Origin: Pelagomonas calceolata
Taxonomy: Eukaryota > Sar > Pelagophyceae > Pelagomonadales > Pelagomonadaceae
Direction of reading: 5' to 3'
Length of the DNA stretch: 64,000 nucleotides
NCBI GenBank assembly: GCA_918797485.1
Contig: CAKKNE010000003.1
Coordinates: forward strand, 5,270,001-5,334,000
A model generated the notes under the pieces. That model was not told where the DNA came from. It did not search any database and was given only the letters and a program-made list of their open reading frames with translations. Positions 1 through 64,000 of this stretch are shown here, one piece after another. Positions within the stretch are counted from its first letter, which is position 1; every line of letters begins with the position of its first letter. The position numbers and the translations under genes are program-made.

Positions 1-3000
1 CGAACTTGCGCGCGTCCCGTGAGCTCGACGCGAGGGGGAGCCTGGCGCCAGTGACCGCATCCACGACGTCCCAGGCGTACGAGACCGCTCGTCCGCTCAT
101 CGGCCGGCCGTCGCACGACGTCGCGACGCCGCGCGCGTCCACCTCGACGCCGTCGGCCACCAGGACCGTCCGCTCGCGCGCGCCGACGAACGTGAGCGTG
201 GGCGGCGTGCCGCCCTGGACCTTGACGCGCACGGCGGCCTCGGCCGTGCCTGCGGAGTCGCGCGTGGTTGCCTCGACGAACGCGCGCGTCTCTCTCGCTT
301 CGTCCGCCGGCCCCGCCGCTTCGTGTCCGCGCCGCGCGCGCGCCGCCGAGGAAGTTCGCCAGCTCGAGGCGCACGTCGAGCGAGGACACGTTCAGGTGAG
401 ATGCGTTCAGGACCAGCTCGTACCACTTGGTCGCGGTCGACGGCACGGCCGCCCAGGCGGCGCCGGGCTCCGCGATCGACCACGCCACCGTCGTGAAGTC
501 GCGCCCGCCGGAGCCGCCGCTCTGGAGCGCCGACACAAAGCCACCCTCGCAGCGCGACACCGTCTCGGGCGCCTCGAGGACGATCGCCGGAGCGGGCGGA
601 TTCTCGGGCGGCAGGACGACGGTGCGGCTGGCGTTCGCGTAGGGGTGGCACGCGCAGGCCCGGGGCGCCGGCGCGCCCACGACGCAGGCGCGCCGCAGGA
701 CGCCGCCCAGCGCCGTCGCGTTGTCGCCCGGCACGATCGCGGCGCTCGCGACGTCCGCGCGGACCGTCCGCTCGTCGGACCAGTAGCACGTCGCGTCCGT
801 CGCCCCGGGGAAGTCCAGAATGGAGCCACAGGCGAACGCGATCCCGACGCCGCCGCCGCCCAAATCGGTCTCGGCGTCCCACGCCACGTCGACGGTCGCG
901 CCCGAGTCGTCGAAGACGACCTCGACGACACGCGGGGGCGGGTCGTCGGCGTCGCAGCCGACCGTCGGCGCGGCCGTCGGCGCGACGCTCTGCGGCCTGG
1001 CCGTCGGCGTCGGCGTCGACGGCCCGGGCGTCGGGCCGGGCGTCGGGTCCGGGAACGCGACGACGACGGTCAGCGGCACGACGGTCGCAAAGGCCGCCGA
1101 CCGCGTGCGCAGGCGGTGCGCCAGCACGCCCGTCGCAAGCGCCGCGTCCAGATCCGCGGCGAGGTCCGCCGAGGACCGCCGCGACAGCATCTCGAAGAGG
1201 ACCGTCGTCGCGGGCGCGTCGTCGAGGCGCCGGCGCCGGCGCGCGTCCGTCGCGCCGGTCACGGTGACGGTCGTCTCGTTCATCGTCGCCTCGAGGCCCT
1301 CCTCGAAGCTCGCCACGACGTCCGCGTCGTCGAAGTCGCCCGCGGCGACGCCCTCCATCGAGAGCGAGCCGGTCGACGTCGCGAGCGCGCGCGTCGGCAG
1401 CGCCGTGGGCCAGGCCGTCGTCGGCGGCGCCGTCGGCGGCGGGGTCGACGCGGCGCTCGGCGGGGTCGTCGGCGCGCGCGACCTGCGCGGGGGTCTCTCT
1501 CTCTCTCTCCGTCGTCTGCGCGGACCGACGGCGTCTGTTGGCACCGGCACCGACGGCGCCGACGTCGGCGCCGACGTCGGGGCCGAAGACGGCGCGGCCG
1601 TCGGAAGCGACGTGGGCGCAAGCGTCGGCAGGGGCGTCGGCGGGCCCGTCGGCACGGCCGTGGGCGCAAGCGTCGGCGCGGCCGACGGCCTGCGCGGGCG
1701 ACGTCTCTGTTCGGCGCCCCTCGACGTTCGACGCCGAGTCGGACGGTGGGCTCAAGTCCTGGTAGAGGACGTCGATCTGCCAGGCGGCCAGGGCGCCCCG
1801 GTAGACGTAGACCTCGTCCACGGCGCCGGAGAGCGTGTGCGACCCGTTGACGTCCGCGCCCACGTAGAGCGCGGAGGCGCTCGTGTTGACGGTCGCGTTC
1901 CAGCTCGTTTCCCTTTGACCGTCCACGTACAACGTCACGTTCCGCCGGACGTACGTCAGGCAGTAGTGGCGCCACGTGCCGATCCAAGGGCTGCTCTTCG
2001 TCGTCGCGTTGGATCCTTGCTTCGCCTGCGGGCGTCCGCCGGCGCTGTGAGGCCCGGTCCCCGCCGCCGCGCAAGGCGGGCGGCCGCATGCCCCACGCGT
2101 CGGGACCGTCTCCCCCGGACGGACGTCGGCCGGCGAAAACAGGCGCGGCCTCGACGCCGACGACGCGATCCAATCCACGTTGAAGGGAGGCGCCGAAGCG
2201 CGCCGCGGCAACCCGAAAGCCTCCCGTGAGGTTGACCGTGGCGTTGCCGTGCCCGACGCTCTCGAAGCGGCCGGGGGGCGTGGAGGTGCGCAGGCCGAAC
2301 CGCCGCGCGAGGTCTCCGCCGTACTCGAAGAGCTGGGCCTTGTGTTCCCAGACGTCGATCCGGACCCACAGGCAAATGGTCCGCGGCGCGTCCCCGGAGA
2401 CAGCCGCCGTCGTGCTGTTGGGCAGCTCGACGTACCTGCTCGCGTTGAGCAGCACCGCGTCGCCGTGGTCGCGCGCCGCGGCTCTTTTCAGCTTTTTCCC
2501 ACACCCCTGGGCGTCGCAGCCCCGGCCGTGGGCGCCCCCGCGCACGTCGGCCAGCGACCCATTGATCATCGGATAGTGCGCCACGATCTCGTACTCGTAG
2601 GCGTAGGTCGTCGGCGCGGGCGAGATCGACGGCGCGGGCGTCGGCGTCGGCGTCGGCAGAGGGCTCGGCAGCGTCGTGGGCACGCCCGTCGGCGCGGACG
2701 TCGGGATCGTCGTGGGTACGGACGTGGGGAGCGGCGTAGGCGCCGAGACGGGAACGAGCGTCGGCGGCAAGGTAGGGAGCGACGTCGGGGCCGCCGTTGG
2801 CGTCGTCGATGGCAGCGCCGTGGGCTCCGATGTGGGGGCCGTGGTGGGCTCCGACGTCGGCGTCGTCGATGGCAGGGCCGTGGGCTCCGATGTGGGGGGC
2901 GTGGTGGGCTCCGAGGTCGGCGTCGTCGATGGCAGCGCCGTGGGCTCCGATGTGGGGGGCGTGGTGGGCTCCGAGGTCGGCGTCGTCGATGGCAGGGCCG

Positions 3001-6000
3001 TGGGCTCCGATGTGGGGGGCGTGGTGGGCTCCGAGGTCGGCGTCGTCGATGGCAGGGCCGTGGGCTCCGATGTGGGGGGCGTGGTGGGCTCCGAGGTCGG
3101 CGTCGTCGATGGCAGCGCCGTGGGCTCCGATGTGGGGGGCGTGGTGGGCTCCGAGGTCGGCGTCGTCGATGGCAGGGCCGTGGGCTCCGATGTGGGGGGC
3201 ACGGTCGGCACCGGAGACGGCGGGACCGTCGGAAGGCCCGTGGGCTCGGCCGTCGGAACGCTGGTGGGGAACGGGGAGATCGTCGGGGGATGGGTGGCGC
3301 ACTGGTTTTCGTACCAGCCTGCGGGATCGTTTGCTCTCGCCTGGACGACATCCCAGTCCCCGTCGGCGTCGGCGTCGAACACCGCCACGCCGACGCCCGC
3401 GTTGCTGGTATCGTCGATCATATTTTCGGTAAAGGTCTGGTCTCCCGCGTTCTCCAGCCAGCTCAGGTCGTCGTCGTTGTACGCTGATACGACAATGTCC
3501 AGGAAGCCATCACCGTTCACGTCGGCGACGGCAACGCCCCAGGGGTAGTCGCTCTCCTCGCTCACGATGGTTCGCGTAAAGGTCATCGTCCCGTCGTTTT
3601 CGTAGTAGGCCACTTCGTCGTCATTCTGCGACGCGGATACGCAGTCCACGTCTCCGTCGCGGTCGAGGTCGGCGGCCTCGACGTCCTTGGGTCCGTCGGC
3701 GCCCGTCCCGACCGTGTACTGGGCAAAGTTTTCCTGACCGTCGTTCTCGAACCAAAAGATGCTGTCGCCCTTGAGCGACGCGACGAGCACGTCCACCTGC
3801 GTCGGTAGCGGTGAGCGAGCGGGAAGGCGCCGGTGAGCGAACGCCTTCCCGCGCGCGCGCGCTCTCTCTCTCTCTCTCTCTCTTACTCGCCGCGCGACCG
3901 CGGGTCAGCCCTGCTCGCGCGCTGCGCGCCCTTGCGTCCGACGACGTCGCCCGGCGACGATCGCCGTCCGCCTGGTGCAGGCCAGACCACGCGCCCGAGC
4001 TCGCTCGCGCCCGCCGCTCCACGAGGACGCCGCGCGCCACGTCCTGGTCGCCGTCCATGTCGACGGGCGCCGCTTCCCTCGGCGTATTGACATAGTTGCT
4101 CACGTAGCGCACCCGATAGTTCTGCGAGCCCTGGTTTTCGAACCATTCCACGTCGTTATCGCCCTCGTTGGCGACGACGGCGTCCACGTCGTTGTCGCCG
4201 TCGACGTCGGCTCCGATGACCGACAGCGCGCCGCCTCCGTACGTGTTGAGCACGTGTTCGGCAAAGTTCGCGGACCCGTCGTTTTCCCACCACGACACGA
4301 TGGAGTCGCGGTAGGAGCACGCAAATATATCGACGTCGTCGTCTCCGTCGACGTCGAGCGGACTCGCGTAGAACAAGCCGTCTCGCGTGCTCGTCACGAC
4401 GTGCTCGGTGGTAAATGCGCCGGAGCCGTCCGCGTTTTCGTGCCACGCGAGGGTGTCCCTGTTGTCTGCCGCAACCACCACGTCCGTGTCGCCGTCTTGG
4501 TCTACGTCCACGGGAAACACGTTCTTCGAATCGTCCGTGCCCGCGAAAGGTTGACGCGCGCTCCAGGCCATGATGTCGCACGTCGCCGAGGGCCGCGGCG
4601 TCGGCGCGGGCACCGTCGGCACCGGCGTGAGCGTGGGCGCGGCCGTGGCGTAGCTCGGCGTTCCCGTCGGCGCGGGCGTGTCGTAGGAGGGCACGGGCGT
4701 GGGCTGCGGCGACGTTGTCGGCCTGGGCGTGAATGTGGGCTCCGGGGTCCCGCACTCGTTCTCGAACCAGGAAATTTGGTTGTCGGCAAAGTCGGCCACC
4801 AGCGGGTCGACGTCGCCGTCGCCGTCGACGTCGGCGGCGTGTATGCGATAGCCCGAGTCGACGCCGCCGATCCAGTGCTCGATGAACAGAGGCACTCCGT
4901 TGTTCTGGTACCAAAGCACGTCGTCCGTGTTGCTCGTGGACGCGAGTAAATCTGTATCGCCGTCCCCGTCCACGTCGGCCGCGAAGACGCTGAGGGTCGA
5001 GTGGACCGTCGACTGCACGTGTGCCGTCCAGGTCAGCGAGTCGCCCTTGGCATTTTCGTACCAAATTACGCTGTTGTCCCGGTTCGAGCCGCACGCGACG
5101 TCCATCGCTCCGTCGCCGTCGATGTCGTCCGCGACGCAGCCCCAAGGCCCGTCCTGGGCGGTCGTGATGATGTTCTCCGCAAAGGATTCGCCCGTGCCGT
5201 CATTTTGCCTGCGCATCGTCTGAAGTGTTTGCTTTTTTGGGGGGGGATGGTGGCGTGATCGTCGTTTCGACGAGGCCCATTCCGCCGTCGAGCAGTGGAT
5301 CGCGTCGCGTCGATGGCGTCGAGGGCACGCCGTCGGTCGTGGCGAGCGAGGACCTGGCGGGCTCTCGCGTCGATGGCGTCAAGGTGGTGCGGTCCGTCGT
5401 CCCAACAGAAGGAGGAGGGGGGGCGGAGACCCTTCTCGGAAACTCTCGGGCGCAAAGGGCGACGAGCGGCGCATTCACGACGCCGTCGTTTTTACCACCA
5501 AGAGACCGTATCGTCGCCCCACGAAGCGAGGAGAACGTCCGCGTGGCCGTCGCCGTCCATGTCGACCGGGCGCGCCAGCCACGCCCAGTTCCTCGACGTG
5601 GTGAGCGTGTGCAAGGTCCACGATTGCGCCTCGCTGACGCCGGGCACATAGTCGTAGGTCGTGCTCGCCTGGGCGTCCCTGTGCGCGTCCGTGACGCCGC
5701 ACCAGCCGTTAGCCTCGTTGCAGTATTCCGCGCCGCCGCTCGACGAATACCCCGTGCACTTCGTATCCGCGAAGAGCGGGCCGCAGCGACTGGGGTCTGT
5801 CTCTCGATGGCGTACGATACTCGCTAAATCTGACTCGTACCACGCGAGCGTATCGTCGTTGTACGACGTAGAAACCACGTCTAGGTCGCCGTCGTCGTCG
5901 ACGTCGTGAGCACAAACGGACGTGGGACCGGCCTAGGAGTAAAACACGTCGTGGCGATGGCGTGGAGGTGACGCTTTTTTTTTTGATTCGCCACGGCCGC

Positions 6001-6964
6001 GGGAACAAAAGGGAAGTGGACGCGGGGCGCAGGCCGGCGTCGCGATGAGGCGCTTGGTGAAGGTGGTCGAAGTGCCATCGTTCTCCCACCACACGAGCTC
6101 GTCGCCCGTGCGCGCGGCCGAGAGCACGTCTACGTCCGCGTCGCCGTCGACGTCCCCGACTTCCGCGTACCAGGCGTCGTCCGCGCTGCTGCTGATCACG
6201 GTCTCGGTAAAGGTTTGGCTGCCGTCGTTGAAGAGCACGGCGACGGTGTCCGTAGCCGAGGCCGAGAACAGGACGTCTACCGCGCCGTCGCGGTCAACGT
6301 CGGCCGCGAGTACGCAGGTCGCGCCGGTCGCCGAACTCTTGATGACGTGCTCCGTGAACGTGTTGCTCGCGCACCAAACCCAGTGTGGGCGCGGTGTGGG
6401 TCGTGCGCTCACTGTGGGTTGTGCGGTTGGTACCGAAGTCGGCAGTGCGGTTGGTACCGAAGTCGGCGGTGCGGTTGGCAGACCGGTTGGGAGCGTTGTC
6501 GGGAGAGCGGTTGGGACCGCGGTTGGGGATGCTGTTGGTGCTGCTGTTGGCAGCGCCGTTGGTGCTGCTGTTGGCAGTGCTGTTGGCGCTGCTGTTGGGA
6601 GTGCGGTTGGCAGACCGGTTGGGAGCGCGGTTGGGCTTGACGTGAACAAAGGCCGCGGCGTCGGGGCCGTCGACGCGGCGCACACCCGCACGCGGTTGGA
6701 ATCAGAGGGCTCGCCGGTGGGGTCGCCCGACGTCGACCAAAAGCCGCTGTTTACAAACGGTCCGCTGAGGTACGTGTGGCAGCCGAGGCCCGAGCCGTAC
6801 GACCAGGCAAAGGGCATGGTGTTGTAGCCCTCCGACAAGCCCGCCGCGGCGACGGCCGCCCGGCACTCCGCTTCCGTCTCGGGCGACACGCACGGCACAG
6901 GTGCAGGTGTTGGCTGAGCTGCTGCCAGGGCAGCTGCCGCCAGGACCGCAATCACGGCTGCCAT
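1..6964 (-). CDS. Giant secreted/surface FG-GAP, Pro/Thr-repeat, LamG and REJ-like protein (partial)
   Basis: A signal peptide (MAAVIAVLAAAALAAAQ) opens the protein, followed by a Pro/Thr repeat linker, blocks of FG-GAP/VCBS calcium-binding repeats (many DVDGDGDxDV motifs), further P/T linkers, a LamG-like domain (ending GAVDEVYVYRGALAAWQ) and a C-terminal region resembling PKD/REJ parts of polycystins. Exons by phase: 6964-6035, 5932-5496, 5208-4041, 3796-2213, 2025-1733, then 1689 leftwards; another intron may lie near 250-345. Joins restore the repeats, for instance MDGDQD|VDVLVAS across the 4040-3797 intron. The first intron appears to be GC-AG. The gene runs off the left edge, so its C-terminus and any membrane anchor are unseen. 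The likely role is a cell-surface adhesion or wall protein, inferred from domains only. No catalytic motif is visible. Confidence 0.82.
2821..3200. repeat. 60-bp tandem repeat coding a Pro/Thr linker
   Basis: Six to seven head-to-tail copies of a 60-bp unit, nearly identical apart from a G/C swap and changes in the first and last units. On the minus strand each unit codes a 20-residue stretch built of TSEPTALPS and TTPTSEPTTPP. It lies inside an exon of the large surface protein, and its length is a multiple of three, so copy-number change would keep the frame. Confidence 0.95.
6415..6650. repeat. Short tandem repeats coding PTALPTAAP-type linker
   Basis: Imperfect 9- to 18-bp repeats built on gcngttggn. 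On the minus strand they code alternating PTALPT, PTAAPT and PTSVPT between the N-terminal secreted domain and the first FG-GAP block. The linker is rich in Thr and Pro and could be O-glycosylated (inference). Confidence 0.85.
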
Positions 6965-7192
6965 GCCCCTTGTTTATGGGAGTCGTTCGTCTCTTTGGTT
7001 TTCATTACTTTGTCTCGGAGTCGCGTCGATGGCATACAGGGCGGCTTCAACTTTTGGGGGCTTTGAATTGTATGGACCTACAAAACCTACAAAACCCGGC
7101 GTCGCAGCTGCGCGCGCCGCGGCACACGAGGCCGATTTTTAATAATACTTCACCAAGAATAGCGACGCCAAGGGGCACAATCCACTCCATAA

Positions 7193-9983
7193 ATGCGGCC
7201 GTGGCCGTTGCTCCTCCTCGCGGCCAGCAGCGATGCGCGCTGTCGCTGCGACCGGCGCGTGATCGTCGCCACGACGGTCAACGGCGTGCGCACGGCGTCG
7301 TTGCTCGTGCCGAGCGCGGCGCGCGTCGGCGCGGCGCTGGTCGTCTACCACGAGGACTCGGCCGACGCCGCCGCGGGCCTCGAGCCGACGGAGCCGCGCG
7401 CGCGGCGCGACGCGCCGGCGTGCTTCGTGGAGGCGGCGGGCTGCTACGCGGCGCACGACCTCCACGTGCTGTACCCGTGGCTCGCCGCGTTCGCCGACGC
7501 GCAGGACCCGACGGAGGGCCCCGCGACGGTCTTCGGCCGCGCGTACGCGAACGCCGTCGCGCGGCGCGGCGCGCCGCGCCACGCGACGCACCTGACGGCC
7601 AAGGCGCACTTCATCTTCCGCAAGGTCGCGGCGATCCGGCACGCGGCCGAGGCCGGCGCGCGCGACGCCAGCGTGGACGTCGTCGCGTGGGCCGACGCCG
7701 ACATCGAGCTCGTCGCGCCGCTGGCCGACGCGCGGTTCCTCGCGTTCGCGCGCGCGCACGACGTCGCGACCATCCACCGCTACGTCGTGCCGTCGCGGGC
7801 CGACTACCCGCGCGACGGCGACGCGGCCGCGTGCCTCGCGCCGCGCGACTTCTTCGCGGCGAACCGCAGCCAGCGCGCGCTGCCCGACACGGGCTTCCTG
7901 ACGCTCGCGCTCCGCGGCGGCGCCGCCGCGCCGGCGCTCGCGTTCGCGCGCGCCTGGAGCGGCTACTACGCGACGTCGTTCGCGGCGCGGTCGCGCTGCC
8001 TCAACGACATCTGCGTCTACGACCGCGTCCTCTTCCCGACGGCGGGGACGGCGGGCGACGGCCTCGCCGGCCGCGCGCGGCGGCGGGGGGGCCGCGCGCT
8101 CGTCGAGGCGCGCCGGCGCCGGCGGCCGGGCGCGCCGGCGGCCGCCGCGCCGCCGCCGCCGCCTCCAAGCGACGCGCTCGCGGAGGCCGCCGCCGCGGCG
8201 CTCCTGCCGCCAACCGCGGCGGCGCCACCGCCGGGCGGCGCGCGCGCCGCGCTCGACCGCTCGGTCGCGGCCTTCGCGCGCGCCGGCCGCCGCGCCGTCG
8301 TCGAGGGCTGGTACGCGCTCTGCGCCGAGGCCTGGCCCGCCGCGCGCGCGCCGCCGCCGGCCGCCGCCGCCGGCGCGCGCACCGCCGGCGCGCGGGGCGA
8401 CGCCGCCGGCCAGCGGCTCTCGCGCGAGGCGATCGCCGCGCGCTACCGCGTCGACCTCGGCCGCGCGCACCCGTGCCCCGGCGCGACGCCGCGGACGTCG
8501 CCGTTCCACCTCTTCGCGTACGCGCTGCACGCCAAGGGCGGCGCGGACAAGCGCGACTGGCGCGCGGCGGACGGCCGGCGCCGTCTCGAGGCCGCGCGCC
8601 GCCTGGCCTCCGACGCGACGCGGCGGTGGCGCGCGTTCCGCAAGGAGGCGCTCTCGCACCCGTTCGACGCGGGCCGCGTGAACCTGACGAGCCTGCTCGG
8701 CGCGGCGCGCGGCCTGGACCTGCCGCTGGGCGCGGTCGTCGAGGCCGCGCGCGCGGCGGCGGGGCCGACCTTCTACGACCTCCTCGCCACGTTCGACGCG
8801 CCGGTCGGCTACGCCGTCGCCGCCCTCGACGGCGGCGCGCGATCGACGCTCGACGCGGCCGACCGGCCGCGCCCGGGCGCGCGCGTCTGCGCCTGGGACG
8901 CCGAGGCGCTCGGCCTCCAGGCGTCGCTGCTCGTCGGCGGCGCGTGCGGCTGCGCGACGGCGACGCGCGCGGTCATGGAGGGGAAGATCGGGCTCGGCGG
9001 CGAGCTCTCGGCGCTGCTCAAGCCGTTCCGCGCCGCGGTCGACGCGCGCGCGCGCTTCCGCACGCCGGCGATCCGGCGCGTCGGCTGCGCCGCGGACGGC
9101 GACGCGGCGGCGTGCCTGGGCCTCGAGCCTCTGGACCGCTGCGGCGCCGGCGCCGGCGCCGGTGGCTTCTCCGCGCGGCTCGCCGGCAAGCGGCTCGCCG
9201 CCGCGCCCGCGGCCGCGCACGCCCACCGCGGCCTCTTCTGGTGGACGTCGCAGGCGGTGGCCTTCCTCGCGCGGCCCGACGGCGCGACGCTCGGCCGGCT
9301 CTGGGCGGCGCAGGACCGGCTCGACTGGGCCGCGCGGCGCCCCGTCCTCGGCGTCCACGTGCGGCGGGGCGACACGTGCCTCGACGGCGGCCGCGGCGAG
9401 CTCCGCAAGCACAAGGGCCGGACCTGCGACGGCCTCGCGGCGTACGCGGCGCGCGCGCGCGCCATGGTCGACGCGCACGGCTTCCGCGCCGTGTTCCTCG
9501 CGACGGACGACCCGCAAATCGTCGCCGAGGCGCAGCGGACGAACGCGTTCGGCGTCCCCGTCCTCGCGCCCGGCGGCGTCGAAAACGCGTCTTTTTCTTC
9601 TCCGTGTGTGGCGGCCGTGGGTCCAAACTCTGTTTTCACGCGGCGACGGCGCCCCCTCAACCTCCCGCGCGCAGGTGGCCAACGAGGACGTCGACCGCCA
9701 CCAGCTCTACGGCCGCGGCTACTACAACAAGGTCCTCAAGGACATGCCCGAAGCCGACGCGCGAGCCGACGCGCGCGCGGTGCTCGACGACCTCTTCCTC
9801 CTCGCGGCGTGCGACGGCTTCGTCGGCAAGTTCACGTCCAATATCGACCGCCTCGCCGTCGCGCTGTCGAACGCGTGGCGCGGCGGCGACTGCGTCACGC
9901 CGTTCGAGTCCCTCGACGCCGCGTGGTGCGCCGATTTCGGGCGCCGGACGGGGAAGTCCATCCACGGGGACTTTATGTGCTGA
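7193..9983 (+). CDS. Secretory glycosyltransferase with fucosyltransferase-like C-terminal domain
   Basis: Exons 7193-9577 and 9675-9983 join in phase 0 through a 97-nt intron (GTCGAA donor), giving about 897 residues. The N-terminus (MRPWPLLLLAASSDA) looks like a signal peptide. The first part carries a nucleotide-sugar transferase-like stretch with DADIEL as a DxD-like motif. The last third has VLGVHVRRGDTC and FLATDDPQIVAEA, the sugar-nucleotide-binding pattern of GT23 alpha-1,6-fucosyltransferases and protein O-fucosyltransferases; the second exon completes it (LFLLAACDGFVGKFTSNIDR). This may be one bifunctional enzyme with two transferase-like modules joined by an Ala/Pro-rich linker near 8100-8250. 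The acceptor is unknown. The family call rests on motifs only. Confidence 0.7.
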
Positions 9984-10217
9984 GCCTTTTTTTGTGTTGC
10001 CAGTGGAGTACTCTATAGTAGATCAGAACTACGAGTCGTCTTCCTGCTATTGGACGTTCCCCAAAAAACCGATTTTCCCCAATAAGTACGTTTTTTGCTT
10101 ATCATGATCGTCTTACTAGTAATCACGAGCCCGGGCCTCGTAGGGTCACCGCCGGGTGACTAGCCTGACTCGGACTCGGAGGGTCACGGTCACAATAGTA
10201 ATCATTGATAAGCATGG

Positions 10218-10484
10218 TCATTTTGTTGTTGGCTTTGCACCTCTTGATTCTTCAAAAGCTCTTTGTATTTCAAGTACTTCATCATCAAGTTTCTTGGTGA
10301 GCCTATCCTCCGCCTCTTTGAGACGCTCTTCGAGTTTCTGTTCAGCTCTAACCGCGTCTGCTTCAGCATTTGCTTGATCGATCGCGTTTTTCACAAGCTC
10401 GTTTATTGCAGCAGGATCCATCGCTGGATCTTCTTCTTCGCTCTTTTTGGATTTCTTTTTAGGTGATTTTTCTTGTCTAGGCAT
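10218..10484 (-). CDS. Small Lys-rich coiled-coil protein in a dispersed repeat
   Basis: An 88-residue frame with a lysine-rich start (MPRQEKSPKKKSKK) followed by a strongly charged, coiled-coil-like helix rich in E, K, A and R. Its upstream DNA belongs to a dispersed repeat seen again, inverted, near 28 kb and 60.4 kb, and the 60.4 kb copy includes the ATG context but not the rest of the frame. It may be the first protein of a mobile element or a host gene that lent its promoter to the repeat. I do not recognise the family. Confidence 0.4.
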   Translation of the reverse strand: MPRQEKSPKKKSKKSEEEDPAMDPAAINELVKNAIDQANAEADAVRAEQKLEERLKEAEDRLTKKLDDEVLEIQRAFEESRGAKPTTK

Positions 10485-10760
10485 TCACTGTAAAACACTC
10501 TACGTCAATAGGCGGAACCTTGTGGGCCCATAACCTAGCAAGAGTATGTCGCAGCGTTATGTAAAATAGCAGGGTCCTAGCTCACCAGCCGAGGGCTGGG
10601 CCAACCTAACTACGAGAGTGTTTTATGGCTATTTGTTGTTACACCGTAGCGTCAAAGATACTCGCTGTATAGACTCCAAACTTAGAGAGTGGGAGATACA
10701 TATCTAGGGTAGTAGGTTTCTCTCTCTATACCGTATACTGCGGTACTGCGGTATAGCCAC
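10485..10760. repeat. Dispersed repeat, copy 1 (inverted partner near 27.8-28.16 kb)
   Basis: Bases 10536-10755 match the reverse complement of 27820-28155 over most of their length, including the blocks agcagggtcctagctcacc and gagagtgggagatacatat. The first 65 bases also match, inverted, 60430-60500. A TATAAAA-like motif lies inside the related copies. Confidence 0.85.
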
Positions 10761-10816
10761 TCGATCCTCCCATCGATCACAAGTGTGCGCTAGCTGCAGC
10801 GCTTACGGATTGCAAG

Positions 10817-13503
10817 ATGTTTCCCGCGGGCTGGGCCCAGACCAGCCACGCGGACGCCGCCATCGACGCGGCGCTGCGCTCGGCAGGCGGCGGCACCGGC
10901 GGGCCGCCGGCGGCGGGCTCGCTAGACGAGCGCGTCGCGCTGCTGCTGAGCGTCGGCGAGGAATGGTCCGTCCCGCGTCGGCATAGTGGCCTTCACCTTG
11001 GGAGCCGCCTAGACGCCGCCGCCGAAGCGCACCAGCGACGATGACACGACGCCCGATTCCGCGCAGCCAGACGGAGCGGGAGCTCAGGCAGCTGCTCCTC
11101 AAGCACGAGCAAACCGGCTTCCGCCTCTACGACGGCTTTGAGCCGAGCGGGCGCATGCACATCGCGCAGGGCGTTTTCAAGGCCATGAACGTGAACCGAT
11201 GCCTCGCGGCCGGCGGCACGTTCGTCTTCTGGGTAGCGGACTGGTTTGCGTTGATGAACGACAAGATGGGCGGCGACCTCGCGAAGATCCGAGACGTCGG
11301 CAACTACCTCGTCGAGGTCTGGCGCGCGGCCGGCATGCGCATGGACCGCGTCGAGTTTCGGTGGGCTTCCGACGAGATCTGCCGCCGGGGAGATGAATAC
11401 TGGCCGTAGCCCGCAGCGCCGCGCGGCGCCTTCGCCTTGCGCGCTTTTTGGCGAGCGCCGCGACGACGAAAGGGTCGCGCGCGCGGGGGAGAGGGTCGAC
11501 CGCCGCGTTCGCTCGCTCACCTCCGCGAGCAGGCAAATGCTCGACGTGGCGCGGCGATCCACCGTCGCGCGCGTCCGCGACAGTGCGCTGACCCTTCGTA
11601 CTTTCGCCGGGGGCCCCCGCGCCCTCGACGCCGATCTGCGTCGGCCGCCAAAAAGTCCGTTCGCGCTACCGTCGCCCGCAGGTCCGCAAGTGCTGCACGA
11701 TCATGGGCCGCGGCGAGGCCGGCCTCTCGGCCGCGCAGATGCTCTACCCGCTCATGCAGTGCACCGACGTCTTCTTCCTGCGGGCCGACGTCTGCCAGCT
11801 CGGCGTCGACCAGCGCAAGGTTCGTCGTCCGGCGTACCTCGTGGCAACCTTTTGTCTCCGCATGAGTTTTTGGTGCTCAGGTCAACATGCTCGCGCGCGA
11901 CTACTGCGACGCGGCGGGCCGCAAGAAGGGCAAGCCCATCATCCTGTCGCACCACATGCTCTACGGCCTCAAGGCCGGCCAGGCGAAGATGTCCAAGTCG
12001 GACCCCGACTCGGCCATCTTCATGGAGGACTCGACGGCCGACGTCCGGCGGAAGATCCGCGGCGCGTACTGCCCGCGCACGGCCGACGCGGCCGTCGCGC
12101 GCGACGCGGAGATGCAGCTCGCGGCGGACGACCTGAAGAACCCGTGCCTCGACTACGTGCGGCACGTGGTCTTCGCGGCGCCCGGCGCGACGTTCGCGGC
12201 CGGCGGCGCGACGTTCGCGAGCGCCGACGCCGTGCGCGACGCCTTCGTCGGGGGCGCCCTGTCGGAGGCGGACCTCAAGGACGGCCTCGCGGACGCCGTC
12301 GACGCGCTCCTGGCGCCCGTGCGCGCGCACTTTGAGCGCGACGCGCGCGCCGCCGCGCTCCTCGCCCGCGTGCGCGCCTACAAGGCGCGGCCCGACGCCG
12401 CGGCGCCGGCCTGGGCCGCGCCGGCGCAGGCGTCGCGGCGGCGCGCGCTCGCGGCCGCCGCCGACGTCGCCGTCGGCGACGCCGCGCGCGTCGTCGTCGC
12501 CTTCGCGCCGGCGCCGCGCCTCCAGTGCCCGCTCGCCGACGCCGCGCGCCACGCGCGCGGCCTCGCCGACGCGCTTCGCGCCGACGCCGGCGCCGTCGGC
12601 GTCGTCTACTGCTCCGACTGGGCGGCGCTCGCGGTCGACGCCGCGGGCGCGGACGCCAAGGCGATCGCCGCGTGCCACCGCCGCTACGTGCGCGCGGTCC
12701 GCGCGCTCGCGGACCTGTACGCGCCCGGCGTGGGCGCGCGCGTCGGCGCCGTCGCGCAGTCGGCCGTCGCGCTCGCGCGGCCGTCCGACTACTGGATCGA
12801 CGTCATCGCCGCCGGCCGCCGCGTCCGCCTCGCCGACGCGCAGCGCGCCGCCGGGCAGCGCGCCGACGACGAGGGCGCGCGCGTCGGCGCCGTGGTCGCC
12901 GCGCTCATGCGCTGCGCCGACGTCGCGGCGGCGTGCGCGGACGTCGTCGTCGACGACGGCGGCGCCGGCGGCGCGCTCGCGCTCGCGCGGACGTTCTGGG
13001 CCGAAGACGACCGCGGCGGCGCCGCGGCCTACGCGCCGCCGCGCGTCGCCGCCGCCGCGCCGCCGCCGCCGCTGACGCTCGACGCGGCCGCGGCCGCGGC
13101 CGGCGACGAGAACGCCGCGTTCTGGGTCGGCGACGGGCCCGACGCTGCCAAGCGCAAGCTGAAGAAGGCGTTCTGCGAGCCCGGGAACGCCGACGCGAAC
13201 CCGCCGCTCGCCCTCGGCGCCGCGCTCGTCGAGAGCGGCCTCGTCGCCGCGCTCGCCGTCGCCCGCGCGCCCGAGAACGGCGGCGACGCCCGCTACGGCG
13301 CGGACGACCTCGACCGCCTCGTCGCCGACGTCGCCGCGGCGCGCCTCCACCCGGGCGACCTCAAGCCGGCCGTCGCCGCGGCGCTCCGCGAGAGCGTCCT
13401 CGCCGCCTCGGCGGCCGCCGCCGACTACCCCGACGCGAAAAAGGACGCCGCATGCCTCAAGGCCCTCGCGAAGAAACTTGCCCGGGCGAAGAAGTCGTCG
13501 TAG
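10817..13503 (+). CDS. YARS: Cytosolic tyrosyl-tRNA synthetase, pseudodimeric (two-module) form
   Basis: Five exons join cleanly: 10817-10965, 11067-11405, 11533-11572 (a 40-nt microexon), 11682-11819 and 11881-13503, about 762 residues. The joins rebuild conserved TyrRS text such as SVGEECQTERELRQLL, DEYWPQMLDVARR and LGVDQRKVNMLARDY. Catalytic signatures are present: FEPSGRMHIAQG (HIGH-type) and AKMSKSDPDSAIF (KMSKS). After the first anticodon domain (GLADAVDALLAPVRAHFE) comes a second TyrRS-like module that lacks HIGH and KMSKS but keeps AKRKLKKAFCEPGNADANP and a second anticodon domain (LHPGDLKPAVAAAL). This is the pseudodimer layout known from trypanosomatid TyrRS: one chain with one active and one degenerate half. 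It charges tRNA-Tyr in the cytosol. Confidence 0.93.
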
Positions 13504-14038
13504 GAGGCAAGCGGTCGACAGACGCGCCGCCCCCTTTTTAAGTTGGGTATAAATATTTTCCCCGATACTTGGTTGATACTCGACTTCAAAGTATTGAAGT
13601 ATTAGCACGAGTACAGTAGCAACTTAACCGCCAGGGTTGTGCGTGACCATGGTACTAGAAGTACGGGAGGCTCGGACTTACGAGGGTACAGAATAGGGTC
13701 TCCGCACCTCCGTCATACGAGAATTTGATATGAGACATGTCCGTGGAACCGTCACGGTCTGTCGAGTATAGACCACGACTCCTTCGCGCCGAGAAATCCT
13801 GGGTAAACCCGATTTACGTCGCCTAGACGTGTTGGCGGCTCGGGAGGCGTGGCCTAAACGCGACAGCGTCACGGTGAGATCCTACTAGACTTGTTTCCCA
13901 TTGTGCACCGCCACCGGAGCTGCCGGCGGGCGCCAGCTCCTCGAGGACGGAGGAGGCAAAGGCCCTCCGATAGATGCACAGGCCCAGAGCATTCCGACCA
14001 AGCAGGGCGAGGTGAACGAACCCAAGCATTCGAACAGA
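13504..14038. other. Intergenic, no gene seen
   Basis: A lower-GC spacer between the 3' ends of the TyrRS and RecQ genes. It holds AT-rich runs just after 13540 and a TACTTCTAGTACC-type motif, but no supported reading frame. Confidence 0.6.
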
Positions 14039-16993
14039 TTACAGATTGAGGGGCGGCGCGGGACGACCGTCGAGGAACGCGCTCACGGCGGCGACGATGG
14101 ACGCGCCGTACTTCCGCATCTTCGCCGCGGGGAAGGCGTCGAGGACGTCGCCGAGGCGCGCCGTCGTCGTCGGCGCCTCGGCGGCGATGACGTTCATGTG
14201 CTCCTCGTTGATGATCTGGAACGGGAGGTTGTTGAGCGCGTTCGCGACCTCGCGGCGCCACGCGACCACGCGCTCCCGGAGCCCCGCCTCGTCGTGGGCC
14301 GGCGAGGGCGCGTCGCCGCCGCCGTCGTCGCCGTCGCGACCGCCGGTGAGGTCGAAGTGGGGCGATCGCGGCGCCCGGGCGACGCGCGGCGGCGCGGGGC
14401 GCGGCGGCGGCGCCGCGGGGCGCGGCGCCGCCGCCGCGCGCCGCCGGCCCGTGCGCACGGAAACGCAGAATTCCGGCGCGTCGGCGCGTCGAAACTCGTC
14501 CGCGCGGGTCCCTGCGCTCACGTAGTCGGCGGCGAACTTGCCTTCAATACCAATCGTCACCGACGCCTCCGCGAGGACGTTTTCGCAGACGAGTCGGCCG
14601 ACGAGGTCGTCGACGGCGTCCTTGCCGAGGCTCCGGCCGGCGCCGAACTCGGGCCGCCCGGCGACGCGGAGCTTGCGCGTCGCGGCCGTGTTCGCGCCGC
14701 GGTACGCGTCCGCGAGCGACAGGCGCGTGGCGACCGGCCGGTCGGTGTCGGCGGCGGCGCCGACCGCGTCGAGCAGGCGCACGATGCGCGCGGCGTGCTC
14801 CGCGAGGTCGCGGCTCTCGACCGGGCGGCCGTCGGCGCAGTTGTCGCAGAGCCCGCCGCAGCCCGCCGCGGGGTCGAAGTCGCGCTCGCCGAAGTACTCG
14901 AGCACGATCGCGCGGCGGCACCGCGCGCGGTCGGCGGCGAAGCGCGTCATGGCGCGGAGCGCCGCGAGCTCGGCGTCCACCGCGGCTTGGCTCTTCGGGG
15001 CGCCCCCGCGGCGCCCCGTCTTGTCCGTGATCATCGCCTGGTGGATCGCGCGGTCCTTCCAGGCGAAGAACAGGACGCACAGCGCGCCCAGGCCGTCGCG
15101 GCCCGCGCGGCCGCTCTCCTGGTAGTAGTTGGCCAGCGACTTGGGCATGCTGAAGTGGAAGACGTAGCGGACGTCGGGCTTGTTGACGCCCATGCCGAAC
15201 GCAAGCGTCGCGACGATGAGCTTGATCTCGCCGCGGCTCCAGCGCCGCTGGCGCCGCTCGCGCTCGTCGGCGTCGAGCTCGGCGTGGTAGTACGCGACGC
15301 GCGCGCGCGCGCCGAGCTGCTTGCCGAGCGCCTCGCAGACGACCTCGCAGTCGCGGCGGCTGAGGCAGTAGACGAGGCCGCTCTCGTCCGCGTGCGCGCG
15401 GACGTGCGCGGCGATCTGCTCGATGGCCTTGGGCTTGGAGGTCTTGGCCCGGACCTCGTAGCGCAGCCGCGGGCGGTTGAACGACGCCGTCCACGAGAAC
15501 GCGTCCCGGCGGAGCGCCAGCGTCGCGCTCACGTCGGCGACGACGCGCGCGTCGGCCGTCGCCGTCAGGGCCATGATCGGCACGCTCGGGAACTCGCGCC
15601 GGATCCGCCGGAGCTCGAGGTAGTCGGGCCGGAAGTCGTGGCCCCACGAGCTCACGCAGTGCGCCTCGTCGACGACGAAGCGCGAGAGGAGGCCGCGCGC
15701 GCGCAGCGCCTCGAGCGCGCGGCGCGCGGCGGCCGAGCGCGCGAACTTCTCCGGCGTCAGGTAGAGCACCTTGAGGTCGCCGTGGGCCGGGAGGTCCCGG
15801 AGCCGCGCGAGCGCGTCGGCGCCGCCCCCGCCGCCGCCGACGCTGCCGAGGCTCGCCGCCCCGACGCCGGCCTCCGCCATGCCGTCGACCTGGTCCTGGA
15901 TCAGCGAGACGAGCGGCGAAAAGACGACGGCGAGGCCCGGCGCGCACCACGCCGGAAGCTGGTAGCACAGGCTCTTGCCGCCGCCGGTCGGCATCAGCAC
16001 GAAGCAGTCGCGGCCCGCCATCGCCGCGCCGACGACCTCGCGCTGGCCGGGCCGGAAGCCCCGGTGCCCGAACGTGCGCCGGTTCTCGACCTCGAAGTCC
16101 TTGACCTCCGCGCCCGCCGCCGTCCGGTCGACGGCGTCGGCGCCGCCGCCGTCCCACTCGAAGAAGCCGCAGTCGCCGCCGTCGCGCGCGCCGCACCGGT
16201 AGAAGGCGCGGCCCTCGTTCTGCTCCGTCCGCGCCGTCCGGCGCACCGCCGCCACCCCGCAGCGGCACGTCCGGCCGTCGCCGCCGTCGAACGCGCCGGG
16301 CGGCGGCGCCGGCGCCTCGTCGGGCGGCGGCGCCGGCGCCTCGTCGGGCGCGCCGCGGCGGAGCGCGGGCGCCGCGCCGGCGCCGCGCCGCGCGCGAGCG
16401 ACGAGGGCCTCCAGCGCCGCCGCGTCGACCGCGTCGCGGCCCGAGACGAGGGCGAGAATCTCCGCCGCCGGCACGCGCGCCTCCGCCGGCCGCGTCGGCG
16501 CCGCGGCGGCGGCGCGCTCGGCCGCCTCGGTCGCGCGCAGGAGCGCCGCGTCGTCGAATCCGCCGTCGTCGACCGGCCGCGGCGGCGCCGGCCGCGCGGC
16601 GCGCTCGGCCGCCTCGGTCGCGCGCAGGAGCGCCGCGTCGTCGAATCCGCCGTCGTCGACCGGCCGCGGCGGCGCCGGCCGCGCGGCGGCGCGCGCGGTC
16701 CCCTCGCCCCGCGGCGGCGTCTTCGCCGGCGCGGGCTCCGGGCGCGCGGCGTTGCCGCCGTCGCGGAGCGGCGGCCGCGGCGGCGCGACGACGCGGCACG
16801 CGCCCTCGAGGCCGCGGCCGCCGCAAAGGCGTAGCGCGCGGTCCCTCGATTCGCAGTCGGCGCGACTCCGCGGCGTCCACAGCTGGAAACCCGCCTCGAC
16901 GGCGCCTCGGCGCGAGAAGGGCTGGAGGCCCAGCGTCGGGTCCGCGCCGTCCAGCAACGACTTTACGCGCGCTGCGCTCTGCGAGGACGGCAT
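14039..16993 (-). CDS. RecQ-family DNA helicase with GRF zinc finger and HRDC domain
   Basis: One uninterrupted frame of 984 residues. After a disordered Ala/Pro N-terminus comes a GRF-type zinc finger (CRCG...YRCGARDGGDCGFFEW). The RecQ helicase core follows: FRPGQREVVGAAM (motif 0), PTGGGKSLCYQLP (Walker A), DEAHCVSSWGHDFRPDY (DEAH and motif III), QESGRAGRDG (motif VI). The RecQ zinc-binding block is visible (CRRAIVLEYFGE...CGGLCDNC), then a winged-helix region and an HRDC-like C-terminus (LPFQIINEEHMNVIA). The 3'-5' helicase would act in recombination and replication-fork repair. The GRF finger before the core is unusual for RecQ. A perfect 87-bp duplication sits in the N-terminal linker. 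Confidence 0.92.
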   Translation of the reverse strand: MPSSQSAARVKSLLDGADPTLGLQPFSRRGAVEAGFQLWTPRSRADCESRDRALRLCGGRGLEGACRVVAPPRPPLRDGGNAARPEPAPAKTPPRGEGTARAAARPAPPRPVDDGGFDDAALLRATEAAERAARPAPPRPVDDGGFDDAALLRATEAAERAAAAAPTRPAEARVPAAEILALVSGRDAVDAAALEALVARARRGAGAAPALRRGAPDEAPAPPPDEAPAPPPGAFDGGDGRTCRCGVAAVRRTARTEQNEGRAFYRCGARDGGDCGFFEWDGGGADAVDRTAAGAEVKDFEVENRRTFGHRGFRPGQREVVGAAMAGRDCFVLMPTGGGKSLCYQLPAWCAPGLAVVFSPLVSLIQDQVDGMAEAGVGAASLGSVGGGGGGADALARLRDLPAHGDLKVLYLTPEKFARSAAARRALEALRARGLLSRFVVDEAHCVSSWGHDFRPDYLELRRIRREFPSVPIMALTATADARVVADVSATLALRRDAFSWTASFNRPRLRYEVRAKTSKPKAIEQIAAHVRAHADESGLVYCLSRRDCEVVCEALGKQLGARARVAYYHAELDADERERRQRRWSRGEIKLIVATLAFGMGVNKPDVRYVFHFSMPKSLANYYQESGRAGRDGLGALCVLFFAWKDRAIHQAMITDKTGRRGGAPKSQAAVDAELAALRAMTRFAADRARCRRAIVLEYFGERDFDPAAGCGGLCDNCADGRPVESRDLAEHAARIVRLLDAVGAAADTDRPVATRLSLADAYRGANTAATRKLRVAGRPEFGAGRSLGKDAVDDLVGRLVCENVLAEASVTIGIEGKFAADYVSAGTRADEFRRADAPEFCVSVRTGRRRAAAAPRPAAPPPRPAPPRVARAPRSPHFDLTGGRDGDDGGGDAPSPAHDEAGLRERVVAWRREVANALNNLPFQIINEEHMNVIAAEAPTTTARLGDVLDAFPAAKMRKYGASIVAAVSAFLDGRPAPPLNL
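16511..16684. repeat. Perfect 87-bp tandem duplication in the recQ linker
   Basis: Two adjacent copies (16511-16597 and 16598-16684) that appear identical base for base. On the minus strand each codes 29 residues including RPVDDGGFDDAALLR. Lack of divergence at synonymous sites suggests a recent duplication or gene conversion. Confidence 0.9.
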
Positions 16994-17417
16994 GTCGCAC
17001 CGCGCGCACTTGGATCAGCCCAGCGCCCGGCCGGCGCGGCAGGCAGGGCCGCGCGCGGGCAAGCTCGCGATATAAATGTTCAAAACCCGACGCAGCTGAG
17101 CCGCGGCCGCGCGGTAACGTTGCAACTACTAGTTCTCCGGGCTCAGCCCCAGGGAAATTGTGCGATTGTGCCGCTCGGCGCCACAAGACGAATAACTTCG
17201 CCGCCGCACCGCGAATCTTCAATCTCACACGTGTGGTAGCGCGTCCCTCCATTTACACAAATAAATAAAGAATAGACGCAAGCGATATCCACTGGCATCG
17301 GTCAAATCGTACCTTGCAAAAAAAGGCATCATCAAAGCCTCACATTCGAACAACATACGCTGGATCATCTCCGAGTCGCGGGGATATCGGGGACGTCATA
17401 ATTCTTTTTGATGTGTC
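16994..17417. other. Upstream region of the RecQ gene, no gene seen
   Basis: Sequence falls from GC-rich near the RecQ start to AT-rich by 17230. It contains aaataaataaa near 17258 and no supported frame. It probably holds the RecQ promoter and the far 3' flank of the GT32-like gene. Confidence 0.5.
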
Positions 17418-17510
17418 GGTTTTTACATCATTTTTATGATTAGAGGTCGATTGTCCTATGCGAATAGGGCATAATAGACCTCTAAAATCATAAAAATGGT
17501 GTAAAAAACC
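17418..17510. mobile_element. 93-bp palindromic MITE-like hairpin
   Basis: The two ends are near-perfect inverted repeats (GGTTTTTACAtCATTTTTATGAT against its complement at 17489-17510), continued inward by TAGAGGTC/GACCTCTA and a small central stem (CCTATgcgaATAGG). A related inverted copy lies at about 23790-23890 (gccctattt...aaaaaccgacacatca). Confidence 0.8.
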
Positions 17511-17517
17511 ACTCAAC

Positions 17518-18968
17518 TTATATCATCATCGGCCGCCGGCCCTCGGACTGGGCCCGGATGTCGCTAGCCCCGACGGCGTCTCGGCCTTCGCGCCACCGCC
17601 CGCGGACAGCGCGCGGGCGGTGGTGGTGGGGACGCTTGCGCAGCGCCGCGGCCGCCGCGGCCGCCGCGGCCGACGCGTCCATCCGGCACGCGAGGTGGAC
17701 ACCGCCGACGGCCTCGCCGCAGCCAAAGGCGTCGCAGCCGTACGTCGCGCAGTCGCCGCTGCGGCCCTCCCCCTCGCATGCGGTCTCGTTTTCGAGAAGA
17801 TAGAAGTAGGGCACTCGGCCCTGCCGCGGATGCGGGTATCTCGCCTCGTCGAGCGGCTCGCCGTACGCGCGGTGCTGCTTAAACCAGTCGCCGTAGCTGT
17901 TCATCGCCGGCCGGCCGGACGCCGCGACGTTGCCGCGCATCGACTCGTGAAGCTCACGGTCTAGCTCGTAGAACCGTTCCGAGTGGGGGTTGCCCCGGAG
18001 CTCGGCGCCGTGGGCGCCCCACCTGCGGGCGGCGCGCGCTCCGCCGAGCGATTCCCAGGCCCCCGTCCACACACACGCGGTCAGCTCGCTGGCAGCTCGT
18101 GTGCCGAAATTTACCGAGCGGCTGGGCGGTCACGTTGTGGCAGATCCGCCTGGCCGTCACGGCCCTCCCGAGCGCGCCGGGGCCCGTCACGTAGAGCATC
18201 GACAGGTGGCCCTCGTGCGGATAGTAGCGCCGCTTGACGTTTTCTACGATATACTCGATGGCCCAGAGGAGCTGACGGACGCGCGGCGTCGCCATGATGA
18301 AGCCCTGCCACATGACGGGGGCGCCGCGCTTGTCCATGCCCTCCGCGGTCTCGTCGACGCACGTGTGCGCCTGGAAGCGGAGGTCCGGCGGTCGGTGCTC
18401 GAGTTTCAGGAAGTGTCGGTCGGACCAGGGCCCAAACTTGGTCTGGAGCCGCATCTTGGAGTCCACGTACACTCCGCCGCACGCGTAAAGCATCGCGTAG
18501 CGCCACAAGTCGACCTTGAAGGCGAACGGACCGAGCTGCTGGAACGCTTCGTAGCTCCCGACGACGCCTTCCTCCCTCCTGAGCAGTTCGTCGAGCGCCT
18601 TCATGCTCGTCGCGAGCGCGTCGTCGTCGAAGTAGTGGAACGCGTACCACTCGGGGTAGCCCCAGTCGCCTGTCGCCCGCGCCTGCGTCGACGGAGGCGG
18701 CCCCACGAGATTTCTCAGGTCCGCGTCGCCGCGGCCAGTGTAGTAAACGTGCCTAGCGCGCGGGTCGCGTTTGATTTGGCGCGCGCGCGCGGCGTTCCCA
18801 CGCGGCGGCGCGCGGCGGGAAGTGCGGCTCGATGCCTGCCGGCAGCGGGTTGTCGGCGAAGCAAACGTCGTGCGAACCGGGCAGCGGGTCCGGGTAGGCG
18901 CGCTTTGGGCCCGCCAGGGCCCGCGTCACGCCAGCCAGCATTGCTAACCTCATTTGTTTGCTCCTCAT
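17518..18968 (-). CDS. GT32-like (OCH1-type) glycosyltransferase
   Basis: Proposed exons 18968-18802, 18752-18134 and 18084-17518 give about 450 residues. Both introns would be exactly 49 nt, GT-AG, and phases agree. The key block is FKVDLWRYAMLYACGGVYVDSKM, matching the Gly_transf_sug pattern (DLxRYxxLYxxGGxYxDxD); here the final acidic residue of the DxD is replaced (VDSK). PEWYAFHYFDDD and ENVKRRYYPHEGHLSMLYVTGPGALGRA fit the same fold. The N-terminus has a weak hydrophobic stretch (MRLAMLAGVTRALAG), so Golgi entry is plausible but not certain. The second intron is inferred mainly because the downstream exon is in another frame; a sequencing error is the alternative. Confidence 0.68.
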
Positions 18969-19228
18969 TTGTTTGCTTGCGAGCGAGCAGAACTAAGAAC
19001 GGTTTTAAACATTACTGCCCCCCAACTCCCCTCTAGCGGATGCAACATGCAGCGGATGTAACATGCGTGACACTTTCTTCGGACAGTACCACGGTACCAC
19101 GGTATCGTAGGCATGCCTAATACAACTTAATACATACTTGGTACCTTGTATCTACCACTTGTACAAGCTATTGGTGCAGGTTGGTACGAATTCAGCAGGA
19201 CGTTGCGTGAGTGTGTCGCTTGCCCGTG

Positions 19229-19561
19229 ATGGTCGGTCCGCGCCGCGCCGAAACGTGTGCGTTCCTGCTGGCCACCTGCTCGGCCTGGCTCGAGTTGGCT
19301 GCCGCCGCTCCCAAGAACACAAACGTGCCCTATTTCCGGCGCCGGACGACGCGGGGGCGTGACCACAAGCTGGCACGACACCGCATGGACCTCTACAAGC
19401 GCCTTATCACCTACGTCTTCGCCGCGGTCCTCTTGCCGATCCTCTGCACTTTCGTCTACAGCCTCTGCACGGACCCCGCGGTCCCAGAAATCGCGCGGCG
19501 GCTCCTGGAGGCCGCGCACCGCAGGTTCGCAGTGCGGCTCTCGACCAAAAAGGGGCGATGA
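19229..19561 (+). CDS. Small membrane protein, unknown
   Basis: A 110-residue frame with a hydrophobic N-terminus (CAFLLATCSAWLELAAAA, signal-like) and a clear transmembrane segment (LITYVFAAVLLPILCTFVYSL) flanked by basic residues. The tail is helical and basic (IARRLLEAAHRRFAVRL). No family recognised. It stands alone between the GT32-like gene, which runs the other way, and a MITE. Confidence 0.45.
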   Translation: MVGPRRAETCAFLLATCSAWLELAAAAPKNTNVPYFRRRTTRGRDHKLARHRMDLYKRLITYVFAAVLLPILCTFVYSLCTDPAVPEIARRLLEAAHRRFAVRLSTKKGR

Positions 19562-19775
19562 CCACCGAGTCGTTGCAGGCTGTGTCGCACGCTCCGTCAC
19601 GGTTCAGGGCAGACGTGTGGCACTCGAAGGGCCTGTTCCGCGCTCCTCAGTGAGGCTGCTTTTTGGGGCCTTCTCCCTCCTCGGTCAGGATGCCCAACCG
19701 GAGCTGCGAAATAGCAATAAGTGCGAATGATGCAAGACCAAAGGGGAACGCACCTTTGGGAGTACGGCGGCTGAG

Positions 19776-20158
19776 ACTAGGTTGCCGTTAACCTGTTAAT
19801 TACCCGTTATTAACCTATAATTACCCCTCGGAGGGGATCCGGGGTTAATAACCCGCTCAATAACCCGACGGGTTTTCGACTAAACCCGTTTAGTGAGTTT
19901 AGCGAAGACCCCCTCCGGGCGAGCGGATGGGCGCAAGCAGCCCATTGGGCTTTTGGATACGTACAGGTGCGCCAAGGCAAGTACCAAGTCATGTGGCCCG
20001 GCGCGGCCCAGGCCCGCGCCAATGGCCCGTGAGGCCCCCTCCCCCTACCCCTCTATAAGATCCCGGGGTTAATAACCCGTACTAACGGGTAATTACCCGG
20101 GTTACTAACCCCGGGCCGCGATTGGGGTTAATAACCCCTGGGGTTAATGGCAACCTAG
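19776..20158. mobile_element. 383-bp TIR element with 8-bp target duplication (hAT-like MITE)
   Basis: Ends are CTAGGTTGCCgTTAACC and the complement of CTAGGTTGCCaTTAACC. GGCTGAGA occurs directly outside both ends (19768-19775 and 20159-20166), an 8-bp target-site duplication. The interior is full of short palindromic runs (ggttaataaccc, gggtaattaccc). A diverged inverted relative lies at about 23938-24172. No protein is coded. TSD length fits hAT elements (family knowledge). Confidence 0.88.
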
Positions 20159-20166
20159 GGCTGAGA

Positions 20167-20773
20167 TAATCTGCCGGGGAGCTACCTTAAAATACACTAA
20201 GTAGTTTTGGTTTCAAATTTTGCGGTGTTTATTACGCGTTGCGTGTTGTGTGTGAAGTACTAGTAAGTGTATATAGAACTTGAAGGGTATACTAGGATAC
20301 TAGGTCCTAGGCCCGGGGTATTTCGCCCTATTTATCGCACTCCCCCTTTTGATAAGGGTAAGCTCTTGTTTCCCTTATGGAAATACAGGGTGAAAGTTGA
20401 CTCTCATCCTTGTTGTTCGTTTCATTGAAATATGCGCCGCGGCGTTGGGCCTAGGGCATTGAGCCAGCCTGAGCGTGTGAAATCCGCGACGGCGTCCCGC
20501 CCCGGCCGACTAGGCCGCCGATTTACAGGGATCTTGACCATCTCTCAGGCTCCGGAGCCTACTACCGACGATGCCTGTCAGATAACCGGGAACGATTCAA
20601 GTCGAGGACTTCCGCGACTCCGCGCCAGCTGAGCAGACCCGCTAGGATCAGGGTAGGATCAGGGGTATCTTAGGACACATCGGGCACGGGTATCGGCGGT
20701 TGCGCTGCTGCTGCCGGTGAGCTCGGGAGGGAGCGAACTCAGCGAGCTGGGTTCGTCCTTGCCGCGTCAGCGT
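20167..20773. other. Intergenic, no supported gene
   Basis: Lower GC. A 66-codon frame begins near 20432 but has no recognisable feature. Bases 20200-20420 look like AT-rich spacer. Confidence 0.5.
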
Positions 20774-21743
20774 TCAGGCGACGACGCGCGGCGGCGGCGG
20801 CGGCGCGGTGCGCGCGCGGAGCTCGCGGAGGATGGTCGCGGCCTCGCGCTCGAGCGGGTCCGAGCCAAAGGCGGCACGGAGCGCTCCGCGAAAGTCGACC
20901 GCGGCGGCCGGCGCGGGCGTTGCGGCGGCCGCCGCCGCCGCGGTTCGCGCGCGCGCGCGCGGCTTGGCGTCGTTGAGGAAGCGGCGGCGCTGCTTGGAAT
21001 TCCAGCGGTTCTTGATGGCGTTCTCGGACCGGCCCGTGAAAGCGCGCGAGATCTCATTCCAGCGATTACCGAGGATCGCCTGGAGCGACACGAGCAGGAA
21101 GTCTTCGGCCGCCGTCCAGGGCGTCTTCACCAGATGCGGGTCCAGGTGGTTCTGCCAGCGCCTGTGCAGAAATGAAATTACACTGTGCGTCCCACTCGCT
21201 GGTTGATTTCCACGCCGGCTGGTGCTCGCGGACCTGCTTCGTGAGGCGCCCGGGCAGCAGCGCCGCGACCGCCGCCCAGTTCAAGGAGCCGGCGGGGGCG
21301 CCGCCCGCCGCCGCTGCGACCGCGCGGCGGACGACCTCGTCCTCGCCGGGCGTCCAGGGTCCTTTTACGAGGCCGAGCTTGAGGACCTTCTCCCACCGGT
21401 CCGCGCACTGGGAGGGGCTGCGGGCGCCCCCGAAGGCCCGCGCCGCCAGCGCGCCCCAGTCCCGCGCGCCCGCGCCCGCCGCGTCGGCCTCGACGACGGC
21501 GCGGAGCGTCTCGTCCTCGCGCTTGGTCCAGCGGCCCGTCTTCGCCGCGGGAACGGCCAAACCGCCGCGCGGCGGGGTGACGACGCCGGCCGCGGGGCGC
21601 GACGCGGACCCCAAGGGGTCGACGCAGGGGAGCTGCCCGCGAGGGTGCCGCGCCGCGCCGAGAGGGGAGACCCGCGCGCGCTTCGCCGGCGGGTGGTCTA
21701 TGATCAACGGGGGCGGTCTTGAGCCCGCGGGGGCCGATTTCAT
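20774..21743 (-). CDS. Three-repeat MYB (3R-MYB) transcription factor
   Basis: Exons 21743-21226 and 21161-20774 give about 301 residues. Three successive MYB repeats are visible: R1 from GRWTKREDETL to QCADRWEKVLK, R2 from KGPWTPGEDEVV to QVRERWQNHLDP (split by the intron), R3 from KTPWTAAEDFLLV to NAIKNRWNSKQRRR. Each keeps the spaced Trp residues; R2 and R3 have the classic DNA-recognition ends. The join between VRE and RWQNH is only in frame if the 64-nt intron uses a GC donor (GA|GCACCA). The intron starts with a CGTGGAAATC motif resembling the introner termini elsewhere in this window. 3R-MYBs usually bind mitosis-specific promoters and act in cell-cycle control. N-terminal 70 residues are disordered. 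Confidence 0.88.
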
Positions 21744-22171
21744 GACGCTGAAGCGCGGCAGCCCAAGGCAAACACAGCGGCCCAGTATAGGAGGGAGGCT
21801 AATTTACGAGGTTGTAATGCGATGAAAATTCGTCTACGCAGACCGCCAGACCGCCGCGGTCGTGAGGGATCTCTAGAGGACCAGAGGGCTGCGAGAGATG
21901 TCGGAGCATACCATTTCAAGCGCGAGGGCAGGCAACTGCACTGCCATCATGGTGCACCATAATTACCATAGTAAGAGTCATTCGAGCGCCATGAAGCGTG
22001 CACAGGAGTTATCTAGGTCCAAAAATCATGATCTCAAAATTTGACAAAAGCCTCTTAAGCTCTCAAAAGGAAATGCCTGGTATAAGCTCGTCGACCGTGT
22101 TGGCAATTTGCGCGAGTTACATGTAGGTCCGCCGTGCGATGTTCGGGCAGCCCTGCGCGCCGGCATCTAGC
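21744..22171. other. Divergent promoter region between MYB and GT8-like genes
   Basis: Lower-GC spacer between two divergently transcribed genes. No frame or RNA gene supported. Confidence 0.5.
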
Positions 22172-23687
22172 ATGCGCCGCCTGTGCCTGATGATCTTGGC
22201 GACCGCGCAGTGTCACAGGGTGGCGGTCCTCACGACCAGCGACTGCCGGTCGGCGTCGCCCGTCACGCACCACGAGTTCGGCACGCAGCTCGCGGCGAGC
22301 CTCGTCGTGCTCTTACGCATGCGTGAGCTGTTTCCGGGCTGGGACGCCTTTCTCGCCACGCGCCCGTCGAAGTGGAACGGCAGCCCCGGGTCGAACGCGG
22401 CGAAGGACGCCAGCTGCCGCGAGGTCTGGGACGACCTCTCGGGGCTCTACCGCGAGCGTTTCGGCGCGGAGCTCCGCCTCGTGAACTACGACCATCGCGA
22501 TTTCGCGATGTTGGACGTCGTCCGTTGTGTGGAAACCGGAGGACGAGAGAGTACCCCTCGCCGGCCTCCACGCCATCGAGCAGACGCAGTTACAAGGGCA
22601 ACGCCTCGCGCCGGGGGCGTGGGGGCTGACACTCGAACTCGGATTTGATTTCCGCACAGGTCGTCAGCCGCATCCCGGGCAAGGAGACCGACCACAGCCG
22701 CGGCCACTGGCCCTCCGAGGCATTCGTGCACCTCGTCATCGGCGCCCGCATGCTGGAGGAGTACGGCTACTCCCACACGGTCTACGTCGACGCGGACGCG
22801 TGGCCGCTCGACGACGCGCTCCGCTTCGAGGTCCCGCGCGTCGATGGCATTGGGTGCGTCGCGGCCCTGCCCGCACAGTGCCTCGAGGTGCGCCGATCCC
22901 CGCGCCGCCGCGCCGCCTCGGGGAAGGAGCCCCCTCTCCCGCCGCGCAGGTCGAGCTGCCGCGGGGAGTCTCCTCGGCGGCGAGCCGCGCGGCGAAGGAG
23001 CGCGCGGACGAGTATCGCCTCGTGACGGACCCGGCGCTCCGCGCGGGCGTCGCGGAAGCGGCCGCGCGGCTCGGCCACGGCTACCGGGTGGTCAACGGGA
23101 CCAACTCGGGCGTCGTCGTCTACAACAACGAGTTCTTGAAACACGCGCGCTGGGCCGATTGGATGCACGCACTGGTAAACGTGTCGCGACGAGGCTTCTA
23201 CGGCGACCAGACCGCGCTGACCGTGGCGCTCGGCCGCGCGGACGTGCCCGTACGGTGGCTTCACCCGCGGTTCAACGTCATGGTCACGTTACCGTACTCG
23301 TACGTGCTCAGTTCGTGCGGCGAGGACGCGCTCTACGCGGGTCGCGCGGCGCGCGCGGCGGGCGCGGCGCCCGTGTCGATCGCGCACTTTACCTGGGGCC
23401 CCAAGCCCTGGATGAAGGCGCTCGACGCGTGGCGCGCGACGCACCGTCTCAAGACCAACGCTGTCCAGAACGACGGTCCGCTCGCCAACGACTACCGCGC
23501 GTGGGTGCGCGAAACGCTCGGCGCGCGGCGCGTCGCGCGCTTCTTCTCCGACGACGCGATGGCACCGCTGCCGAACGCGACGGCGCCCGGGAGCGCGCGT
23601 CTCGACCCCCGACCGTTCCGCCGGTGCGGGGCGCTGACCGCGGGCGGCGCGGGGCCCTGCCATGGCGGCATGTCGTCCGTCCGGTGA
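22172..23687 (+). CDS. GT8-like secretory glycosyltransferase
   Basis: Exons 22172-22516, 22660-22887 and 22950-23687 join in phase 0, about 436 residues. The chosen start gives a signal-like MRRLCLMILATAQC; an ATG 33 nt upstream is also in frame. GT8 hallmarks are HTVYVDADAWPL (DxD, metal and UDP-sugar), GTNSGVVVYNNEF, GDQTALTVAL, LHPRFNVM and AHFTWGPKPWMKAL (the HxxGxxKPW motif). Retaining galactosyl-, glucuronyl- or glucosyltransferases share these; acceptor unknown. The first intron is an introner-type element with a near-perfect 8-bp duplication; the second is 62 nt. Confidence 0.83.
22517..22667 (+). mobile_element. Introner-type element serving as an intron (copy 1)
   Basis: Element 22525-22659 (TTGTGTGGAAACC ... 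GATTTCCGCACAG) flanked by GTCGTCCG (22517-22524) and GTCGTCAG (22660-22667), one mismatch. The left duplication supplies the GT donor; the element terminus supplies the CACAG acceptor. Core 22568-22603 (cacgccatcgagcagacgca...) is shared with the intron at 41865-41972, where it is in the opposite orientation to its gene. Confidence 0.88.
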
Positions 23688-23789
23688 GATGAGATGGCCC
23701 AGGGTGCAACTTACGCGGAAAGGACGCCGCGCAGTAGTTGTAAGATGCGTGGTTTAGTCAAGGTAGAACTTTCTTCTAGCACTTTCTAC

Positions 23790-24172
23790 ACAAGTTTTAA
23801 GATTCTAGAGGTCGATTAAGCCCTATTTGCTGCGCTCATAGGACAATCGGCCTCTAATCTAAAAAGTGATATAAAAACCGACACATCAAGAAAAATATAT
23901 AGAAGCCCGGTCGCCAGCCCCTACTAGTAGGCCGGTTGCCACTTACCTGAGGGGTTATTGACCCCAATCGCGGCCCGGGGTCAGTTACCCGGGTAATTAC
24001 CCGTTACTACGGGTTATTAACCCCAGGATCTTATAGAGGGGTAGGGGAGGGGGGCCATGGGCCACTGGCGCGGGCCTGGGCCGCACCGGGCCGCTCCAGG
24101 CCCCGAGGGCGGCAGGAGCCTGTCACAGGCGCTCCCCGAAGCCTGACGGCCCCAGGGAATGGCAACGCGGCG
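23790..24172. repeat. Inverted relatives of the 17.4 kb hairpin and the 19.8 kb MITE
   Basis: Bases 23790-23890 match the reverse complement of 17405-17480. Bases 23938-24090 match the reverse complement of 20010-20157, including atcttatagaggggtaggg; the ends ggttgccac and aatggcaac near 24165 look like decayed TIRs. The same two families lie in the same relative order, inverted, six kilobases away. Confidence 0.82.
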
Positions 24173-24286
24173 CGGCGCGCGTAAGTAGCGCTAGCGACCT
24201 GTAAGATACTAGGCACCGTGCCTAAAGCACAAAAAAGCCTAGGCGCTACAGCATAGATGGTCCTGTCGTGACGCGGCGTTGCGAGA

Positions 24287-25334
24287 ATGCGCGAGAACGG
24301 CTTCGACTATCCGCTGCATCCGCTGCAGTGCCTGACCTGGGCCTTGTTCCCGGTCGTCCTCCTCGACTTCTACTGGCTGCTGCTGCCGCTGCTTCCCGGC
24401 GAGGCGACGCGCTGGGCTGTCGGGACGGTGTACACGGCCGCCGCGGCGACGACCTTCTTCTGTGCTTGGATCACCGCGGCCGTCGACCCCCGCGACCCCA
24501 GCGTCGCCGCCGCGGCGCCGCCGGCAACGAATCGCCTCGCCCGGTGTTGCGAGCCGCTGGCGCTGTGGCCGCCGCCGGTCGGCGAGGACACGTGCCGCTG
24601 CTACCTCTGCCAGGTCCACGTGTTCGCGTCGTCGAAGCACTGCCGGTTCTGCGACAAGTGCGTGCTTCGCTTCGACCATCACTGCAAGTGGCTGAATACG
24701 CGCGCGTCGGCGCGGCCGGGGCGCCTTCGTATATTCGTCCCGGGGGCGCGCCGGGGGAGAGTGGGGGCGCCCAGACGACGCCCGGGCGATCAGGTGCGTC
24801 GGTGCCAAGAACTACGGCTACTTCCTCGCGGTGATCGCGTCGACGTGCGTCTTCACGACGATGCAGCTCGCGCTCTCCGTCTACGTGGTCGTCGAGCTGG
24901 CGGTGCCCGACCGCCGGCGCTCGGCCGTCGCCGCCCGCGCGCGCCGGCACGCCGTCGGCCGCGAGCGTGGCGTCGACGCGGTCCTGGCGCTCGTCTGCGC
25001 GTACGCCGCGCTGCTCGTCCCGCTCGTCGTATTGATCGGCCAGCTCGCCTTGTTTCACGCCATGCTCGTCCGGAGGGGCCTCACGACCTACGAGTACATC
25101 CTGGGCGAGCAGCGGGTCGACGAGCGCCCGTCGGCGCCCCCCAGGACCATTTGTGAGCCGTGCGCCCCGCCGATCCCGCCCGCCACGCCGGAGGATTCTC
25201 CGGACCTCGTCGTCGTCGAGCGAGGACGCGGCGACGGCTCGCCGCGCCGCGCCGGCCCGGCGGGCGGCAGTCCTGCGCCGACCAGCGGAGACATTGGCGC
25301 CGCCGGCGGTGTGTCGTCTACTAGTACTATTTAA
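24287..25334 (+). CDS. DHHC-type palmitoyltransferase
   Basis: Exons 24287-24699 and 24794-25334, about 317 residues. Two N-terminal membrane segments ([22 protein letters not shown] and [19 protein letters not shown]), then the Cys-rich domain ([10 protein letters not shown]...[21 protein letters not shown]) with the catalytic DHHC, then [17 protein letters not shown] leading to two more membrane segments and a disordered tail. The join that restores [16 protein letters not shown] needs a GC donor (AATAC|GCGCGC); GCGTCGG occurs at both ends of the intron. It S-acylates Cys residues of proteins at Golgi or plasma membrane. Confidence 0.92.
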
Positions 25335-25863
25335 ATAAATAAATAACTCGGGGAGGCGGCGTATGAGGGCCGGGGGCGGGGCGGCGTCGTGGTAGTTAGG
25401 CGGCCTAGCTCTGAGCAAAGCAAATAAATAAATAAAAATAGAAACGAAGGACACGCAATGGTCCACAGCACAAGGCCTGGCGCTTTTCGCCCGCGCCCCC
25501 GCGTGACATATATAATGCAAATACAGATCCGCAGCCAGATCCACCGCCGCCGTGGTGGGTATTTCGCACAGGGCAAGAGAAGAGGCCGGGCCGATAGCAT
25601 GTACTTCGTCCTGGAGCCGGAGGACGCGGCGCCGAGACCTCGGGCTAGAAAAGAATACCTGCTGTTGTTTGAAAATAAAATAATAAATACTAAAAAAATT
25701 AACTTGAACTTGAAGCCTGAGGAAGATTCGGACCTAAAAAAGGAACCCGCTCTCTGCTCGGTCAGGATGCCCATGAGTAGTGGCGTTATTATTACTACAA
25801 TTATACCAGGCTACTAGTACTAGAGGCAAGCGCTCGGCGCTATCACTGTCACAATGTCCGGGC
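25335..25863. other. Convergent 3' flank between DHHC and ATG7 genes
   Basis: AT-rich, with several AATAAATAAA runs (25335, 25422-25436, 25675) that may serve as poly(A) signals for both genes. A 119-codon frame at 25458 shows no family features and is not called. Confidence 0.5.
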
Positions 25864-27762
25864 TTAGAACTCGTCCGCCTCGGCCCACGCCGCCCCGTCG
25901 ACGGCTCCCTTGAGGTCCGCCAGCCCCGAGAGTCGCTCGAGGAGGCCGGGGTCCGCGCCCACGTCGCGGACGAGCGCGACGCCCCGGTCGCGGTACGCCG
26001 CGACGACGGCCGGCGCGCAGGCCGCGCACCGGTCGAAGGCCGGTGTGGTTGGCAGCACCGTCGCGTAGTGAGTGAGAAAGCCCCGGATCGAGTGTGGCAC
26101 GAGGCCGAGGGGCCGGTTCCCCGGGAGGGGCGCGCCCGGCGGCGTCGCCGGGTCTGCGGGCGCCGCGCCCTCGCGGGGGTGGTGCAGGAGCGCGACGAGC
26201 AGCTCGACGGCGAGCGCCGCCGCCGCCGGCGCGAGGCCCGGGCGGGATACGGTGCACTGCTGGTCGAGCGTACGGTCGCGCGTCGAATTCGTCGGAGCCG
26301 CGACGTCGCCGCAGAAGTAGCAGCCGAGGCCGTTGCCGCCGTGGCCGTGACGCTGCACCACGAACGTGTCGAGGCCCAGCGCGACGTTCACGAGAAGCGT
26401 GCCGCGCGCCGCGGCGACCACGGTCGGGAGCCACCGGCTTTCGCGCGTGTCGGTGAGCAGGAACACGCAATCCGCGTCCGCGACGAGCGCGTCGAGCGCG
26501 TGCACCTCGGCGTCGGCGGCGTCGCCCGCCGGCGTGCCGGCGGCCGGGAGCGCGTGGCCCGGCATGGCGATCGTTAGCTTTTTTCCGACGAACGCCGGCG
26601 GCGCGGCGGCCGAGCCCGGCGCGATGCGCCGGAGCGCCGCCGCGGCCGCCGCGGCCTTGGGGGCCTGCGCTTTCGCGTCGTCGACCGTGTAGAGCCACTG
26701 GCGCGCCGGGTTCGAGTACGCCACGGTACCGCCGTCGACGAGCGTCACGCGCGTCACGCCCCACGCGACGAGGCTGCGCGCGACCGCGCAGCCCAGCGTG
26801 CCCGCCCCCAGGAGCAGCACGCGCGTCGCCGCGAGCTTTTCGACGTCGAGGCCCGGCAACAGTCGCCAGCGCATGAGCTCGAGGTTGAGCGCGGCCGCGG
26901 CGGTCGCCAGCGCGCCGGGGTCGGCCAGCGGCGCGAGGTCCGCCGACCGCGGGGCCATGCGGCCGCTCGCGTTGGCCTCCCAGCCGACGACGGCGACGTC
27001 GGCCGCCGCGCCGCCGGCGACGCGCGCCTCGACGACGCACCCGCCGCGGCCGCGGAGCAGCGCGATGCGGAACGCGCGCCGCTCCGGGAACCGCCGCGCG
27101 AGGAGCCACAGGAGGTTCCGCGCGGGCCAGCCCGGCGCGCCGGCCGCCGCGGGGTCGAGCACGCAGAACACGTCGCCGCCGGCCGCCTCGCGCAGCGGCG
27201 CGCGCGACGCGCCGGTCCACGCGAACGCGAGCGGTGCGCCCGGTTCGGCCGCCGCCGCGAGCAGCGCGCGCGCGGCGGCCGCGCCGAGCGCGTCGTCGAG
27301 CGGCGCCGGCGCGCCGCGCGTCGCGGCCGCCGCCGGTCGCAGCACGAGCGCGGGGAACGCGAACCAGTAGACGTACGCGTGCCGCTTCAGGTCAGCGAAC
27401 GCGACGACCTCGAAGGGCGCGAGGCGCGCCGGGTCCGCGAGCGCCGCGCCGTCGTCGACCGCGGCGGCGAGCGCGTCGCCGGCGCGCCGGAGCAGCGCAG
27501 CCTTATCGACGCGCCGGAACGCCTCGAGCGTGTTGACGACCGTCACGCGGCCCGCCAAGGCCGTCGCGCCGGGCGGCGCCGCGCCGTCGCGCAGCGACGC
27601 CCCGTCCAGCACGAGACGCGCGCCGCCGCCGGCCCAGTAAAAGCCCCGCGCGGGCCGCGGCGCGTCGTCCAGGCGCCAGTCGCGCAGCTTGCGCTCGGCC
27701 ACGGCCTGCCAGAACGCGACCTTCGGCGCCGACGAGAACGGGACGAAGCGCAGCGCGTCCAT
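25864..27762 (-). CDS. ATG7: Autophagy E1-like activating enzyme ATG7
   Basis: A single exon of 632 residues, close to the usual ATG7 length. The N-terminal domain starts LRFVPFSSAPKVAFWQ, typical of the family. The adenylation domain has the ATP-binding LLLGAGTLGCAVARSL and VTLVDGGTVAYSNPARQ. The catalytic Cys lies in RTLDQQCTVSRPG, and YFCGD plus CAAC are candidate structural Cys pairs. ATG7 activates ATG8 and ATG12 for transfer to ATG3 and ATG10. It has no visible intron, unlike most neighbours. Confidence 0.95.
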   Translation of the reverse strand: MDALRFVPFSSAPKVAFWQAVAERKLRDWRLDDAPRPARGFYWAGGGARLVLDGASLRDGAAPPGATALAGRVTVVNTLEAFRRVDKAALLRRAGDALAAAVDDGAALADPARLAPFEVVAFADLKRHAYVYWFAFPALVLRPAAAATRGAPAPLDDALGAAAARALLAAAAEPGAPLAFAWTGASRAPLREAAGGDVFCVLDPAAAGAPGWPARNLLWLLARRFPERRAFRIALLRGRGGCVVEARVAGGAAADVAVVGWEANASGRMAPRSADLAPLADPGALATAAAALNLELMRWRLLPGLDVEKLAATRVLLLGAGTLGCAVARSLVAWGVTRVTLVDGGTVAYSNPARQWLYTVDDAKAQAPKAAAAAAALRRIAPGSAAAPPAFVGKKLTIAMPGHALPAAGTPAGDAADAEVHALDALVADADCVFLLTDTRESRWLPTVVAAARGTLLVNVALGLDTFVVQRHGHGGNGLGCYFCGDVAAPTNSTRDRTLDQQCTVSRPGLAPAAAALAVELLVALLHHPREGAAPADPATPPGAPLPGNRPLGLVPHSIRGFLTHYATVLPTTPAFDRCAACAPAVVAAYRDRGVALVRDVGADPGLLERLSGLADLKGAVDGAAWAEADEF

Positions 27763-27809
27763 TCGTAGGCGTCCCTCGCTCTACTTCAGCATCCTGAAAA
27801 TGTTGATGA

Positions 27810-28158
27810 CTACTGCGGTATGCAGCAAGTACCGCAGTACCGCCTGGCACCTCTTAACCTCTTAGAGAGAGAAACCTACTAGCCCTTCCTACCCGATATG
27901 TATCTCCCACTCTCTCTAAATTTGAGTCTATACAGCGAGTGTCTATTGCACTACGTTGTAACAACAATTTACTATAAAACACTCTCGTAGTTAGGTTGGC
28001 CCAGTGGCAGCCCTCGGCTGGTGAGCTACTAGTAGGACCCTTGCACTACGTTGTAACAACAATTTACTATAAAACACTCTCGTAGTTAGGTTGGCCCAGC
28101 CCTCGGCTGGTGAGCTAGGACCCTGCTACCTTACATAACGCTGCGACATACTCTTGCT
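27810..28158. repeat. Dispersed repeat, copy 2 (inverted), with a 92-bp internal duplication
   Basis: Reverse-complement match to 10536-10755. A segment with gcactacgttgtaacaaca and aaaacactctcgtagttag occurs twice in tandem (27949-28040 and 28041-28120). Flanking gcggtatgcagcaagtaccg is a palindromic GGTACC-type run. Confidence 0.85.
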
Positions 28159-28524
28159 ACCTCTACGCCGAGACTACGGTATGCCTACGGTACTATGCGT
28201 ATAGATACGCGATATATCGTGAAAACGCGATGCGAATTTGAAGGCATCGCGCCGCGATAAATAATACATGCTAGTATATAATTGCAATTGGAAATATGTT
28301 GGTATAATACTAGAAGTATACTGACCGCGCGTCCCTCTACGCCACAATAGTCTGGCGAACATGCTCGCCCTTTTTTTGGCCCTTCAAATCCAACCTGGCG
28401 AAGTTCCTAATAGGCGAAGTTCCGACTGTGTAGTAGGACACACACCATTCGAGTCTTCGCGAAAACCGGTGCAGTGTACCCGTGATGGGCCGGCATTTGA
28501 CATGAAAGAGTGCAGGTAGCGCGT

Positions 28525-28934
28525 CTACGGCCGGAACGCGGGAGTTTCGCGAGGCGGATGGTGGTCGCAGATGCCCGAATGTCGCTCGACCCACTGCCAC
28601 CACAGAAGTCCCGTCGCCGGATCCACTGGCATTTTTTGTAGCATCTCGAGCTGTTTCTGTTGGATTGCCCCCGTTTTCCACGCCTCGTAGAACTCTGTGA
28701 GATGCCGGTGGACCTCCATGCTGCTCAGAATCTTCTTTGGCCGCGCTGTCGACGTAGCCTACGAAGCATTCCGTGTGCCCGTCACAAATGCGACGCCGGA
28801 CGGGCTGAAAAAGTTCCCTTGGCGTTGGACGCTGGACCCAGTACCTGGCTGTATTCGACCGGCTTCGAGTAATCGCTCTCCGCGTCGTCGGGGCTGCCGC
28901 AGTCGCCAAGACCACAATCTAGGGAATTGCCCAT
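28525..28934 (-). CDS. Small protein with N-myristoylation-type start, unknown
   Basis: Exons 28934-28845 and 28758-28525 (phase 0, CAG|GTACTGGG donor and CTTCGTAG acceptor) give 107 residues. The start MGNSLDCGLGDCG has Gly2 and Ser4/Cys residues, suiting N-myristoylation plus acylation (inference). The rest is a charged helix (EVHRHLTEFYEAWKTGAIQ) and a Trp-rich stretch (DPATGLLWWQWVERHSG) with a helical look. No family recognised. The DNA is less GC-rich than neighbours. Confidence 0.5.
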
Positions 28935-29147
28935 GCCGCAATCGCGCAAGCGCGCCTGACACACGATCAGCTCCCGCAAGCGAGCTTCCCCATCGCAGGG
29001 GGGCAGGATCGACGATAAGAGGAGGCAGCAGCTGCGCCAGGCGTTCGTGAGGCGTAAGGCGCGTATTTGCACGGGAATTATAAGGTACCGTAAGGTACGA
29101 AGGGTACGTGAACAGCGCCTTAGCAGCCTCACCCCATCTCGCGCGGT

Positions 29148-29732
29148 ATGCCGTATGTGCGCGAGGACACCGTGGACCTTAAAGAGAAAGAACGGCGCAT
29201 CGACGAGGCGTACCACGTTCGGCGCTGGCCGTACTCCGCGTGCGCCGCGTCGCATGACAAGCCGCGCCCCCCTCGGTCGCGGCGTCGCCGCTCTGAAGGT
29301 GGCGACAGCGACGACGACGACACTTACGACTCGCTTCCAGCCCGGTCGTACGCGCGCACGAAGCCGCGGCCGCGGCGTTTGAGCGGAGAATACGCAGGGG
29401 GTGAAAGCGACGACAGCTCCTACAACACGTATGACTCGCGCCACGAGCGCGATGACAAACACACGCGGCGCAGCACGCGGTCGCGTCGTTCCGCCGGCCG
29501 CCGGCGCGGCGCTCACGTCTTCGACCATCAGCGCCCGGTATTCCACTCGTATGACGTCGTCCACCGCCACTACTTTCCTCACTACCACCGCGTGACGCAC
29601 ATCAATACATACACGTCCCTCTCGAGCTACAGCCCGTGGCCTGGGAAGACGTACGGTAGGATGGTCGAGCTGATTCGCGTCGAGCAGCGCGCCGATAAAG
29701 CTGGCAACACGAGCGCTGCTACCGGAAGTTGA
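29148..29732 (+). CDS. Low-complexity Arg/Asp/Tyr-rich protein, unknown
   Basis: A 194-residue frame from an ATG. It holds acidic stretches (EGGDSDDDDTYDS), basic runs and a His/Tyr-rich part (DVVHRHYFPHYHRVTH). No domain recognised. It is divergent from the small myristoylation-type gene, with about 210 bases between starts. Existence is supported only by length and composition. Confidence 0.4.
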   Translation: MPYVREDTVDLKEKERRIDEAYHVRRWPYSACAASHDKPRPPRSRRRRSEGGDSDDDDTYDSLPARSYARTKPRPRRLSGEYAGGESDDSSYNTYDSRHERDDKHTRRSTRSRRSAGRRRGAHVFDHQRPVFHSYDVVHRHYFPHYHRVTHINTYTSLSSYSPWPGKTYGRMVELIRVEQRADKAGNTSAATGS

Positions 29733-29981
29733 TCTTGAGGGCTGCTGAGCCCGCTAGCTGCCACTCATCCGAGACTTGCTGAGCCGGCCCGCCGGCAGCT
29801 AGCAAACTGTATGTCCCTGGCACCTCCCTGCAATGGAAATACACGTCCTAGGATCCCAAGGTTCAACTGAGACGTATCCAAGCACAACCCGTACTTGTAT
29901 TACCCGCCTAGGCTACTTCCCATCCTAGGGTACTCCGATATCCCCTTAGTAGGGGGAAGTCGCCTCTCACTCCTAACTATT

Positions 29982-30273
29982 ATCATCCTGAGTCACTTTT
30001 ATTGACGGACACAATTCCCCGTCACAAACCCCATCAAACATGGGAGAAACTATTTCGTTAGGCGACTACACTACGCTGCCGGGGAAGTCCGGAGCTACAC
30101 ACTCTATTTCCCTATGCATCGCAGGTTATGGGCCCACGCTCTGCGTGGTGCCAGTGTTACTAGTAGCCTGAGACGGAAAATTTGAGATCACAGATCCGTG
30201 GTTACCAAATAACATCATCCTGAGTCACTTTTATTGACGGACGCAATTCCCCGTCACAAACCCCATCAAACAT
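29982..30273. repeat. 60-bp direct repeat, two copies 232 bp apart, coding-like remnant
   Basis: 29982-30041 and 30214-30273 agree at nearly every base (atcatcctgagtcactttta...ccccatcaaacat). On the minus strand both translate to FDGVCDGELxPSIKVTQDD, so this may be a duplicated remnant of a coding sequence. No longer frame surrounds them. Confidence 0.8.
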
Positions 30274-30479
30274 ATGCGACCTAAATAGCTTGCGCGCTCT
30301 ACAGTGACTTTTTCGATGGAGATAAACTCCCCAGTTATCAGGCGGCCCGGCAGCATCCCAGCCCGCTGTGGTGCACCACAGAGCCACTTTTAGCCTGCCC
30401 CGCCATAGCTTTTTGTACGAGGACTGGCGGTTGCTAGCCTAGATATCTGACAACGTTTGGTTAGATACGGTTCGTTACG

Positions 30480-30685
30480 TTTGGCGCGGGGGCGCGTGGT
30501 CCGGGGGCCCTGGGGTTGGCGCCCGTTGTGGCAACGGCCTTTTCCCCACTTATAAATCTCCCAAATTTTATCTTAGCTTCACTATCCTAGTTTCATTTAT
30601 CCTAGTTAAATACCCGGATAGAATAGGGCTAGTGAATACCGGTACGGTACCTACGGTACCTACGGTACCGTAGGTATCTGCAGTA
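30480..30685. repeat. Dispersed repeat module 1 (inverted partner at 36.8 kb) and GGTACC palindromes
   Basis: 30480-30632 matches the reverse complement of 36782-36924 (gcgcgggggcgcgtggtcc, cccacttataaatctccca). 30636-30680 is a run of overlapping palindromes (ggtacctacggtacc). This lies just upstream of the sulfotransferase start and contains TATAAAT. Confidence 0.82.
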
Positions 30686-30741
30686 ACGGCGGAGTCAAGG
30701 CGGAGGACTTGTGGCCGGCAGGCCAGCGGGCGCTTTGCAAG

Positions 30742-31614
30742 ATGCAGGATAAGTTTCGGTTCTTCCACGTTCCCAAAGCAGGGTCATCTTTTGCACCGCT
30801 GGTTTGGGCCATGGCGTGCGAAGCTGGAAACAAATCGTTGGACCTGCTGCTCAAGCCGGGAGGACTCACTAGGTTTCCCGCCGGAGTGCTCGGGCCGCGT
30901 TGTAATGTGCGCTACCTCGGGGGCGGCTCGCGTGTCGAGCCCGACTACCATCACGCAGCCCTTCGTGGCGACGAAGAGGTCGCCGCGGCCATTGGTGTCT
31001 TCCGCGAGCCCGCGTCGCGTATCGTGAGCGCATATCATTATGACTACCATGTGCACCTCCCTACATGGGACCAAGCGCCCATAAATCGCACGGCGTTGCT
31101 GGCGCTCCCCGAGGCGAACAGTACGCGTCTCCTTGCGTTCGCGCGCCTCCCGATCGTGAGTAACACTGCGACCAAGATGCTTATTGGCTCACCTCCGGGC
31201 TCGATACGGCGCATCGTGGCCGCAGATATCACTCTAGCCCTGCGACGCGTCGCCGCTTTGCGCTTTGTCGCTATCACGGAATGTCTTCACGAGGCAGCCG
31301 ACGTCCTCCGCGTGGCCAAACATGACTGGGGCTTGGACAATGTCTCGTTGCCACCACTCCGTTCATTCCGTACAAACTCTCTTCTCGGTGCCAATGACCG
31401 GCAACTCGATATCTTGGCTGTTACCGCTGATCTGCTACGGCGGTGCAGCGTCCATGACATGGACGAATATGACGCAGATGTTGAGATTTACAATGTCGCA
31501 GCCTGTCGTTTCCACAGGGCTCGCCACATTGCTCACGTTGAGCCCCAGTCGCCGTTGTGCGCTGAGTCGGCGCGCACATTCTCGCCGCAGTTCTGTCGTG
31601 CGAGACATATCTAA
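30742..31614 (+). CDS. Sulfotransferase-family protein
   Basis: A single exon of 290 residues. FRFFHVPKAGSSF matches the 5'-phosphosulfate loop of PAPS-dependent sulfotransferases, and GVFREPASRIVSAYHYDY matches the 3'-phosphate-binding region (Sulfotransfer_2-like, carbohydrate-type). No signal peptide is visible from this ATG; an upstream exon could supply one. Codon use is clearly less GC-rich than that of the neighbouring housekeeping genes. Repeats flank both sides. Likely substrate: a glycan or small molecule (inference). Confidence 0.75.
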   Translation: MQDKFRFFHVPKAGSSFAPLVWAMACEAGNKSLDLLLKPGGLTRFPAGVLGPRCNVRYLGGGSRVEPDYHHAALRGDEEVAAAIGVFREPASRIVSAYHYDYHVHLPTWDQAPINRTALLALPEANSTRLLAFARLPIVSNTATKMLIGSPPGSIRRIVAADITLALRRVAALRFVAITECLHEAADVLRVAKHDWGLDNVSLPPLRSFRTNSLLGANDRQLDILAVTADLLRRCSVHDMDEYDADVEIYNVAACRFHRARHIAHVEPQSPLCAESARTFSPQFCRARHI

Positions 31615-31728
31615 GATGGATAAATCGTGTGCACACGAGGCGCAGCGTATTCTAAAGGCTGTGGAGAGCAATTAAAGTACAAGGATTGCGGTTAATGAAG
31701 CGCTGCAGATCCCAGTTAAGCCAGGTAT

Positions 31729-31824
31729 GGGGCTAGTATGATTTAAAGTAACTCGGGTTAGGGGCTAGTATGATTTAAAGTAACCCCGGGTATGGGCCTA
31801 GTATGATGTAAAGTAACCCCCTAG
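31729..31824. repeat. Three-copy ~32-bp minisatellite
   Basis: Three tandem units of ggggctagtatgatttaaag followed by taaccccgggta, at 31729, 31761 and 31793, the last with small changes. It follows the sulfotransferase gene. Confidence 0.85.
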
Positions 31825-31953
31825 TAGGGGGTAGGGTTACTTACTGAAGTAGCTCTAGAGCTACTCCAGTCATCGCACTCCCCTCCATTTTAAAATGGCA
31901 ACCTGCTATTGTTTTACACTTACTACACGCTTCTCGACCAGTGATTTGGCCGC

Positions 31954-32504
31954 TCATGAGAGGTCAAACTGGCTCGGCGTGTAGTTGATGGCCGCGAGTC
32001 GCCGCACGTCGGCCTTCGAGACTCCCTTGGGCTCGAATCGCCGGAACAAGATATCCATGAGCTCAGGTCCGACGAACGCGCCAACCGCCTCGCCCTCGGC
32101 GCGTCTCACGTCCGCCCGGAGCGCCTCCGTGCGGTCGTTCGCCGTAAACGTTTCGAGCAGCCGCCGCCTGCGTGTGGAATCAAGCTCCAGCAGGCTAGCC
32201 TAGACCAAGACGCGGTCTTTATGTCTTGGAGTGACCTTTCAAAGAGGGGCGGGCGGTGGATTATTGCGAAGCCCTTCTGCCTCGAGACTCGTTTTTAGGA
32301 CACTGGACATCACTTCTTGAGATGGCGCAGCAATTCTCGCTTTTTTCGCCGCCTGTCGCGATCGGCCTTTTGTGCGTCGGTCTGCTTGAGCCGGCCCGCA
32401 ACCTTGGCTAGCGCCCCAAGGCCGAGGCCAGGTTTCTTCGGCTCGGGCGCCTCGCTAGGCTCGACGGCGAGCGCAGCGCCGGGCGGCGGCTCCTCGTCGT
32501 TCAT
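31954..32504 (-). CDS. Small charged helical protein, unknown
   Basis: Exons 32504-32314 and 32194-31954 join (AAGAA|GTGATG donor, GGCTAG acceptor) to give 143 residues. The first half is Pro/Glu-rich then basic (DRDRRRKKRELLRHLK); the second is a continuous helix-rich segment (NLLELDSTRRRRLLETF, PELMDILFRRFEPKG, KADVRRLAAINYTPSQF). The reading frame is held only with the join, which supports it. No family recognised. Confidence 0.5.
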
Positions 32505-32616
32505 GTCATCTGCAATCGTAATACAACCGTTTTTGTATACGTCCGGCTGTTGCGGCTCCCGTGACGATACGCTGTGCCGTAGGTACCGTGGTACCTACCT
32601 GCTATGATATGGCCAC

Positions 32617-32790
32617 GTATCCTATGTAAGGCTGACTCAGGTTTGTCAGCTATGTTTGGTATCTTGGCAGCAATATCGTCACATCTAGTGGCTCGCTGCA
32701 AGATACTTTCTTATACTTGCTCGTGTCCCATAGCGCTCCGATTGTGAGAGCGCAGGACAAAGGAGCAAGAATTTTTGGAGTGGGTTGTGT
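32617..32790. repeat. Dispersed repeat module 2 (inverted partner at 36.95-37.11 kb)
   Basis: Matches the reverse complement of 36945-37118, including ttggtatcttggcagcaat and gagagcgcaggacaaagga. It precedes the short frame at 32817. Confidence 0.85.
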
Positions 32791-32816
32791 TGCTATTAGG
32801 TTGTTGAACTTCTCTG

Positions 32817-33092
32817 ATGGCTGAGCAGCCTCTCGCAGGACCTGCGCCGGCGCCGGCGCTGGTCTTTACAGCGAGAGAACCAAGCGAGCTCCTTAAACAA
32901 CGGTATGGTGAAAACGAGGAATTCGTGGAAGTCTCGTATATACCCCCGTCATTAGCAGGAGCTTTTGCTGGAGGCTATAAAGATACTGAGGGTAAGATCG
33001 TGTTTCCGCGGTCGATGATAGCAGCAATGGCGCTGCTCGAGTCTAATCATTTCGGAGAACCAGTGGCTCACGCTCAACAGGTTAGTGGATGA
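32817..33092 (+). CDS. Short frame beside a dispersed repeat, possible mobile-element remnant
   Basis: A 91-residue frame from an ATG (MAEQPLAGPAPAPALVF) with sequence that reads like a folded protein (ELLKQRYGENEEFVEVSYIPP) and then stops. Starts about 30 bases after repeat module 2. It may be the truncated N-terminus of an element protein. Unknown family. Confidence 0.35.
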   Translation: MAEQPLAGPAPAPALVFTAREPSELLKQRYGENEEFVEVSYIPPSLAGAFAGGYKDTEGKIVFPRSMIAAMALLESNHFGEPVAHAQQVSG

Positions 33093-33595
33093 TGAGACTG
33101 GCTGTCTACACCCGAATGGAGTGTTACTTCTTCTGAGTCTTCCTCCGCTAAGAAACCTGAACATCCAGAGGGGCTCAAACGACCTTGTATTATTTATTCC
33201 AACTTCAAGTTTGTATTATCGACTTGAATCTCACGGTTGAGGGGGTTCCCATGCTCTCACGTCTCAGCGAGAGTCCTTCCTGTTGGCATCTCCGTGTCAC
33301 ATTGACACCCGAGAGCCTGAGACCTAGCTACCATGACCGTGACCGTCGCGGTGACCATCATGATAGCTCAGGCTGCATTGTGCACTGACTGGCATACTGC
33401 ACCCACTGCCACCCAGCTCATCAGATCCAACTTGAAGCACAAACCAAAGCTGATATCGCTGCCAGTGAAGGTGACGGGACCAGTGGACCTTATAAGGTCC
33501 AGCTCGCGAGTAAGTCACGGTCACCGAACCACCTACTAAGACGGCCATACACTACTATATGTCACTACTAGCCCCGGACCTAGGAAGCGAAACAG
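33093..33595. other. Intergenic, no supported gene
   Basis: Lower-GC spacer at the 3' side of the LRR-receiver gene. Contains several gtgaccgtgaccg-like near-palindromes near 33325-33355 but no frame of note. Confidence 0.5.
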
Positions 33596-36500
33596 TCAAA
33601 CAGAGTCCACCCCCCCACTGGCAAGTGGAGATGAGGGCGCTGGAGCTTCGGCGGCGCCGGCGGCGCGCGACCGCTTGGCGGCGGGCGCGGCGAAGACCCC
33701 TGCGCACTCGAGCATGAGCGCGTCCTCGAGCGCGTCGGGCGGCGGGAGCCGCGGCTCGAAGCGGGCCGGCCGCGCGGACCCCGCGGCGCCGTCGCTGGAC
33801 GCGCCGCCGGCGTCGGACGCCTCGCCCGACGCGTCGAGCGCCGCGTCGAGGCGCTCGGCCGCCTCGGCGGCGACGCGCGTCGACATTTCGAGGAGCGACG
33901 AGACGCGGAGCGGCTTGGCCTCGAAGGCGTCGGCGCCGCTGCGGAGCGCGCCGTCGCGCCGCTGCGGCTCGGCCGAGACGGCGCAGACGCGCTGCGGCCG
34001 GACGCCGGCGGGGGCATCGCGCTCCCACGCGCGGAGTTCCCGCGTGCTTCGCCAGCCGTCCATGACGGGCATCTCGAGGTCCATGATGACGAGGTCGTAG
34101 GGCGTGCGGCGCATGCACACGAGGGCCTCGCGGCCGTCCCGCGCGGCGTCGACGAGGAACCCCGCGTTCTCGAAGCTCCGCCTCAAGAGGCGCCGCGTCG
34201 TCTCGGAGTCGTCGACGACCAGCGTCCGCCGCGTGAGCCAGTCGCCGCGCTCCTGCATGCCGTAGTACCGCAGCTGGCGGAGGCGCACGAGGACGTCGCG
34301 GAGCGCGTCGAAGCGCGCCGCCGGGTCGGCGCACGCCGCGCGCGCGGCGAGGTCCGCGCGCAGCCGCGCGGCGAGCCGCGGGAACGCGTCGACGCGCGGC
34401 GTCGCCCCGTCGAGCGCGCGTCGCTCGCCGGCGCCCGGCGGCCGCGGCAGCGCCGCCGCCCGAGGCGGCGCGTCGACGCCCTCGTCGAAGTCGCGCGGCG
34501 GCGCGGCGCAGAAGAAGAAGCGGTAGAGCTCCTTGAGCTCGTCGAGGTCGAACGGCAGCCGCGCGACGTTGGCCAGGAGCTGGAGCTGGCGCCGCCGGCG
34601 CGCGTCGTCGCTCGGCTCGCCGGCGCCGCCGCGCGCGGCCGCCGCCGGCGCCGCGACGAGCGCGCCGAGGTTCGGCAGGAGCGCGGCGTTGCTCAGCTCG
34701 GCGACGCCGCCGCCGCCGACGCCGAGCGCGGCGAGGCCGCGGCCCAGCGCGACGCCGCCGAGCTCGGCGAGGCGGCCGTTCGCCGCGACGCCCGCGCAGA
34801 CGTGGCTCGCGCCGACGCCGCTCGCCGCGATCGTGCCGCGGAGGTCGACGCGCGCGAGCGCCGGCGCCTGCGCGAGCGCGCACGCGACGGCGCGCGCCGC
34901 CGCCGTGCCGACGGGCGAGCCGCGGATCGACAGCGACTCGAGCGTCGCGTGCGTCGCGACGGCGGCCATGAGGCCCTGCACGACGGCGCCGTCGAGCCCG
35001 GCGTCGTCGACCTGCAGCGACCGCAGCGCCGGCGCGGCGCCGCAGCGCATCGCGTGCGCGAAGTACCGCGCGGCGTGCGCGGCGCCGCCGCCGCCGAGCC
35101 GGAGCTCCAAAAGCCGCGGCGCCGCGCGGACCGCCACCGCCGGCGGCAGCGCGACGCGATGCAGCGCGAGCGGTTCCACCGGCGTCGCCGCGGCCGCGAC
35201 GGCCGGCGCTCGGTCGCCGGCGGCGCGCGCGTCGCCGTCGCCGACCCAGACCGCCGAGAGCTCGCGGCTGCCGACGCCGACGGCGCCGACGCGCGCCGCG
35301 CGCGCGGCCGCGGACGACGCCGCGTCGCGCGGCGCGGCGCGCGCGAGTCCGACGGCGTCGGCGACGCGGTGCGCCTCGTCCTCGTCCGACGCGTCGCCGC
35401 CGGCGCCGCCGCCGGCGACGGCGCAGTGGAGCGCCTCGACGGACGCGGCGGCGACGTCGGCGACGAGGCGCGCGACGCACGCGTCCGAGAGGCGGTTGCC
35501 GTTGAGGCGCAGCACGCGGAGCGTCCGGTTGCCGCGCGCCTCCGAGAGGACCGCGCCGAGCGCGCCCGCGCCGCTCGCGCCGACGCGGCACGCGTCGAGC
35601 GACAGGACCTCGAGGGCGCCGTTCGTCCGCAGGGCCGCCGCGAGCGCCACGGCGCCGCGCGACCCGACGCGGCCGTTCTCGGAGAGGTCGAGCTCGCGGA
35701 GGCCCGCCGGCGCCGGGGGCGCCGGCGGCTCGCCCGCCTCCGCCTTCCGCTTCCGCCGCGACGGCGAGCGGCGACGCGGCGCGAGCTGCGTCGCGAGCGT
35801 CGCCGCGAGCGCGGCGGCGCCGACGGCCCCCACGTCGTTCGCGCGGAGCGCCAAGACCTCGAGGCCGCGGCACGCGGTCGCGAGCGCCGCGCACCCGGCG
35901 TCGCCGACGGCGCACCGCGACAGGTCGAGCGCGCGGAGCCGCACGTCGTCCGGCGCCCGGGTCGGCGCGGCGCGGAGCGCGGCGGCGATCGCGCTCGCGC
36001 CCAGGTCGCCGACGCGCGGCGACCCGGCCAGCGACACGCGCACGCTCCGCCGCTCCGGCGGCGCCGGGCGTCCGGCGCGCCGCGCCTCGGCGCGCGCGAC
36101 GCGACGCGCGTCGCCGCGCGTCTGCGCCGCGAAGAGCCACGCGACGGCCGCGGCCTCGCCGGAGTGCACGCCCGCCAGGACGTACGCCGCGTCGTCCGCG
36201 TCGACCGCGGGGTCGTCGCTCCGGCGGAGCTCGAGGGGCGTCACCGGCGACCCGGCGACGGCCGACGCCTGGGCTCCGCGGACGGGCAGCTCGATGACCA
36301 CCGCGTCGTCGCCGCGGTTGATCCACGTCGCGACGCACCGCGCGGGCGACATGGCCACCGGCGGCGCCGCGGACCAGCGGTGGAAGTGCGGCATGCTCGT
36401 GGCCTCGCCGCGCCGCAGGTCGTCGATCGACCGCACGAGGAACCCCGGCCGCACGCACCCGACGCGGCTCAGGTAGCTCTCGCCCACGGCGACGGGCGCG

Positions 36501-36640
36501 GTCGCGGCGTCGCTGGCGCCCGGCGCCTCGTCGCGGCGCGGCCGGGCGAGCGCGAGCTCGACGAACGCCGCGACGCGCAGCTGGCCGTCGAGGCGGTAGA
36601 GGACGCCGCCGGCGCCCGAGGTGCCGGGCGTCGTCGCCAT
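33596..36640 (-). CDS. LRR protein with C-terminal response-regulator receiver domain
   Basis: One exon of 1014 residues. Residues about 1-190 are a mixed N-terminal region. Then come ribonuclease-inhibitor-type leucine-rich repeats, about 200-600 (RLRALDLSRCAVGDAGCAAL, GLRELDLSENGRVGSRGA, TLRVLRLNGNRLSD). A helical linker with DELKELYRFFFCAAPP follows. Residues about 790-920 are a receiver (REC) domain: RTLVVDDSETTRRLL (acidic pair), DLVIMDLEMPVMDGW (phospho-acceptor Asp), CAVSAEPQ (Ser/Thr switch) and FEAKPLRV (conserved Lys). All catalytic residues of a phosphorelay receiver are present. No histidine kinase or DNA-binding output domain is visible in the chain, so the LRR part may be the output or the partner platform (inference). 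Confidence 0.88.
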   Translation of the reverse strand: MATTPGTSGAGGVLYRLDGQLRVAAFVELALARPRRDEAPGASDAATAPVAVGESYLSRVGCVRPGFLVRSIDDLRRGEATSMPHFHRWSAAPPVAMSPARCVATWINRGDDAVVIELPVRGAQASAVAGSPVTPLELRRSDDPAVDADDAAYVLAGVHSGEAAAVAWLFAAQTRGDARRVARAEARRAGRPAPPERRSVRVSLAGSPRVGDLGASAIAAALRAAPTRAPDDVRLRALDLSRCAVGDAGCAALATACRGLEVLALRANDVGAVGAAALAATLATQLAPRRRSPSRRKRKAEAGEPPAPPAPAGLRELDLSENGRVGSRGAVALAAALRTNGALEVLSLDACRVGASGAGALGAVLSEARGNRTLRVLRLNGNRLSDACVARLVADVAAASVEALHCAVAGGGAGGDASDEDEAHRVADAVGLARAAPRDAASSAAARAARVGAVGVGSRELSAVWVGDGDARAAGDRAPAVAAAATPVEPLALHRVALPPAVAVRAAPRLLELRLGGGGAAHAARYFAHAMRCGAAPALRSLQVDDAGLDGAVVQGLMAAVATHATLESLSIRGSPVGTAAARAVACALAQAPALARVDLRGTIAASGVGASHVCAGVAANGRLAELGGVALGRGLAALGVGGGGVAELSNAALLPNLGALVAAPAAAARGGAGEPSDDARRRRQLQLLANVARLPFDLDELKELYRFFFCAAPPRDFDEGVDAPPRAAALPRPPGAGERRALDGATPRVDAFPRLAARLRADLAARAACADPAARFDALRDVLVRLRQLRYYGMQERGDWLTRRTLVVDDSETTRRLLRRSFENAGFLVDAARDGREALVCMRRTPYDLVIMDLEMPVMDGWRSTRELRAWERDAPAGVRPQRVCAVSAEPQRRDGALRSGADAFEAKPLRVSSLLEMSTRVAAEAAERLDAALDASGEASDAGGASSDGAAGSARPARFEPRLPPPDALEDALMLECAGVFAAPAAKRSRAAGAAEAPAPSSPLASGGVDSV

Positions 36641-36774
36641 ATAGCAAGCTTGGTGCCGCCAAGTTGGAGCAGGCTCGATCCTAGCCAGGCGCGACGAGCC
36701 CCTAAAACCAGGGTCTCGCGCGCAGCTAACAAGAGTCCCTCCCTATCCTGGTTTGCAATGTACATTCACTAGGC

Positions 36775-37118
36775 CTACTCTGTCCGGGTATTTAACCAAG
36801 ATAAGTGAGACTAGGGTAGTGAAGCTAAGATAAAATTTTGGGAGATTTATAAGTGGAAAAGAGGCCGTTGCCACAACGGGCGCCAACCCCAGGGACCCCG
36901 GACCACGCGCCCCCGCGCCAAAACAACCAAGGGAGGGTGGGAGGGCCAAAATTCTTGCTCCTTTGTCCTGCGCTCTCACAATCGGAGCGCTGTTGGACAC
37001 GAGCAAGTATAAGAAAGTATCTTGCAGCGAGCCACTAGATGTGACGATATTGCTGCCAAGATACCAAAACATAGCTGACAGACCTGAGTCAGCCTTACAT
37101 AGGTTCGGGACAGCCCTT
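36775..37118. repeat. Dispersed repeat modules 1 and 2, side by side
   Basis: 36782-36924 is the inverted match of 30480-30632; 36945-37118 is the inverted match of 32617-32790. At 30-33 kb the two modules are 2 kb apart and in the other order. A frame continues to 37334 on the plus strand (ALTIGALLDTSKYKKVSCSE) and may be an element-derived fragment. Confidence 0.82.
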
Positions 37119-37490
37119 GGGTCTCTTATTAAAGCTCCTTCTGTAAACAGAGGGCTGTTGACCCCACTCATCACGGGCGCCGCGGGATTACAACGATCCA
37201 CTGATTGGATTCAAAGGTTGTATTTGTCAAATCATGAAAATTTTTCAAAAATGATATTGTTCCCGATTGACCTTTTAAAAAAATTATTTTATGGTGCCGG
37301 TAAATTTCGGGGAAATACTGTCGTACGGGGCTGACTTTGGCCCCGGCCTGAGGCACGTCGCCCGGGGCCGGGGGCTGCCCGAGGCGGGGAGACCCGGTGA
37401 GTGCGGTAATGGGCATTCGCGGGGGTCGGCCCAGGGAGGTTGCCTCCCACGCGCTCAGCACGCTATACCAGCCGGCATGTGCCCGGAGCC

Positions 37491-37975
37491 GATAATTCCC
37501 AGGGACGGGGCGTAGTACGCAGCACTGCGCAGTACTCCCGGACCGGGAGTACTGCGCAGTGCTGCGTAGTACCTGCGCAGTACTGCGGTTTTTATTTTAA
37601 TTAATTTTTATTGTTTAGGGGGGGTCCCGGACGGCGGGCCGGGGCAGCCCGGGGGCTACTATACGCGGTCCTGGGCTGCCCATCACATCCCGGGACCATC
37701 TCTAGGCCATGTCTAGGTCAATGGGCCAGTAAATGGAGCCTCGAATACAGTAACGGGCGTGGTATCGCCGAAAGTACCGAAATTTTGCCCCCATGGATAT
37801 TTCACAGGAACTCTGGGGATGGATGCAGCTCGGAGAGATACGTCGATTTCCGGTCTCAGACTCCACCGACTACGAACTGCCCTCAGACCCCTGCGTGGTA
37901 TCATAGTACCCTAAGCTGTCCGTAGTACCCGCGCGGTACTACGCGCGGTACTACGCCCCGTCCCTGATAATTCCC
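37491..37975. mobile_element. 465-bp TIR element with 10-bp target duplication
   Basis: Element 37501-37965 begins AGGGACGGGGCGTAGTAC and ends with its exact complement. GATAATTCCC lies directly outside both ends (37491-37500, 37966-37975), a perfect 10-bp target duplication. Inside, 37516-37541 and 37543-37568 are 26-nt arms of a perfect hairpin, and gtagtac/gtactac subterminal motifs recur at both ends. It codes nothing, so it is non-autonomous. TSD length points to the Mutator-like group (family knowledge). Confidence 0.92.
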
Positions 37976-38289
37976 TATATCCCGCACTATCTTCTTGCTT
38001 ATCCAAGTGGATCAAGCCCGGCGCTAAGTACTAAGTAGCTGCCGTAAAGACACCGGGGTGAACCTAAAGTAAGTTCACTTTAAAAGCGGCGAACGAGAAG
38101 ATCGGACGCGTCCAACGACAAGATGTTGTTGCGAAATTTCAACGCTGCGGCGTCTATACGAGTAATAAATTAAGGAAGACCTATGTGACGCCCCGTCCGC
38201 TTATACTTGTATCATCCCACCGCTTACTCGAAGGTATATAATTAAGCTGGGGACGAGTCACGGTCCGGCCGCCTGCGAGCGTTATTCCA

Positions 38290-39082
38290 TCACCAGCCGC
38301 CATCGCCGTCGCCGCCGGCCTTGGGCGCGACGAAGGACGCCGACGTCCAGTCGGTCTCGAGCTTGTAGGGGTCCGAGACGAGCGTGCCGGTAGCCGTTGC
38401 CTTGGAGAGGACGACCGTGTCGAGCGCGCGGCAGTCGCGGTAGAAGAGCACGCGGAGGCAGTCCTCGAGGAGCGCGCGCGCCTCGCCCTCGTCGAGGTCC
38501 GGCGTCCACTTGGCGCGCATGATGGGGAGCGCGAGGTGGCTACCGTAGCCCGTCGCGATGACGTCGTCCTCGTACGCCGTGCCACGGAGGTCGACCGAGC
38601 CCAGGAACGGCGCGCCGTCCTTGAACCCGCCGACGACGAGCGAGTTCCAGAGCGGGTCGAACTTGTTCCGGCGCTGGTAGAGCACCGCGCGGAGGTACGA
38701 GTAGATCTCGGCGGGGCCGTGCTCGAAGCCGTCGTCGCAGTTCGCGTTCGCCTGCGCGAGCCCCTTCAGCTTGTCCAGGAGCGCGTGGTAGTCCGAGAGC
38801 TCGCCCGACGCGCCGACCAGCGTGTACGAGCCCGTGCGCGCGATGCGCGTCACGTCTTTGAACATGGCGAGCGACCCGTACGACGCGAGCGTGTCGGCCG
38901 CGAGCATCACGCCGTCCTTGTACTGCGCGCGTGATGAGTGAGGACCGGGCTCGGGCGGTGGGCGCGGGGCGGGTTGGGGGACGTACCTTTATGCCGAGGA
39001 CCGACGTGCCGGTGACGATCGGCCGGCTCGTGTGCTGGCGCGCGGGCGCCTCGGCCGCCGTTGCGCCAGGGTACAACAACAT
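38290..39082 (-). CDS. PSMB4: 20S proteasome beta subunit (beta-7/PSMB4 type)
   Basis: Exons 39082-38987 and 38922-38290 (AAG|GTACGT donor, GCGCAG acceptor, phase 0) give 242 residues. The prosequence is short and the join restores [30 protein letters not shown], the PSMB4 signature. The subunit lacks the catalytic N-terminal Thr-Thr context of beta-1, -2 and -5; it is structural. FDPLWNSLVVGGF and YGSHLALPIMR follow family pattern. It belongs to the 20S core of the proteasome. An earlier in-frame ATG is not excluded. Confidence 0.93.
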
Positions 39083-40099
39083 GATGCAGAGGACGCGCAG
39101 CGCCCGGAGAGGATTTATTTTGCCGTCTACGATTTCAGCCGCCTCCAAGCGCCGCGAGCCCGCGAGACAGGCCCTTGCTAGTGTCTTACCGGCCGCTAGC
39201 GCGAGGTTTTTGTCGGGCGGATCGTGATGCCTTGGATCGTGACATATAGACAAAGGAGGCGGGGTGGGGGGGAGGGTAATCCTTCATGATTCGCCGGCTG
39301 GGGGAGGGGTCGATGGCGGGGTCCGGCGTGGATTCCGCGAGAAACTCCTAGACGCGGCATGCACTTTTATGAGTATCGTTCGGTTCGCTACTGGTCCAAA
39401 GAGATCAATGGGGCACGTACTGGGGGGCGAAAAAAATAATATTTTTAATTCGCGATACTGACGAGCCAGTGACGATGCCACCATGGCGGGCGCGTCGGTG
39501 GAATCCTGTCAATTCGTGGCCCTGAAGTCTCCCTGGGGTCGCTTAGGGTCGGTACTATACACGTGCAAGCGCCTACGCCGCATACGCGGGCGCTTCAATC
39601 GGTGGATACATATCAGTACAGGTCCCCAGCAATGCGCGGCCCACCAGTCGCTCCCCCCCCGTCGTGCGAGCTCGTCGCCCCCCGCGGTGCAGAAACTCGT
39701 GAAAGGAGGTCGGAGCCGGGCTTGCCCTCGCAAGTCAGGAACTGGTCTCGAGGAGTACCCGCCCCGGGCTAGGTCCCTGCGGTTGCGTAGGTCAATAGGT
39801 AGGTAGTACAAGTCTCTCAAGTTTTGGATCCAGAGCTCTCTGGGGAGCTCCAAGCGCCGGCGCATGCGGTGCAGGCGACTACCCGACCTCAGACCTATCC
39901 CGGAGGGAGTTCACGAGCCGATCTACATCCGAAAAAAGTAAGTAATTTGGGCCCGATGGCACCCCGTTCCAGTAAAAAACGCCAATTACCCGAGGGCCCC
40001 CAGAAGTCGCCGTAGCGGTCTCGTCGGACCCCATACTACCCCACCGATAGTCAACTACAAGTATTTGACATCTGCACCGCGAGAAGGCTACTTTGGGCT
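39083..40099. other. Intergenic, no supported gene
   Basis: Start side of PSMB4. Mixed composition with an AATAATATTTTTAATTCG patch at 39434. Short frames exist on both strands but none has domain features or splice support. Confidence 0.45.
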
Positions 40100-40900
40100 G
40101 CCCACGCTCGGGACGTGAACATCTGCATCTGGAGCTCGCGCAAGTCGGTCGATCATGAAACAAATGATCGCGTCATGGTCCATAGGAATCGTACACGGGC
40201 TGATGGTCGCAGGTTCAAGTAATTCGCCCATTAAAGCCAGATCGTGGGCTCGCGAGACCGACGACCCGCGCCGAGCATCTTTGGGTCTCGGAGCAATGTA
40301 GTACACAATCAAGCCGGTTAGCTGGCCCGTCCTAGAACTAAATCGCCTGAAACGCAAATTTATTTCACAACTCACCGGTCTGGGGCCTTTCTGGTGCCCC
40401 GTCTACGCACCGTCGTCCGCGGAGAACGGGCAAGTCGGTCGATTGTGAATAGAACAACGGCGTTATGGTCCATCTGGATGGTGGCGTCGCTGATACTCGC
40501 AGGTCTAGGCCTGGAGCCCGCCTTCATATAAACGCGAGGTCCCGAAGTCGACGAATCGCGGGACTCCAATGGAGCATCTTACATAGCTCAGTGATCGCTG
40601 ATTCGACCTAAATGGAATCTACCATTAACAAACGGAAGGAAACGAACATAAACTCGGGAGTTGTCTAGTAGAATTCTTTTCCCGCCCTCCGAGCGCGGGC
40701 CGTCGGCTCCGGTTCCGTCGATTGTGAATGAAAACTGGGCTGGAGTTGATATAATGTACCATTTGGACGGTAGAAGGCATCCTCAATCGCTGGTGTATTT
40801 TGGCAACCCGTAAGACTCATCCGCGAATGTCGCAACGGGGCAGCGTCTTTCGGGAGCCGCGAGGGTATCTTCTCTGAAATCTTTGGTCGCGGCGAACGAC
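40100..40900. repeat. Degenerate ~290-bp tandem repeats
   Basis: The block tcggtcgat(c/t)(a/g)tgaa...atggtccat...gg appears at 40135, 40432 and, weaker, 40720, spaced 297 and 288 bp. Between them, agcatcttt(g/c)gg and tcgcaggt(t/c) motifs also recur. Identity is low, so the array is old. Confidence 0.6.
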
Positions 40901-41144
40901 TATGATGAATTCTGAATTTGGGAGCCCATGTATTCTAACCCCGGGTCGTTTCTATGTAAGTGAGCCGCGCGCGCGTCTGTGGTATATTACTAATAACTAC
41001 TTTCCGAAAATCGAAATTTATTCCTCCCTAGTAGGAAAAGTTACCGGTCTCTCCCGGCTACTTCGTCTTGGATTGCCACCCTGATAGATTACTCAGGCTT
41101 GCCAAGTTGCGATTTATAAGGTCACAAACGGCAGCGGCCCACGG

Positions 41145-42476
41145 TCACTCGCCGCCGCCCCCCGTCAGACGCCGGACCACGGCGAGCGCGTCGAGGACGG
41201 CCGCGCGGAGCTCCGGCAGGCCGCGCCCCTGGCGCACCGAGACGAGGAGCGCCCCGTCGGGCGGGGGCGGCGGCGCGTCGGCGGCGTCGTAGAGGTCGGC
41301 CTTGGACACGACGTCGATCCAGGGCCGCCGCGGGAAGCGCGCGCGGAGCGCGTCGCGGACCGCGAGCTGGGCGTCGGGCGACGACGTCCGCTCGCCGGCG
41401 TGGCCCGAGAGGTCGCACACGAAGACGACCGCGCTGGGAAGGTGGTCCATCGTCGCCATCGTCAGGTCCTCCATGGCGTTCCGGGCCGCGGCGTCGCGGT
41501 CCAGGAGGCCCGGCGTGTCCATGACCTGTCCCGCGAGCGCGCCGCCGTCGTAGACGTGCCCGAGCGACACGCCGCGCGTCGTGAACGCGTAGTTGCCGAC
41601 CTCGGGCTCGCCGGTCGACAGCGCGCGGACGAGCGTCGACTTGCCGACGTTCGGCGCGCCCACGAGGACGAGCGTCGGGGCGCGCAGCGACACGGTGGGG
41701 ATGCGTCGGAGGGCGCGCTGGTGGCCGCGGAGCTCCTCGAGCGCGCGCCGGCCCCGGCCGGCGAGCTCGCGCTCGATCGCGGCCAGGACCGCGTCGGGCG
41801 CGGTCGCGGCGTCGCGGGCCGTCGGCGCGGCCTTGGCCGCGGCGGCGCCGTCCCGCGCCGCCGCCTGCGTGAAACTCAGCACGTGAGTTAGGTTCTTCCA
41901 CGCCATCGAGCAGACGCAATCACAGGGACAACGGCGCGTCGATGGCGGGGCGCCGTGAAATTTGATTACCACACAGGCCGCCGCGAGGACGGCGAGGCGG
42001 ACGGCGGCGATGTCCGCGAGCACGTCGGCCGGCGCGCGCGCGCCGGTGCGCGTCCGCTGCGCCGCCGTCAGCGTCGCCGTCGCGTGCTCGAACGGGTGCA
42101 GCGACCGCCGCAGCGCCTCGGGCGCGTGCGCGTCGAGGACCTGGCGAAGCGGCACCGAAACCGCCTGGCCCATCGCGTCCGCGCGCGCGGCGGCCTGCTT
42201 CGCGGCGCGGCGCCGCGCGTTCGGCTCGGCGGCGTCGCGCGGCACCTTGGCCGCGCGGCTCGCCGCGCGCCGCAGCAGCTCGTCGGCCTTGGGCGCGTGG
42301 GGCAGCTGCCGCAGCTTGCCCGTGGCGCGGGGCGCGCGCGCCCGCGGCCGCGCAGGCGGCTCGGCCGCCACCACGGCGCCGCGGCGCAGCGCCGGCCGGC
42401 TGCCGTGTCGCGTCAGCTGTTGCAGCGCTCGCGCGGTGCGCAGCACAGACAGGGTGAGGCCGAGGCGCATGATCAT
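41145..42476 (-). CDS. NOG1/Obg-like GTPase with basic N-terminal extension
   Basis: Exons 42476-41973 and 41864-41145, phase 0, 407 residues. G motifs: G1 LVGAPNVGKSTLV, G2 region EVGNYAFTTRGVSLGH, G3 DTPGLLDRD, G4 VSKADL (Ser in place of the usual Asn), G5-like LLVSVRQG. The YAFTT and MEDLTMATMDHLPSAVVFVCDLS stretches match NOG1-type GTPases used in large ribosomal subunit assembly. At about 400 residues it lacks the long C-terminal tail of nucleolar NOG1. The N-terminus is rich in Arg, Leu and Ala and could be a plastid or mitochondrial transit peptide (inference), which would make it an organelle ribosome-assembly factor. The intron is an introner element. Confidence 0.8.
   Translation of the reverse strand: MIMRLGLTLSVLRTARALQQLTRHGSRPALRRGAVVAAEPPARPRARAPRATGKLRQLPHAPKADELLRRAASRAAKVPRDAAEPNARRRAAKQAAARADAMGQAVSVPLRQVLDAHAPEALRRSLHPFEHATATLTAAQRTRTGARAPADVLADIAAVRLAVLAAACVVIKFHGAPPSTRRCPCDCVCSMAWKNLTHVLSFTQAAARDGAAAAKAAPTARDAATAPDAVLAAIERELAGRGRRALEELRGHQRALRRIPTVSLRAPTLVLVGAPNVGKSTLVRALSTGEPEVGNYAFTTRGVSLGHVYDGGALAGQVMDTPGLLDRDAAARNAMEDLTMATMDHLPSAVVFVCDLSGHAGERTSSPDAQLAVRDALRARFPRRPWIDVVSKADLYDAADAPPPPPDGALLVSVRQGRGLPELRAAVLDALAVVRRLTGGGGE
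41857..41984 (-). mobile_element. Introner-type element serving as an intron (copy 2, reversed)
   Basis: Read on the minus strand: GCGGCGGC, then CTGTGTGGTAATCAAATTTC ... GAGTTTCACGCAG (41976-41865), then GCGGCGGC. The 8-bp target duplication is perfect, and the termini CTGTGTGGTAATC and CTGCGTGAAACTC are inverted repeats. The intron is 41972-41865 (108 nt). Core 41898-41933 equals the core of copy 1 at about 31 of 36 bases but lies antisense to this gene. Confidence 0.9.
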
Positions 42477-43323
42477 CCTTGGATCGATGCTGGCTAGATT
42501 ACTGCGATCGAGCTCAATGCAAGGCGGAAAGGCGTGCCAACTGCGCCACACTTCTATCTAGCGCGCAGATATGGCGCGGACGGGCACCTGTTTCACTCAG
42601 CAGAGCCGAGCAGTTAGCGGCCGTAAGACACTAGCAATCCATTGCCAAGGCGCACTTGGCGCGCGGAGGGTGCCTCGTGAGAGGGTGAGAGGGCTAAGTG
42701 CACTCAGACTCGTGGAAAGGTCGGGCACCGAGATTACCGTCGTGAAACGTCGACCGCGGCAGCGAGCTCTTCGGAACGTCCCACGCCAGCCGGAGCAGTA
42801 CCCGTACGATGCCCCCACCTGGGAGGCTTCCGACTCCGAGGGTCATGTGTATATAGTAAAACTCACTTCTTAAGCCTGAGACGACAGACAACAGTCTTTT
42901 TTCAGACGAGTCAAAGGGGAGGAGAATAGATATGTACCGGGAGGCGCCGGCTCAGGACCAGTCCTCGTCGTCGCCCACGGAGACTGCCTTGCTATGACCA
43001 TCCAGCCTTGCCAAGAGTGATAGGTGGCTCGTAATAAATAAATAAATTAAGGAAGATATAAAATACCAAAACCCATATTAGCCCCATTACCCTTCAAATT
43101 AACCCACTAGAGAGGTCGGTCGGTCCAGCAGGTGGTCCGCTACGCCAATGGGGACGTCGCCTTGCCCCTGCACCGTAGGTACCGTAGGTACCTACGGTAC
43201 CTACGGTACCTAGGTATGGTACCGTACAACTTGCATCAAACTAGCAGGCCCGAGATGGCAATGAGAAGCTGCCCCATGTAGTAGTCAGAAACCATCAAGG
43301 CTCCGACGTCAGAGCCTTCATCC
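42477..43323. other. Intergenic; GGTACC palindromic run at 43169-43228
   Basis: The spacer separates the divergent GTPase and TMTC-like genes. 43169-43228 is a run of overlapping taccgtaggtacc / ggtacctacggta palindromes. A 100-codon frame at 42571 (ending PYDAPTWEASDSEGHVYIVK) could be a small gene but has no support beyond length. Confidence 0.5.
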
Positions 43324-45344
43324 ATGCGGGCGGAGGCGCGCGGCGCCGGCGCCTGGGAAGCCATCCTCTGCCCTCTCACCCTCGTGGGGGTCGTCCTCGC
43401 CGCGTACCGGCCGCTCCTGGACCACGACGGCGGCTGGGGCCTCGCTCAGGAGTGGGACGACCGCAACAACTTCCTGGAGAACGACCTCGTGCGGCGGCCG
43501 CTGAGTCGCGAGACGCTGCGCGGGATGTGGAGCGCGAGGCGCATCAACGTCTTCGAGCCGCTCGGGTGGCTGCTCAAGGCGCGCGCCCGCGCGGCCACCG
43601 GGGGGAGGGGGAGCGGGTCCGGCCAGCGGCGCGCGCGCAGGCCGTCGTCCAGCGGCTGACGGCGCGCCTCGACGAGGCCTCGGGCCTCCTGACGGTCGAC
43701 GGGTGGTACCACCGCGTCGCGACGCTGGCGTTCCACGCGGCCAACGCCGTCGCGCGCGGCGCACGGCGTCTCTCGTCGTCGCCCGCCGCGACGGCGCACG
43801 CGCGCGCGCGCAGGCTCTGGGCGCTCTGCGGCGCGGTCCTGCGCGCCGCCCGCGTCGGCGGCGACGCGCGGACGCGGCACGCGTGCGCGTTCGTCGCCGC
43901 GGCGTGGTGGGCCGCGCACCCGGCGCACGCGGAGGTCGTCGCGTGGGCGTCCGCGCAGCCGTACGCGCCCGCGGCGCTGCTCGTGCTCCTGGCGCTCCGG
44001 AGCCACGTCGCCGTGGTCGAGGCCGACGGCGCGGCTGGTGCCGCGCTCCGCGCCGCCGGGCCCGCGCTCTACCTCGCCGCGACGCTCTGCAAGAGCGTCG
44101 TCGTCCCGGCGCCGGCGGCCGTCGCCGCGCTCGACGCGACGCTGCTCGCGCGCCGCGTCGGGGCGCCGCGCCTGCTGCGGCGCGTCGCCGCGACGACCGC
44201 GCGGGACCTCGCCGGCTACGCGGCGGTCGCCGCGGTCGTCGTCCCCGTCACGCTCCGCGCGAACGCGCTCGGCCACGACCCGGACGCCGACGTTATCGTA
44301 CTACACACCGGCGCGCAGCGCTGCGCCAAGGCGCTCGTCACGATCTGGTTCTGCCTCGGCAAGGCCGCGTACCCGGCGGGCCTGAGCCCGCACTACGCGC
44401 TCCGGGACCTCTACTTCGAGGCGGGCCACGACGACGGCGAGGCGCGCCTCGCGCTCGCGTGCTTCGTCGCCACGACGGCCGGCTGCGCGGCGCTCGCGCT
44501 CGCGGGGCTCGACGGCGGCGCGGCGCTCGCGGCGTGGGTCTACGTCGTGGCCGCGTTCCTGCCGACGTGCGGCCTCGTGCAGCACGGCATGGTCCAGAAG
44601 GGCGGCGACCGCTACCTCTACCTGCCGACGCTCGGCCTCGCGGTGCTCGGCGCGGTGGCGGTGGCGGTGGCGGGCGACCGCGCGCGCGGCGGCTCCGGCT
44701 CCGGCGCCTCGACGAGCGGCGCCGGCGCGACTTCGGCGCCTCCGCCGCCGGCGCCGGTCGCGCCGGTGCCGCCGCGCCGCCGCGCCGCCGCGGCCGCCGC
44801 GGTCGCGGTCGCGGCGGCGGCGCTGGTCGCGGCGCTCGTCGACGCGACGGCGGCGCTCGCGCCGGCGTGGCGCGACGACGTGCCGCTCCTCGAGCGGTGC
44901 CTCCGGGTCGACGCCGACGACTGGCGCTGCCTCGACACGTACGCCGAGTACCTGATGGCGCGCGGCGACCGGGGCGACACGGCGCGCGACCTGATGGCGC
45001 GCGGCCTCGCGGCCGTCGAGCGGCTCGGCGTCCCCGAGAGCCCCAAAACGCTTGTCTTCCGCGGCAAGGCCCTCGTCATGCTCGGCGAGCTCGACGCCGG
45101 CTGCGCGCTCTTCGACCGCTGCGTCGAGCGCTTCCCGCACGCGGGCTTCGCGTGGATCGACGCGGGCATCTGCGCGCTCCGCGACCCGGCGCGGCGCGAG
45201 GCCCAGGAAGCCACGTTCGAGAAGGCGCTCGCCCTCGCGCGGCGGCCCGAGCACGTCGACGCCGCGCGGGCCAACCTCGCCGAATTCCGCCGCTGGCGCG
45301 ACTCGGGCTGGGCGGGCACCTTCGACGGCACGCTCGTCTACTAG
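43324..45344 (+). CDS. TMTC-like multi-pass membrane protein with TPR tail
   Basis: Exons 43324-43578 and 43641-45344 (GC donor, AAG|GCGCGC; phase 0) give about 652 residues. The first exon has a membrane segment (AILCPLTLVGVVLAAY) and DDRNNFLENDLVRRPLS, MWSARRINVFEPLGWLLK, the start pattern of TMTC/PMT-like proteins. Many membrane segments follow with AWWAAHPAHAEVVAWASAQPYAPAALLVL, the luminal HPxHxEVVAW motif. The C-terminal third has TPR-like helices (LLERCLRVDADDWRCLDTYAEYL, GKALVMLGELDAGCALFDRCV). TMTC proteins are ER O-mannosyltransferases of cadherins in animals; the algal substrate is unknown. An Ala/Pro loop lies at about 44690-44790. Confidence 0.8.
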
Positions 45345-45360
45345 GCCCCCATCTTTTGGG

Positions 45361-45378
45361 CCCCCCCCCCCCCCCCCC
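45361..45378. repeat. Poly-C run of 18
   Basis: An uninterrupted C tract just after the TMTC-like stop codon, in a locally GC-only stretch. Length is likely uncertain in the assembly. Confidence 0.9.
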
Positions 45379-45548
45379 GGGGCCGCGTCCTGGATAGGAT
45401 CGACCTTCCGAAGCCGCGCGGCCAAAACTCGGACCGAGCGCTCGACTATCTCTTGAAACGCGGCCGCAGCTGCGAGAGTACTTCCAACGCATACGTTAGA
45501 CACACGCAACCGCGCGCGCGCGCGCGCTGCCCGCCGTCACGCGACGAC

Positions 45549-46127
45549 TCACACCTTGAAGCCCTTCGAGGCGCGGCGGCCGCGCGCCTTCTCGAATTTG
45601 CGGCCCTTGGCCCGGACGTAGGGCTTGGCGCCGCAGTGCGTGTGGACGGACGTCGCCGTCGACTGGTGGCCGAAGTGCTTGTAGACCTCGCGCGCCTTCT
45701 TGGGCCCGCGCAGGAGGACCGTGTTCGAGCCCTTGGGCGCGCGCAGCGCGAGCTGGTCGAACGTGAGGCACTCGCCGCCGGCCTTGACGATCCGCGCGCG
45801 CGCCGTCTCGGTGAAGCGCAGCGCGCAGACGGTGAGCTTGGGCATCTCGAGCAGGCGCGGGTCGTCCGTGACGGTGCCCACCAGCACGGCGACCTTGTCC
45901 TCCTTGCCCTTCATGAACTTTGCCAGGTTGTTCAGCGCGAGCGGCGGCCGGTTCGTCCGCGACATGAACAGCCGCTTCAGGACCACCTTGACGAACTTGG
46001 AGTCCGTCCGGCGGCTCAGGAACCGGTAGAGCTTCACGAGGAGCTTGAGGTACACGTTCTCCGACCGCGTGTCGGTCCGCGCCTTGTGGCCCACGCGCCG
46101 TCCGCCAGCCACAATGTCTATGCCCAT
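45549..46127 (-). CDS. RPL18: 60S ribosomal protein L18 (eL18)
   Basis: One exon of 192 residues covering the full family length. Starts [20 protein letters not shown], typical of eukaryotic L18 apart from the extended start (others begin MGIDI...H). Contains [59 protein letters not shown] and a basic C-terminus ([19 protein letters not shown]). It is a core large-subunit protein. Its start faces the TRF4-like gene across 690 bases. Confidence 0.97.
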
Positions 46128-46817
46128 GGTTGATCGCGGTCCTTCCTGCGGTTGACGTTCGACGGTCGGCGGCGGGCGCGGACGCGGCGCGGCGCGGGGG
46201 TGTGTGTGGGTGTCTGGCGCGGCGTCGACGCGCAGCGTGGCGTACAGACCAAGCGGGCGTGGCAGGCCCGCGGCCTCGCACTCTGCTGCCTCTCGCTGTC
46301 GAGCTGCGGTCGTTTGGGTAGCCCGGCGTAAATAAGCAGGCCTTCGCTACGCCGCGTAAGCACAGTGCTAGCGCTTTATTCTGCTCCTGCGGCGTGTCCC
46401 GGTTAGCCCGCGGCGCCCAGGTCGCCAAGGCGATGATAGCTCGCTTCGCCTTTTTTATTTATTATTTTATTCCGAGGCCTCTACACGCGCACGACTCACA
46501 CCTGGGCTGACGGCTCGAGCGGCGCGGCGGAGCCTTCCGGAGCCCGCAGCCGAGCTGCGCAGGTGCACACGTCGCGCTGGCCGCGCCGCGACACCGACCT
46601 CGCGTGCTCGCCGCCCGGTCGCCGCTGTGCTGGCGCGGCCGACCGGATCAGCTGGCAGGAACCGACCTTCGCGGCGAGGCGACCGGTAGGAGTTGGTGCT
46701 GTGCCGCCCCACACTTAGTTGCGCAGACGCCGAGTCCCTTGCGTCCCAGCTCAAGGGCGGCTCCGCCGAGAGCAAGCCGACGCAGACGCACTCCTTCTGC
46801 GGCACAAAGTGTGCGGC
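46128..46817. other. Divergent promoter region between RPL18 and the TRF4-like gene
   Basis: No gene supported. A short AT tract (ttttttatttattatttta) at 46450-46468 and a pyrimidine-rich stretch before the RPL18 ATG are visible. Confidence 0.5.
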
Positions 46818-49800
46818 ATGGCCGGCGCCGGCGCCGCCGCGACGTCGTCGCGCGGCGACGGGTGCCCAGCCAACGCCGATGCCCCCAAAAAGACGAAAAA
46901 GAAAAAGTCCAAGGAAGCGCGCCCCGGCGTCTCGGCGGGACTCGCGCGTAGTAGTCGACGCGGCCGCCTTCCCCTCGCAGTCGCGCGACGGCGCCGCCCT
47001 GCGCAAGCTGGTCAAGGGCCTGATCTTCGGCGCCGCGGACGCGGCGCGCGCGCGGCGCCGTTAATTTCTCGTCCGACCGCGGTTCGTCGCCTCTCACGCG
47101 TCGCGGCGCGCAGGCCGTCGACGAGTCGACGGCGCGAGAGCGGCGGAGGAAGAAGCCGCCGTCGCTGGCGCAGCGCGAGGCCGAGGCCGCGCGCGCGAAA
47201 CGCGAGGCCGCGCGCCGGCGGCGGGTCGAAGCGGAGCGCGCGGGGGCCGCGCCGGCGCCCGCTCCGGCGCGGCCGGCCGCGCCGGCCGCGCCCGCGCCGC
47301 CGGGCTCGCCCGGCGCGAGTGCCGCGCCCGACCGGGCCGCGGGCCCGTCGTCGAAGGGGAAGGCGCCAACGCCGCGGTCGCGCGGCGCGTCGGCGGACTG
47401 GGCCGACGGCGCGAGATACGGCGCGTCGCTCGCGCGCGGCGGCGCCGCGTTACGCCGCCCTCGGCCCTCGACGACGTGCGCCTCCCCGCCGCCGCAGGCC
47501 GAGGCCAGGTCCGGGCGCGCCGCCGCCGCGCCGCCGTCGCCAGCGCCGTCCCCGCTCGCGGTCCTGCGGCGACCCGCCCACCTCAGCGCCGAGGGCGCGT
47601 GGCGGCGGCCCGCCGCGCCGGCGTCGTGGGCGTCGGCCGTCGCCGGCGCGGCGCCGGCGCCGGCCGCGGGGGCGAGAGCGACGCAACCTTCGTGGGCGGC
47701 GCTCGCGCGCGCGCCGCCGCCGCCGCACAAGCCAGCGCCCCAGCAGACGCCCAACGCCTGGACGCAGAAGCCGCGCGGCGCGCTCGCGCGCGGCTTCGCG
47801 GCGCTGCGAGAGAGGAGCGAGGCCGAGGCCGCCGCGGTCGCGCGCGCCGAGGCGGCCGCGTCGGAGACGTCGTGCGCGAGCGCGCCCACCGCCGAGACGC
47901 CGCACGCGCGCTTGGACGACCCGCCGTCCGCCGCGGTCTCGGACGCGTCGGACGCCGCCGGCGCCGACGACGACCGCGCCGCGCTCGCCAAGGCGCCGCG
48001 CGCCGCCGCGTGGGGCGGCGAGCTGCCGGCGAGCCTCCGCCTCGCGCGCGCGCCGCCGCGGGCCGGGGCCGCCGGCGCCCCCGCGCGCGCGGGCGCGGCG
48101 CCGGCGCCGGCCCCGCGGCCGGCGCGGCCGGCGCCGGCGCGGCGCGTCGCGGCCATGTACCACGCGGGCCCCGCGCTGCCCCAGCTCGACGAGGCGGGCG
48201 ACGACCCGCACCGCGCGCCGCGCGAGGCGGCGGACGCCGCCGCGACCGCCGCGCGCCGCGCGGCGGTCGGGCGCGCGACCGAGGCCGAGCGGCGGCGGCG
48301 CATCGCCGAGGACGCCGCGGGCGACGGCCGCGACCCGCGCGCGCGGCGCGACCGCGCGCGCCTGCTCGAGGACGAGTACGCGCGGCGCGCGGCCGAGCAC
48401 GAGCGCCGCGTCCGCGCGCACGAGCGCCGCGTCCGCGCCATGCGCGCGCGCCTCGCGCACGACGTCAACGACTTCGTCGCCTGCCTCGAGCGCGCCATGG
48501 TGCACCAGCGCCGCGCGCGGACGGCCGTGCTCGACTCCGTCTCCGAGACGGCGCGCGGCATCTGGGCGCACGCCGAGTGCTCGCTCTACGGCTCGTGCCT
48601 CACGGGCCTGGACCTGCCCAGCTCCGACGTCGACGTCGTCGTCCGCGGCCTCAACTGCGACCCGACGCCCAACCCGCCCGCGGGCGCGCCCGGCGCGCCG
48701 GCCGCCGCGGACGCCGCGCGCGCGCCGGCCGCAGGCGGCGCCGCCGCGCGGCCGGCGACGCCGCCGGCGACGCCGCCGGCGACGCCGGAGCGCGCGGCGT
48801 CCGCGCCGGCGTCCCCGGCGGCGGCCGACGACCGGCCGCGCGCGCCCAGCCGCCGCGGCGCGGACGCGGCCGGCGGCGGCGGCGGCGGCGGCGGCGGGCC
48901 CGGGTCCGCGCCGGCGTCGCCGCGTCGGTCCCCCGCGCGCCCGGGCCCGTCGCCGCGCCGCGCGCCGGCGGCCGCGCCCGGGCCGCACGCCGGCGTCGTC
49001 CGGTGCGTGCAGACGCTCGCCGCGGCGCTCGGCTCGCAGCCGTGGGTCCGCGAGATCAAGGCCATCGAGACGGCGTCGATTCCCGTGATCAAGCTGCTCG
49101 CCGACCCCGCGGTCCTCGGGTGCCCGCTGCCCGAGTTTCGCCGGACGCGGCCGCGCGCGCGCTCGGAGGACGCCGCGCGCGCGCTCGCCGAGACCGACGC
49201 GCCCGACCTGCCGCCGCCGCCGCCGCCGCCGCAGAGGCCCCGGGCCGCGCCGACCGCCGCCGCCGCGACGCCGCCGTCGTCGACTCCAGCCCCGCCGACG
49301 TGGTGCGGCGCGGTCGGGCGCTGCGACGCGGGCCTGCTCGCGGTCGACATCAGCTTCGAGGCGCCGAACCACGGCGGCCTCGCGTCGTCGCGCTACGCGC
49401 TCGAGGCCATGGGGCGCTGGCCGGAGCTCGCGCCGCTCCTCCTCGTGTTGAAGGAGCTCCTCTGCCAGCGGGGCCTCAACGAGCCCTTCACGGGCGGCCT
49501 GAGCAGCTACTCGCTGCTCCTCCTCGCGATGACGGCGCTGCTCCAGGCCGGCGTCGACCCGCTCGAGGCGCCGCTGCCCCGGCCGCAGCATCACACGCCG
49601 CTCGGCGAGGCCGCGCCCGGCGCCGAACCGCCGGCGGCCCAGCGCGCGCCGCTCGGGCCGCCGACGTCGGTCCGCGAGGCGTGGGCGCGCCTCCGCGACG
49701 ACCCGGCGCGGCGGCGCCGGCCGCTGCGCGACGCCGCCGGCGCCGGCGCGCGGCGGCGGCCGAGCCTCGCCGCGCGAATCAGAGGCGGCGACGCGCTGCT

Positions 49801-50167
49801 GTGGAGCGGCACCGACCAGCGGCGCGCGTTCGAGCGGGACGACGACGCGCTCGGCTACCTCCTGACTTTTTTCCTCGAGTTCTTCGGCCGCCACTTCGAC
49901 CCGCAGCGGCACGCGGTCTCCGTGCTCCGCGGGGACGCGGGAATCATCGCCATGGCCGGCCCCGGCTACACGACCGACCCGCAGTTCGTCGCGCCGCTCA
50001 TCGAGGACCCGCTCGAGTGCACGCGGAACGTCTCGCGGTCGTGCTTCGGCATCGCGCAGATCCAAAACGTCTTCGCCCATTGCCTCTGCATCCTCGAGTC
50101 CAAGGGCGCCGCCGCCGCGATGAGCGACGACTCGTGCAACATCCTGAGCCTCGTCCTTTCCTATTAG
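46818..50167 (+). CDS. Non-canonical poly(A) polymerase, TRF4/PAPD5-like
   Basis: Proposed exons 46818-46928, 46981 to about 47049 and 47114-50167; the second intron appears to need a GC donor and its exact start is uncertain. The catalytic core has GSCLTGLDLPSSDVDVVV (Pol-beta nucleotidyltransferase GS and DxD), VRCVQTLAAAL, IPVIKLLADP and CDAGLLAVDISFEA (third Asp). PAP-associated domain: PLLLVLKELLCQRGLNEPFTGGLSSYSLLLL. Family members add short A-tails to aberrant nuclear RNAs (TRAMP complex). Large Ala/Pro insertions interrupt the core (about 48670-49000 and 49140-49310), and a 450-residue Ala-rich head precedes it, making the protein much longer than yeast Trf4. Confidence 0.85.
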
Positions 50168-50360
50168 TAGTTGCTGCGGGCCCGCCGCTTCCAGAGGAGT
50201 AACAAACCGTTAGCCTGCGGGCATCGTCGCTTTATTTACTCATGTACCGAGCTATGTACGCTTCCTGTCACCGTGTCGTGAACCGTCACGCCGGCGGTTG
50301 TTACACATGCTCGCCGCGGACGGATGACACAGAGGCCCACATCACAAGGATGGACTATTA

Positions 50361-50975
50361 CTACACGGCCCCGGCCTCCGTCTTGCGCTTCCTAATGAGG
50401 TGCTGCGTGACGCGCGAGAGCACGGCGACGTAGCCCGTGACCGCGGCGGTGCAGTAGGCGACGCGGAGGTGCGCGGGGACGCAGGCAAACATGAAGCCGT
50501 TCGCGGGGACCCAGAAGGCCCAGAGCACGGGAAGTTGCGTCGCGGCCTCGTCGGCGTAGAGGCGCAGGGCCCGCGCGGGCGACTCGCGCCGGACGAGGGA
50601 GTGCGTGAACAGATAAAAGCAGGGGAAGTAGAAAAGCGGCGATAGCAGGAGGCTGTCGGCGGCGATGGCCGCGGCCACGTTGCGCCACAGCTTCGAGCCG
50701 TCGGCCGCTTCGTGCGGGAACCACCTCGAGAACAGCGTCGCGTAGACGTACAGGTCGATGACGAAAGTGACGAACAGCGTCCACGCAACGTAGGTCAGGG
50801 ATCGGCGCCAGTCGAACGCCGCGAGGCCTTCGGCTTTTTGCGCCATCGCGTCGCCGACGCAGCCGCTCGCGCAGCCCAGGCAGAGCGACGACGCCACCGG
50901 GTTGTCCTCGAGCGCACGGCTCAGCCCCTTGGCTAGCGGTCGCAGCGTCGAGGCGACATGCTTCAGGCCGCCCAT
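50361..50975 (-). CDS. Mpv17/PMP22-family membrane protein
   Basis: 204 residues from the first ATG. Four hydrophobic segments: ASSLCLGCASGCVGDAMAQ, SLTYVAWTLFVTFVIDLYVYATLF, ADSLLLSPLFYFPCFYLF and WAFWVPANGFMFACVPAHLRVAY. GCVGDAMAQK matches the family GDxxxQ, DWRRSLTY the DxxR, and the W(A)FWVPxNxxxFxxVPxxxRV block the family end, but the usual GPxxHxWY is not seen, so it is a divergent member. Such proteins sit in mitochondrial or peroxisomal membranes. Confidence 0.8.
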   Translation of the reverse strand: MGGLKHVASTLRPLAKGLSRALEDNPVASSLCLGCASGCVGDAMAQKAEGLAAFDWRRSLTYVAWTLFVTFVIDLYVYATLFSRWFPHEAADGSKLWRNVAAAIAADSLLLSPLFYFPCFYLFTHSLVRRESPARALRLYADEAATQLPVLWAFWVPANGFMFACVPAHLRVAYCTAAVTGYVAVLSRVTQHLIRKRKTEAGAV

Positions 50976-51088
50976 CGAAGACGAATTTTGTTTTTTGCGC
51001 TGTCTCTGCGCTGTCCTCTGGGTTCCGCTCTGCACGGGTTTTCTAAGGCTTCCATTTGTGTATATTCTTTCCAGCAGCTTTCATGAGT

Positions 51089-51201
51089 GCTCCAATAGCT
51101 CATCGCTGTCGAAGTGCAGCGGGCGCGGTGGCAGAGCACCTTTCCTTTGGAGTGCAACACTAGTAATGAGAAGGTCATGAGTTCAAGTCTCATTTGGAGC
51201 T
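51089..51201 (+). tRNA. tRNA-like gene with D-loop and anticodon-arm insertions
   Basis: Acceptor arms GCTCCAA (51089-51095) and TTGGAGC (51194-51200) pair at all seven positions. D-stem GCTC/GAGC (51098-51101, 51134-51137) pairs perfectly, and the T-arm ATGAG-TTCAAGT-CTCAT (51177-51193) is exact. If 51103-51126 is removed, the D-loop becomes a normal AGGTGGCA. The anticodon region is about 16 nt too long, so an intron is likely; the anticodon cannot be fixed by eye. Pol III-type T runs follow. It could be a tRNA with introns in two places or a tRNA-derived element. Confidence 0.55.
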
Positions 51202-51203
51202 TA

Positions 51204-51220
51204 TTTTTTTGTTTTTTTTT
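51204..51220 (+). terminator. RNA polymerase III T-run terminator
   Basis: TTTTTTT and, after one G, TTTTTTTTT lie 3 to 20 bases beyond the tRNA-like 3' end, as expected for Pol III termination. Confidence 0.65.
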
Positions 51221-51376
51221 GGCTGTGGACCTTATCGAGACCTTTTGGGCGAGAGCGGAGGGTGGCGGTGAGAGGGGGGGGTTACCGTCCGGCAGGCGAC
51301 GGCGCGTTGCACGCCACAGCGGCAGCCAAAACACCGCCAGCGGGGTCGCGCTGCCCCGCCCGCCGCTCGCTCTCCC

Positions 51377-52723
51377 ATGGGGGAGGCGCCCCAGCGCGCC
51401 GCCAAGCCCGCCAAGGCCGCGCGGCGGAAGAAGCGCGCGGCCGAGGAGTGCCTCGTCTTCGAGTGCCTCAAGCCGCGCTACGACGCCTTCAAGAAGGTCG
51501 GCAACGGCAGCTACGGCGTCGTCTGCAGCGCCGTCGACGCGCAGGACGCCGGCGCGCGGCGCGTGGCGATCAAGCGCGTGAGCCCCTGGGCCGACGACTG
51601 CTGGGACGCGCGGCACACGCTCCGCGAGCTGCGGCTCATGCACCTGCTGCGCGGGCACCCGAACGTGATCAGCCTCCACGACGCGGTGCTGCGCCCCGGC
51701 GGCTCCGACGACCTCTTCATCGTCATGGAGCTCATGGACTCGGACCTGCACCGGGTCGTCTCGTCCAAGCAGGCGCGCGGCCCGCGCCGACGTTCGCGGC
51801 ACACGGGGCGCCCGCGCGCGCCGCCGGCAGGGGGCGCGGTCGACGCGCGGCCGCCGCGCAGGTCCTGACGGCCGAGCACGTCTCGTGCATGCTGTGCCAG
51901 ATCCTGCTGGGCGTCCAGGCCCTGCACAGCGTGGGCATCCTGCACCGCGACCTGAAGCCGGGCAACGTCCTGGTCTCGCGCGACTGCCGCGTCCGCATCA
52001 CGGACTTCGGCCTCTCGCGGTGCGTCGCCGGCCTCGCCGCCGACGCCGCGCGCGCGGACGCCGCCGACGACGCCAAGAACCCGCTGACCGAGTACGTCGT
52101 CACGCGCTGGTACCGCTGCCCCGAGGTGCTCCTGGCGCCGCACCTGCCGTACTCGACCGCGGTCGACTGCTGGTCCGTCGGCTGCATCCTCGGCGAGATG
52201 CTGCTGCGGAAGCCGCTGTTCCAGGGCAAGAACTTCGTGCACCAGGTGCAGGTCATCCTGGAGAAGCTCGGCACGCCGACGGACGGCGCGCTCGGCTTCG
52301 AGCCGCGCGAGGACGCCGCGCGCTTCCTGGCCAAGCAGCCGGCGCGCGACGACCCCGGCGTCGCCGCGCTGCTCCCCGACGCGACGCCCCGCCAGCGGGC
52401 GCTGGCGCGGCGCTTCCTCCAGTTCAACCCCGAGGTGCGGTGCACGGTCGAGGCCGCGCTCGCCGACCCGCTCTTCGACGACGCGCCCGAGCTGCCGGCG
52501 CCGTCGCGACCCTACTTCGACGCCGCCGCCGCGCGCGCGGGGACGGCGCCGGCGGCGCTCCGCGACTTTGCGGCGAGCGTCGCGGCGGATCCGTGCTTCG
52601 ACTTCGACTTCGAGCGGAGCGGCACGACGCTGGCCGAGCTCAAGGCCGAGGTCAAGGACCAGATCGCGGCCGCGCGCGCCAAGGCCGCGCGCCAGGCCGC
52701 CGCCGCGGCCGCACCCAGGGCGC

Positions 52724-52757
<34 letters not shown>

Positions 52758-53436
52758 GCCGCGCGCCGCCGAAGCGAAGCAGCCGCTCGCCCCGCGGCCG
52801 GCCGCGGCCATTCGCGCGCGCGATCCCGGCGCGGCGCTCGCGCCCGCGGGGCCGAGCTCGCACGACGTGGCCGCGCGGCCGCTCGCGGCGCTGCCGGACG
52901 ACCCGTCGCGGCGCCTCGCTTCGGCGTCGCTCGGCGACAAGCCCGAGCCCTGGAGCCCCCGCGCGCGCGACCGCGACCGCGATCGGCCGCGCGGCGGCGG
53001 CGGCCGCGTCCTGCCCGCGCGCGCGGACCGGCGCGCGCGCGGGCGCCCGGCCGCCGACCTCCTGTCCGGGCGCCTCGCAAGCGCCCCTGCGCGGCCGGCG
53101 CGCGGTGGGTCGGCCGCGCCGCCCGACGCCGACGCCGCGCGCGCCGACGCGGCCGCGCGCCCGCCCGCGCGGCCTCAACCCGCCCGCGGCGCGCGCGCGC
53201 GCCTCTTCGCGCTGCCGTCCCTGCGCCCCCCGCGCCAGCACCCCGGCCGCGTCCGGCCGCACGGCTCCCCGCCGCGCGGCGGCCGCGCCGCGTCGGCGGG
53301 CGCGGGGGAGGCGTCGCCGCGCCGCGCCGCGCGCCCGGGCCGCGAGAAGCTCCTGCTCGCCAACGTCCCCCGCGCGGGCGACAAGCCGGGCTCCGCCGGG
53401 CTGCTGTCGCGGCTCCGCTCCGTGTCCGCGCGGTAG
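51377..53436 (+). CDS. MAP kinase (TEY class) with long disordered C-terminus
   Basis: Exons 51377-51772 and 51862-53436 (GC donor CAG|GCGCGC, phase 0) give 656 residues. Kinase motifs: [14 protein letters not shown] (Gly loop), VAIKRVSPW (VAIK), [14 protein letters not shown] (catalytic loop), ITDFGLSR (DFG), [14 protein letters not shown] (TEY activation loop and P+1), [15 protein letters not shown]. The TEY motif places it with ERK-type MAPKs, and length and tail suggest an ERK7/8 (MAPK15)-like type. About 280 residues of Pro/Ala/Arg-rich tail follow the kinase domain. It is a serine/threonine kinase in a signalling cascade. Confidence 0.93.
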
Positions 53437-53889
53437 CCTTGTAGTAGACCCGAGTGCGCTTTAATTAATTTAAGCCCGTCACGGTGGCACTGGCACGCGA
53501 GCTGCACGCGTCCGAGTCGGGGCACGTTCTCGGAGGCTGGGCGAGACGCCGGTCTCTTGACGCGTCTTTGGCGCTGGCCGCGGTCGCGGCGTGCAGGGGA
53601 CTGCTCGGGTGGCGCGGCGGACGACGCTCTAGCGCTGCCTGATGAGCAACGTCGCACCGGACTCGGACCGCGACCGCGCCTAGGAGCGATTTCCGGTTGC
53701 CAATGGTCCGACGACGACTCGGACGACCCCCTACGCCTCGGTTGCTTTTGAAAAGGTGTTGTTTTGAGGCGATTAGAAAGGGCGAACGGGCTTTTCGGGA
53801 ACACATTCCTTCCCCCGAAACGGCACAGGGGCCCCGGATAGGTCCCGGCCGGGTCGGAATCTAGGAGACTCCGGAAGTTACATGCCTCC
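53437..53889. other. Convergent intergenic region, no gene seen
   Basis: Between the MAPK and CDPK-like 3' ends. Contains tttaattaattta at 53461, possibly for poly(A). No supported frame. Confidence 0.5.
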
Positions 53890-55017
53890 CTAGCTGGCCG
53901 TGTGCATGAGCTTTTTGAATTCCTCGTAAGAAATCGTCTTGGAATGGTCGAGGTCGCCCTCGCCGATGAGCTCCTCGGCCTTCTTCTTCGAACCCGTGAG
54001 CGCGACGAGGTTTTCGACGGATATGTCGCCCGAGTCGTCGACGTCGAGGTGCTCGAAGACCTTGCGGACGTTTTCCTCGCGGAGGTAGAGCTGGCGCTGC
54101 ATCGTGGCGGCGATGAACTCGCGGTAGTCGATCTGCTGGTCGCCCGACACGTCGGCGGCCTCCATGAGCGACTGCGCCGCGTCGCGGTCGCCCGCCTCGA
54201 GGCCGCCGGAGTCGGCGCGGTGCGCGACGTGCGGCTCGAGCGCGCGGCGCAACTCGGCGGTCGAGATCGTGCCCGAGCCGTCGGTGTCGATCTCCCGGAA
54301 GACGTCGCGTAGCTGCGTGAGCTCGGGCCCGCTCAATTCCTGCCTGCGCGGACATGAACAGTTTACGGTCTCTTGCAATGGTCCGCACGGTCTGCTTCGT
54401 AATTGAACGCCACTGGTGACGTAAGAAGATGAAGAGGGCGCCGTGGTCCCTTTGCCGAGAGGGAGAATTTTGAAGGTCGATTTCCACACCGACGCTCGCG
54501 CCAGCACGTTGAGCGGAAATTACACGTTTACGGTTCCCCGATCGCTCGTCGTCTTGATCAGATGTCGTCGACGAGATGCCCACCGCCCTCCGTCCGTGCG
54601 ACGCTCGCGTCGTCCAAACGACCGCGAGACGGCCGAGGCGGAGCGTCGAGTGTACCTCGGGCGCGGTGCCCGCGTCGCTGGTTGACTTTTCCGCGCAGGC
54701 GCCGACGGGTCCGCGCGCGGCGAGCAGCGGCGCACGACGCCGTAATGTCCCTCGCCGAGCACCTTCTTGTCCACGACGAAATCGTCCTTGAGGCGCGACG
54801 ACGGGGCGCGGGCCGCGCGGCTTTGGTTTTTTTTTCGCGGCGTGTCCTTGCGCGCCTTCTCCTTTTCGCGCGTCACGCGCGCGGCCGCCGCGGCCTTGGC
54901 GTCCTCTTGGATGCGGACGCGTCGCGCGGGCGGTCGCGCCTGCGCCGGGCTCCGGGCGGCTCCTCGGTCGCCCGCCGAGAAAACCCCGGTGGCGCCTTTG
55001 AGCCACTCGAGCACCAT
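53890..55017 (-). pseudogene. CDPK-like gene lacking the kinase core
   Basis: The 5' part (from 55017) codes a basic head and RLKDDFVVDKKVLGEGHYGVVRRC, the glycine-rich loop of a calcium-dependent kinase. The 3' exon, 54343-53890, codes four EF-hand-like units: REIDTDGSGTISTAEL, EAADVSGDQQIDYREF, LDVDDSGDISVENL and GEGDLDHSKTISYEEF, as in the CDPK regulatory domain. Only about 380 bases separate them, far less than the 700+ needed for the rest of a kinase domain, and no VAIK, HRD or DFG is seen. Either the core was deleted, or two partial genes abut, or the assembly collapsed. The EF-hand part alone could still make a calcium sensor (an ATG exists at 54507). Confidence 0.6.
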
Positions 55018-55496
55018 GAGGATGACCAGCGAAGCTTTTTCGGGCCGGGCGCCGGCCGCTCGGCTTCGGAAAACTGACCTGTCTTGCTCACACGCGGGCT
55101 TGTCTTCGTAAACCCGTTTTTTTTTTACGGTCCTAGATGGGTGGCCTGGGGAGCGGGAGGGGTACGGGGGACCCTCAGCAACCTATAACTTTATACGTTT
55201 CTAACTAAAGTGGGCGAACGCGCGACAGGAGGACGCTGTTTGGGCTTACCCGTCGAGCACATTTGGCTGCTGAGTAGAGTAAGGCTAAAGATAATTCACT
55301 GGCGACTGAGCCCCGAGCCTCCTGAGCTCGCGGGTTCTACGTCGATAGCGCTATTATATATATATATATCTATATAGATCTCTACATAAGTACTCCTACA
55401 CTTATATACGACGTCGTACAGCAATCTGCTCCCGTCTCGAGCAGGGTGCGTTTTACGACTGGGCGCAGCGAGCGGCCCACACGTCCAGCAAGGTAC
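55018..55496. other. Divergent spacer with AT microsatellite
   Basis: The spacer between the CDPK-like start and the Der start. 55349-55370 is a tatatata run. No gene supported; an upstream transit-peptide exon for the Der gene may hide here. Confidence 0.5.
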
Positions 55497-57013
55497 ATGG
55501 CCTTGCGCGTCGCCATCGTGGGCCGGCCCAACGTGGGCAAGTCGACGCTGTTCAACGCGTTGCGCGACGTCGCGGGCGGCGGCGCGCGCCCGCGGCGCGC
55601 GCCCGCGCCGGCCGCGCGCATCACCTCGCCGGTCGCGCGGACGACGCGCGACGCGGCGACGGCGCCCGCGCGCCTCGGGCCGCTCCGGTTCGAGGTCGTC
55701 GACACGGCGGGCGTCGAGCGCGACGGCGTCGACGTCGACGGGCAGCGCGGCGCGCACGCGGGCCTGGCGGCCGCGATGCGCGCGCGGACCGCGGAGTGCG
55801 TCCGTCGCGCCGACGTCGCGCTCCTGCTCCTCGACGGCGCCGTCGGCGCGACGGGCGACGACGACGCCGTCGGCCGCTGGCTGCGGCGCCGCGCGGGCGA
55901 CGTGCCGCGCGTCGTCGCGTTCAACAAGTGCGAGGACGGCCGCGACGTGTCGGGCGCCGACCGCGAAGTCGCCGCGCGCCACGCCGACGTCGGGCCGCTC
56001 CTCGTGTCCGCGACGCACGGCGACGGGCTGCCGGACCTGCTGGACGCGCTGCGGGGCTTCGGCGCGGCCGCAAACAGCGCCCACGACGACGGCGACGCCG
56101 CGCCCGCGGTGCGCGTGGCGCTCGTCGGGAGGCCGAACGCGCGCCGCCGCGCGCGTCGTCGTTTTTTTCCGTCGCGCCCGGCGGCGACGCCGTTGACGCG
56201 CGGGATCGCGTCCCGCAGGCGGGCAAGTCGACGTTGCTCAACGCGCTCGCGCGATCCGCCGCGGCGACGACGGCGCGCGAGGCCGGCGTGACGCGCGACG
56301 CCGTCGAGGCCCGCGCGACCGTGCGGGGCCGCGCGGTGACGGTCGTCGACACGGCGGGCGCGGCCGCGCGCGACGCCGCGACTGGCGCGGACGCGCTCGC
56401 CCGCGCCGCGGCGCGCGCCGCGGCGTTCGAGGCGGCGCGGTGCGACGTCGCCGCGCTCTGCGTCGCCGCGTCGCCGCGCCCCACGCGCGACGATCTGCGC
56501 CTCGCGAGGCGCCTCGTCGACGCGCGCGTGCCAGTCGTCGTCGTCGCCACGAAGCTCGACCTGGTTCGGGCGACGGCGCGCGACGTCGAGCGCGGCCTGC
56601 GCGCGTCGCCGCTGCGGTTCCTCTTCGACGCCGCGGACCCGCCGGTCGTCGCGTGCTCGGCGGTGCAAGCGCCGGCGCGCGCGCGCCGCGCGCTCGCGCT
56701 CGCCGTCCAGACGCGCGACGCGCACGTCGAGCGGCGCATCGCGACGGGCCCGCTCAACGCGTGGCTCGCCGACGTCAAGCGCGGGCCCGGCGGCGAGCGC
56801 CTCGCGGCCGTCCGTTACGCGGCGCAGGTCGCGACGGACCCGCCGACGTTCGCGCTCTTCGGCCGGGGCCTCGGCGCCGCGCTCGGTCCCGCGCGCCGCG
56901 ATCGCCTCGCGTCCGCGATCGCGCGCGACCTCGGCTTCCGCGGTGCGCGCGTGGCGGTCGTGCTCCGCGGCGACCCGGTCCGTCGCCTGCGCCGCCAGCC
57001 GGCGCGATCGTAA
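55497..57013 (+). CDS. der: Der (EngA)-type double GTPase
   Basis: Exons 55497-56138 and 56219-57013 (GC donor AAC|GCGCGC) give 478 residues. Two G domains in tandem: LRVAIVGRPNVGKSTLF with VVDTAGVERDG, FNKCED and LVSATHG, then VRVALVGRPNAGKSTLL with VVDTAGAAARD, VATKLDL and VACSAVQ. A KH-like C-terminal domain follows (ALAVQTRDAHVERRIATGPLNAWL, PPTFALFGRG). Der is a bacterial 50S assembly GTPase; eukaryotic copies serve plastids or mitochondria. No transit peptide precedes the first G domain, so an upstream exon is expected. The first G4 is NKCE, not NKxD. The intron falls inside the second P-loop (RPN|AGKST). Confidence 0.9.
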
Positions 57014-57126
57014 TTTTGTGCACGTGTTATCACCTTGCCCAGCCTCGAGGCTGTTCCGTACCACAGCTCCGGTTGCCAGTGGGCATCCTGACTGAGTCCT
57101 GAGTGGGGAGATGATGATATTGAGCA

Positions 57127-57504
57127 GTGTATTTATTTCAAGTTATAGAGAAGAACGGCAAAACCTTGTCACTTATCGTAGCCTACTCGGAGTTTTCCCG
57201 CAAGGGCTTCTCCGTTGACCGAAAGGCCTTCGAGGCCGGTGTATGTAGAGAATTTGCCCGAGCGCGGCGGCGCGGTAACGATTCGCACCCGTTCGTGTTG
57301 TGGGACGCGAATATACGAGTAGCGTGCGACGTGGAGCCGGGCAATCCTCTCCACCGAGGCGGAGAACCGACCCGCGGGACCAATCATAGTAAGGAGGACG
57401 TTACGGACTTCCTCGAGGCCATCGCCAAGGCAGGTGGAAGTATCGTACACGGCCGGTGCTGCCCGTGGAATTACACGTTCAACCAGGCTAGGTATATAAC
57501 TTGA
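57127..57504 (+). CDS. Possible small protein, unknown
   Basis: About 120 codons open without an ATG at the start (starting codon GTG), ending in CCPWNYTFNQARYIT. Reads like a folded protein (FVLWDANIRVACDVEPGN, DVTDFLEAIAKAGGS). It might be the last exon of an unseen gene. Codon use is less GC-rich than in the Der gene. The opposite strand is also open, so strand is uncertain. Confidence 0.28.
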   Translation: MYLFQVIEKNGKTLSLIVAYSEFSRKGFSVDRKAFEAGVCREFARARRRGNDSHPFVLWDANIRVACDVEPGNPLHRGGEPTRGTNHSKEDVTDFLEAIAKAGGSIVHGRCCPWNYTFNQARYIT

Positions 57505-57692
57505 ACTTGCAAATCCAGAGAAAGTCCACATCTCGCCGCTTTGCGCACAGCGGTAGCAGCGGCGGCGGCGGCAAGACCTCTCACTAAATACCTTACGAAT
57601 CGAGGACAGATGACGCAAAGGTCCACATCCCGGCCAACTACACGTAGGCGGCTGCCGTGCGAAGTAAAGACAGCTTTCTACTGGCAATGTAG

Positions 57693-59931
57693 CTAGGGCG
57701 CGTAGGTCCCGCGGTAGGCCCGCGGGGACCAGCGGCCGTGGCCTGGCACCGCCGGCGCGCCGTGGATCGCCTCCGTGTCGACGGCCGCGAGAAAGGCGCG
57801 CAGCGTCGCGTCGCGCGGCGTCTCGCCCATGGCGGCGCGCGCGGCGCGCGAGACGCGCGCCTGTTCGGGCCACCACGCGCCGTCGGCGTCGGTCTCGCAC
57901 GCGCCTCCGTGCCGCGCGGCGACGCAGCGCGTCGGCGGGTACAAGCGGTACCAGTGCGGGCCGGCGTGCGCCTCCTCGTCGACGGCGGCCTCGAGGTCCG
58001 CGCGGTCGCCCGGCGCGCAGCTGCCGCCGGCGGCCGCGCAGAAATGGTCGAGCGCGGCGGCGAGGGCTCCGCCGTAGCGCTTTTTCTCCGGGTGGGCGTC
58101 CACGCCGACGATGCGCAGGAACGCCCGCACGTAGCCGTCGTCGTGGAAGAGGTCGCGGTAGCCGCCGGCCCGCCCGTGCGTGCCCATGATTTTCCCGTTC
58201 GCGTTGATTTCCTCGACGTAGACGCGGCCGCGCCGGTCGACGGCGAGGTCGGGCGCCAGGAGCGCGAACCGGCGAAGCCCCGCCGCCGCGGGGTCGGCGC
58301 GCTCGTGCGCGGCCTTCGCGCGGAGGAGGTCGCGGCGTGCCAGGAGCAGCGCGGCCGTCAGCGCTCTCTCGACGTTTGGCCAGACGGTCGCCTGCCAGAA
58401 GTGCTCCGCGTCGACCCAGCGCGCGCGCGCGCCCGGGGCGGTCGCCGTCGTGTTCCCCGGCAGCGGGGGTGGGGCGTGGCCGCGGACGAGCTCGAAGCCG
58501 TCGTGGAAGACCGGCGACGCCGTCGACTTCGGGTAGCCGTCGGGAAAGTTCGCGAGGAATTCGCCGGCCCCGTGGACGCAGGCCGGATCTAGCATCAGGC
58601 GGACGTGTCGGCACTGGTCTCCGAGGTCTCGCGTGCCCGTGTACGCGCGCGACGCGATCTTGGGGTAGCCGTGCCGCAGGACGTAGAGGCGCAGCGGGTC
58701 GACGGACGTGACCAACACCCAGACCCGCACGTCGAACTTGCGGCCGCGCACGAGCGCCGTCCGGTGCACGTAGCGCTGGAAGGTCACGTTCTTGCGTCGA
58801 TCGCACTCGGGGCCACGGCGCGCGGCCGGCCGCCGGCAGTCCCTGTCGACGACCCTGTCCAGGACCCAGGCGTCGAGCGCGGCCGGCGTCGCCACGTCGC
58901 GCCGCGACATCGTAACGACGTGCATGCCGCGCGACAGGTAGCTGCCCTCGCGCGGCTTGACGATCCAGACGACGGGAAACGTCTGGCTCGCGGCCCACGC
59001 GACGACGTCCGACGCGCGCGACACCGCCACGCGGACGTCGCGCGGCGGCCATCCCCGGGACGTCGAGGCCACGTCGAAGGCGGGCAGGAGCGCGGCGCAG
59101 AGCCAGGCGTCGGCGCGCGACGACATGTGGCCGCGGCACGTCCAGAACGCGTGCGCCGCGCCGCCTTTCGACGCGATGCGCGCGACGCCGGGGACGTGGC
59201 CGAGGCGGGCGTGCGGTGCGAGGCGCGCGGCGCCACCGCCGGCCGCGCGCGCCGCCGCGCGCGCCGCGTCATCCCCGGTGCCTGGCTCCCCGATGTACAC
59301 GTCGAGCGGCGCGCCGCGCGCCGCGCGGTCAAGCGGGCCTGCGCGAGCTCAAACAAGTCAAAGGTGCCTTGAGTTTTGGATTTTCACGCGGGAGCAGACA
59401 GAGCCCGAGCTCGAGAAGCTCTTCTGCGACGAAGCCTCTGTAGTCCTTGCGCGTGCTCGTCGCGAACGTCGGTGCCCGCGGCGCGCACGCCGTCCGGTTC
59501 CGGCTCCGCCGCGCGGCCAAGCCGCCCGCGGCGCGCGCGCGCGCCGCCTTGGCGAGGTGCGCGTCGAACGCCTCGAAGTCGAGGGCGTTCTCCGTCGCTC
59601 GCGTCAAACCCGCGGCGCCGCCGAGTCGCGCGAGGAGCCGCCGCTGCGTCGCGACGCGAGCGTCGCCATGCACGGCGACGATCGTGCCGCGCGGCAGCGC
59701 GGCGGCCTCCGCCTCGGGGTCCGGCGCGTCCCGCGGCGTTTTGCCGCCCGCCGAAGGCGCCGGCTGCGGTGGCGCGGCCGCCGACCACGCCGCCGCCGCG
59801 CGCACCACGCGCGCGCGCACGTCGCGCGGCGCGGGCGCGTGATGGATGAAAAGCGGAACGGTGGCGAGGACCGCCGCGCCCGCTGCAATGGCGACGGCAC
59901 TGCGCGCCCGGCGCCGGCGCATCATCATCAC
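57693..59931 (-). CDS. TTL-like ATP-grasp ligase with N-terminal signal anchor
   Basis: Exons 59931-59388 and 59338-57693 join through a 49-nt GT-AG intron (phase 1), about 729 residues. The start is MMMMRRRRARSAVAIAAGAAVLATVPLFI, a basic cluster and one membrane segment, as in type II Golgi proteins. The C-terminal part has TTL hallmarks: FPVVWIVKPREGSYLSRGMHVV (ATP loop), FQRYVHRTALVRGRKFDVRVWVLVTS, LRLYVLRHGYPKIAS and DRRGRVYVEEINANGKIM (metal-binding E and N). TTL enzymes add Tyr, Glu or Gly to tubulin in the cytosol; a membrane anchor is not expected, so the substrate may be different. Only motifs support the call. Confidence 0.75.
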
Positions 59932-60696
59932 TGTGTTACGATGCAGCTCGTGATGAAATCAGAAAGGGCAGCTTGTAAGACCGGCCCCTGTTTCGAGGCT
60001 GCGTCTCTCCACGACCAAGTCTCCACGATCAGTGTTCCAATTGCATCGTAGTTGTCGCACACCGTGCCCGGTTGGGCCCGGTATCACACACAACGGTACA
60101 AGCTGGTACCTAATAACTGATCGATAACTGATCGATTAAGCACTCGAACACAACTGAAAAATATTAACATTCCACCCCGCCCATGCCAAAATACTAAGTA
60201 GATTTGTGCAAGAAAACAGAATGACACAGCTCGAGGAATCATTCGACAAAAAAGTTCGAAGAACAGCGAAACTTGAACTTTGAAGGATCACTCAGCCTGA
60301 GGCTGGCATACTTCGGTCCCGGATACATTGCCATTGGGTGTCTCAGGCTACCGACGCTACAGAAATGCAAAGCGGGGATCTTGAACTCAAGTTGAAGTTT
60401 CACTAATGTACCGCATGCGGTACATTAGTATACTCTTGCAAGGTTATGGGCCCACAAGGTTCCGCCTACTGACGAAGAGTGTTTTATCGTGAATGCCTAA
60501 AAGTGGCATTACCAGAATACCGTGACCTACCACTATTAGAATACCTACGGTAGTACCGTAGGCAGCAGCTTTAACAAGTAGTCACGGGCCTGGGCAGCCG
60601 GGGCCCGCCAGTAGATAAATTATTTCAGTAGTCGCGCGTTAGAGTTGCGAGTCTCATCCGAACTGACGAACTCGCCGACAGACCAGGAGCACATTC
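59932..60696. other. Intergenic, repeat remnants
   Basis: 60430-60500 is an inverted copy of 10484-10550 (cctaaaagt... tttatcgtgaatgcc edge). 60540-60565 is a tacctacggtagtaccgtagg palindromic run. The rest shows no frame. Confidence 0.6.
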
Positions 60697-62562
60697 TCAA
60701 GGTGTCAGTCCGAGATGCCCACAACCATGGTGCGACGCGTTCGACGATCTGGTACTGACCGACGGAAACACAGGGGCGCCGCAGCCCCCCATCATACCTC
60801 GCTCGTGGTTGGGGAGCTTTGCTTCTTTGGGACATTGCAAGACCCAGTTTCCTTTGGTCATGTTGAGATGATACATCATCGCAAATGGTAAGACATTTTG
60901 GTCGCGTTTTAAGCCGTAGGCAATCAACGTACGGAACGTGTTCACGAACATATGATTGAGAACTGGCGTATTGTTATTCTTGCGCATGAATACTCCCAGC
61001 TCAAAGAGAGGCACCTTGCTGACGGCGGCACATCCGAATCGGCGGCCCACGGATCGAGCAAAACCGCGGATATTGGGAACCTTCTCCAGTCTGTAGCCTA
61101 CTGTCGCCTTCCATTCTTGAAATGCAAATGATCGTTGCCCGTGTTTCCACAACACAAGTTCCGTACTCTTGTGTAACCGCAAGAAGCGGGAAAGATGCGC
61201 AAACTCAGGGACGATGTAACGATTAGGGTTATTTGCAAAGGCGCTGAAGTCAACGTGCAACGTGTACTCGTATGAACGAAGTGCGCGTGGGATGTGGCCG
61301 AACTTGAAGTATTTTGTCAGCTTCCAGCCGTCAGATACGTCCCGTGGTATTATGACGCGCGGTAGCGCTTCGACGGGAACCTACGCATAGAATCGAATAC
61401 CGTGGTCATATCATTCGACAGACGCCGCAAGAAGCATCGTCGGCTGATACTTTGGAAAGAATCCAGCCATCGTCTGCTAGCGGCCTCGCGACGTCCACGA
61501 GGTCGGTGAAGAAGAATCGATCGTAGGCGCACGAGAATTTCTGCGTCTGTTTCCTGTAGCGTGATATTTCCCCCCGGAAATTCCCAAAGTTGTACGAGAA
61601 TAGGACAACCTGCGCACGGACGTATCTGCTCGTTCTACCCCCGCTTCTAAACGGAGACACCGCTGCAAGTATACAAGTTTTTGCGCGCCAGCTGTGCGAC
61701 TCGTCGAGTCGCATCGCGCCCTTTTGGCCATCGGCGCAATGACGCTACTCTTTGGTTTGAAAACGTACCACGATGGGTTGTAGGTATTCGTGATCACGAG
61801 GTCGTAGTCCATGCCGTCCTGCGCGAGCGACGTCCGCGTGAAATTCTCGATCGTGTGGTAGACCTCGAGCTCGGGGTGCCGCGCAAGCCACTCCTGCACG
61901 GCCCTCACGACGTCCCACTGGTTCGCCGCGCGCCGGTCGCCCTTGCCGTGTCGAACGCCATACTCGGTGTATTTCACGCACGCCGGCACGTCCGCGCAGC
62001 CCCGGCACGCCAACGGCCTTTCGTCGTACTTGCAATAGTCGTGACCCGCAAGTATGCCGCCCGGCCGCAACATTCGATAATACGGCTCGAGCTCCCGGGC
62101 TACGTTCGCGTAGTCGTGCGCGCCGTCCAGGTAGATAAAGTCAACGGACTCCGGGGCGATGGCGTCGAGGACGGACTGGTCGAGCGAGAGCGCCTTGAAG
62201 AAGCGCAATTTTGACGTGGTGCCAATGCCCCGCGATGCCCAGGACGTAGGCATCTCTTCGAGCTGGCGCCGCGGCGCGCGGCGTCCGCTCGTCGACGGCG
62301 GATAGCGGGCCTGAAGCATCTTGTTCGGGAAGGGTTCGACCATGTACCACGTTTTAGGCTGGGCGTCGATCAGAAAATGTTCCGAGAATCGGCCGTCGGC
62401 CACGCCCACTTCCATGGCAACGTCGTACGGACCGTCGCGCACCAGTCGGCTGAAGTAGGCGCGGGAGGGGTGCGCGCGCAGAAAGGCGATCATCTGGTCC
62501 TTCGTCTCGAGCCTGGCGGCGGCGCACGCCGTCCCCAGAACGAACACCAAAAGCATCTTCAT
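60697..62562 (-). CDS. Secretory methyltransferase fused to a DUF616-like domain
   Basis: Exons 62562-61744, 61609-61451 and 61380-60697, all phase 0, give about 553 residues. The protein begins with a signal peptide (MKMLLVFVLGTACAAA). Residues about 25-270 are a class I SAM methyltransferase (VAMEVGVADGRFSEHFL; SVDFIYLDGAHDYANVARELEPYYRMLRPGGILAGHDYCKY), of the Methyltransf_24/FkbM-like type. The second and third exons match the DUF616 pattern: VVLFSYNFGNFRGEI, YDRFFFTDLVDV, DDGWILSK, VEALPRVIIP, RSYEYTLHVDFSAF. Alternatively the second part is its own gene starting at ATG 61714, also in frame. DUF616 proteins are plant TOD1/MUCI70-related, some proposed glycosyltransferases. DNA here is less GC-rich. 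Confidence 0.66.
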
Positions 62563-63727
62563 ACAGCAACGCGCCAGCGGCGCGTTTTACGCAGGGCGCA
62601 TCCTCATTCTGAGTTTTTCTTTTGCAAGCTCTGGGTCTGGGATGGGCTGCCTGGTACCGCAGTATATCGTAGGTATGCAGGTACCACGGTACCGTAGGTA
62701 CCGTAGGTAGCTGTGACCGTACCTGTATCACATTACTGAACACATGGTACATGTGCTTTTAATTCCTTCTATTGGCATGGTAGTTTGGGACTAAATACCC
62801 CTATGACCGTAGAGACCAATGGGGCTAGCTTTCCCAGCCTGAGGATCATGTCACGGTCCCGTTCAAGTTCAAGTTCGACCCGTCGCGGATCGGTCACGGT
62901 TATGCTCTTTTGCATGCGGTCTCGTGGCGAGCTAACTTGTTCGTTTGCTCGGGTATTTCCCTGAAGGTATGGGGTATCCCGGAACTGGTGTTGGTCGCCC
63001 GGATACGCAGGCCCGGAGGCTATCCCTAGATCCGCCGCGCCGCCGCGCCGCCGCGCCCGCCGGCGTCCGCCACGGCGTCCGGTGGGTCGACAACCCCTAC
63101 GACGATACCCCGGGCTCGCAGAGGGAGGGGGCCGCTAAGGGGGCGGTCTCGTAATCTGAGGTTCGAGTTCCCAGCCACTTTTCCGGTCGCGATTTTGGCT
63201 GTGGGATCCCAAAGAGCCCCTTTGTACGCCCCATGACCGGGCTGGGGGGAAGGGTCCACTTTCGCGGCGAGACGCGGTCGCGAAGTTGCCCATCTGGGGC
63301 CTAACGTGCGGGTATTTCAGAGACCTCTGGACTGAAAAATCAAAACTCGCTTCTATGCTGGTAATTTGGTCTCCCAGGGGCCCTCGGGCACCTATGGCGT
63401 GGGGCGGATGCGTAGGCGCGGCCGGGTACCCGATGGGCTGCCAGATAGGTCGCCTGACGCGGCACGAAACGCCACTGGCTCGACCTTCACAGGCCACTAA
63501 AATTTCCAAACCTAATCGTTTCGCTTACCCGTTTCGGTCACGTCCTAGAGGGGTACGTTGGGCCCCTATTCTCAATTTGCGACCGGCCAAGACGTCTAGT
63601 TATAGAGATACGGCAAATTTGGGGTTGGGTGTCCGCCCCCGTGGGCCGCTCCTCGTGCGAGTCGCTTGTTGTTTGAATAGACTGAACGGCACGTGTACTA
63701 TTACTGCGCCTTATCTTACTAGTCGCC
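62563..63727. other. Intergenic, no supported gene
   Basis: 62640-62712 carries GGTACC palindromic runs (gtaccacggtaccgtaggta). A T-arm-like gaggttcgagttccc at 63159 lacks the rest of a tRNA. Frames on both strands at 63.1-63.7 kb show no domain. Confidence 0.5.
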
Positions 63728-64000
63728 CTACTTCTTGAACAGGGGGGTTCCCACCACCTTCTTCGTCTTTCTGGGCAGCTCGATCTTCGGCGCGGACGGC
63801 GCGGGCCCCGCCGCCTTCTTCGGTGCGGCGGCGGCGGCGGCCTTCTTCGGAGCGGATTTGGACTCGGCTTTCTTCGCCGCGGCTTTTTTGGGGGGCTGGG
63901 CGGCCTTCTGCTCGCCTTTGAACAACGCCTTGCCCTTGACTTTCTCGCGCTTTGGCGGAGCAGCCTTCTTGGGTGCTGGCGTCTTCTTCTGCGTCGCGGC
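63728..64000 (-). CDS. C-terminal end of a Lys/Ala/Pro-rich protein (partial)
   Basis: The last 90 residues of a gene entering from the right edge. It is built of KKAA and PKKAA motifs (KSAPKKAAAAAAPKKAA), ending RKTKKVVGTPLFKK. Similar tails occur in linker histones H1 and some ribosomal or nucleolar proteins; no globular domain lies in the window, so the family is open. No stop occurs up to base 64000. Confidence 0.6.
   Translation of the reverse strand, partial: AATQKKTPAPKKAAPPKREKVKGKALFKGEQKAAQPPKKAAAKKAESKSAPKKAAAAAAPKKAAGPAPSAPKIELPRKTKKVVGTPLFKK

Follow-up and report, generated by a model that had tools for sequence, protein, structure and literature searches.

A Pelagomonas calceolata gene that encodes ribonuclease-inhibitor-type LRRs and a complete receiver domain

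The LRR-REC gene and its surroundings

The LRR-REC gene lies on the minus strand of the window, i.e. of the whole stretch of 64,000 nucleotides that was analysed (C3:5270001-5334000 in a genome of 32,445,274 bases and 8 contigs). The published assembly of Pelagomonas calceolata RCC100 (PMC9481584), 32.4 Mb in size, has six nuclear contigs besides the plastid and the mitochondrion. The gene runs from an ATG at 36640 to a TGA ending at 33596 as one open reading frame of 1014 codons plus stop, without internal stop or intron; at the given base composition, 1014 codons would stay open by chance with a probability of ~3e-4. As P. calceolata genes carry a mean of 0.45 intron (PMC9481584), the intronless gene is ordinary in this respect.

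The G+C content of the frame is 0.83/0.62/0.97 at codon positions 1/2/3. GC3 (~97%) is uniform, varying between 0.95 and 1.00 in all 60-codon blocks but the last (0.78), the LRR/REC junction included, and GC2 amounts to 47-72% where the frame crosses the junction. Sharp composition edges occur at the ends of the open reading frame only, the G+C-rich stretch coincides with it, and outside of it the G+C content is 51-54%. Because GC3 stays at 95-100% over the junction and the G+C content drops outside the frame, the LRR and REC domains are, on the DNA evidence, one gene and one coding unit. A REC domain placed in a separate transcript, the case which the original prediction had raised against itself, is consequently not favoured by the DNA sequence, in which frame and GC3 signature are unbroken over residues 661-840. 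It is highly improbable that two adjacent genes, or a decaying gene, have been read as one frame: long open frames arise more easily at extreme G+C, and long antisense frames (647 and 656 aa) are present opposite the gene, but the composition across the junction, the edges at the frame ends only, the completeness of REC and the 1014 codons without stop all speak against it. Judged from base composition, the antisense frames are shadows of the G+C bias of the LRR-REC frame.

The gene is flanked by inverted repeat copies (32621-32775 and 36948-37103), which are 98% complementary over 121 nt. They represent a dispersed repeat that has 24 genomic matches, mostly in C3 at 4.4-5.3 Mb and in C2. The gene was also considered as cargo of a mobile element; this was rejected, since the arms are copies of the dispersed repeat and two independent insertions are the simpler explanation. 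Furthermore, a near-perfect 30-nt inverted repeat with arms one base apart lies at 37512-37572, and an ordinary eukaryotic neighbour, an ATG7-like autophagy E1 enzyme, is encoded on the minus strand at 25864-27762 (ATG7_N E 1.7e-55, ThiF E 1.4e-33).

Domains of the encoded protein

A Pfam search of the 1014 aa, proposed together with the original prediction, returned Response_reg (PF00072) at residues 807-919 (61.9 bits, E 7.5e-17) and LRR_6 (53.3 bits, E 1.4e-14), both above the curated cut-offs of 30.2 and 23.4 bits, respectively; the remaining matches are weak LRR models. The predicted layout of a eukaryotic chain with ribonuclease-inhibitor-type LRRs followed by a complete C-terminal REC domain was thereby borne out in one uninterrupted frame.

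The receiver (REC) domain spans residues 804-925 (33866..34231, minus strand, as are all following features of the gene). Alignment with the conserved receiver columns reveals the acidic Mg-binding pair Asp810-Asp811 (34208..34213), the phospho-acceptor Asp854 within VIMDLEM (34079..34081), Ser889 (Thr87 of CheY; 33974..33976) and Lys909 (Lys109 of CheY; 33914..33916), so that every catalytic residue is kept, as had been claimed; F906 occupies the Y/F aromatic switch position. The whole chain contains 122 Arg and 5 Lys (positions 297, 299, 703, 909 and 989), and the only Lys within the receiver is the catalytic K909, a pattern in the sequence that suggests selection on the active site. A structure prediction based on an alignment with 20 other receivers (19 prokaryotic and one from the P. 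calceolata genome) yielded a CheY-like alternating beta/alpha fold with a core pLDDT of ~77-95 per ten-residue block, which matches solved receivers with Z ~20. The second-ranked structural match is a yeast receiver co-crystallised with Ypd1 (Z 21.3, rmsd 2.3, 135 aligned); because matches within 1 of each other are treated as tied, this rank shows only that the predicted domain is a receiver.

For the N-terminal region (residues 1-195; 36056..36640), neither a Pfam family (best E 0.24) nor, at E below 0.1, a further genomic copy was found. This region is followed by LRR block 1 (residues 205-405; 35426..36028), which matches the ribonuclease inhibitor 1dfj (E 8e-11) and radial spoke protein 15 (E 6e-10), with other axonemal LRR proteins also among the best matches. 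Two inserts interrupt the LRR region: the basic, nuclear-localisation-like RRRSPSRRKRKAE (residues 289-301; 35738..35776), called by its sequence pattern, and a low-complexity Ala/Asp-rich stretch without domain match (residues 406-500; 35141..35425). LRR block 2 (residues 505-640; 34721..35128) consists of divergent strand-helix repeats, assigned by their repeat pattern and a low-confidence strand/helix alternation. The linker into REC (residues 675-803; 34232..34618) ends in a predicted helix directly before the receiver (pLDDT ~55-75, low confidence in the whole-chain model), and the C-terminal tail (33599..33865) carries a KRSR pattern (residues 989-992). The single-sequence model of the whole chain is unreliable (pLDDT 37.8); of a continuous LRR horseshoe it shows no more than the strand/helix alternation.

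A flagellar or axonemal LRR protein whose REC regulates motility, e.g. under a rhodopsin-like kinase, is a very unlikely alternative. The matches to radial spoke protein 15 and its axonemal relatives as well as a rhodopsin-like hybrid kinase in the genome (see below) would fit such a role, but the ribonuclease inhibitor scores equally, ribonuclease-inhibitor-type LRRs are generic protein-binding scaffolds, and the sequence has basic nuclear-import-like clusters.

No HisKA, HATPase_c or other kinase model was found in the Pfam search, so the protein is not a hybrid histidine kinase; likewise no DNA-binding model was found at E up to 1, so it is not a B-type or transcription-factor response regulator. 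Both absences agree with the original prediction. The LRRs may instead act as the input, with ligand or partner binding controlling REC phosphorylation, as in the recognition role suggested earlier. LRRs bind proteins and often sense in multidomain proteins. In known response regulators, however, REC is the input domain, and the chain has neither a membrane-span-like window in a hydropathy scan (best 1.48) nor, inspected by eye, a signal-peptide-like N-terminus, nor NACHT, TIR or another immune-receptor domain in the Pfam search. We therefore consider an LRR input improbable, and a recognition role, taken as the sensing of ligands or pathogens, is unsupported, given these absences, the missing kinase domain and the basic clusters that point to the cell interior.

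A second LRR-REC fusion was not found in the P. calceolata genome, and viral contigs searched held no relative. All of the 70 prokaryotic relatives matched via REC or its immediate flanks, and their loci contained no match to the LRR block; conversely, 27 LRR_6 loci, found in 9 of the 23 bacterial genomes concerned, had no REC nearby within the ~1.5 kb on each side that the loci covered. No LRR-REC protein was found in literature searches aimed mostly at this layout or at stramenopile phosphorelays, and the main text of the P. calceolata papers examined mentions neither response regulators nor histidine kinases nor LRRs. The layout is thus unusual, as predicted. LRR and REC are both well-known families; it is their combination that was not found in the literature or the prokaryotic loci tested, and uniqueness is not claimed.

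Phosphorelay parts and the proposed mechanism

Histidine kinases, whose presence had been named as a check of the prediction, were found by a profile search of the genome, along with an HPt. As individual exons were searched, weak or interrupted members may have been overlooked, and the counts are a minimum. At least six receivers were matched: two in hybrid kinases (GAF-HisKA-HATPase-REC and rhodopsin-like HisKA-HATPase-REC, one each), three outside kinases (the LRR-REC protein being one of them) and a sixth, divergent and below the cut-off, in a hydrophobic protein (L006, G000:C6:1257402) that has a kinase-like stretch and no HisKA match. At least two HisKA matches were obtained, both above the cut-off and with intact His motifs in the two hybrid kinases. 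At least one HPt is present (motif HSIKG), its single-exon match covering positions 25-80 of the 84 in the model.

The rhodopsin-like kinase is a candidate histidine-kinase rhodopsin with an open frame of 859 aa on the minus strand (G000:C1:2316769-2319345; L020:325-2901), which holds Bac_rhodopsin (E 4.6e-9), HisKA, HATPase_c and a divergent REC. In its last hydrophobic segment, ETCTK provides a candidate retinal lysine (Lys341), and HEMRNP begins at residue 387. Histidine-kinase rhodopsins are discussed in a review on the photoreceptors of algae, which leaves Pelagomonas and pelagophytes unmentioned (PMC12558739). The nearest receiver in the genome belongs to a stand-alone response regulator at C2:5972916, with 40% identity over REC when two exon-like pieces are joined at splice sites read by eye. 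In both this gene (L003) and the HPt gene (L021), TTGATTTCCACACAG ends the sequence just before the frame reopens; this shared sequence suggests introner elements, located in the C2 regulator inside the receiver itself.

On balance, we regard it as probable that the LRR-REC protein is an intracellular response regulator in which phosphorylation of Asp854 gates an LRR surface; its location is probably nuclear, judging from pattern-based calls of the basic clusters. A hybrid histidine kinase of the GAF or rhodopsin type would autophosphorylate and pass the phosphate via its own receiver to the single HPt protein, which would phosphorylate Asp854. The alpha4-beta5-alpha5 face of REC would then change and, via the helical linker, alter the availability of the LRR surface, whereby a partner protein would be bound or released. 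This phospho-switch is consistent with the presence of one HPt, of two hybrid kinases whose His motifs are intact and of only two other non-kinase receivers, with catalytic residues including K909 retained in so Lys-poor a protein, with the predicted REC fold and its matches including the Ypd1-bound yeast receiver, with the unbroken GC3 over the junction and with the stand-alone nature of the nearest receiver. Against it stand the LRR blocks, which are divergent and fold poorly without an alignment, and the partial HPt match.

Alternatively, REC may act as a phosphate sink or competitor on the single HPt and tune the two other receivers, the LRRs setting only the location in the cell. Since the genome has one HPt and only a few receivers, these would be likely to compete for phosphate when all are co-expressed, but an LRR region of several hundred residues is not needed for a sink, and we rate this role as rather unlikely. 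In the most economical reading, a protein-binding scaffold carries a phospho-switch that receives its phosphate from hybrid kinase and HPt, much as in the Ssk1-type regulators of fungi. Only tentatively do we go further and propose a new class of response regulator, in which Asp phosphorylation switches an LRR scaffold as a main output of a minimal phosphorelay of two hybrid kinases (one rhodopsin-like) and one HPt.

To our knowledge, little has been learned about what eukaryotic phosphorelays act upon beyond plants, fungi and Dictyostelium. An LRR output, if true, would be a new mode of receiver action, and P. calceolata, the host of the proposed minimal phosphorelay, is a globally abundant alga. 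The parts are so few that reconstitution of the whole wiring in vitro would be feasible. The rhodopsin-like kinase makes a path from light to LRR conceivable in this alga of dim waters, which is a guess.

Comparison with known systems

Among known systems, the fungal Ssk1-type regulators resemble the LRR-REC protein as eukaryotic non-kinase receivers without DNA-binding domain and with an HPt upstream, the latter being proposed for the LRR-REC protein. Ssk1 differs in having no LRR and a MAPKKK as its output. The LRR-REC protein would accordingly work like Ssk1 without being counted as a member of this group, similarity of the REC fold being the only observed link to the family. Plant A-type and B-type ARRs have receivers that obtain phosphate from hybrid kinase and HPt, the route proposed here. 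B-type ARRs differ by a Myb-like DNA-binding domain, which is absent from the LRR-REC protein, A-type ARRs contain little beyond REC, and both lack LRRs.

On the side of the repeats, ribonuclease inhibitor, radial spoke protein 15 (RSP15) and RanGAP share the LRR type and are the best sequence matches, whereas none of them, as far as we know, has a receiver domain. Within the genome itself, the C2 regulator is close in its receiver and keeps the catalytic residues once the intron-like insert is skipped; it differs in that it has no LRR, its downstream part being without Pfam match.

Follow-up and report, generated by a model that had tools for sequence, protein, structure and literature searches.

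How a short element with the ends of a transposon came to interrupt the coding region of a NOG1-like GTPase gene, and which bases would be removed with it from the transcript, are the questions raised by a locus of the pelagophyte alga Pelagomonas calceolata. The locus lies in a window of 64,000 nucleotides (the whole stretch of DNA that was analysed, G000:C3:5270001-5334000). The host gene runs on the minus strand from 42470 to 41145 and encodes 401 residues once the element and one copy of its target are removed, the joined protein having matches to NOG1_N, MMR_HSR1 and NOG1.

The element in the NOG1-like gene

The features of the gene and its element, in gene order, and a second family copy in the window are as follows.

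41985..42470, minus strand: exon 1, N-terminal part of the NOG1-like GTPase, from frame and domain matches
41977..41984, minus strand: target-site duplication, upstream copy in gene sense, GCGGCGGC; its GC is the predicted co-opted 5' splice site under the family rule
41865..41976, plus strand: introner (MITE) copy, 112 nt, core orientation plus, antisense to the host gene
41962..41976, plus strand: one terminal inverted repeat, TTGATTACCACACAG; in gene sense it begins CTGTGTGGTAATC and holds alternative 5' sites at 41972 and 41969
41865..41879, plus strand: the other terminal inverted repeat; in gene sense it supplies the predicted 3' splice site ...CACGCAG
41857..41864, minus strand: target-site duplication, downstream copy in gene sense, GCGGCGGC; exon 2 begins here
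41145..41864, minus strand: exon 2, with the end of NOG1_N, the G domain (MMR_HSR1), NOG1 and the stop codon, from frame and domain matches
41865..41984, minus strand: predicted intron, 120 nt, GC-AG, whose splicing would restore ..VLAAARDG.. exactly
41865-41972, minus strand: alternative intron, 108 nt, adding four residues
41865-41969, minus strand: alternative intron, 105 nt, adding five residues
22525..22659, plus strand: second family copy, 135 nt, in a plus-strand coding region, with flanks GTCGTCCG and GTCGTCAG (one mismatch)

The element at 41865-41976 matches its family query at 84.6% over 117 columns, and a sister copy, at 95%, lies at L002 (G000:C4:1340605). Its ends, CTGCGTGAAACTCAG and TTGATTACCACACAG, are imperfect 15-bp inverted repeats with 4 and 1 mismatches, respectively, to the terminal inverted repeats of the family, CTGTGTGGAAATCAA and TTGATTTCCACACAG. 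The 8-bp flanks are identical and abut the 112-nt element directly, reading GCCGCCGC on the plus strand and GCGGCGGC on the minus strand; the initial annotation, which had reported a perfect duplication exactly flanking the element, was correct in this respect (41857-41864 equals 41977-41984). By itself this duplication is weak evidence because exact 8-bp matches at a spacing of 120 recur both in the host gene (2 of 1,192 positions, one of them the duplication itself) and in the whole window (272 of 63,872 positions). In combination with the family ends, the duplication can be regarded as secure. Two further statements of the same annotation agree with these data: the core, on the plus strand, runs antisense to a host gene on the minus strand, and it resembles another copy of the family, with 37 nt at 89% to 22525-22659, which is probably the "copy 1" of the earlier comparison. 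The insertion as a whole, element and one target copy, is 120 nt long, in frame and free of stops.

Elsewhere in the window, two more degenerate stretches (54344-54491 and 21162-21217) have family-like ends, and neither shows an intact 8-bp duplication. Long inverted repeats of 70-123 nt and 87-98% complementarity (20033-24056, 30480-37068 and 10478-28159) are possibly other mobile elements.

In the account proposed here, a MITE (a non-autonomous element with inverted ends of about 15 bp and an 8-bp target duplication) would have entered the coding sequence of the NOG1-like GTPase gene and turned into a spliceosomal intron at once. Both ends of the element read CAG at their outward finish and would thus offer a 3' splice site in either orientation, while the 5' splice site would consist of the two bases with which the duplicated target begins, mostly GT but GC in the NOG1-like copy. 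Splicing would then excise one target copy together with the element (120 nt, minus strand, 41984 to 41865), so that the mRNA would be the same as before the insertion. Taken whole, from the insertion of a MITE through the CAG of the element and the target-derived GC donor to the exact removal of 120 nt, we consider this account quite probable.

The family across the genome and the source of its splice sites

The genome searched comprises 32,445,274 bases in 8 contigs. The end motif of the family, ATTTGATTTCCACACAG, occurs at 2,179 places within 2 mismatches, compared with 0 for a reversed control, and a family query built from related copies gave at least 43 matches (40 of 580 candidates scored). 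Across 118 loci and the window, 86 copies have an 8-bp duplication with at most one mismatch, 59 of them exact, and additional copies with two or more flank mismatches exist among those whose upstream flank starts with GT or GC. These loci are a non-random sample, 38 being best matches to two queries and 80 lying around exact end motifs. The listed duplication-bearing copies range in length from 52 to 203 nt.

Coding strand and frame were called from codon usage separately to the left and right of each copy, with target copies left out of the scores and with a codon model whose training set comprised the window and some of these loci. Enough flank was available for 83 of the 86 duplication copies. 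For 71 of these 83, the calls on the two sides coincide in strand and frame once the element and a single target copy are removed (chance 1/6, p = 6e-43). Together with the abundance of family ends, this gives the pattern expected of introners, in which many similar copies interrupt single open frames of unrelated genes, each at its own position. Sixty-two copies that also pass the score threshold form the coding set, and in every one of them the sense target end is GT (49 copies) or GC (13 copies) and nothing else. GT or GC at the antisense target end is found in 17 of the 62, as against 62 of 62 in sense (Fisher 1e-19); all 21 copies outside the coding set have one or the other on at least one strand. 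A transposase preference for GT/GC targets may be part of this rule, yet the bias toward the sense strand means that splicing is still needed even if such a preference exists. Most likely, as judged from the sequences of the copies, the 5' splice site of the family comes from the duplicated target and the CAG from the element. From the evidence of frame, domain and GT/GC we infer that the copies are spliced from RNA; they would have been made by transposition, and the RNA of the NOG1-like copy would be spliced at its GC. That copy alone does not discriminate, because GC at a target end is common enough, occurring at 12 of the 62 antisense ends.

A quite different placement of the splice sites had been suggested by the initial annotation, in which both lie inside the termini of the element and the intron is 108 nt long and in frame. 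The 108-nt form is indeed in frame, but so are two others, of 120 and 105 nt, the first of which is favoured, and the location of both sites within the termini is probably wrong, since with both sites in the element the target copy would bear no signal. Donors internal to the element would lie at CTGT/GTGG, giving the 108-nt intron and four added residues (VLAAACAAARDG), or at CTGTGTG/GTAATC, giving the 105-nt intron and five; the latter corresponds to the sequence GGTAATC in a terminus of this copy, which would offer a further in-frame donor, GTAA. An architecture of 4 + 8 bp is, moreover, known in an Aureococcus sp. genome (legend to Fig. 2F of PMC9860276). Such donors leave the GT or GC at the sense target end of all coding copies unexplained, however, and the relatives of the host protein have no extra residues at the site, although these relatives may be empty alleles. 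Element-internal donors therefore appear unlikely for the NOG1-like copy, and a donor derived from the target is the preferred reading.

The claim that one family is present in genes in both orientations is confirmed on a larger scale. The family query is matched by 47 of the 62 coding copies, of which 32 are oriented in sense and 15 in antisense, as judged from the best local match, which is short in some cases. These orientations, like the element, its ends, the duplication and the GT/GC rule in the copies examined, can be read from the DNA directly.

An 8-bp duplication fits a MITE of the hAT superfamily. The only hAT-dimer match found in the genome, however, has other ends (CAGGGCAGC..) and the duplication TTGCTCGC. 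This complete-looking hAT element, at L120:2050-5700 (G000:C4), with ends CAGGGCAGCAGAAGG and an open frame of 721 residues, is apparently not the partner of the introners. A search for KDZ (Zisupton-like) transposases found no match in the genome and was silent in control genomes as well. Elements with both exact ends and a total length of 230-260 nt, the range searched, occur at one place, on both strands, and a query of IMG/VR with a 20-base piece of the family end returned 0 stretches.

Filled and empty forms among environmental proteins

Comparison of alleles or strains for presence and absence of the element had been proposed as a check, and both forms are found among environmental proteins, at the level of protein sequence. 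A protein search gave P0001, a sequence of 441 residues that represents a cluster of 94 members and carries the element, and P0002 and P0003, of 401 residues and 97% identity, which are without it and read ..LAAARDG.. as the model of exact removal predicts. The longest contig is 8,123 nt for P0002 and 1,644 nt for P0003. At the protein level, these sequences would represent filled (P0001) and empty (P0002, P0003) alleles, although P0003 could alternatively be a spliced transcript. In an alignment of the more distant P0005-P0009 (43-69% identity), no insert and no extra residues are found at the site. A second host gene, TruD-like (L004), offers a similar pair: P0127 has the element at the RCC100 site and P0126 is without it there, running instead, some 40 residues beyond that site, into the sequence of a family end.

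Transcript evidence for Pelagomonas was not recognised among the protein matches listed (for the NOG1-like search, the best 120 of 234), so these matches indicate insertion polymorphism and not splicing; the environmental proteins are taken as calls on DNA, which report the presence or absence of an insertion. Introner-like ends also appear elsewhere in the same genes among relatives of two host genes (P0126, P0133, P0138, P0139, P0142 and P0146), clearly in P0126 and P0139 and as readings by eye in P0133, P0138, P0142 and P0146. Their varied positions suggest much insertion polymorphism in natural populations.

These sequences also bear on another proposal, that retention of the intron would give a longer protein. 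The premise stands, as the frame is open and without a stop; use of the product as a deliberate longer protein is unsupported. If the element were retained and translated, a protein of 441 residues would result, and the environmental open reading frame P0001 does run through it, but an open reading frame called on DNA does not show translation. In 26 of the 62 coding copies the length of the insertion is divisible by three, and the frame is open throughout in 5 of the 62, including the NOG1-like copy; because so few are readable through, the open frame here looks incidental. The domain matches point the same way. The joined protein matches NOG1_N with 25.9 bits over residues 55-220, above the cut-off of 22.9, whereas the read-through protein P0001 matches over residues 55-136 only and, at 21.3 bits, drops below it. 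Furthermore, the window and P0001 differ at two residues, both among the 40 inserted ones and neither among the other 401 (Fisher 0.008). Retention with translation is on this evidence very improbable, and removal of the element by splicing remains the preferred reading.

The GTCGAGAG clade and the spread of introners

Since the Micromonas papers it has been debated whether introners spread as DNA or through reverse splicing. The 8-mer GTCGAGAG is found repeatedly in copies whose flanks do not match, standing immediately 5' of the end motif at 13 exact places genome-wide; the mirror order, end motif then GTCGAGAG (a pattern one base longer), occurs at 1. The duplication is absent from all 13 copies (3 to 7 mismatches of 8), and since the same exact 8-mer recurs 13 times opposite such mismatches, a decayed duplication is ruled out. 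A similar 8-mer, GTCGAGTG, has three copies, two with perfect duplications and one with a single mismatch. Fifteen GTCGAGAG copies were examined, the 13 exact ones together with L134 and L136, which have one or more changes in the end; L135 (flanks equal to those of L134), L137 (right end not found), and L129-L133 and L138 (other 8-mers) were omitted.

In all 15 copies, a single frame continues from exon to exon, and no bases are duplicated. When the joined pieces of ten of them were scanned against Pfam, eight matched a family and two did not. The match spans the junction for pirin (only just), OLA1-like MMR_HSR1, PARP, TPMT, AOX and M32 peptidase; that of an ion channel also spans it but is below its cut-off, and in a GH31 piece the boundary between two domains falls close to the junction. 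A single clade (support 0.951), all members of which lie outside the window, comprises twelve of the 15 cores.

Members of the GTCGAGAG clade: L023, L028, L036, L037, L083, L121, L122, L123, L125, L127, L128, L134

Within this clade the core always runs with the gene, and the median core distance is 0.05, compared with 0.16 in 25 duplication-type copies of the same core type. The other three GTCGAGAG copies (L124, L126 and L136) fall outside it, and AOX and M32, among the best junction-spanning domain matches, belong to two of these three. Three paralogous loci with GTCAAGAG, likewise duplication-free, are 1.2% from the clade. The host gene of L002 resembles these three paralogues by its flanks and by ABC-ATPase motifs; L002 lies three bases from their site and is followed by GC.

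The exon borders of the clade differ from those of the duplication class. The downstream exon begins with GT or GC in 7 of 12 clade copies (6 GT, 1 GC) as against 61 of 62 in the duplication class, and the resulting exceptions, 5 of 12 compared with 1 of 62 (p = 2.7e-4), led to rejection of the view that these are older transposon introns that have been overwritten. The intron follows a G in 9 of 12 clade copies and in 22 of 62 of the duplication class (p = 0.02). A shifted or longer duplication was also rejected, the best 8-base identity over offsets being 0.46 for the 12 clade copies versus 0.96 for up to 40 duplication-type copies.

The channel gene at L036 illustrates the difference at a single site. 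Uninterrupted environmental relatives (P0130-P0134, P0138 and P0139) read FIAEYITRF, and P0140, at 57% identity, reads FIAEYAARF; P0135 and P0136 (a 44-member cluster) start with the element end ISTQ, followed directly by EYITR or EYVTR. Whether filled or empty, these forms have a glutamate codon (GAA or GAG) at the start of the exon. Such a target is unable to supply GT or GC, and the intron must therefore have brought its own 5' site.

These patterns suggest copying of whole introns, perhaps by reverse splicing, in a family that arose by DNA transposition. The 8-mer GTCGAGAG would be a former target copy captured as the clade's own 5' end, and the introns of the clade would insert in sense, without duplication, between exon bases such as G/G. 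The simplest route would be reverse splicing of the excised intron followed by its return to DNA. Against this stand the 7 of 12 downstream exons that do begin with GT or GC and the three GTCGAGAG copies outside the clade, two of which supply the AOX and M32 matches, and one-ended transposition or template switching at the DNA level may also have produced the GTCGAGAG class. The proposal of a family with two routes, spreading mostly by DNA transposition and in one young clade as complete introns with a captured GTCGAGAG 5' end, seems to us evenly balanced. That a subgroup of its own family seems to spread in this manner raises the thought that the NOG1-like copy, too, arrived as a whole intron by an RNA route; it has a perfect 8-bp duplication, however, where the subgroup copies have none, and it is antisense, whereas their cores are always in sense, making this origin scarcely credible and leaving DNA transposition as the preferred one. 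Two copies, L046 and L047, share another 5' 8-mer, GTGTCTGC (2 exact places), without a duplication and are possibly a second whole-intron pair, or a chance match. In the literature covered (titles, beginnings of abstracts and some passages, mostly open-access and without preprints), no introner clade with a lost duplication was found.

Huff et al. 2016 are said to have described the introners of Aureococcus anophagefferens as short non-autonomous DNA elements with inverted ends and a target duplication, in which one splice site reportedly comes from the element and the other from the duplicated target, with exact removal. The Pelagomonas family is like these introners in its inverted ends, target duplication, target-derived site and pelagophyte host; compared by description, it is unlike them in using GC as the target-derived 5' site in 13 of 62 coding copies and in having one duplication-free subgroup. 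Passages of PMC9860276 describe, in an environmental genome of Aureococcus sp., introners with an 8-bp duplication and a 4 + 8 bp geometry, and already allow for insertion in the opposite orientation. The 108-nt reading of the NOG1-like copy, with 4 bp of the element kept, would have this geometry, whereas the Pelagomonas copies examined obey, unlike those described there, the rule of a target-derived 5' site in 62 of 62 cases. For Pelagomonas calceolata RCC100, parts of PMC9481584 report a nuclear genome of 32.4 Mb in six contigs, in addition to plastid and mitochondrion, 0.45 introns per gene, and a peak of intron length at about 210 bp that is likened to the introner elements of Aureococcus; they describe neither sequence, duplication and orientation nor the use of GC. 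The duplication-bearing copies listed here differ from that peak, at 52-203 nt. A model of reverse splicing has been proposed for the introner elements of Micromonas (in passages of PMC3879977), and the GTCGAGAG subgroup resembles it in being in sense only, without duplication and made up of complete introns. Unlike the Micromonas elements as described there, the GTCGAGAG unit combines DNA-transposon ends with an 8-mer resembling a former target copy, which argues that the subgroup descends from a transposon.

The NOG1-like copy thus likely belongs to the DNA-transposon type of introner, in a pelagophyte host, and its probable 5' site is a GC donor borrowed from the target. It offers a clear natural case of an intron made by a transposon, with filled and empty alleles in environmental sequences and in an alga that can be cultured and has few introns. 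The GTCGAGAG clade, to which the analysis of the family led beyond the window, is the less expected result and the wider gain. Close relatives within one genome appear to use either route of spread, and with empty alleles at one clade site the question becomes testable. If the proposal is true, a transposon would have been caught in transition to a self-spreading spliceosomal intron.
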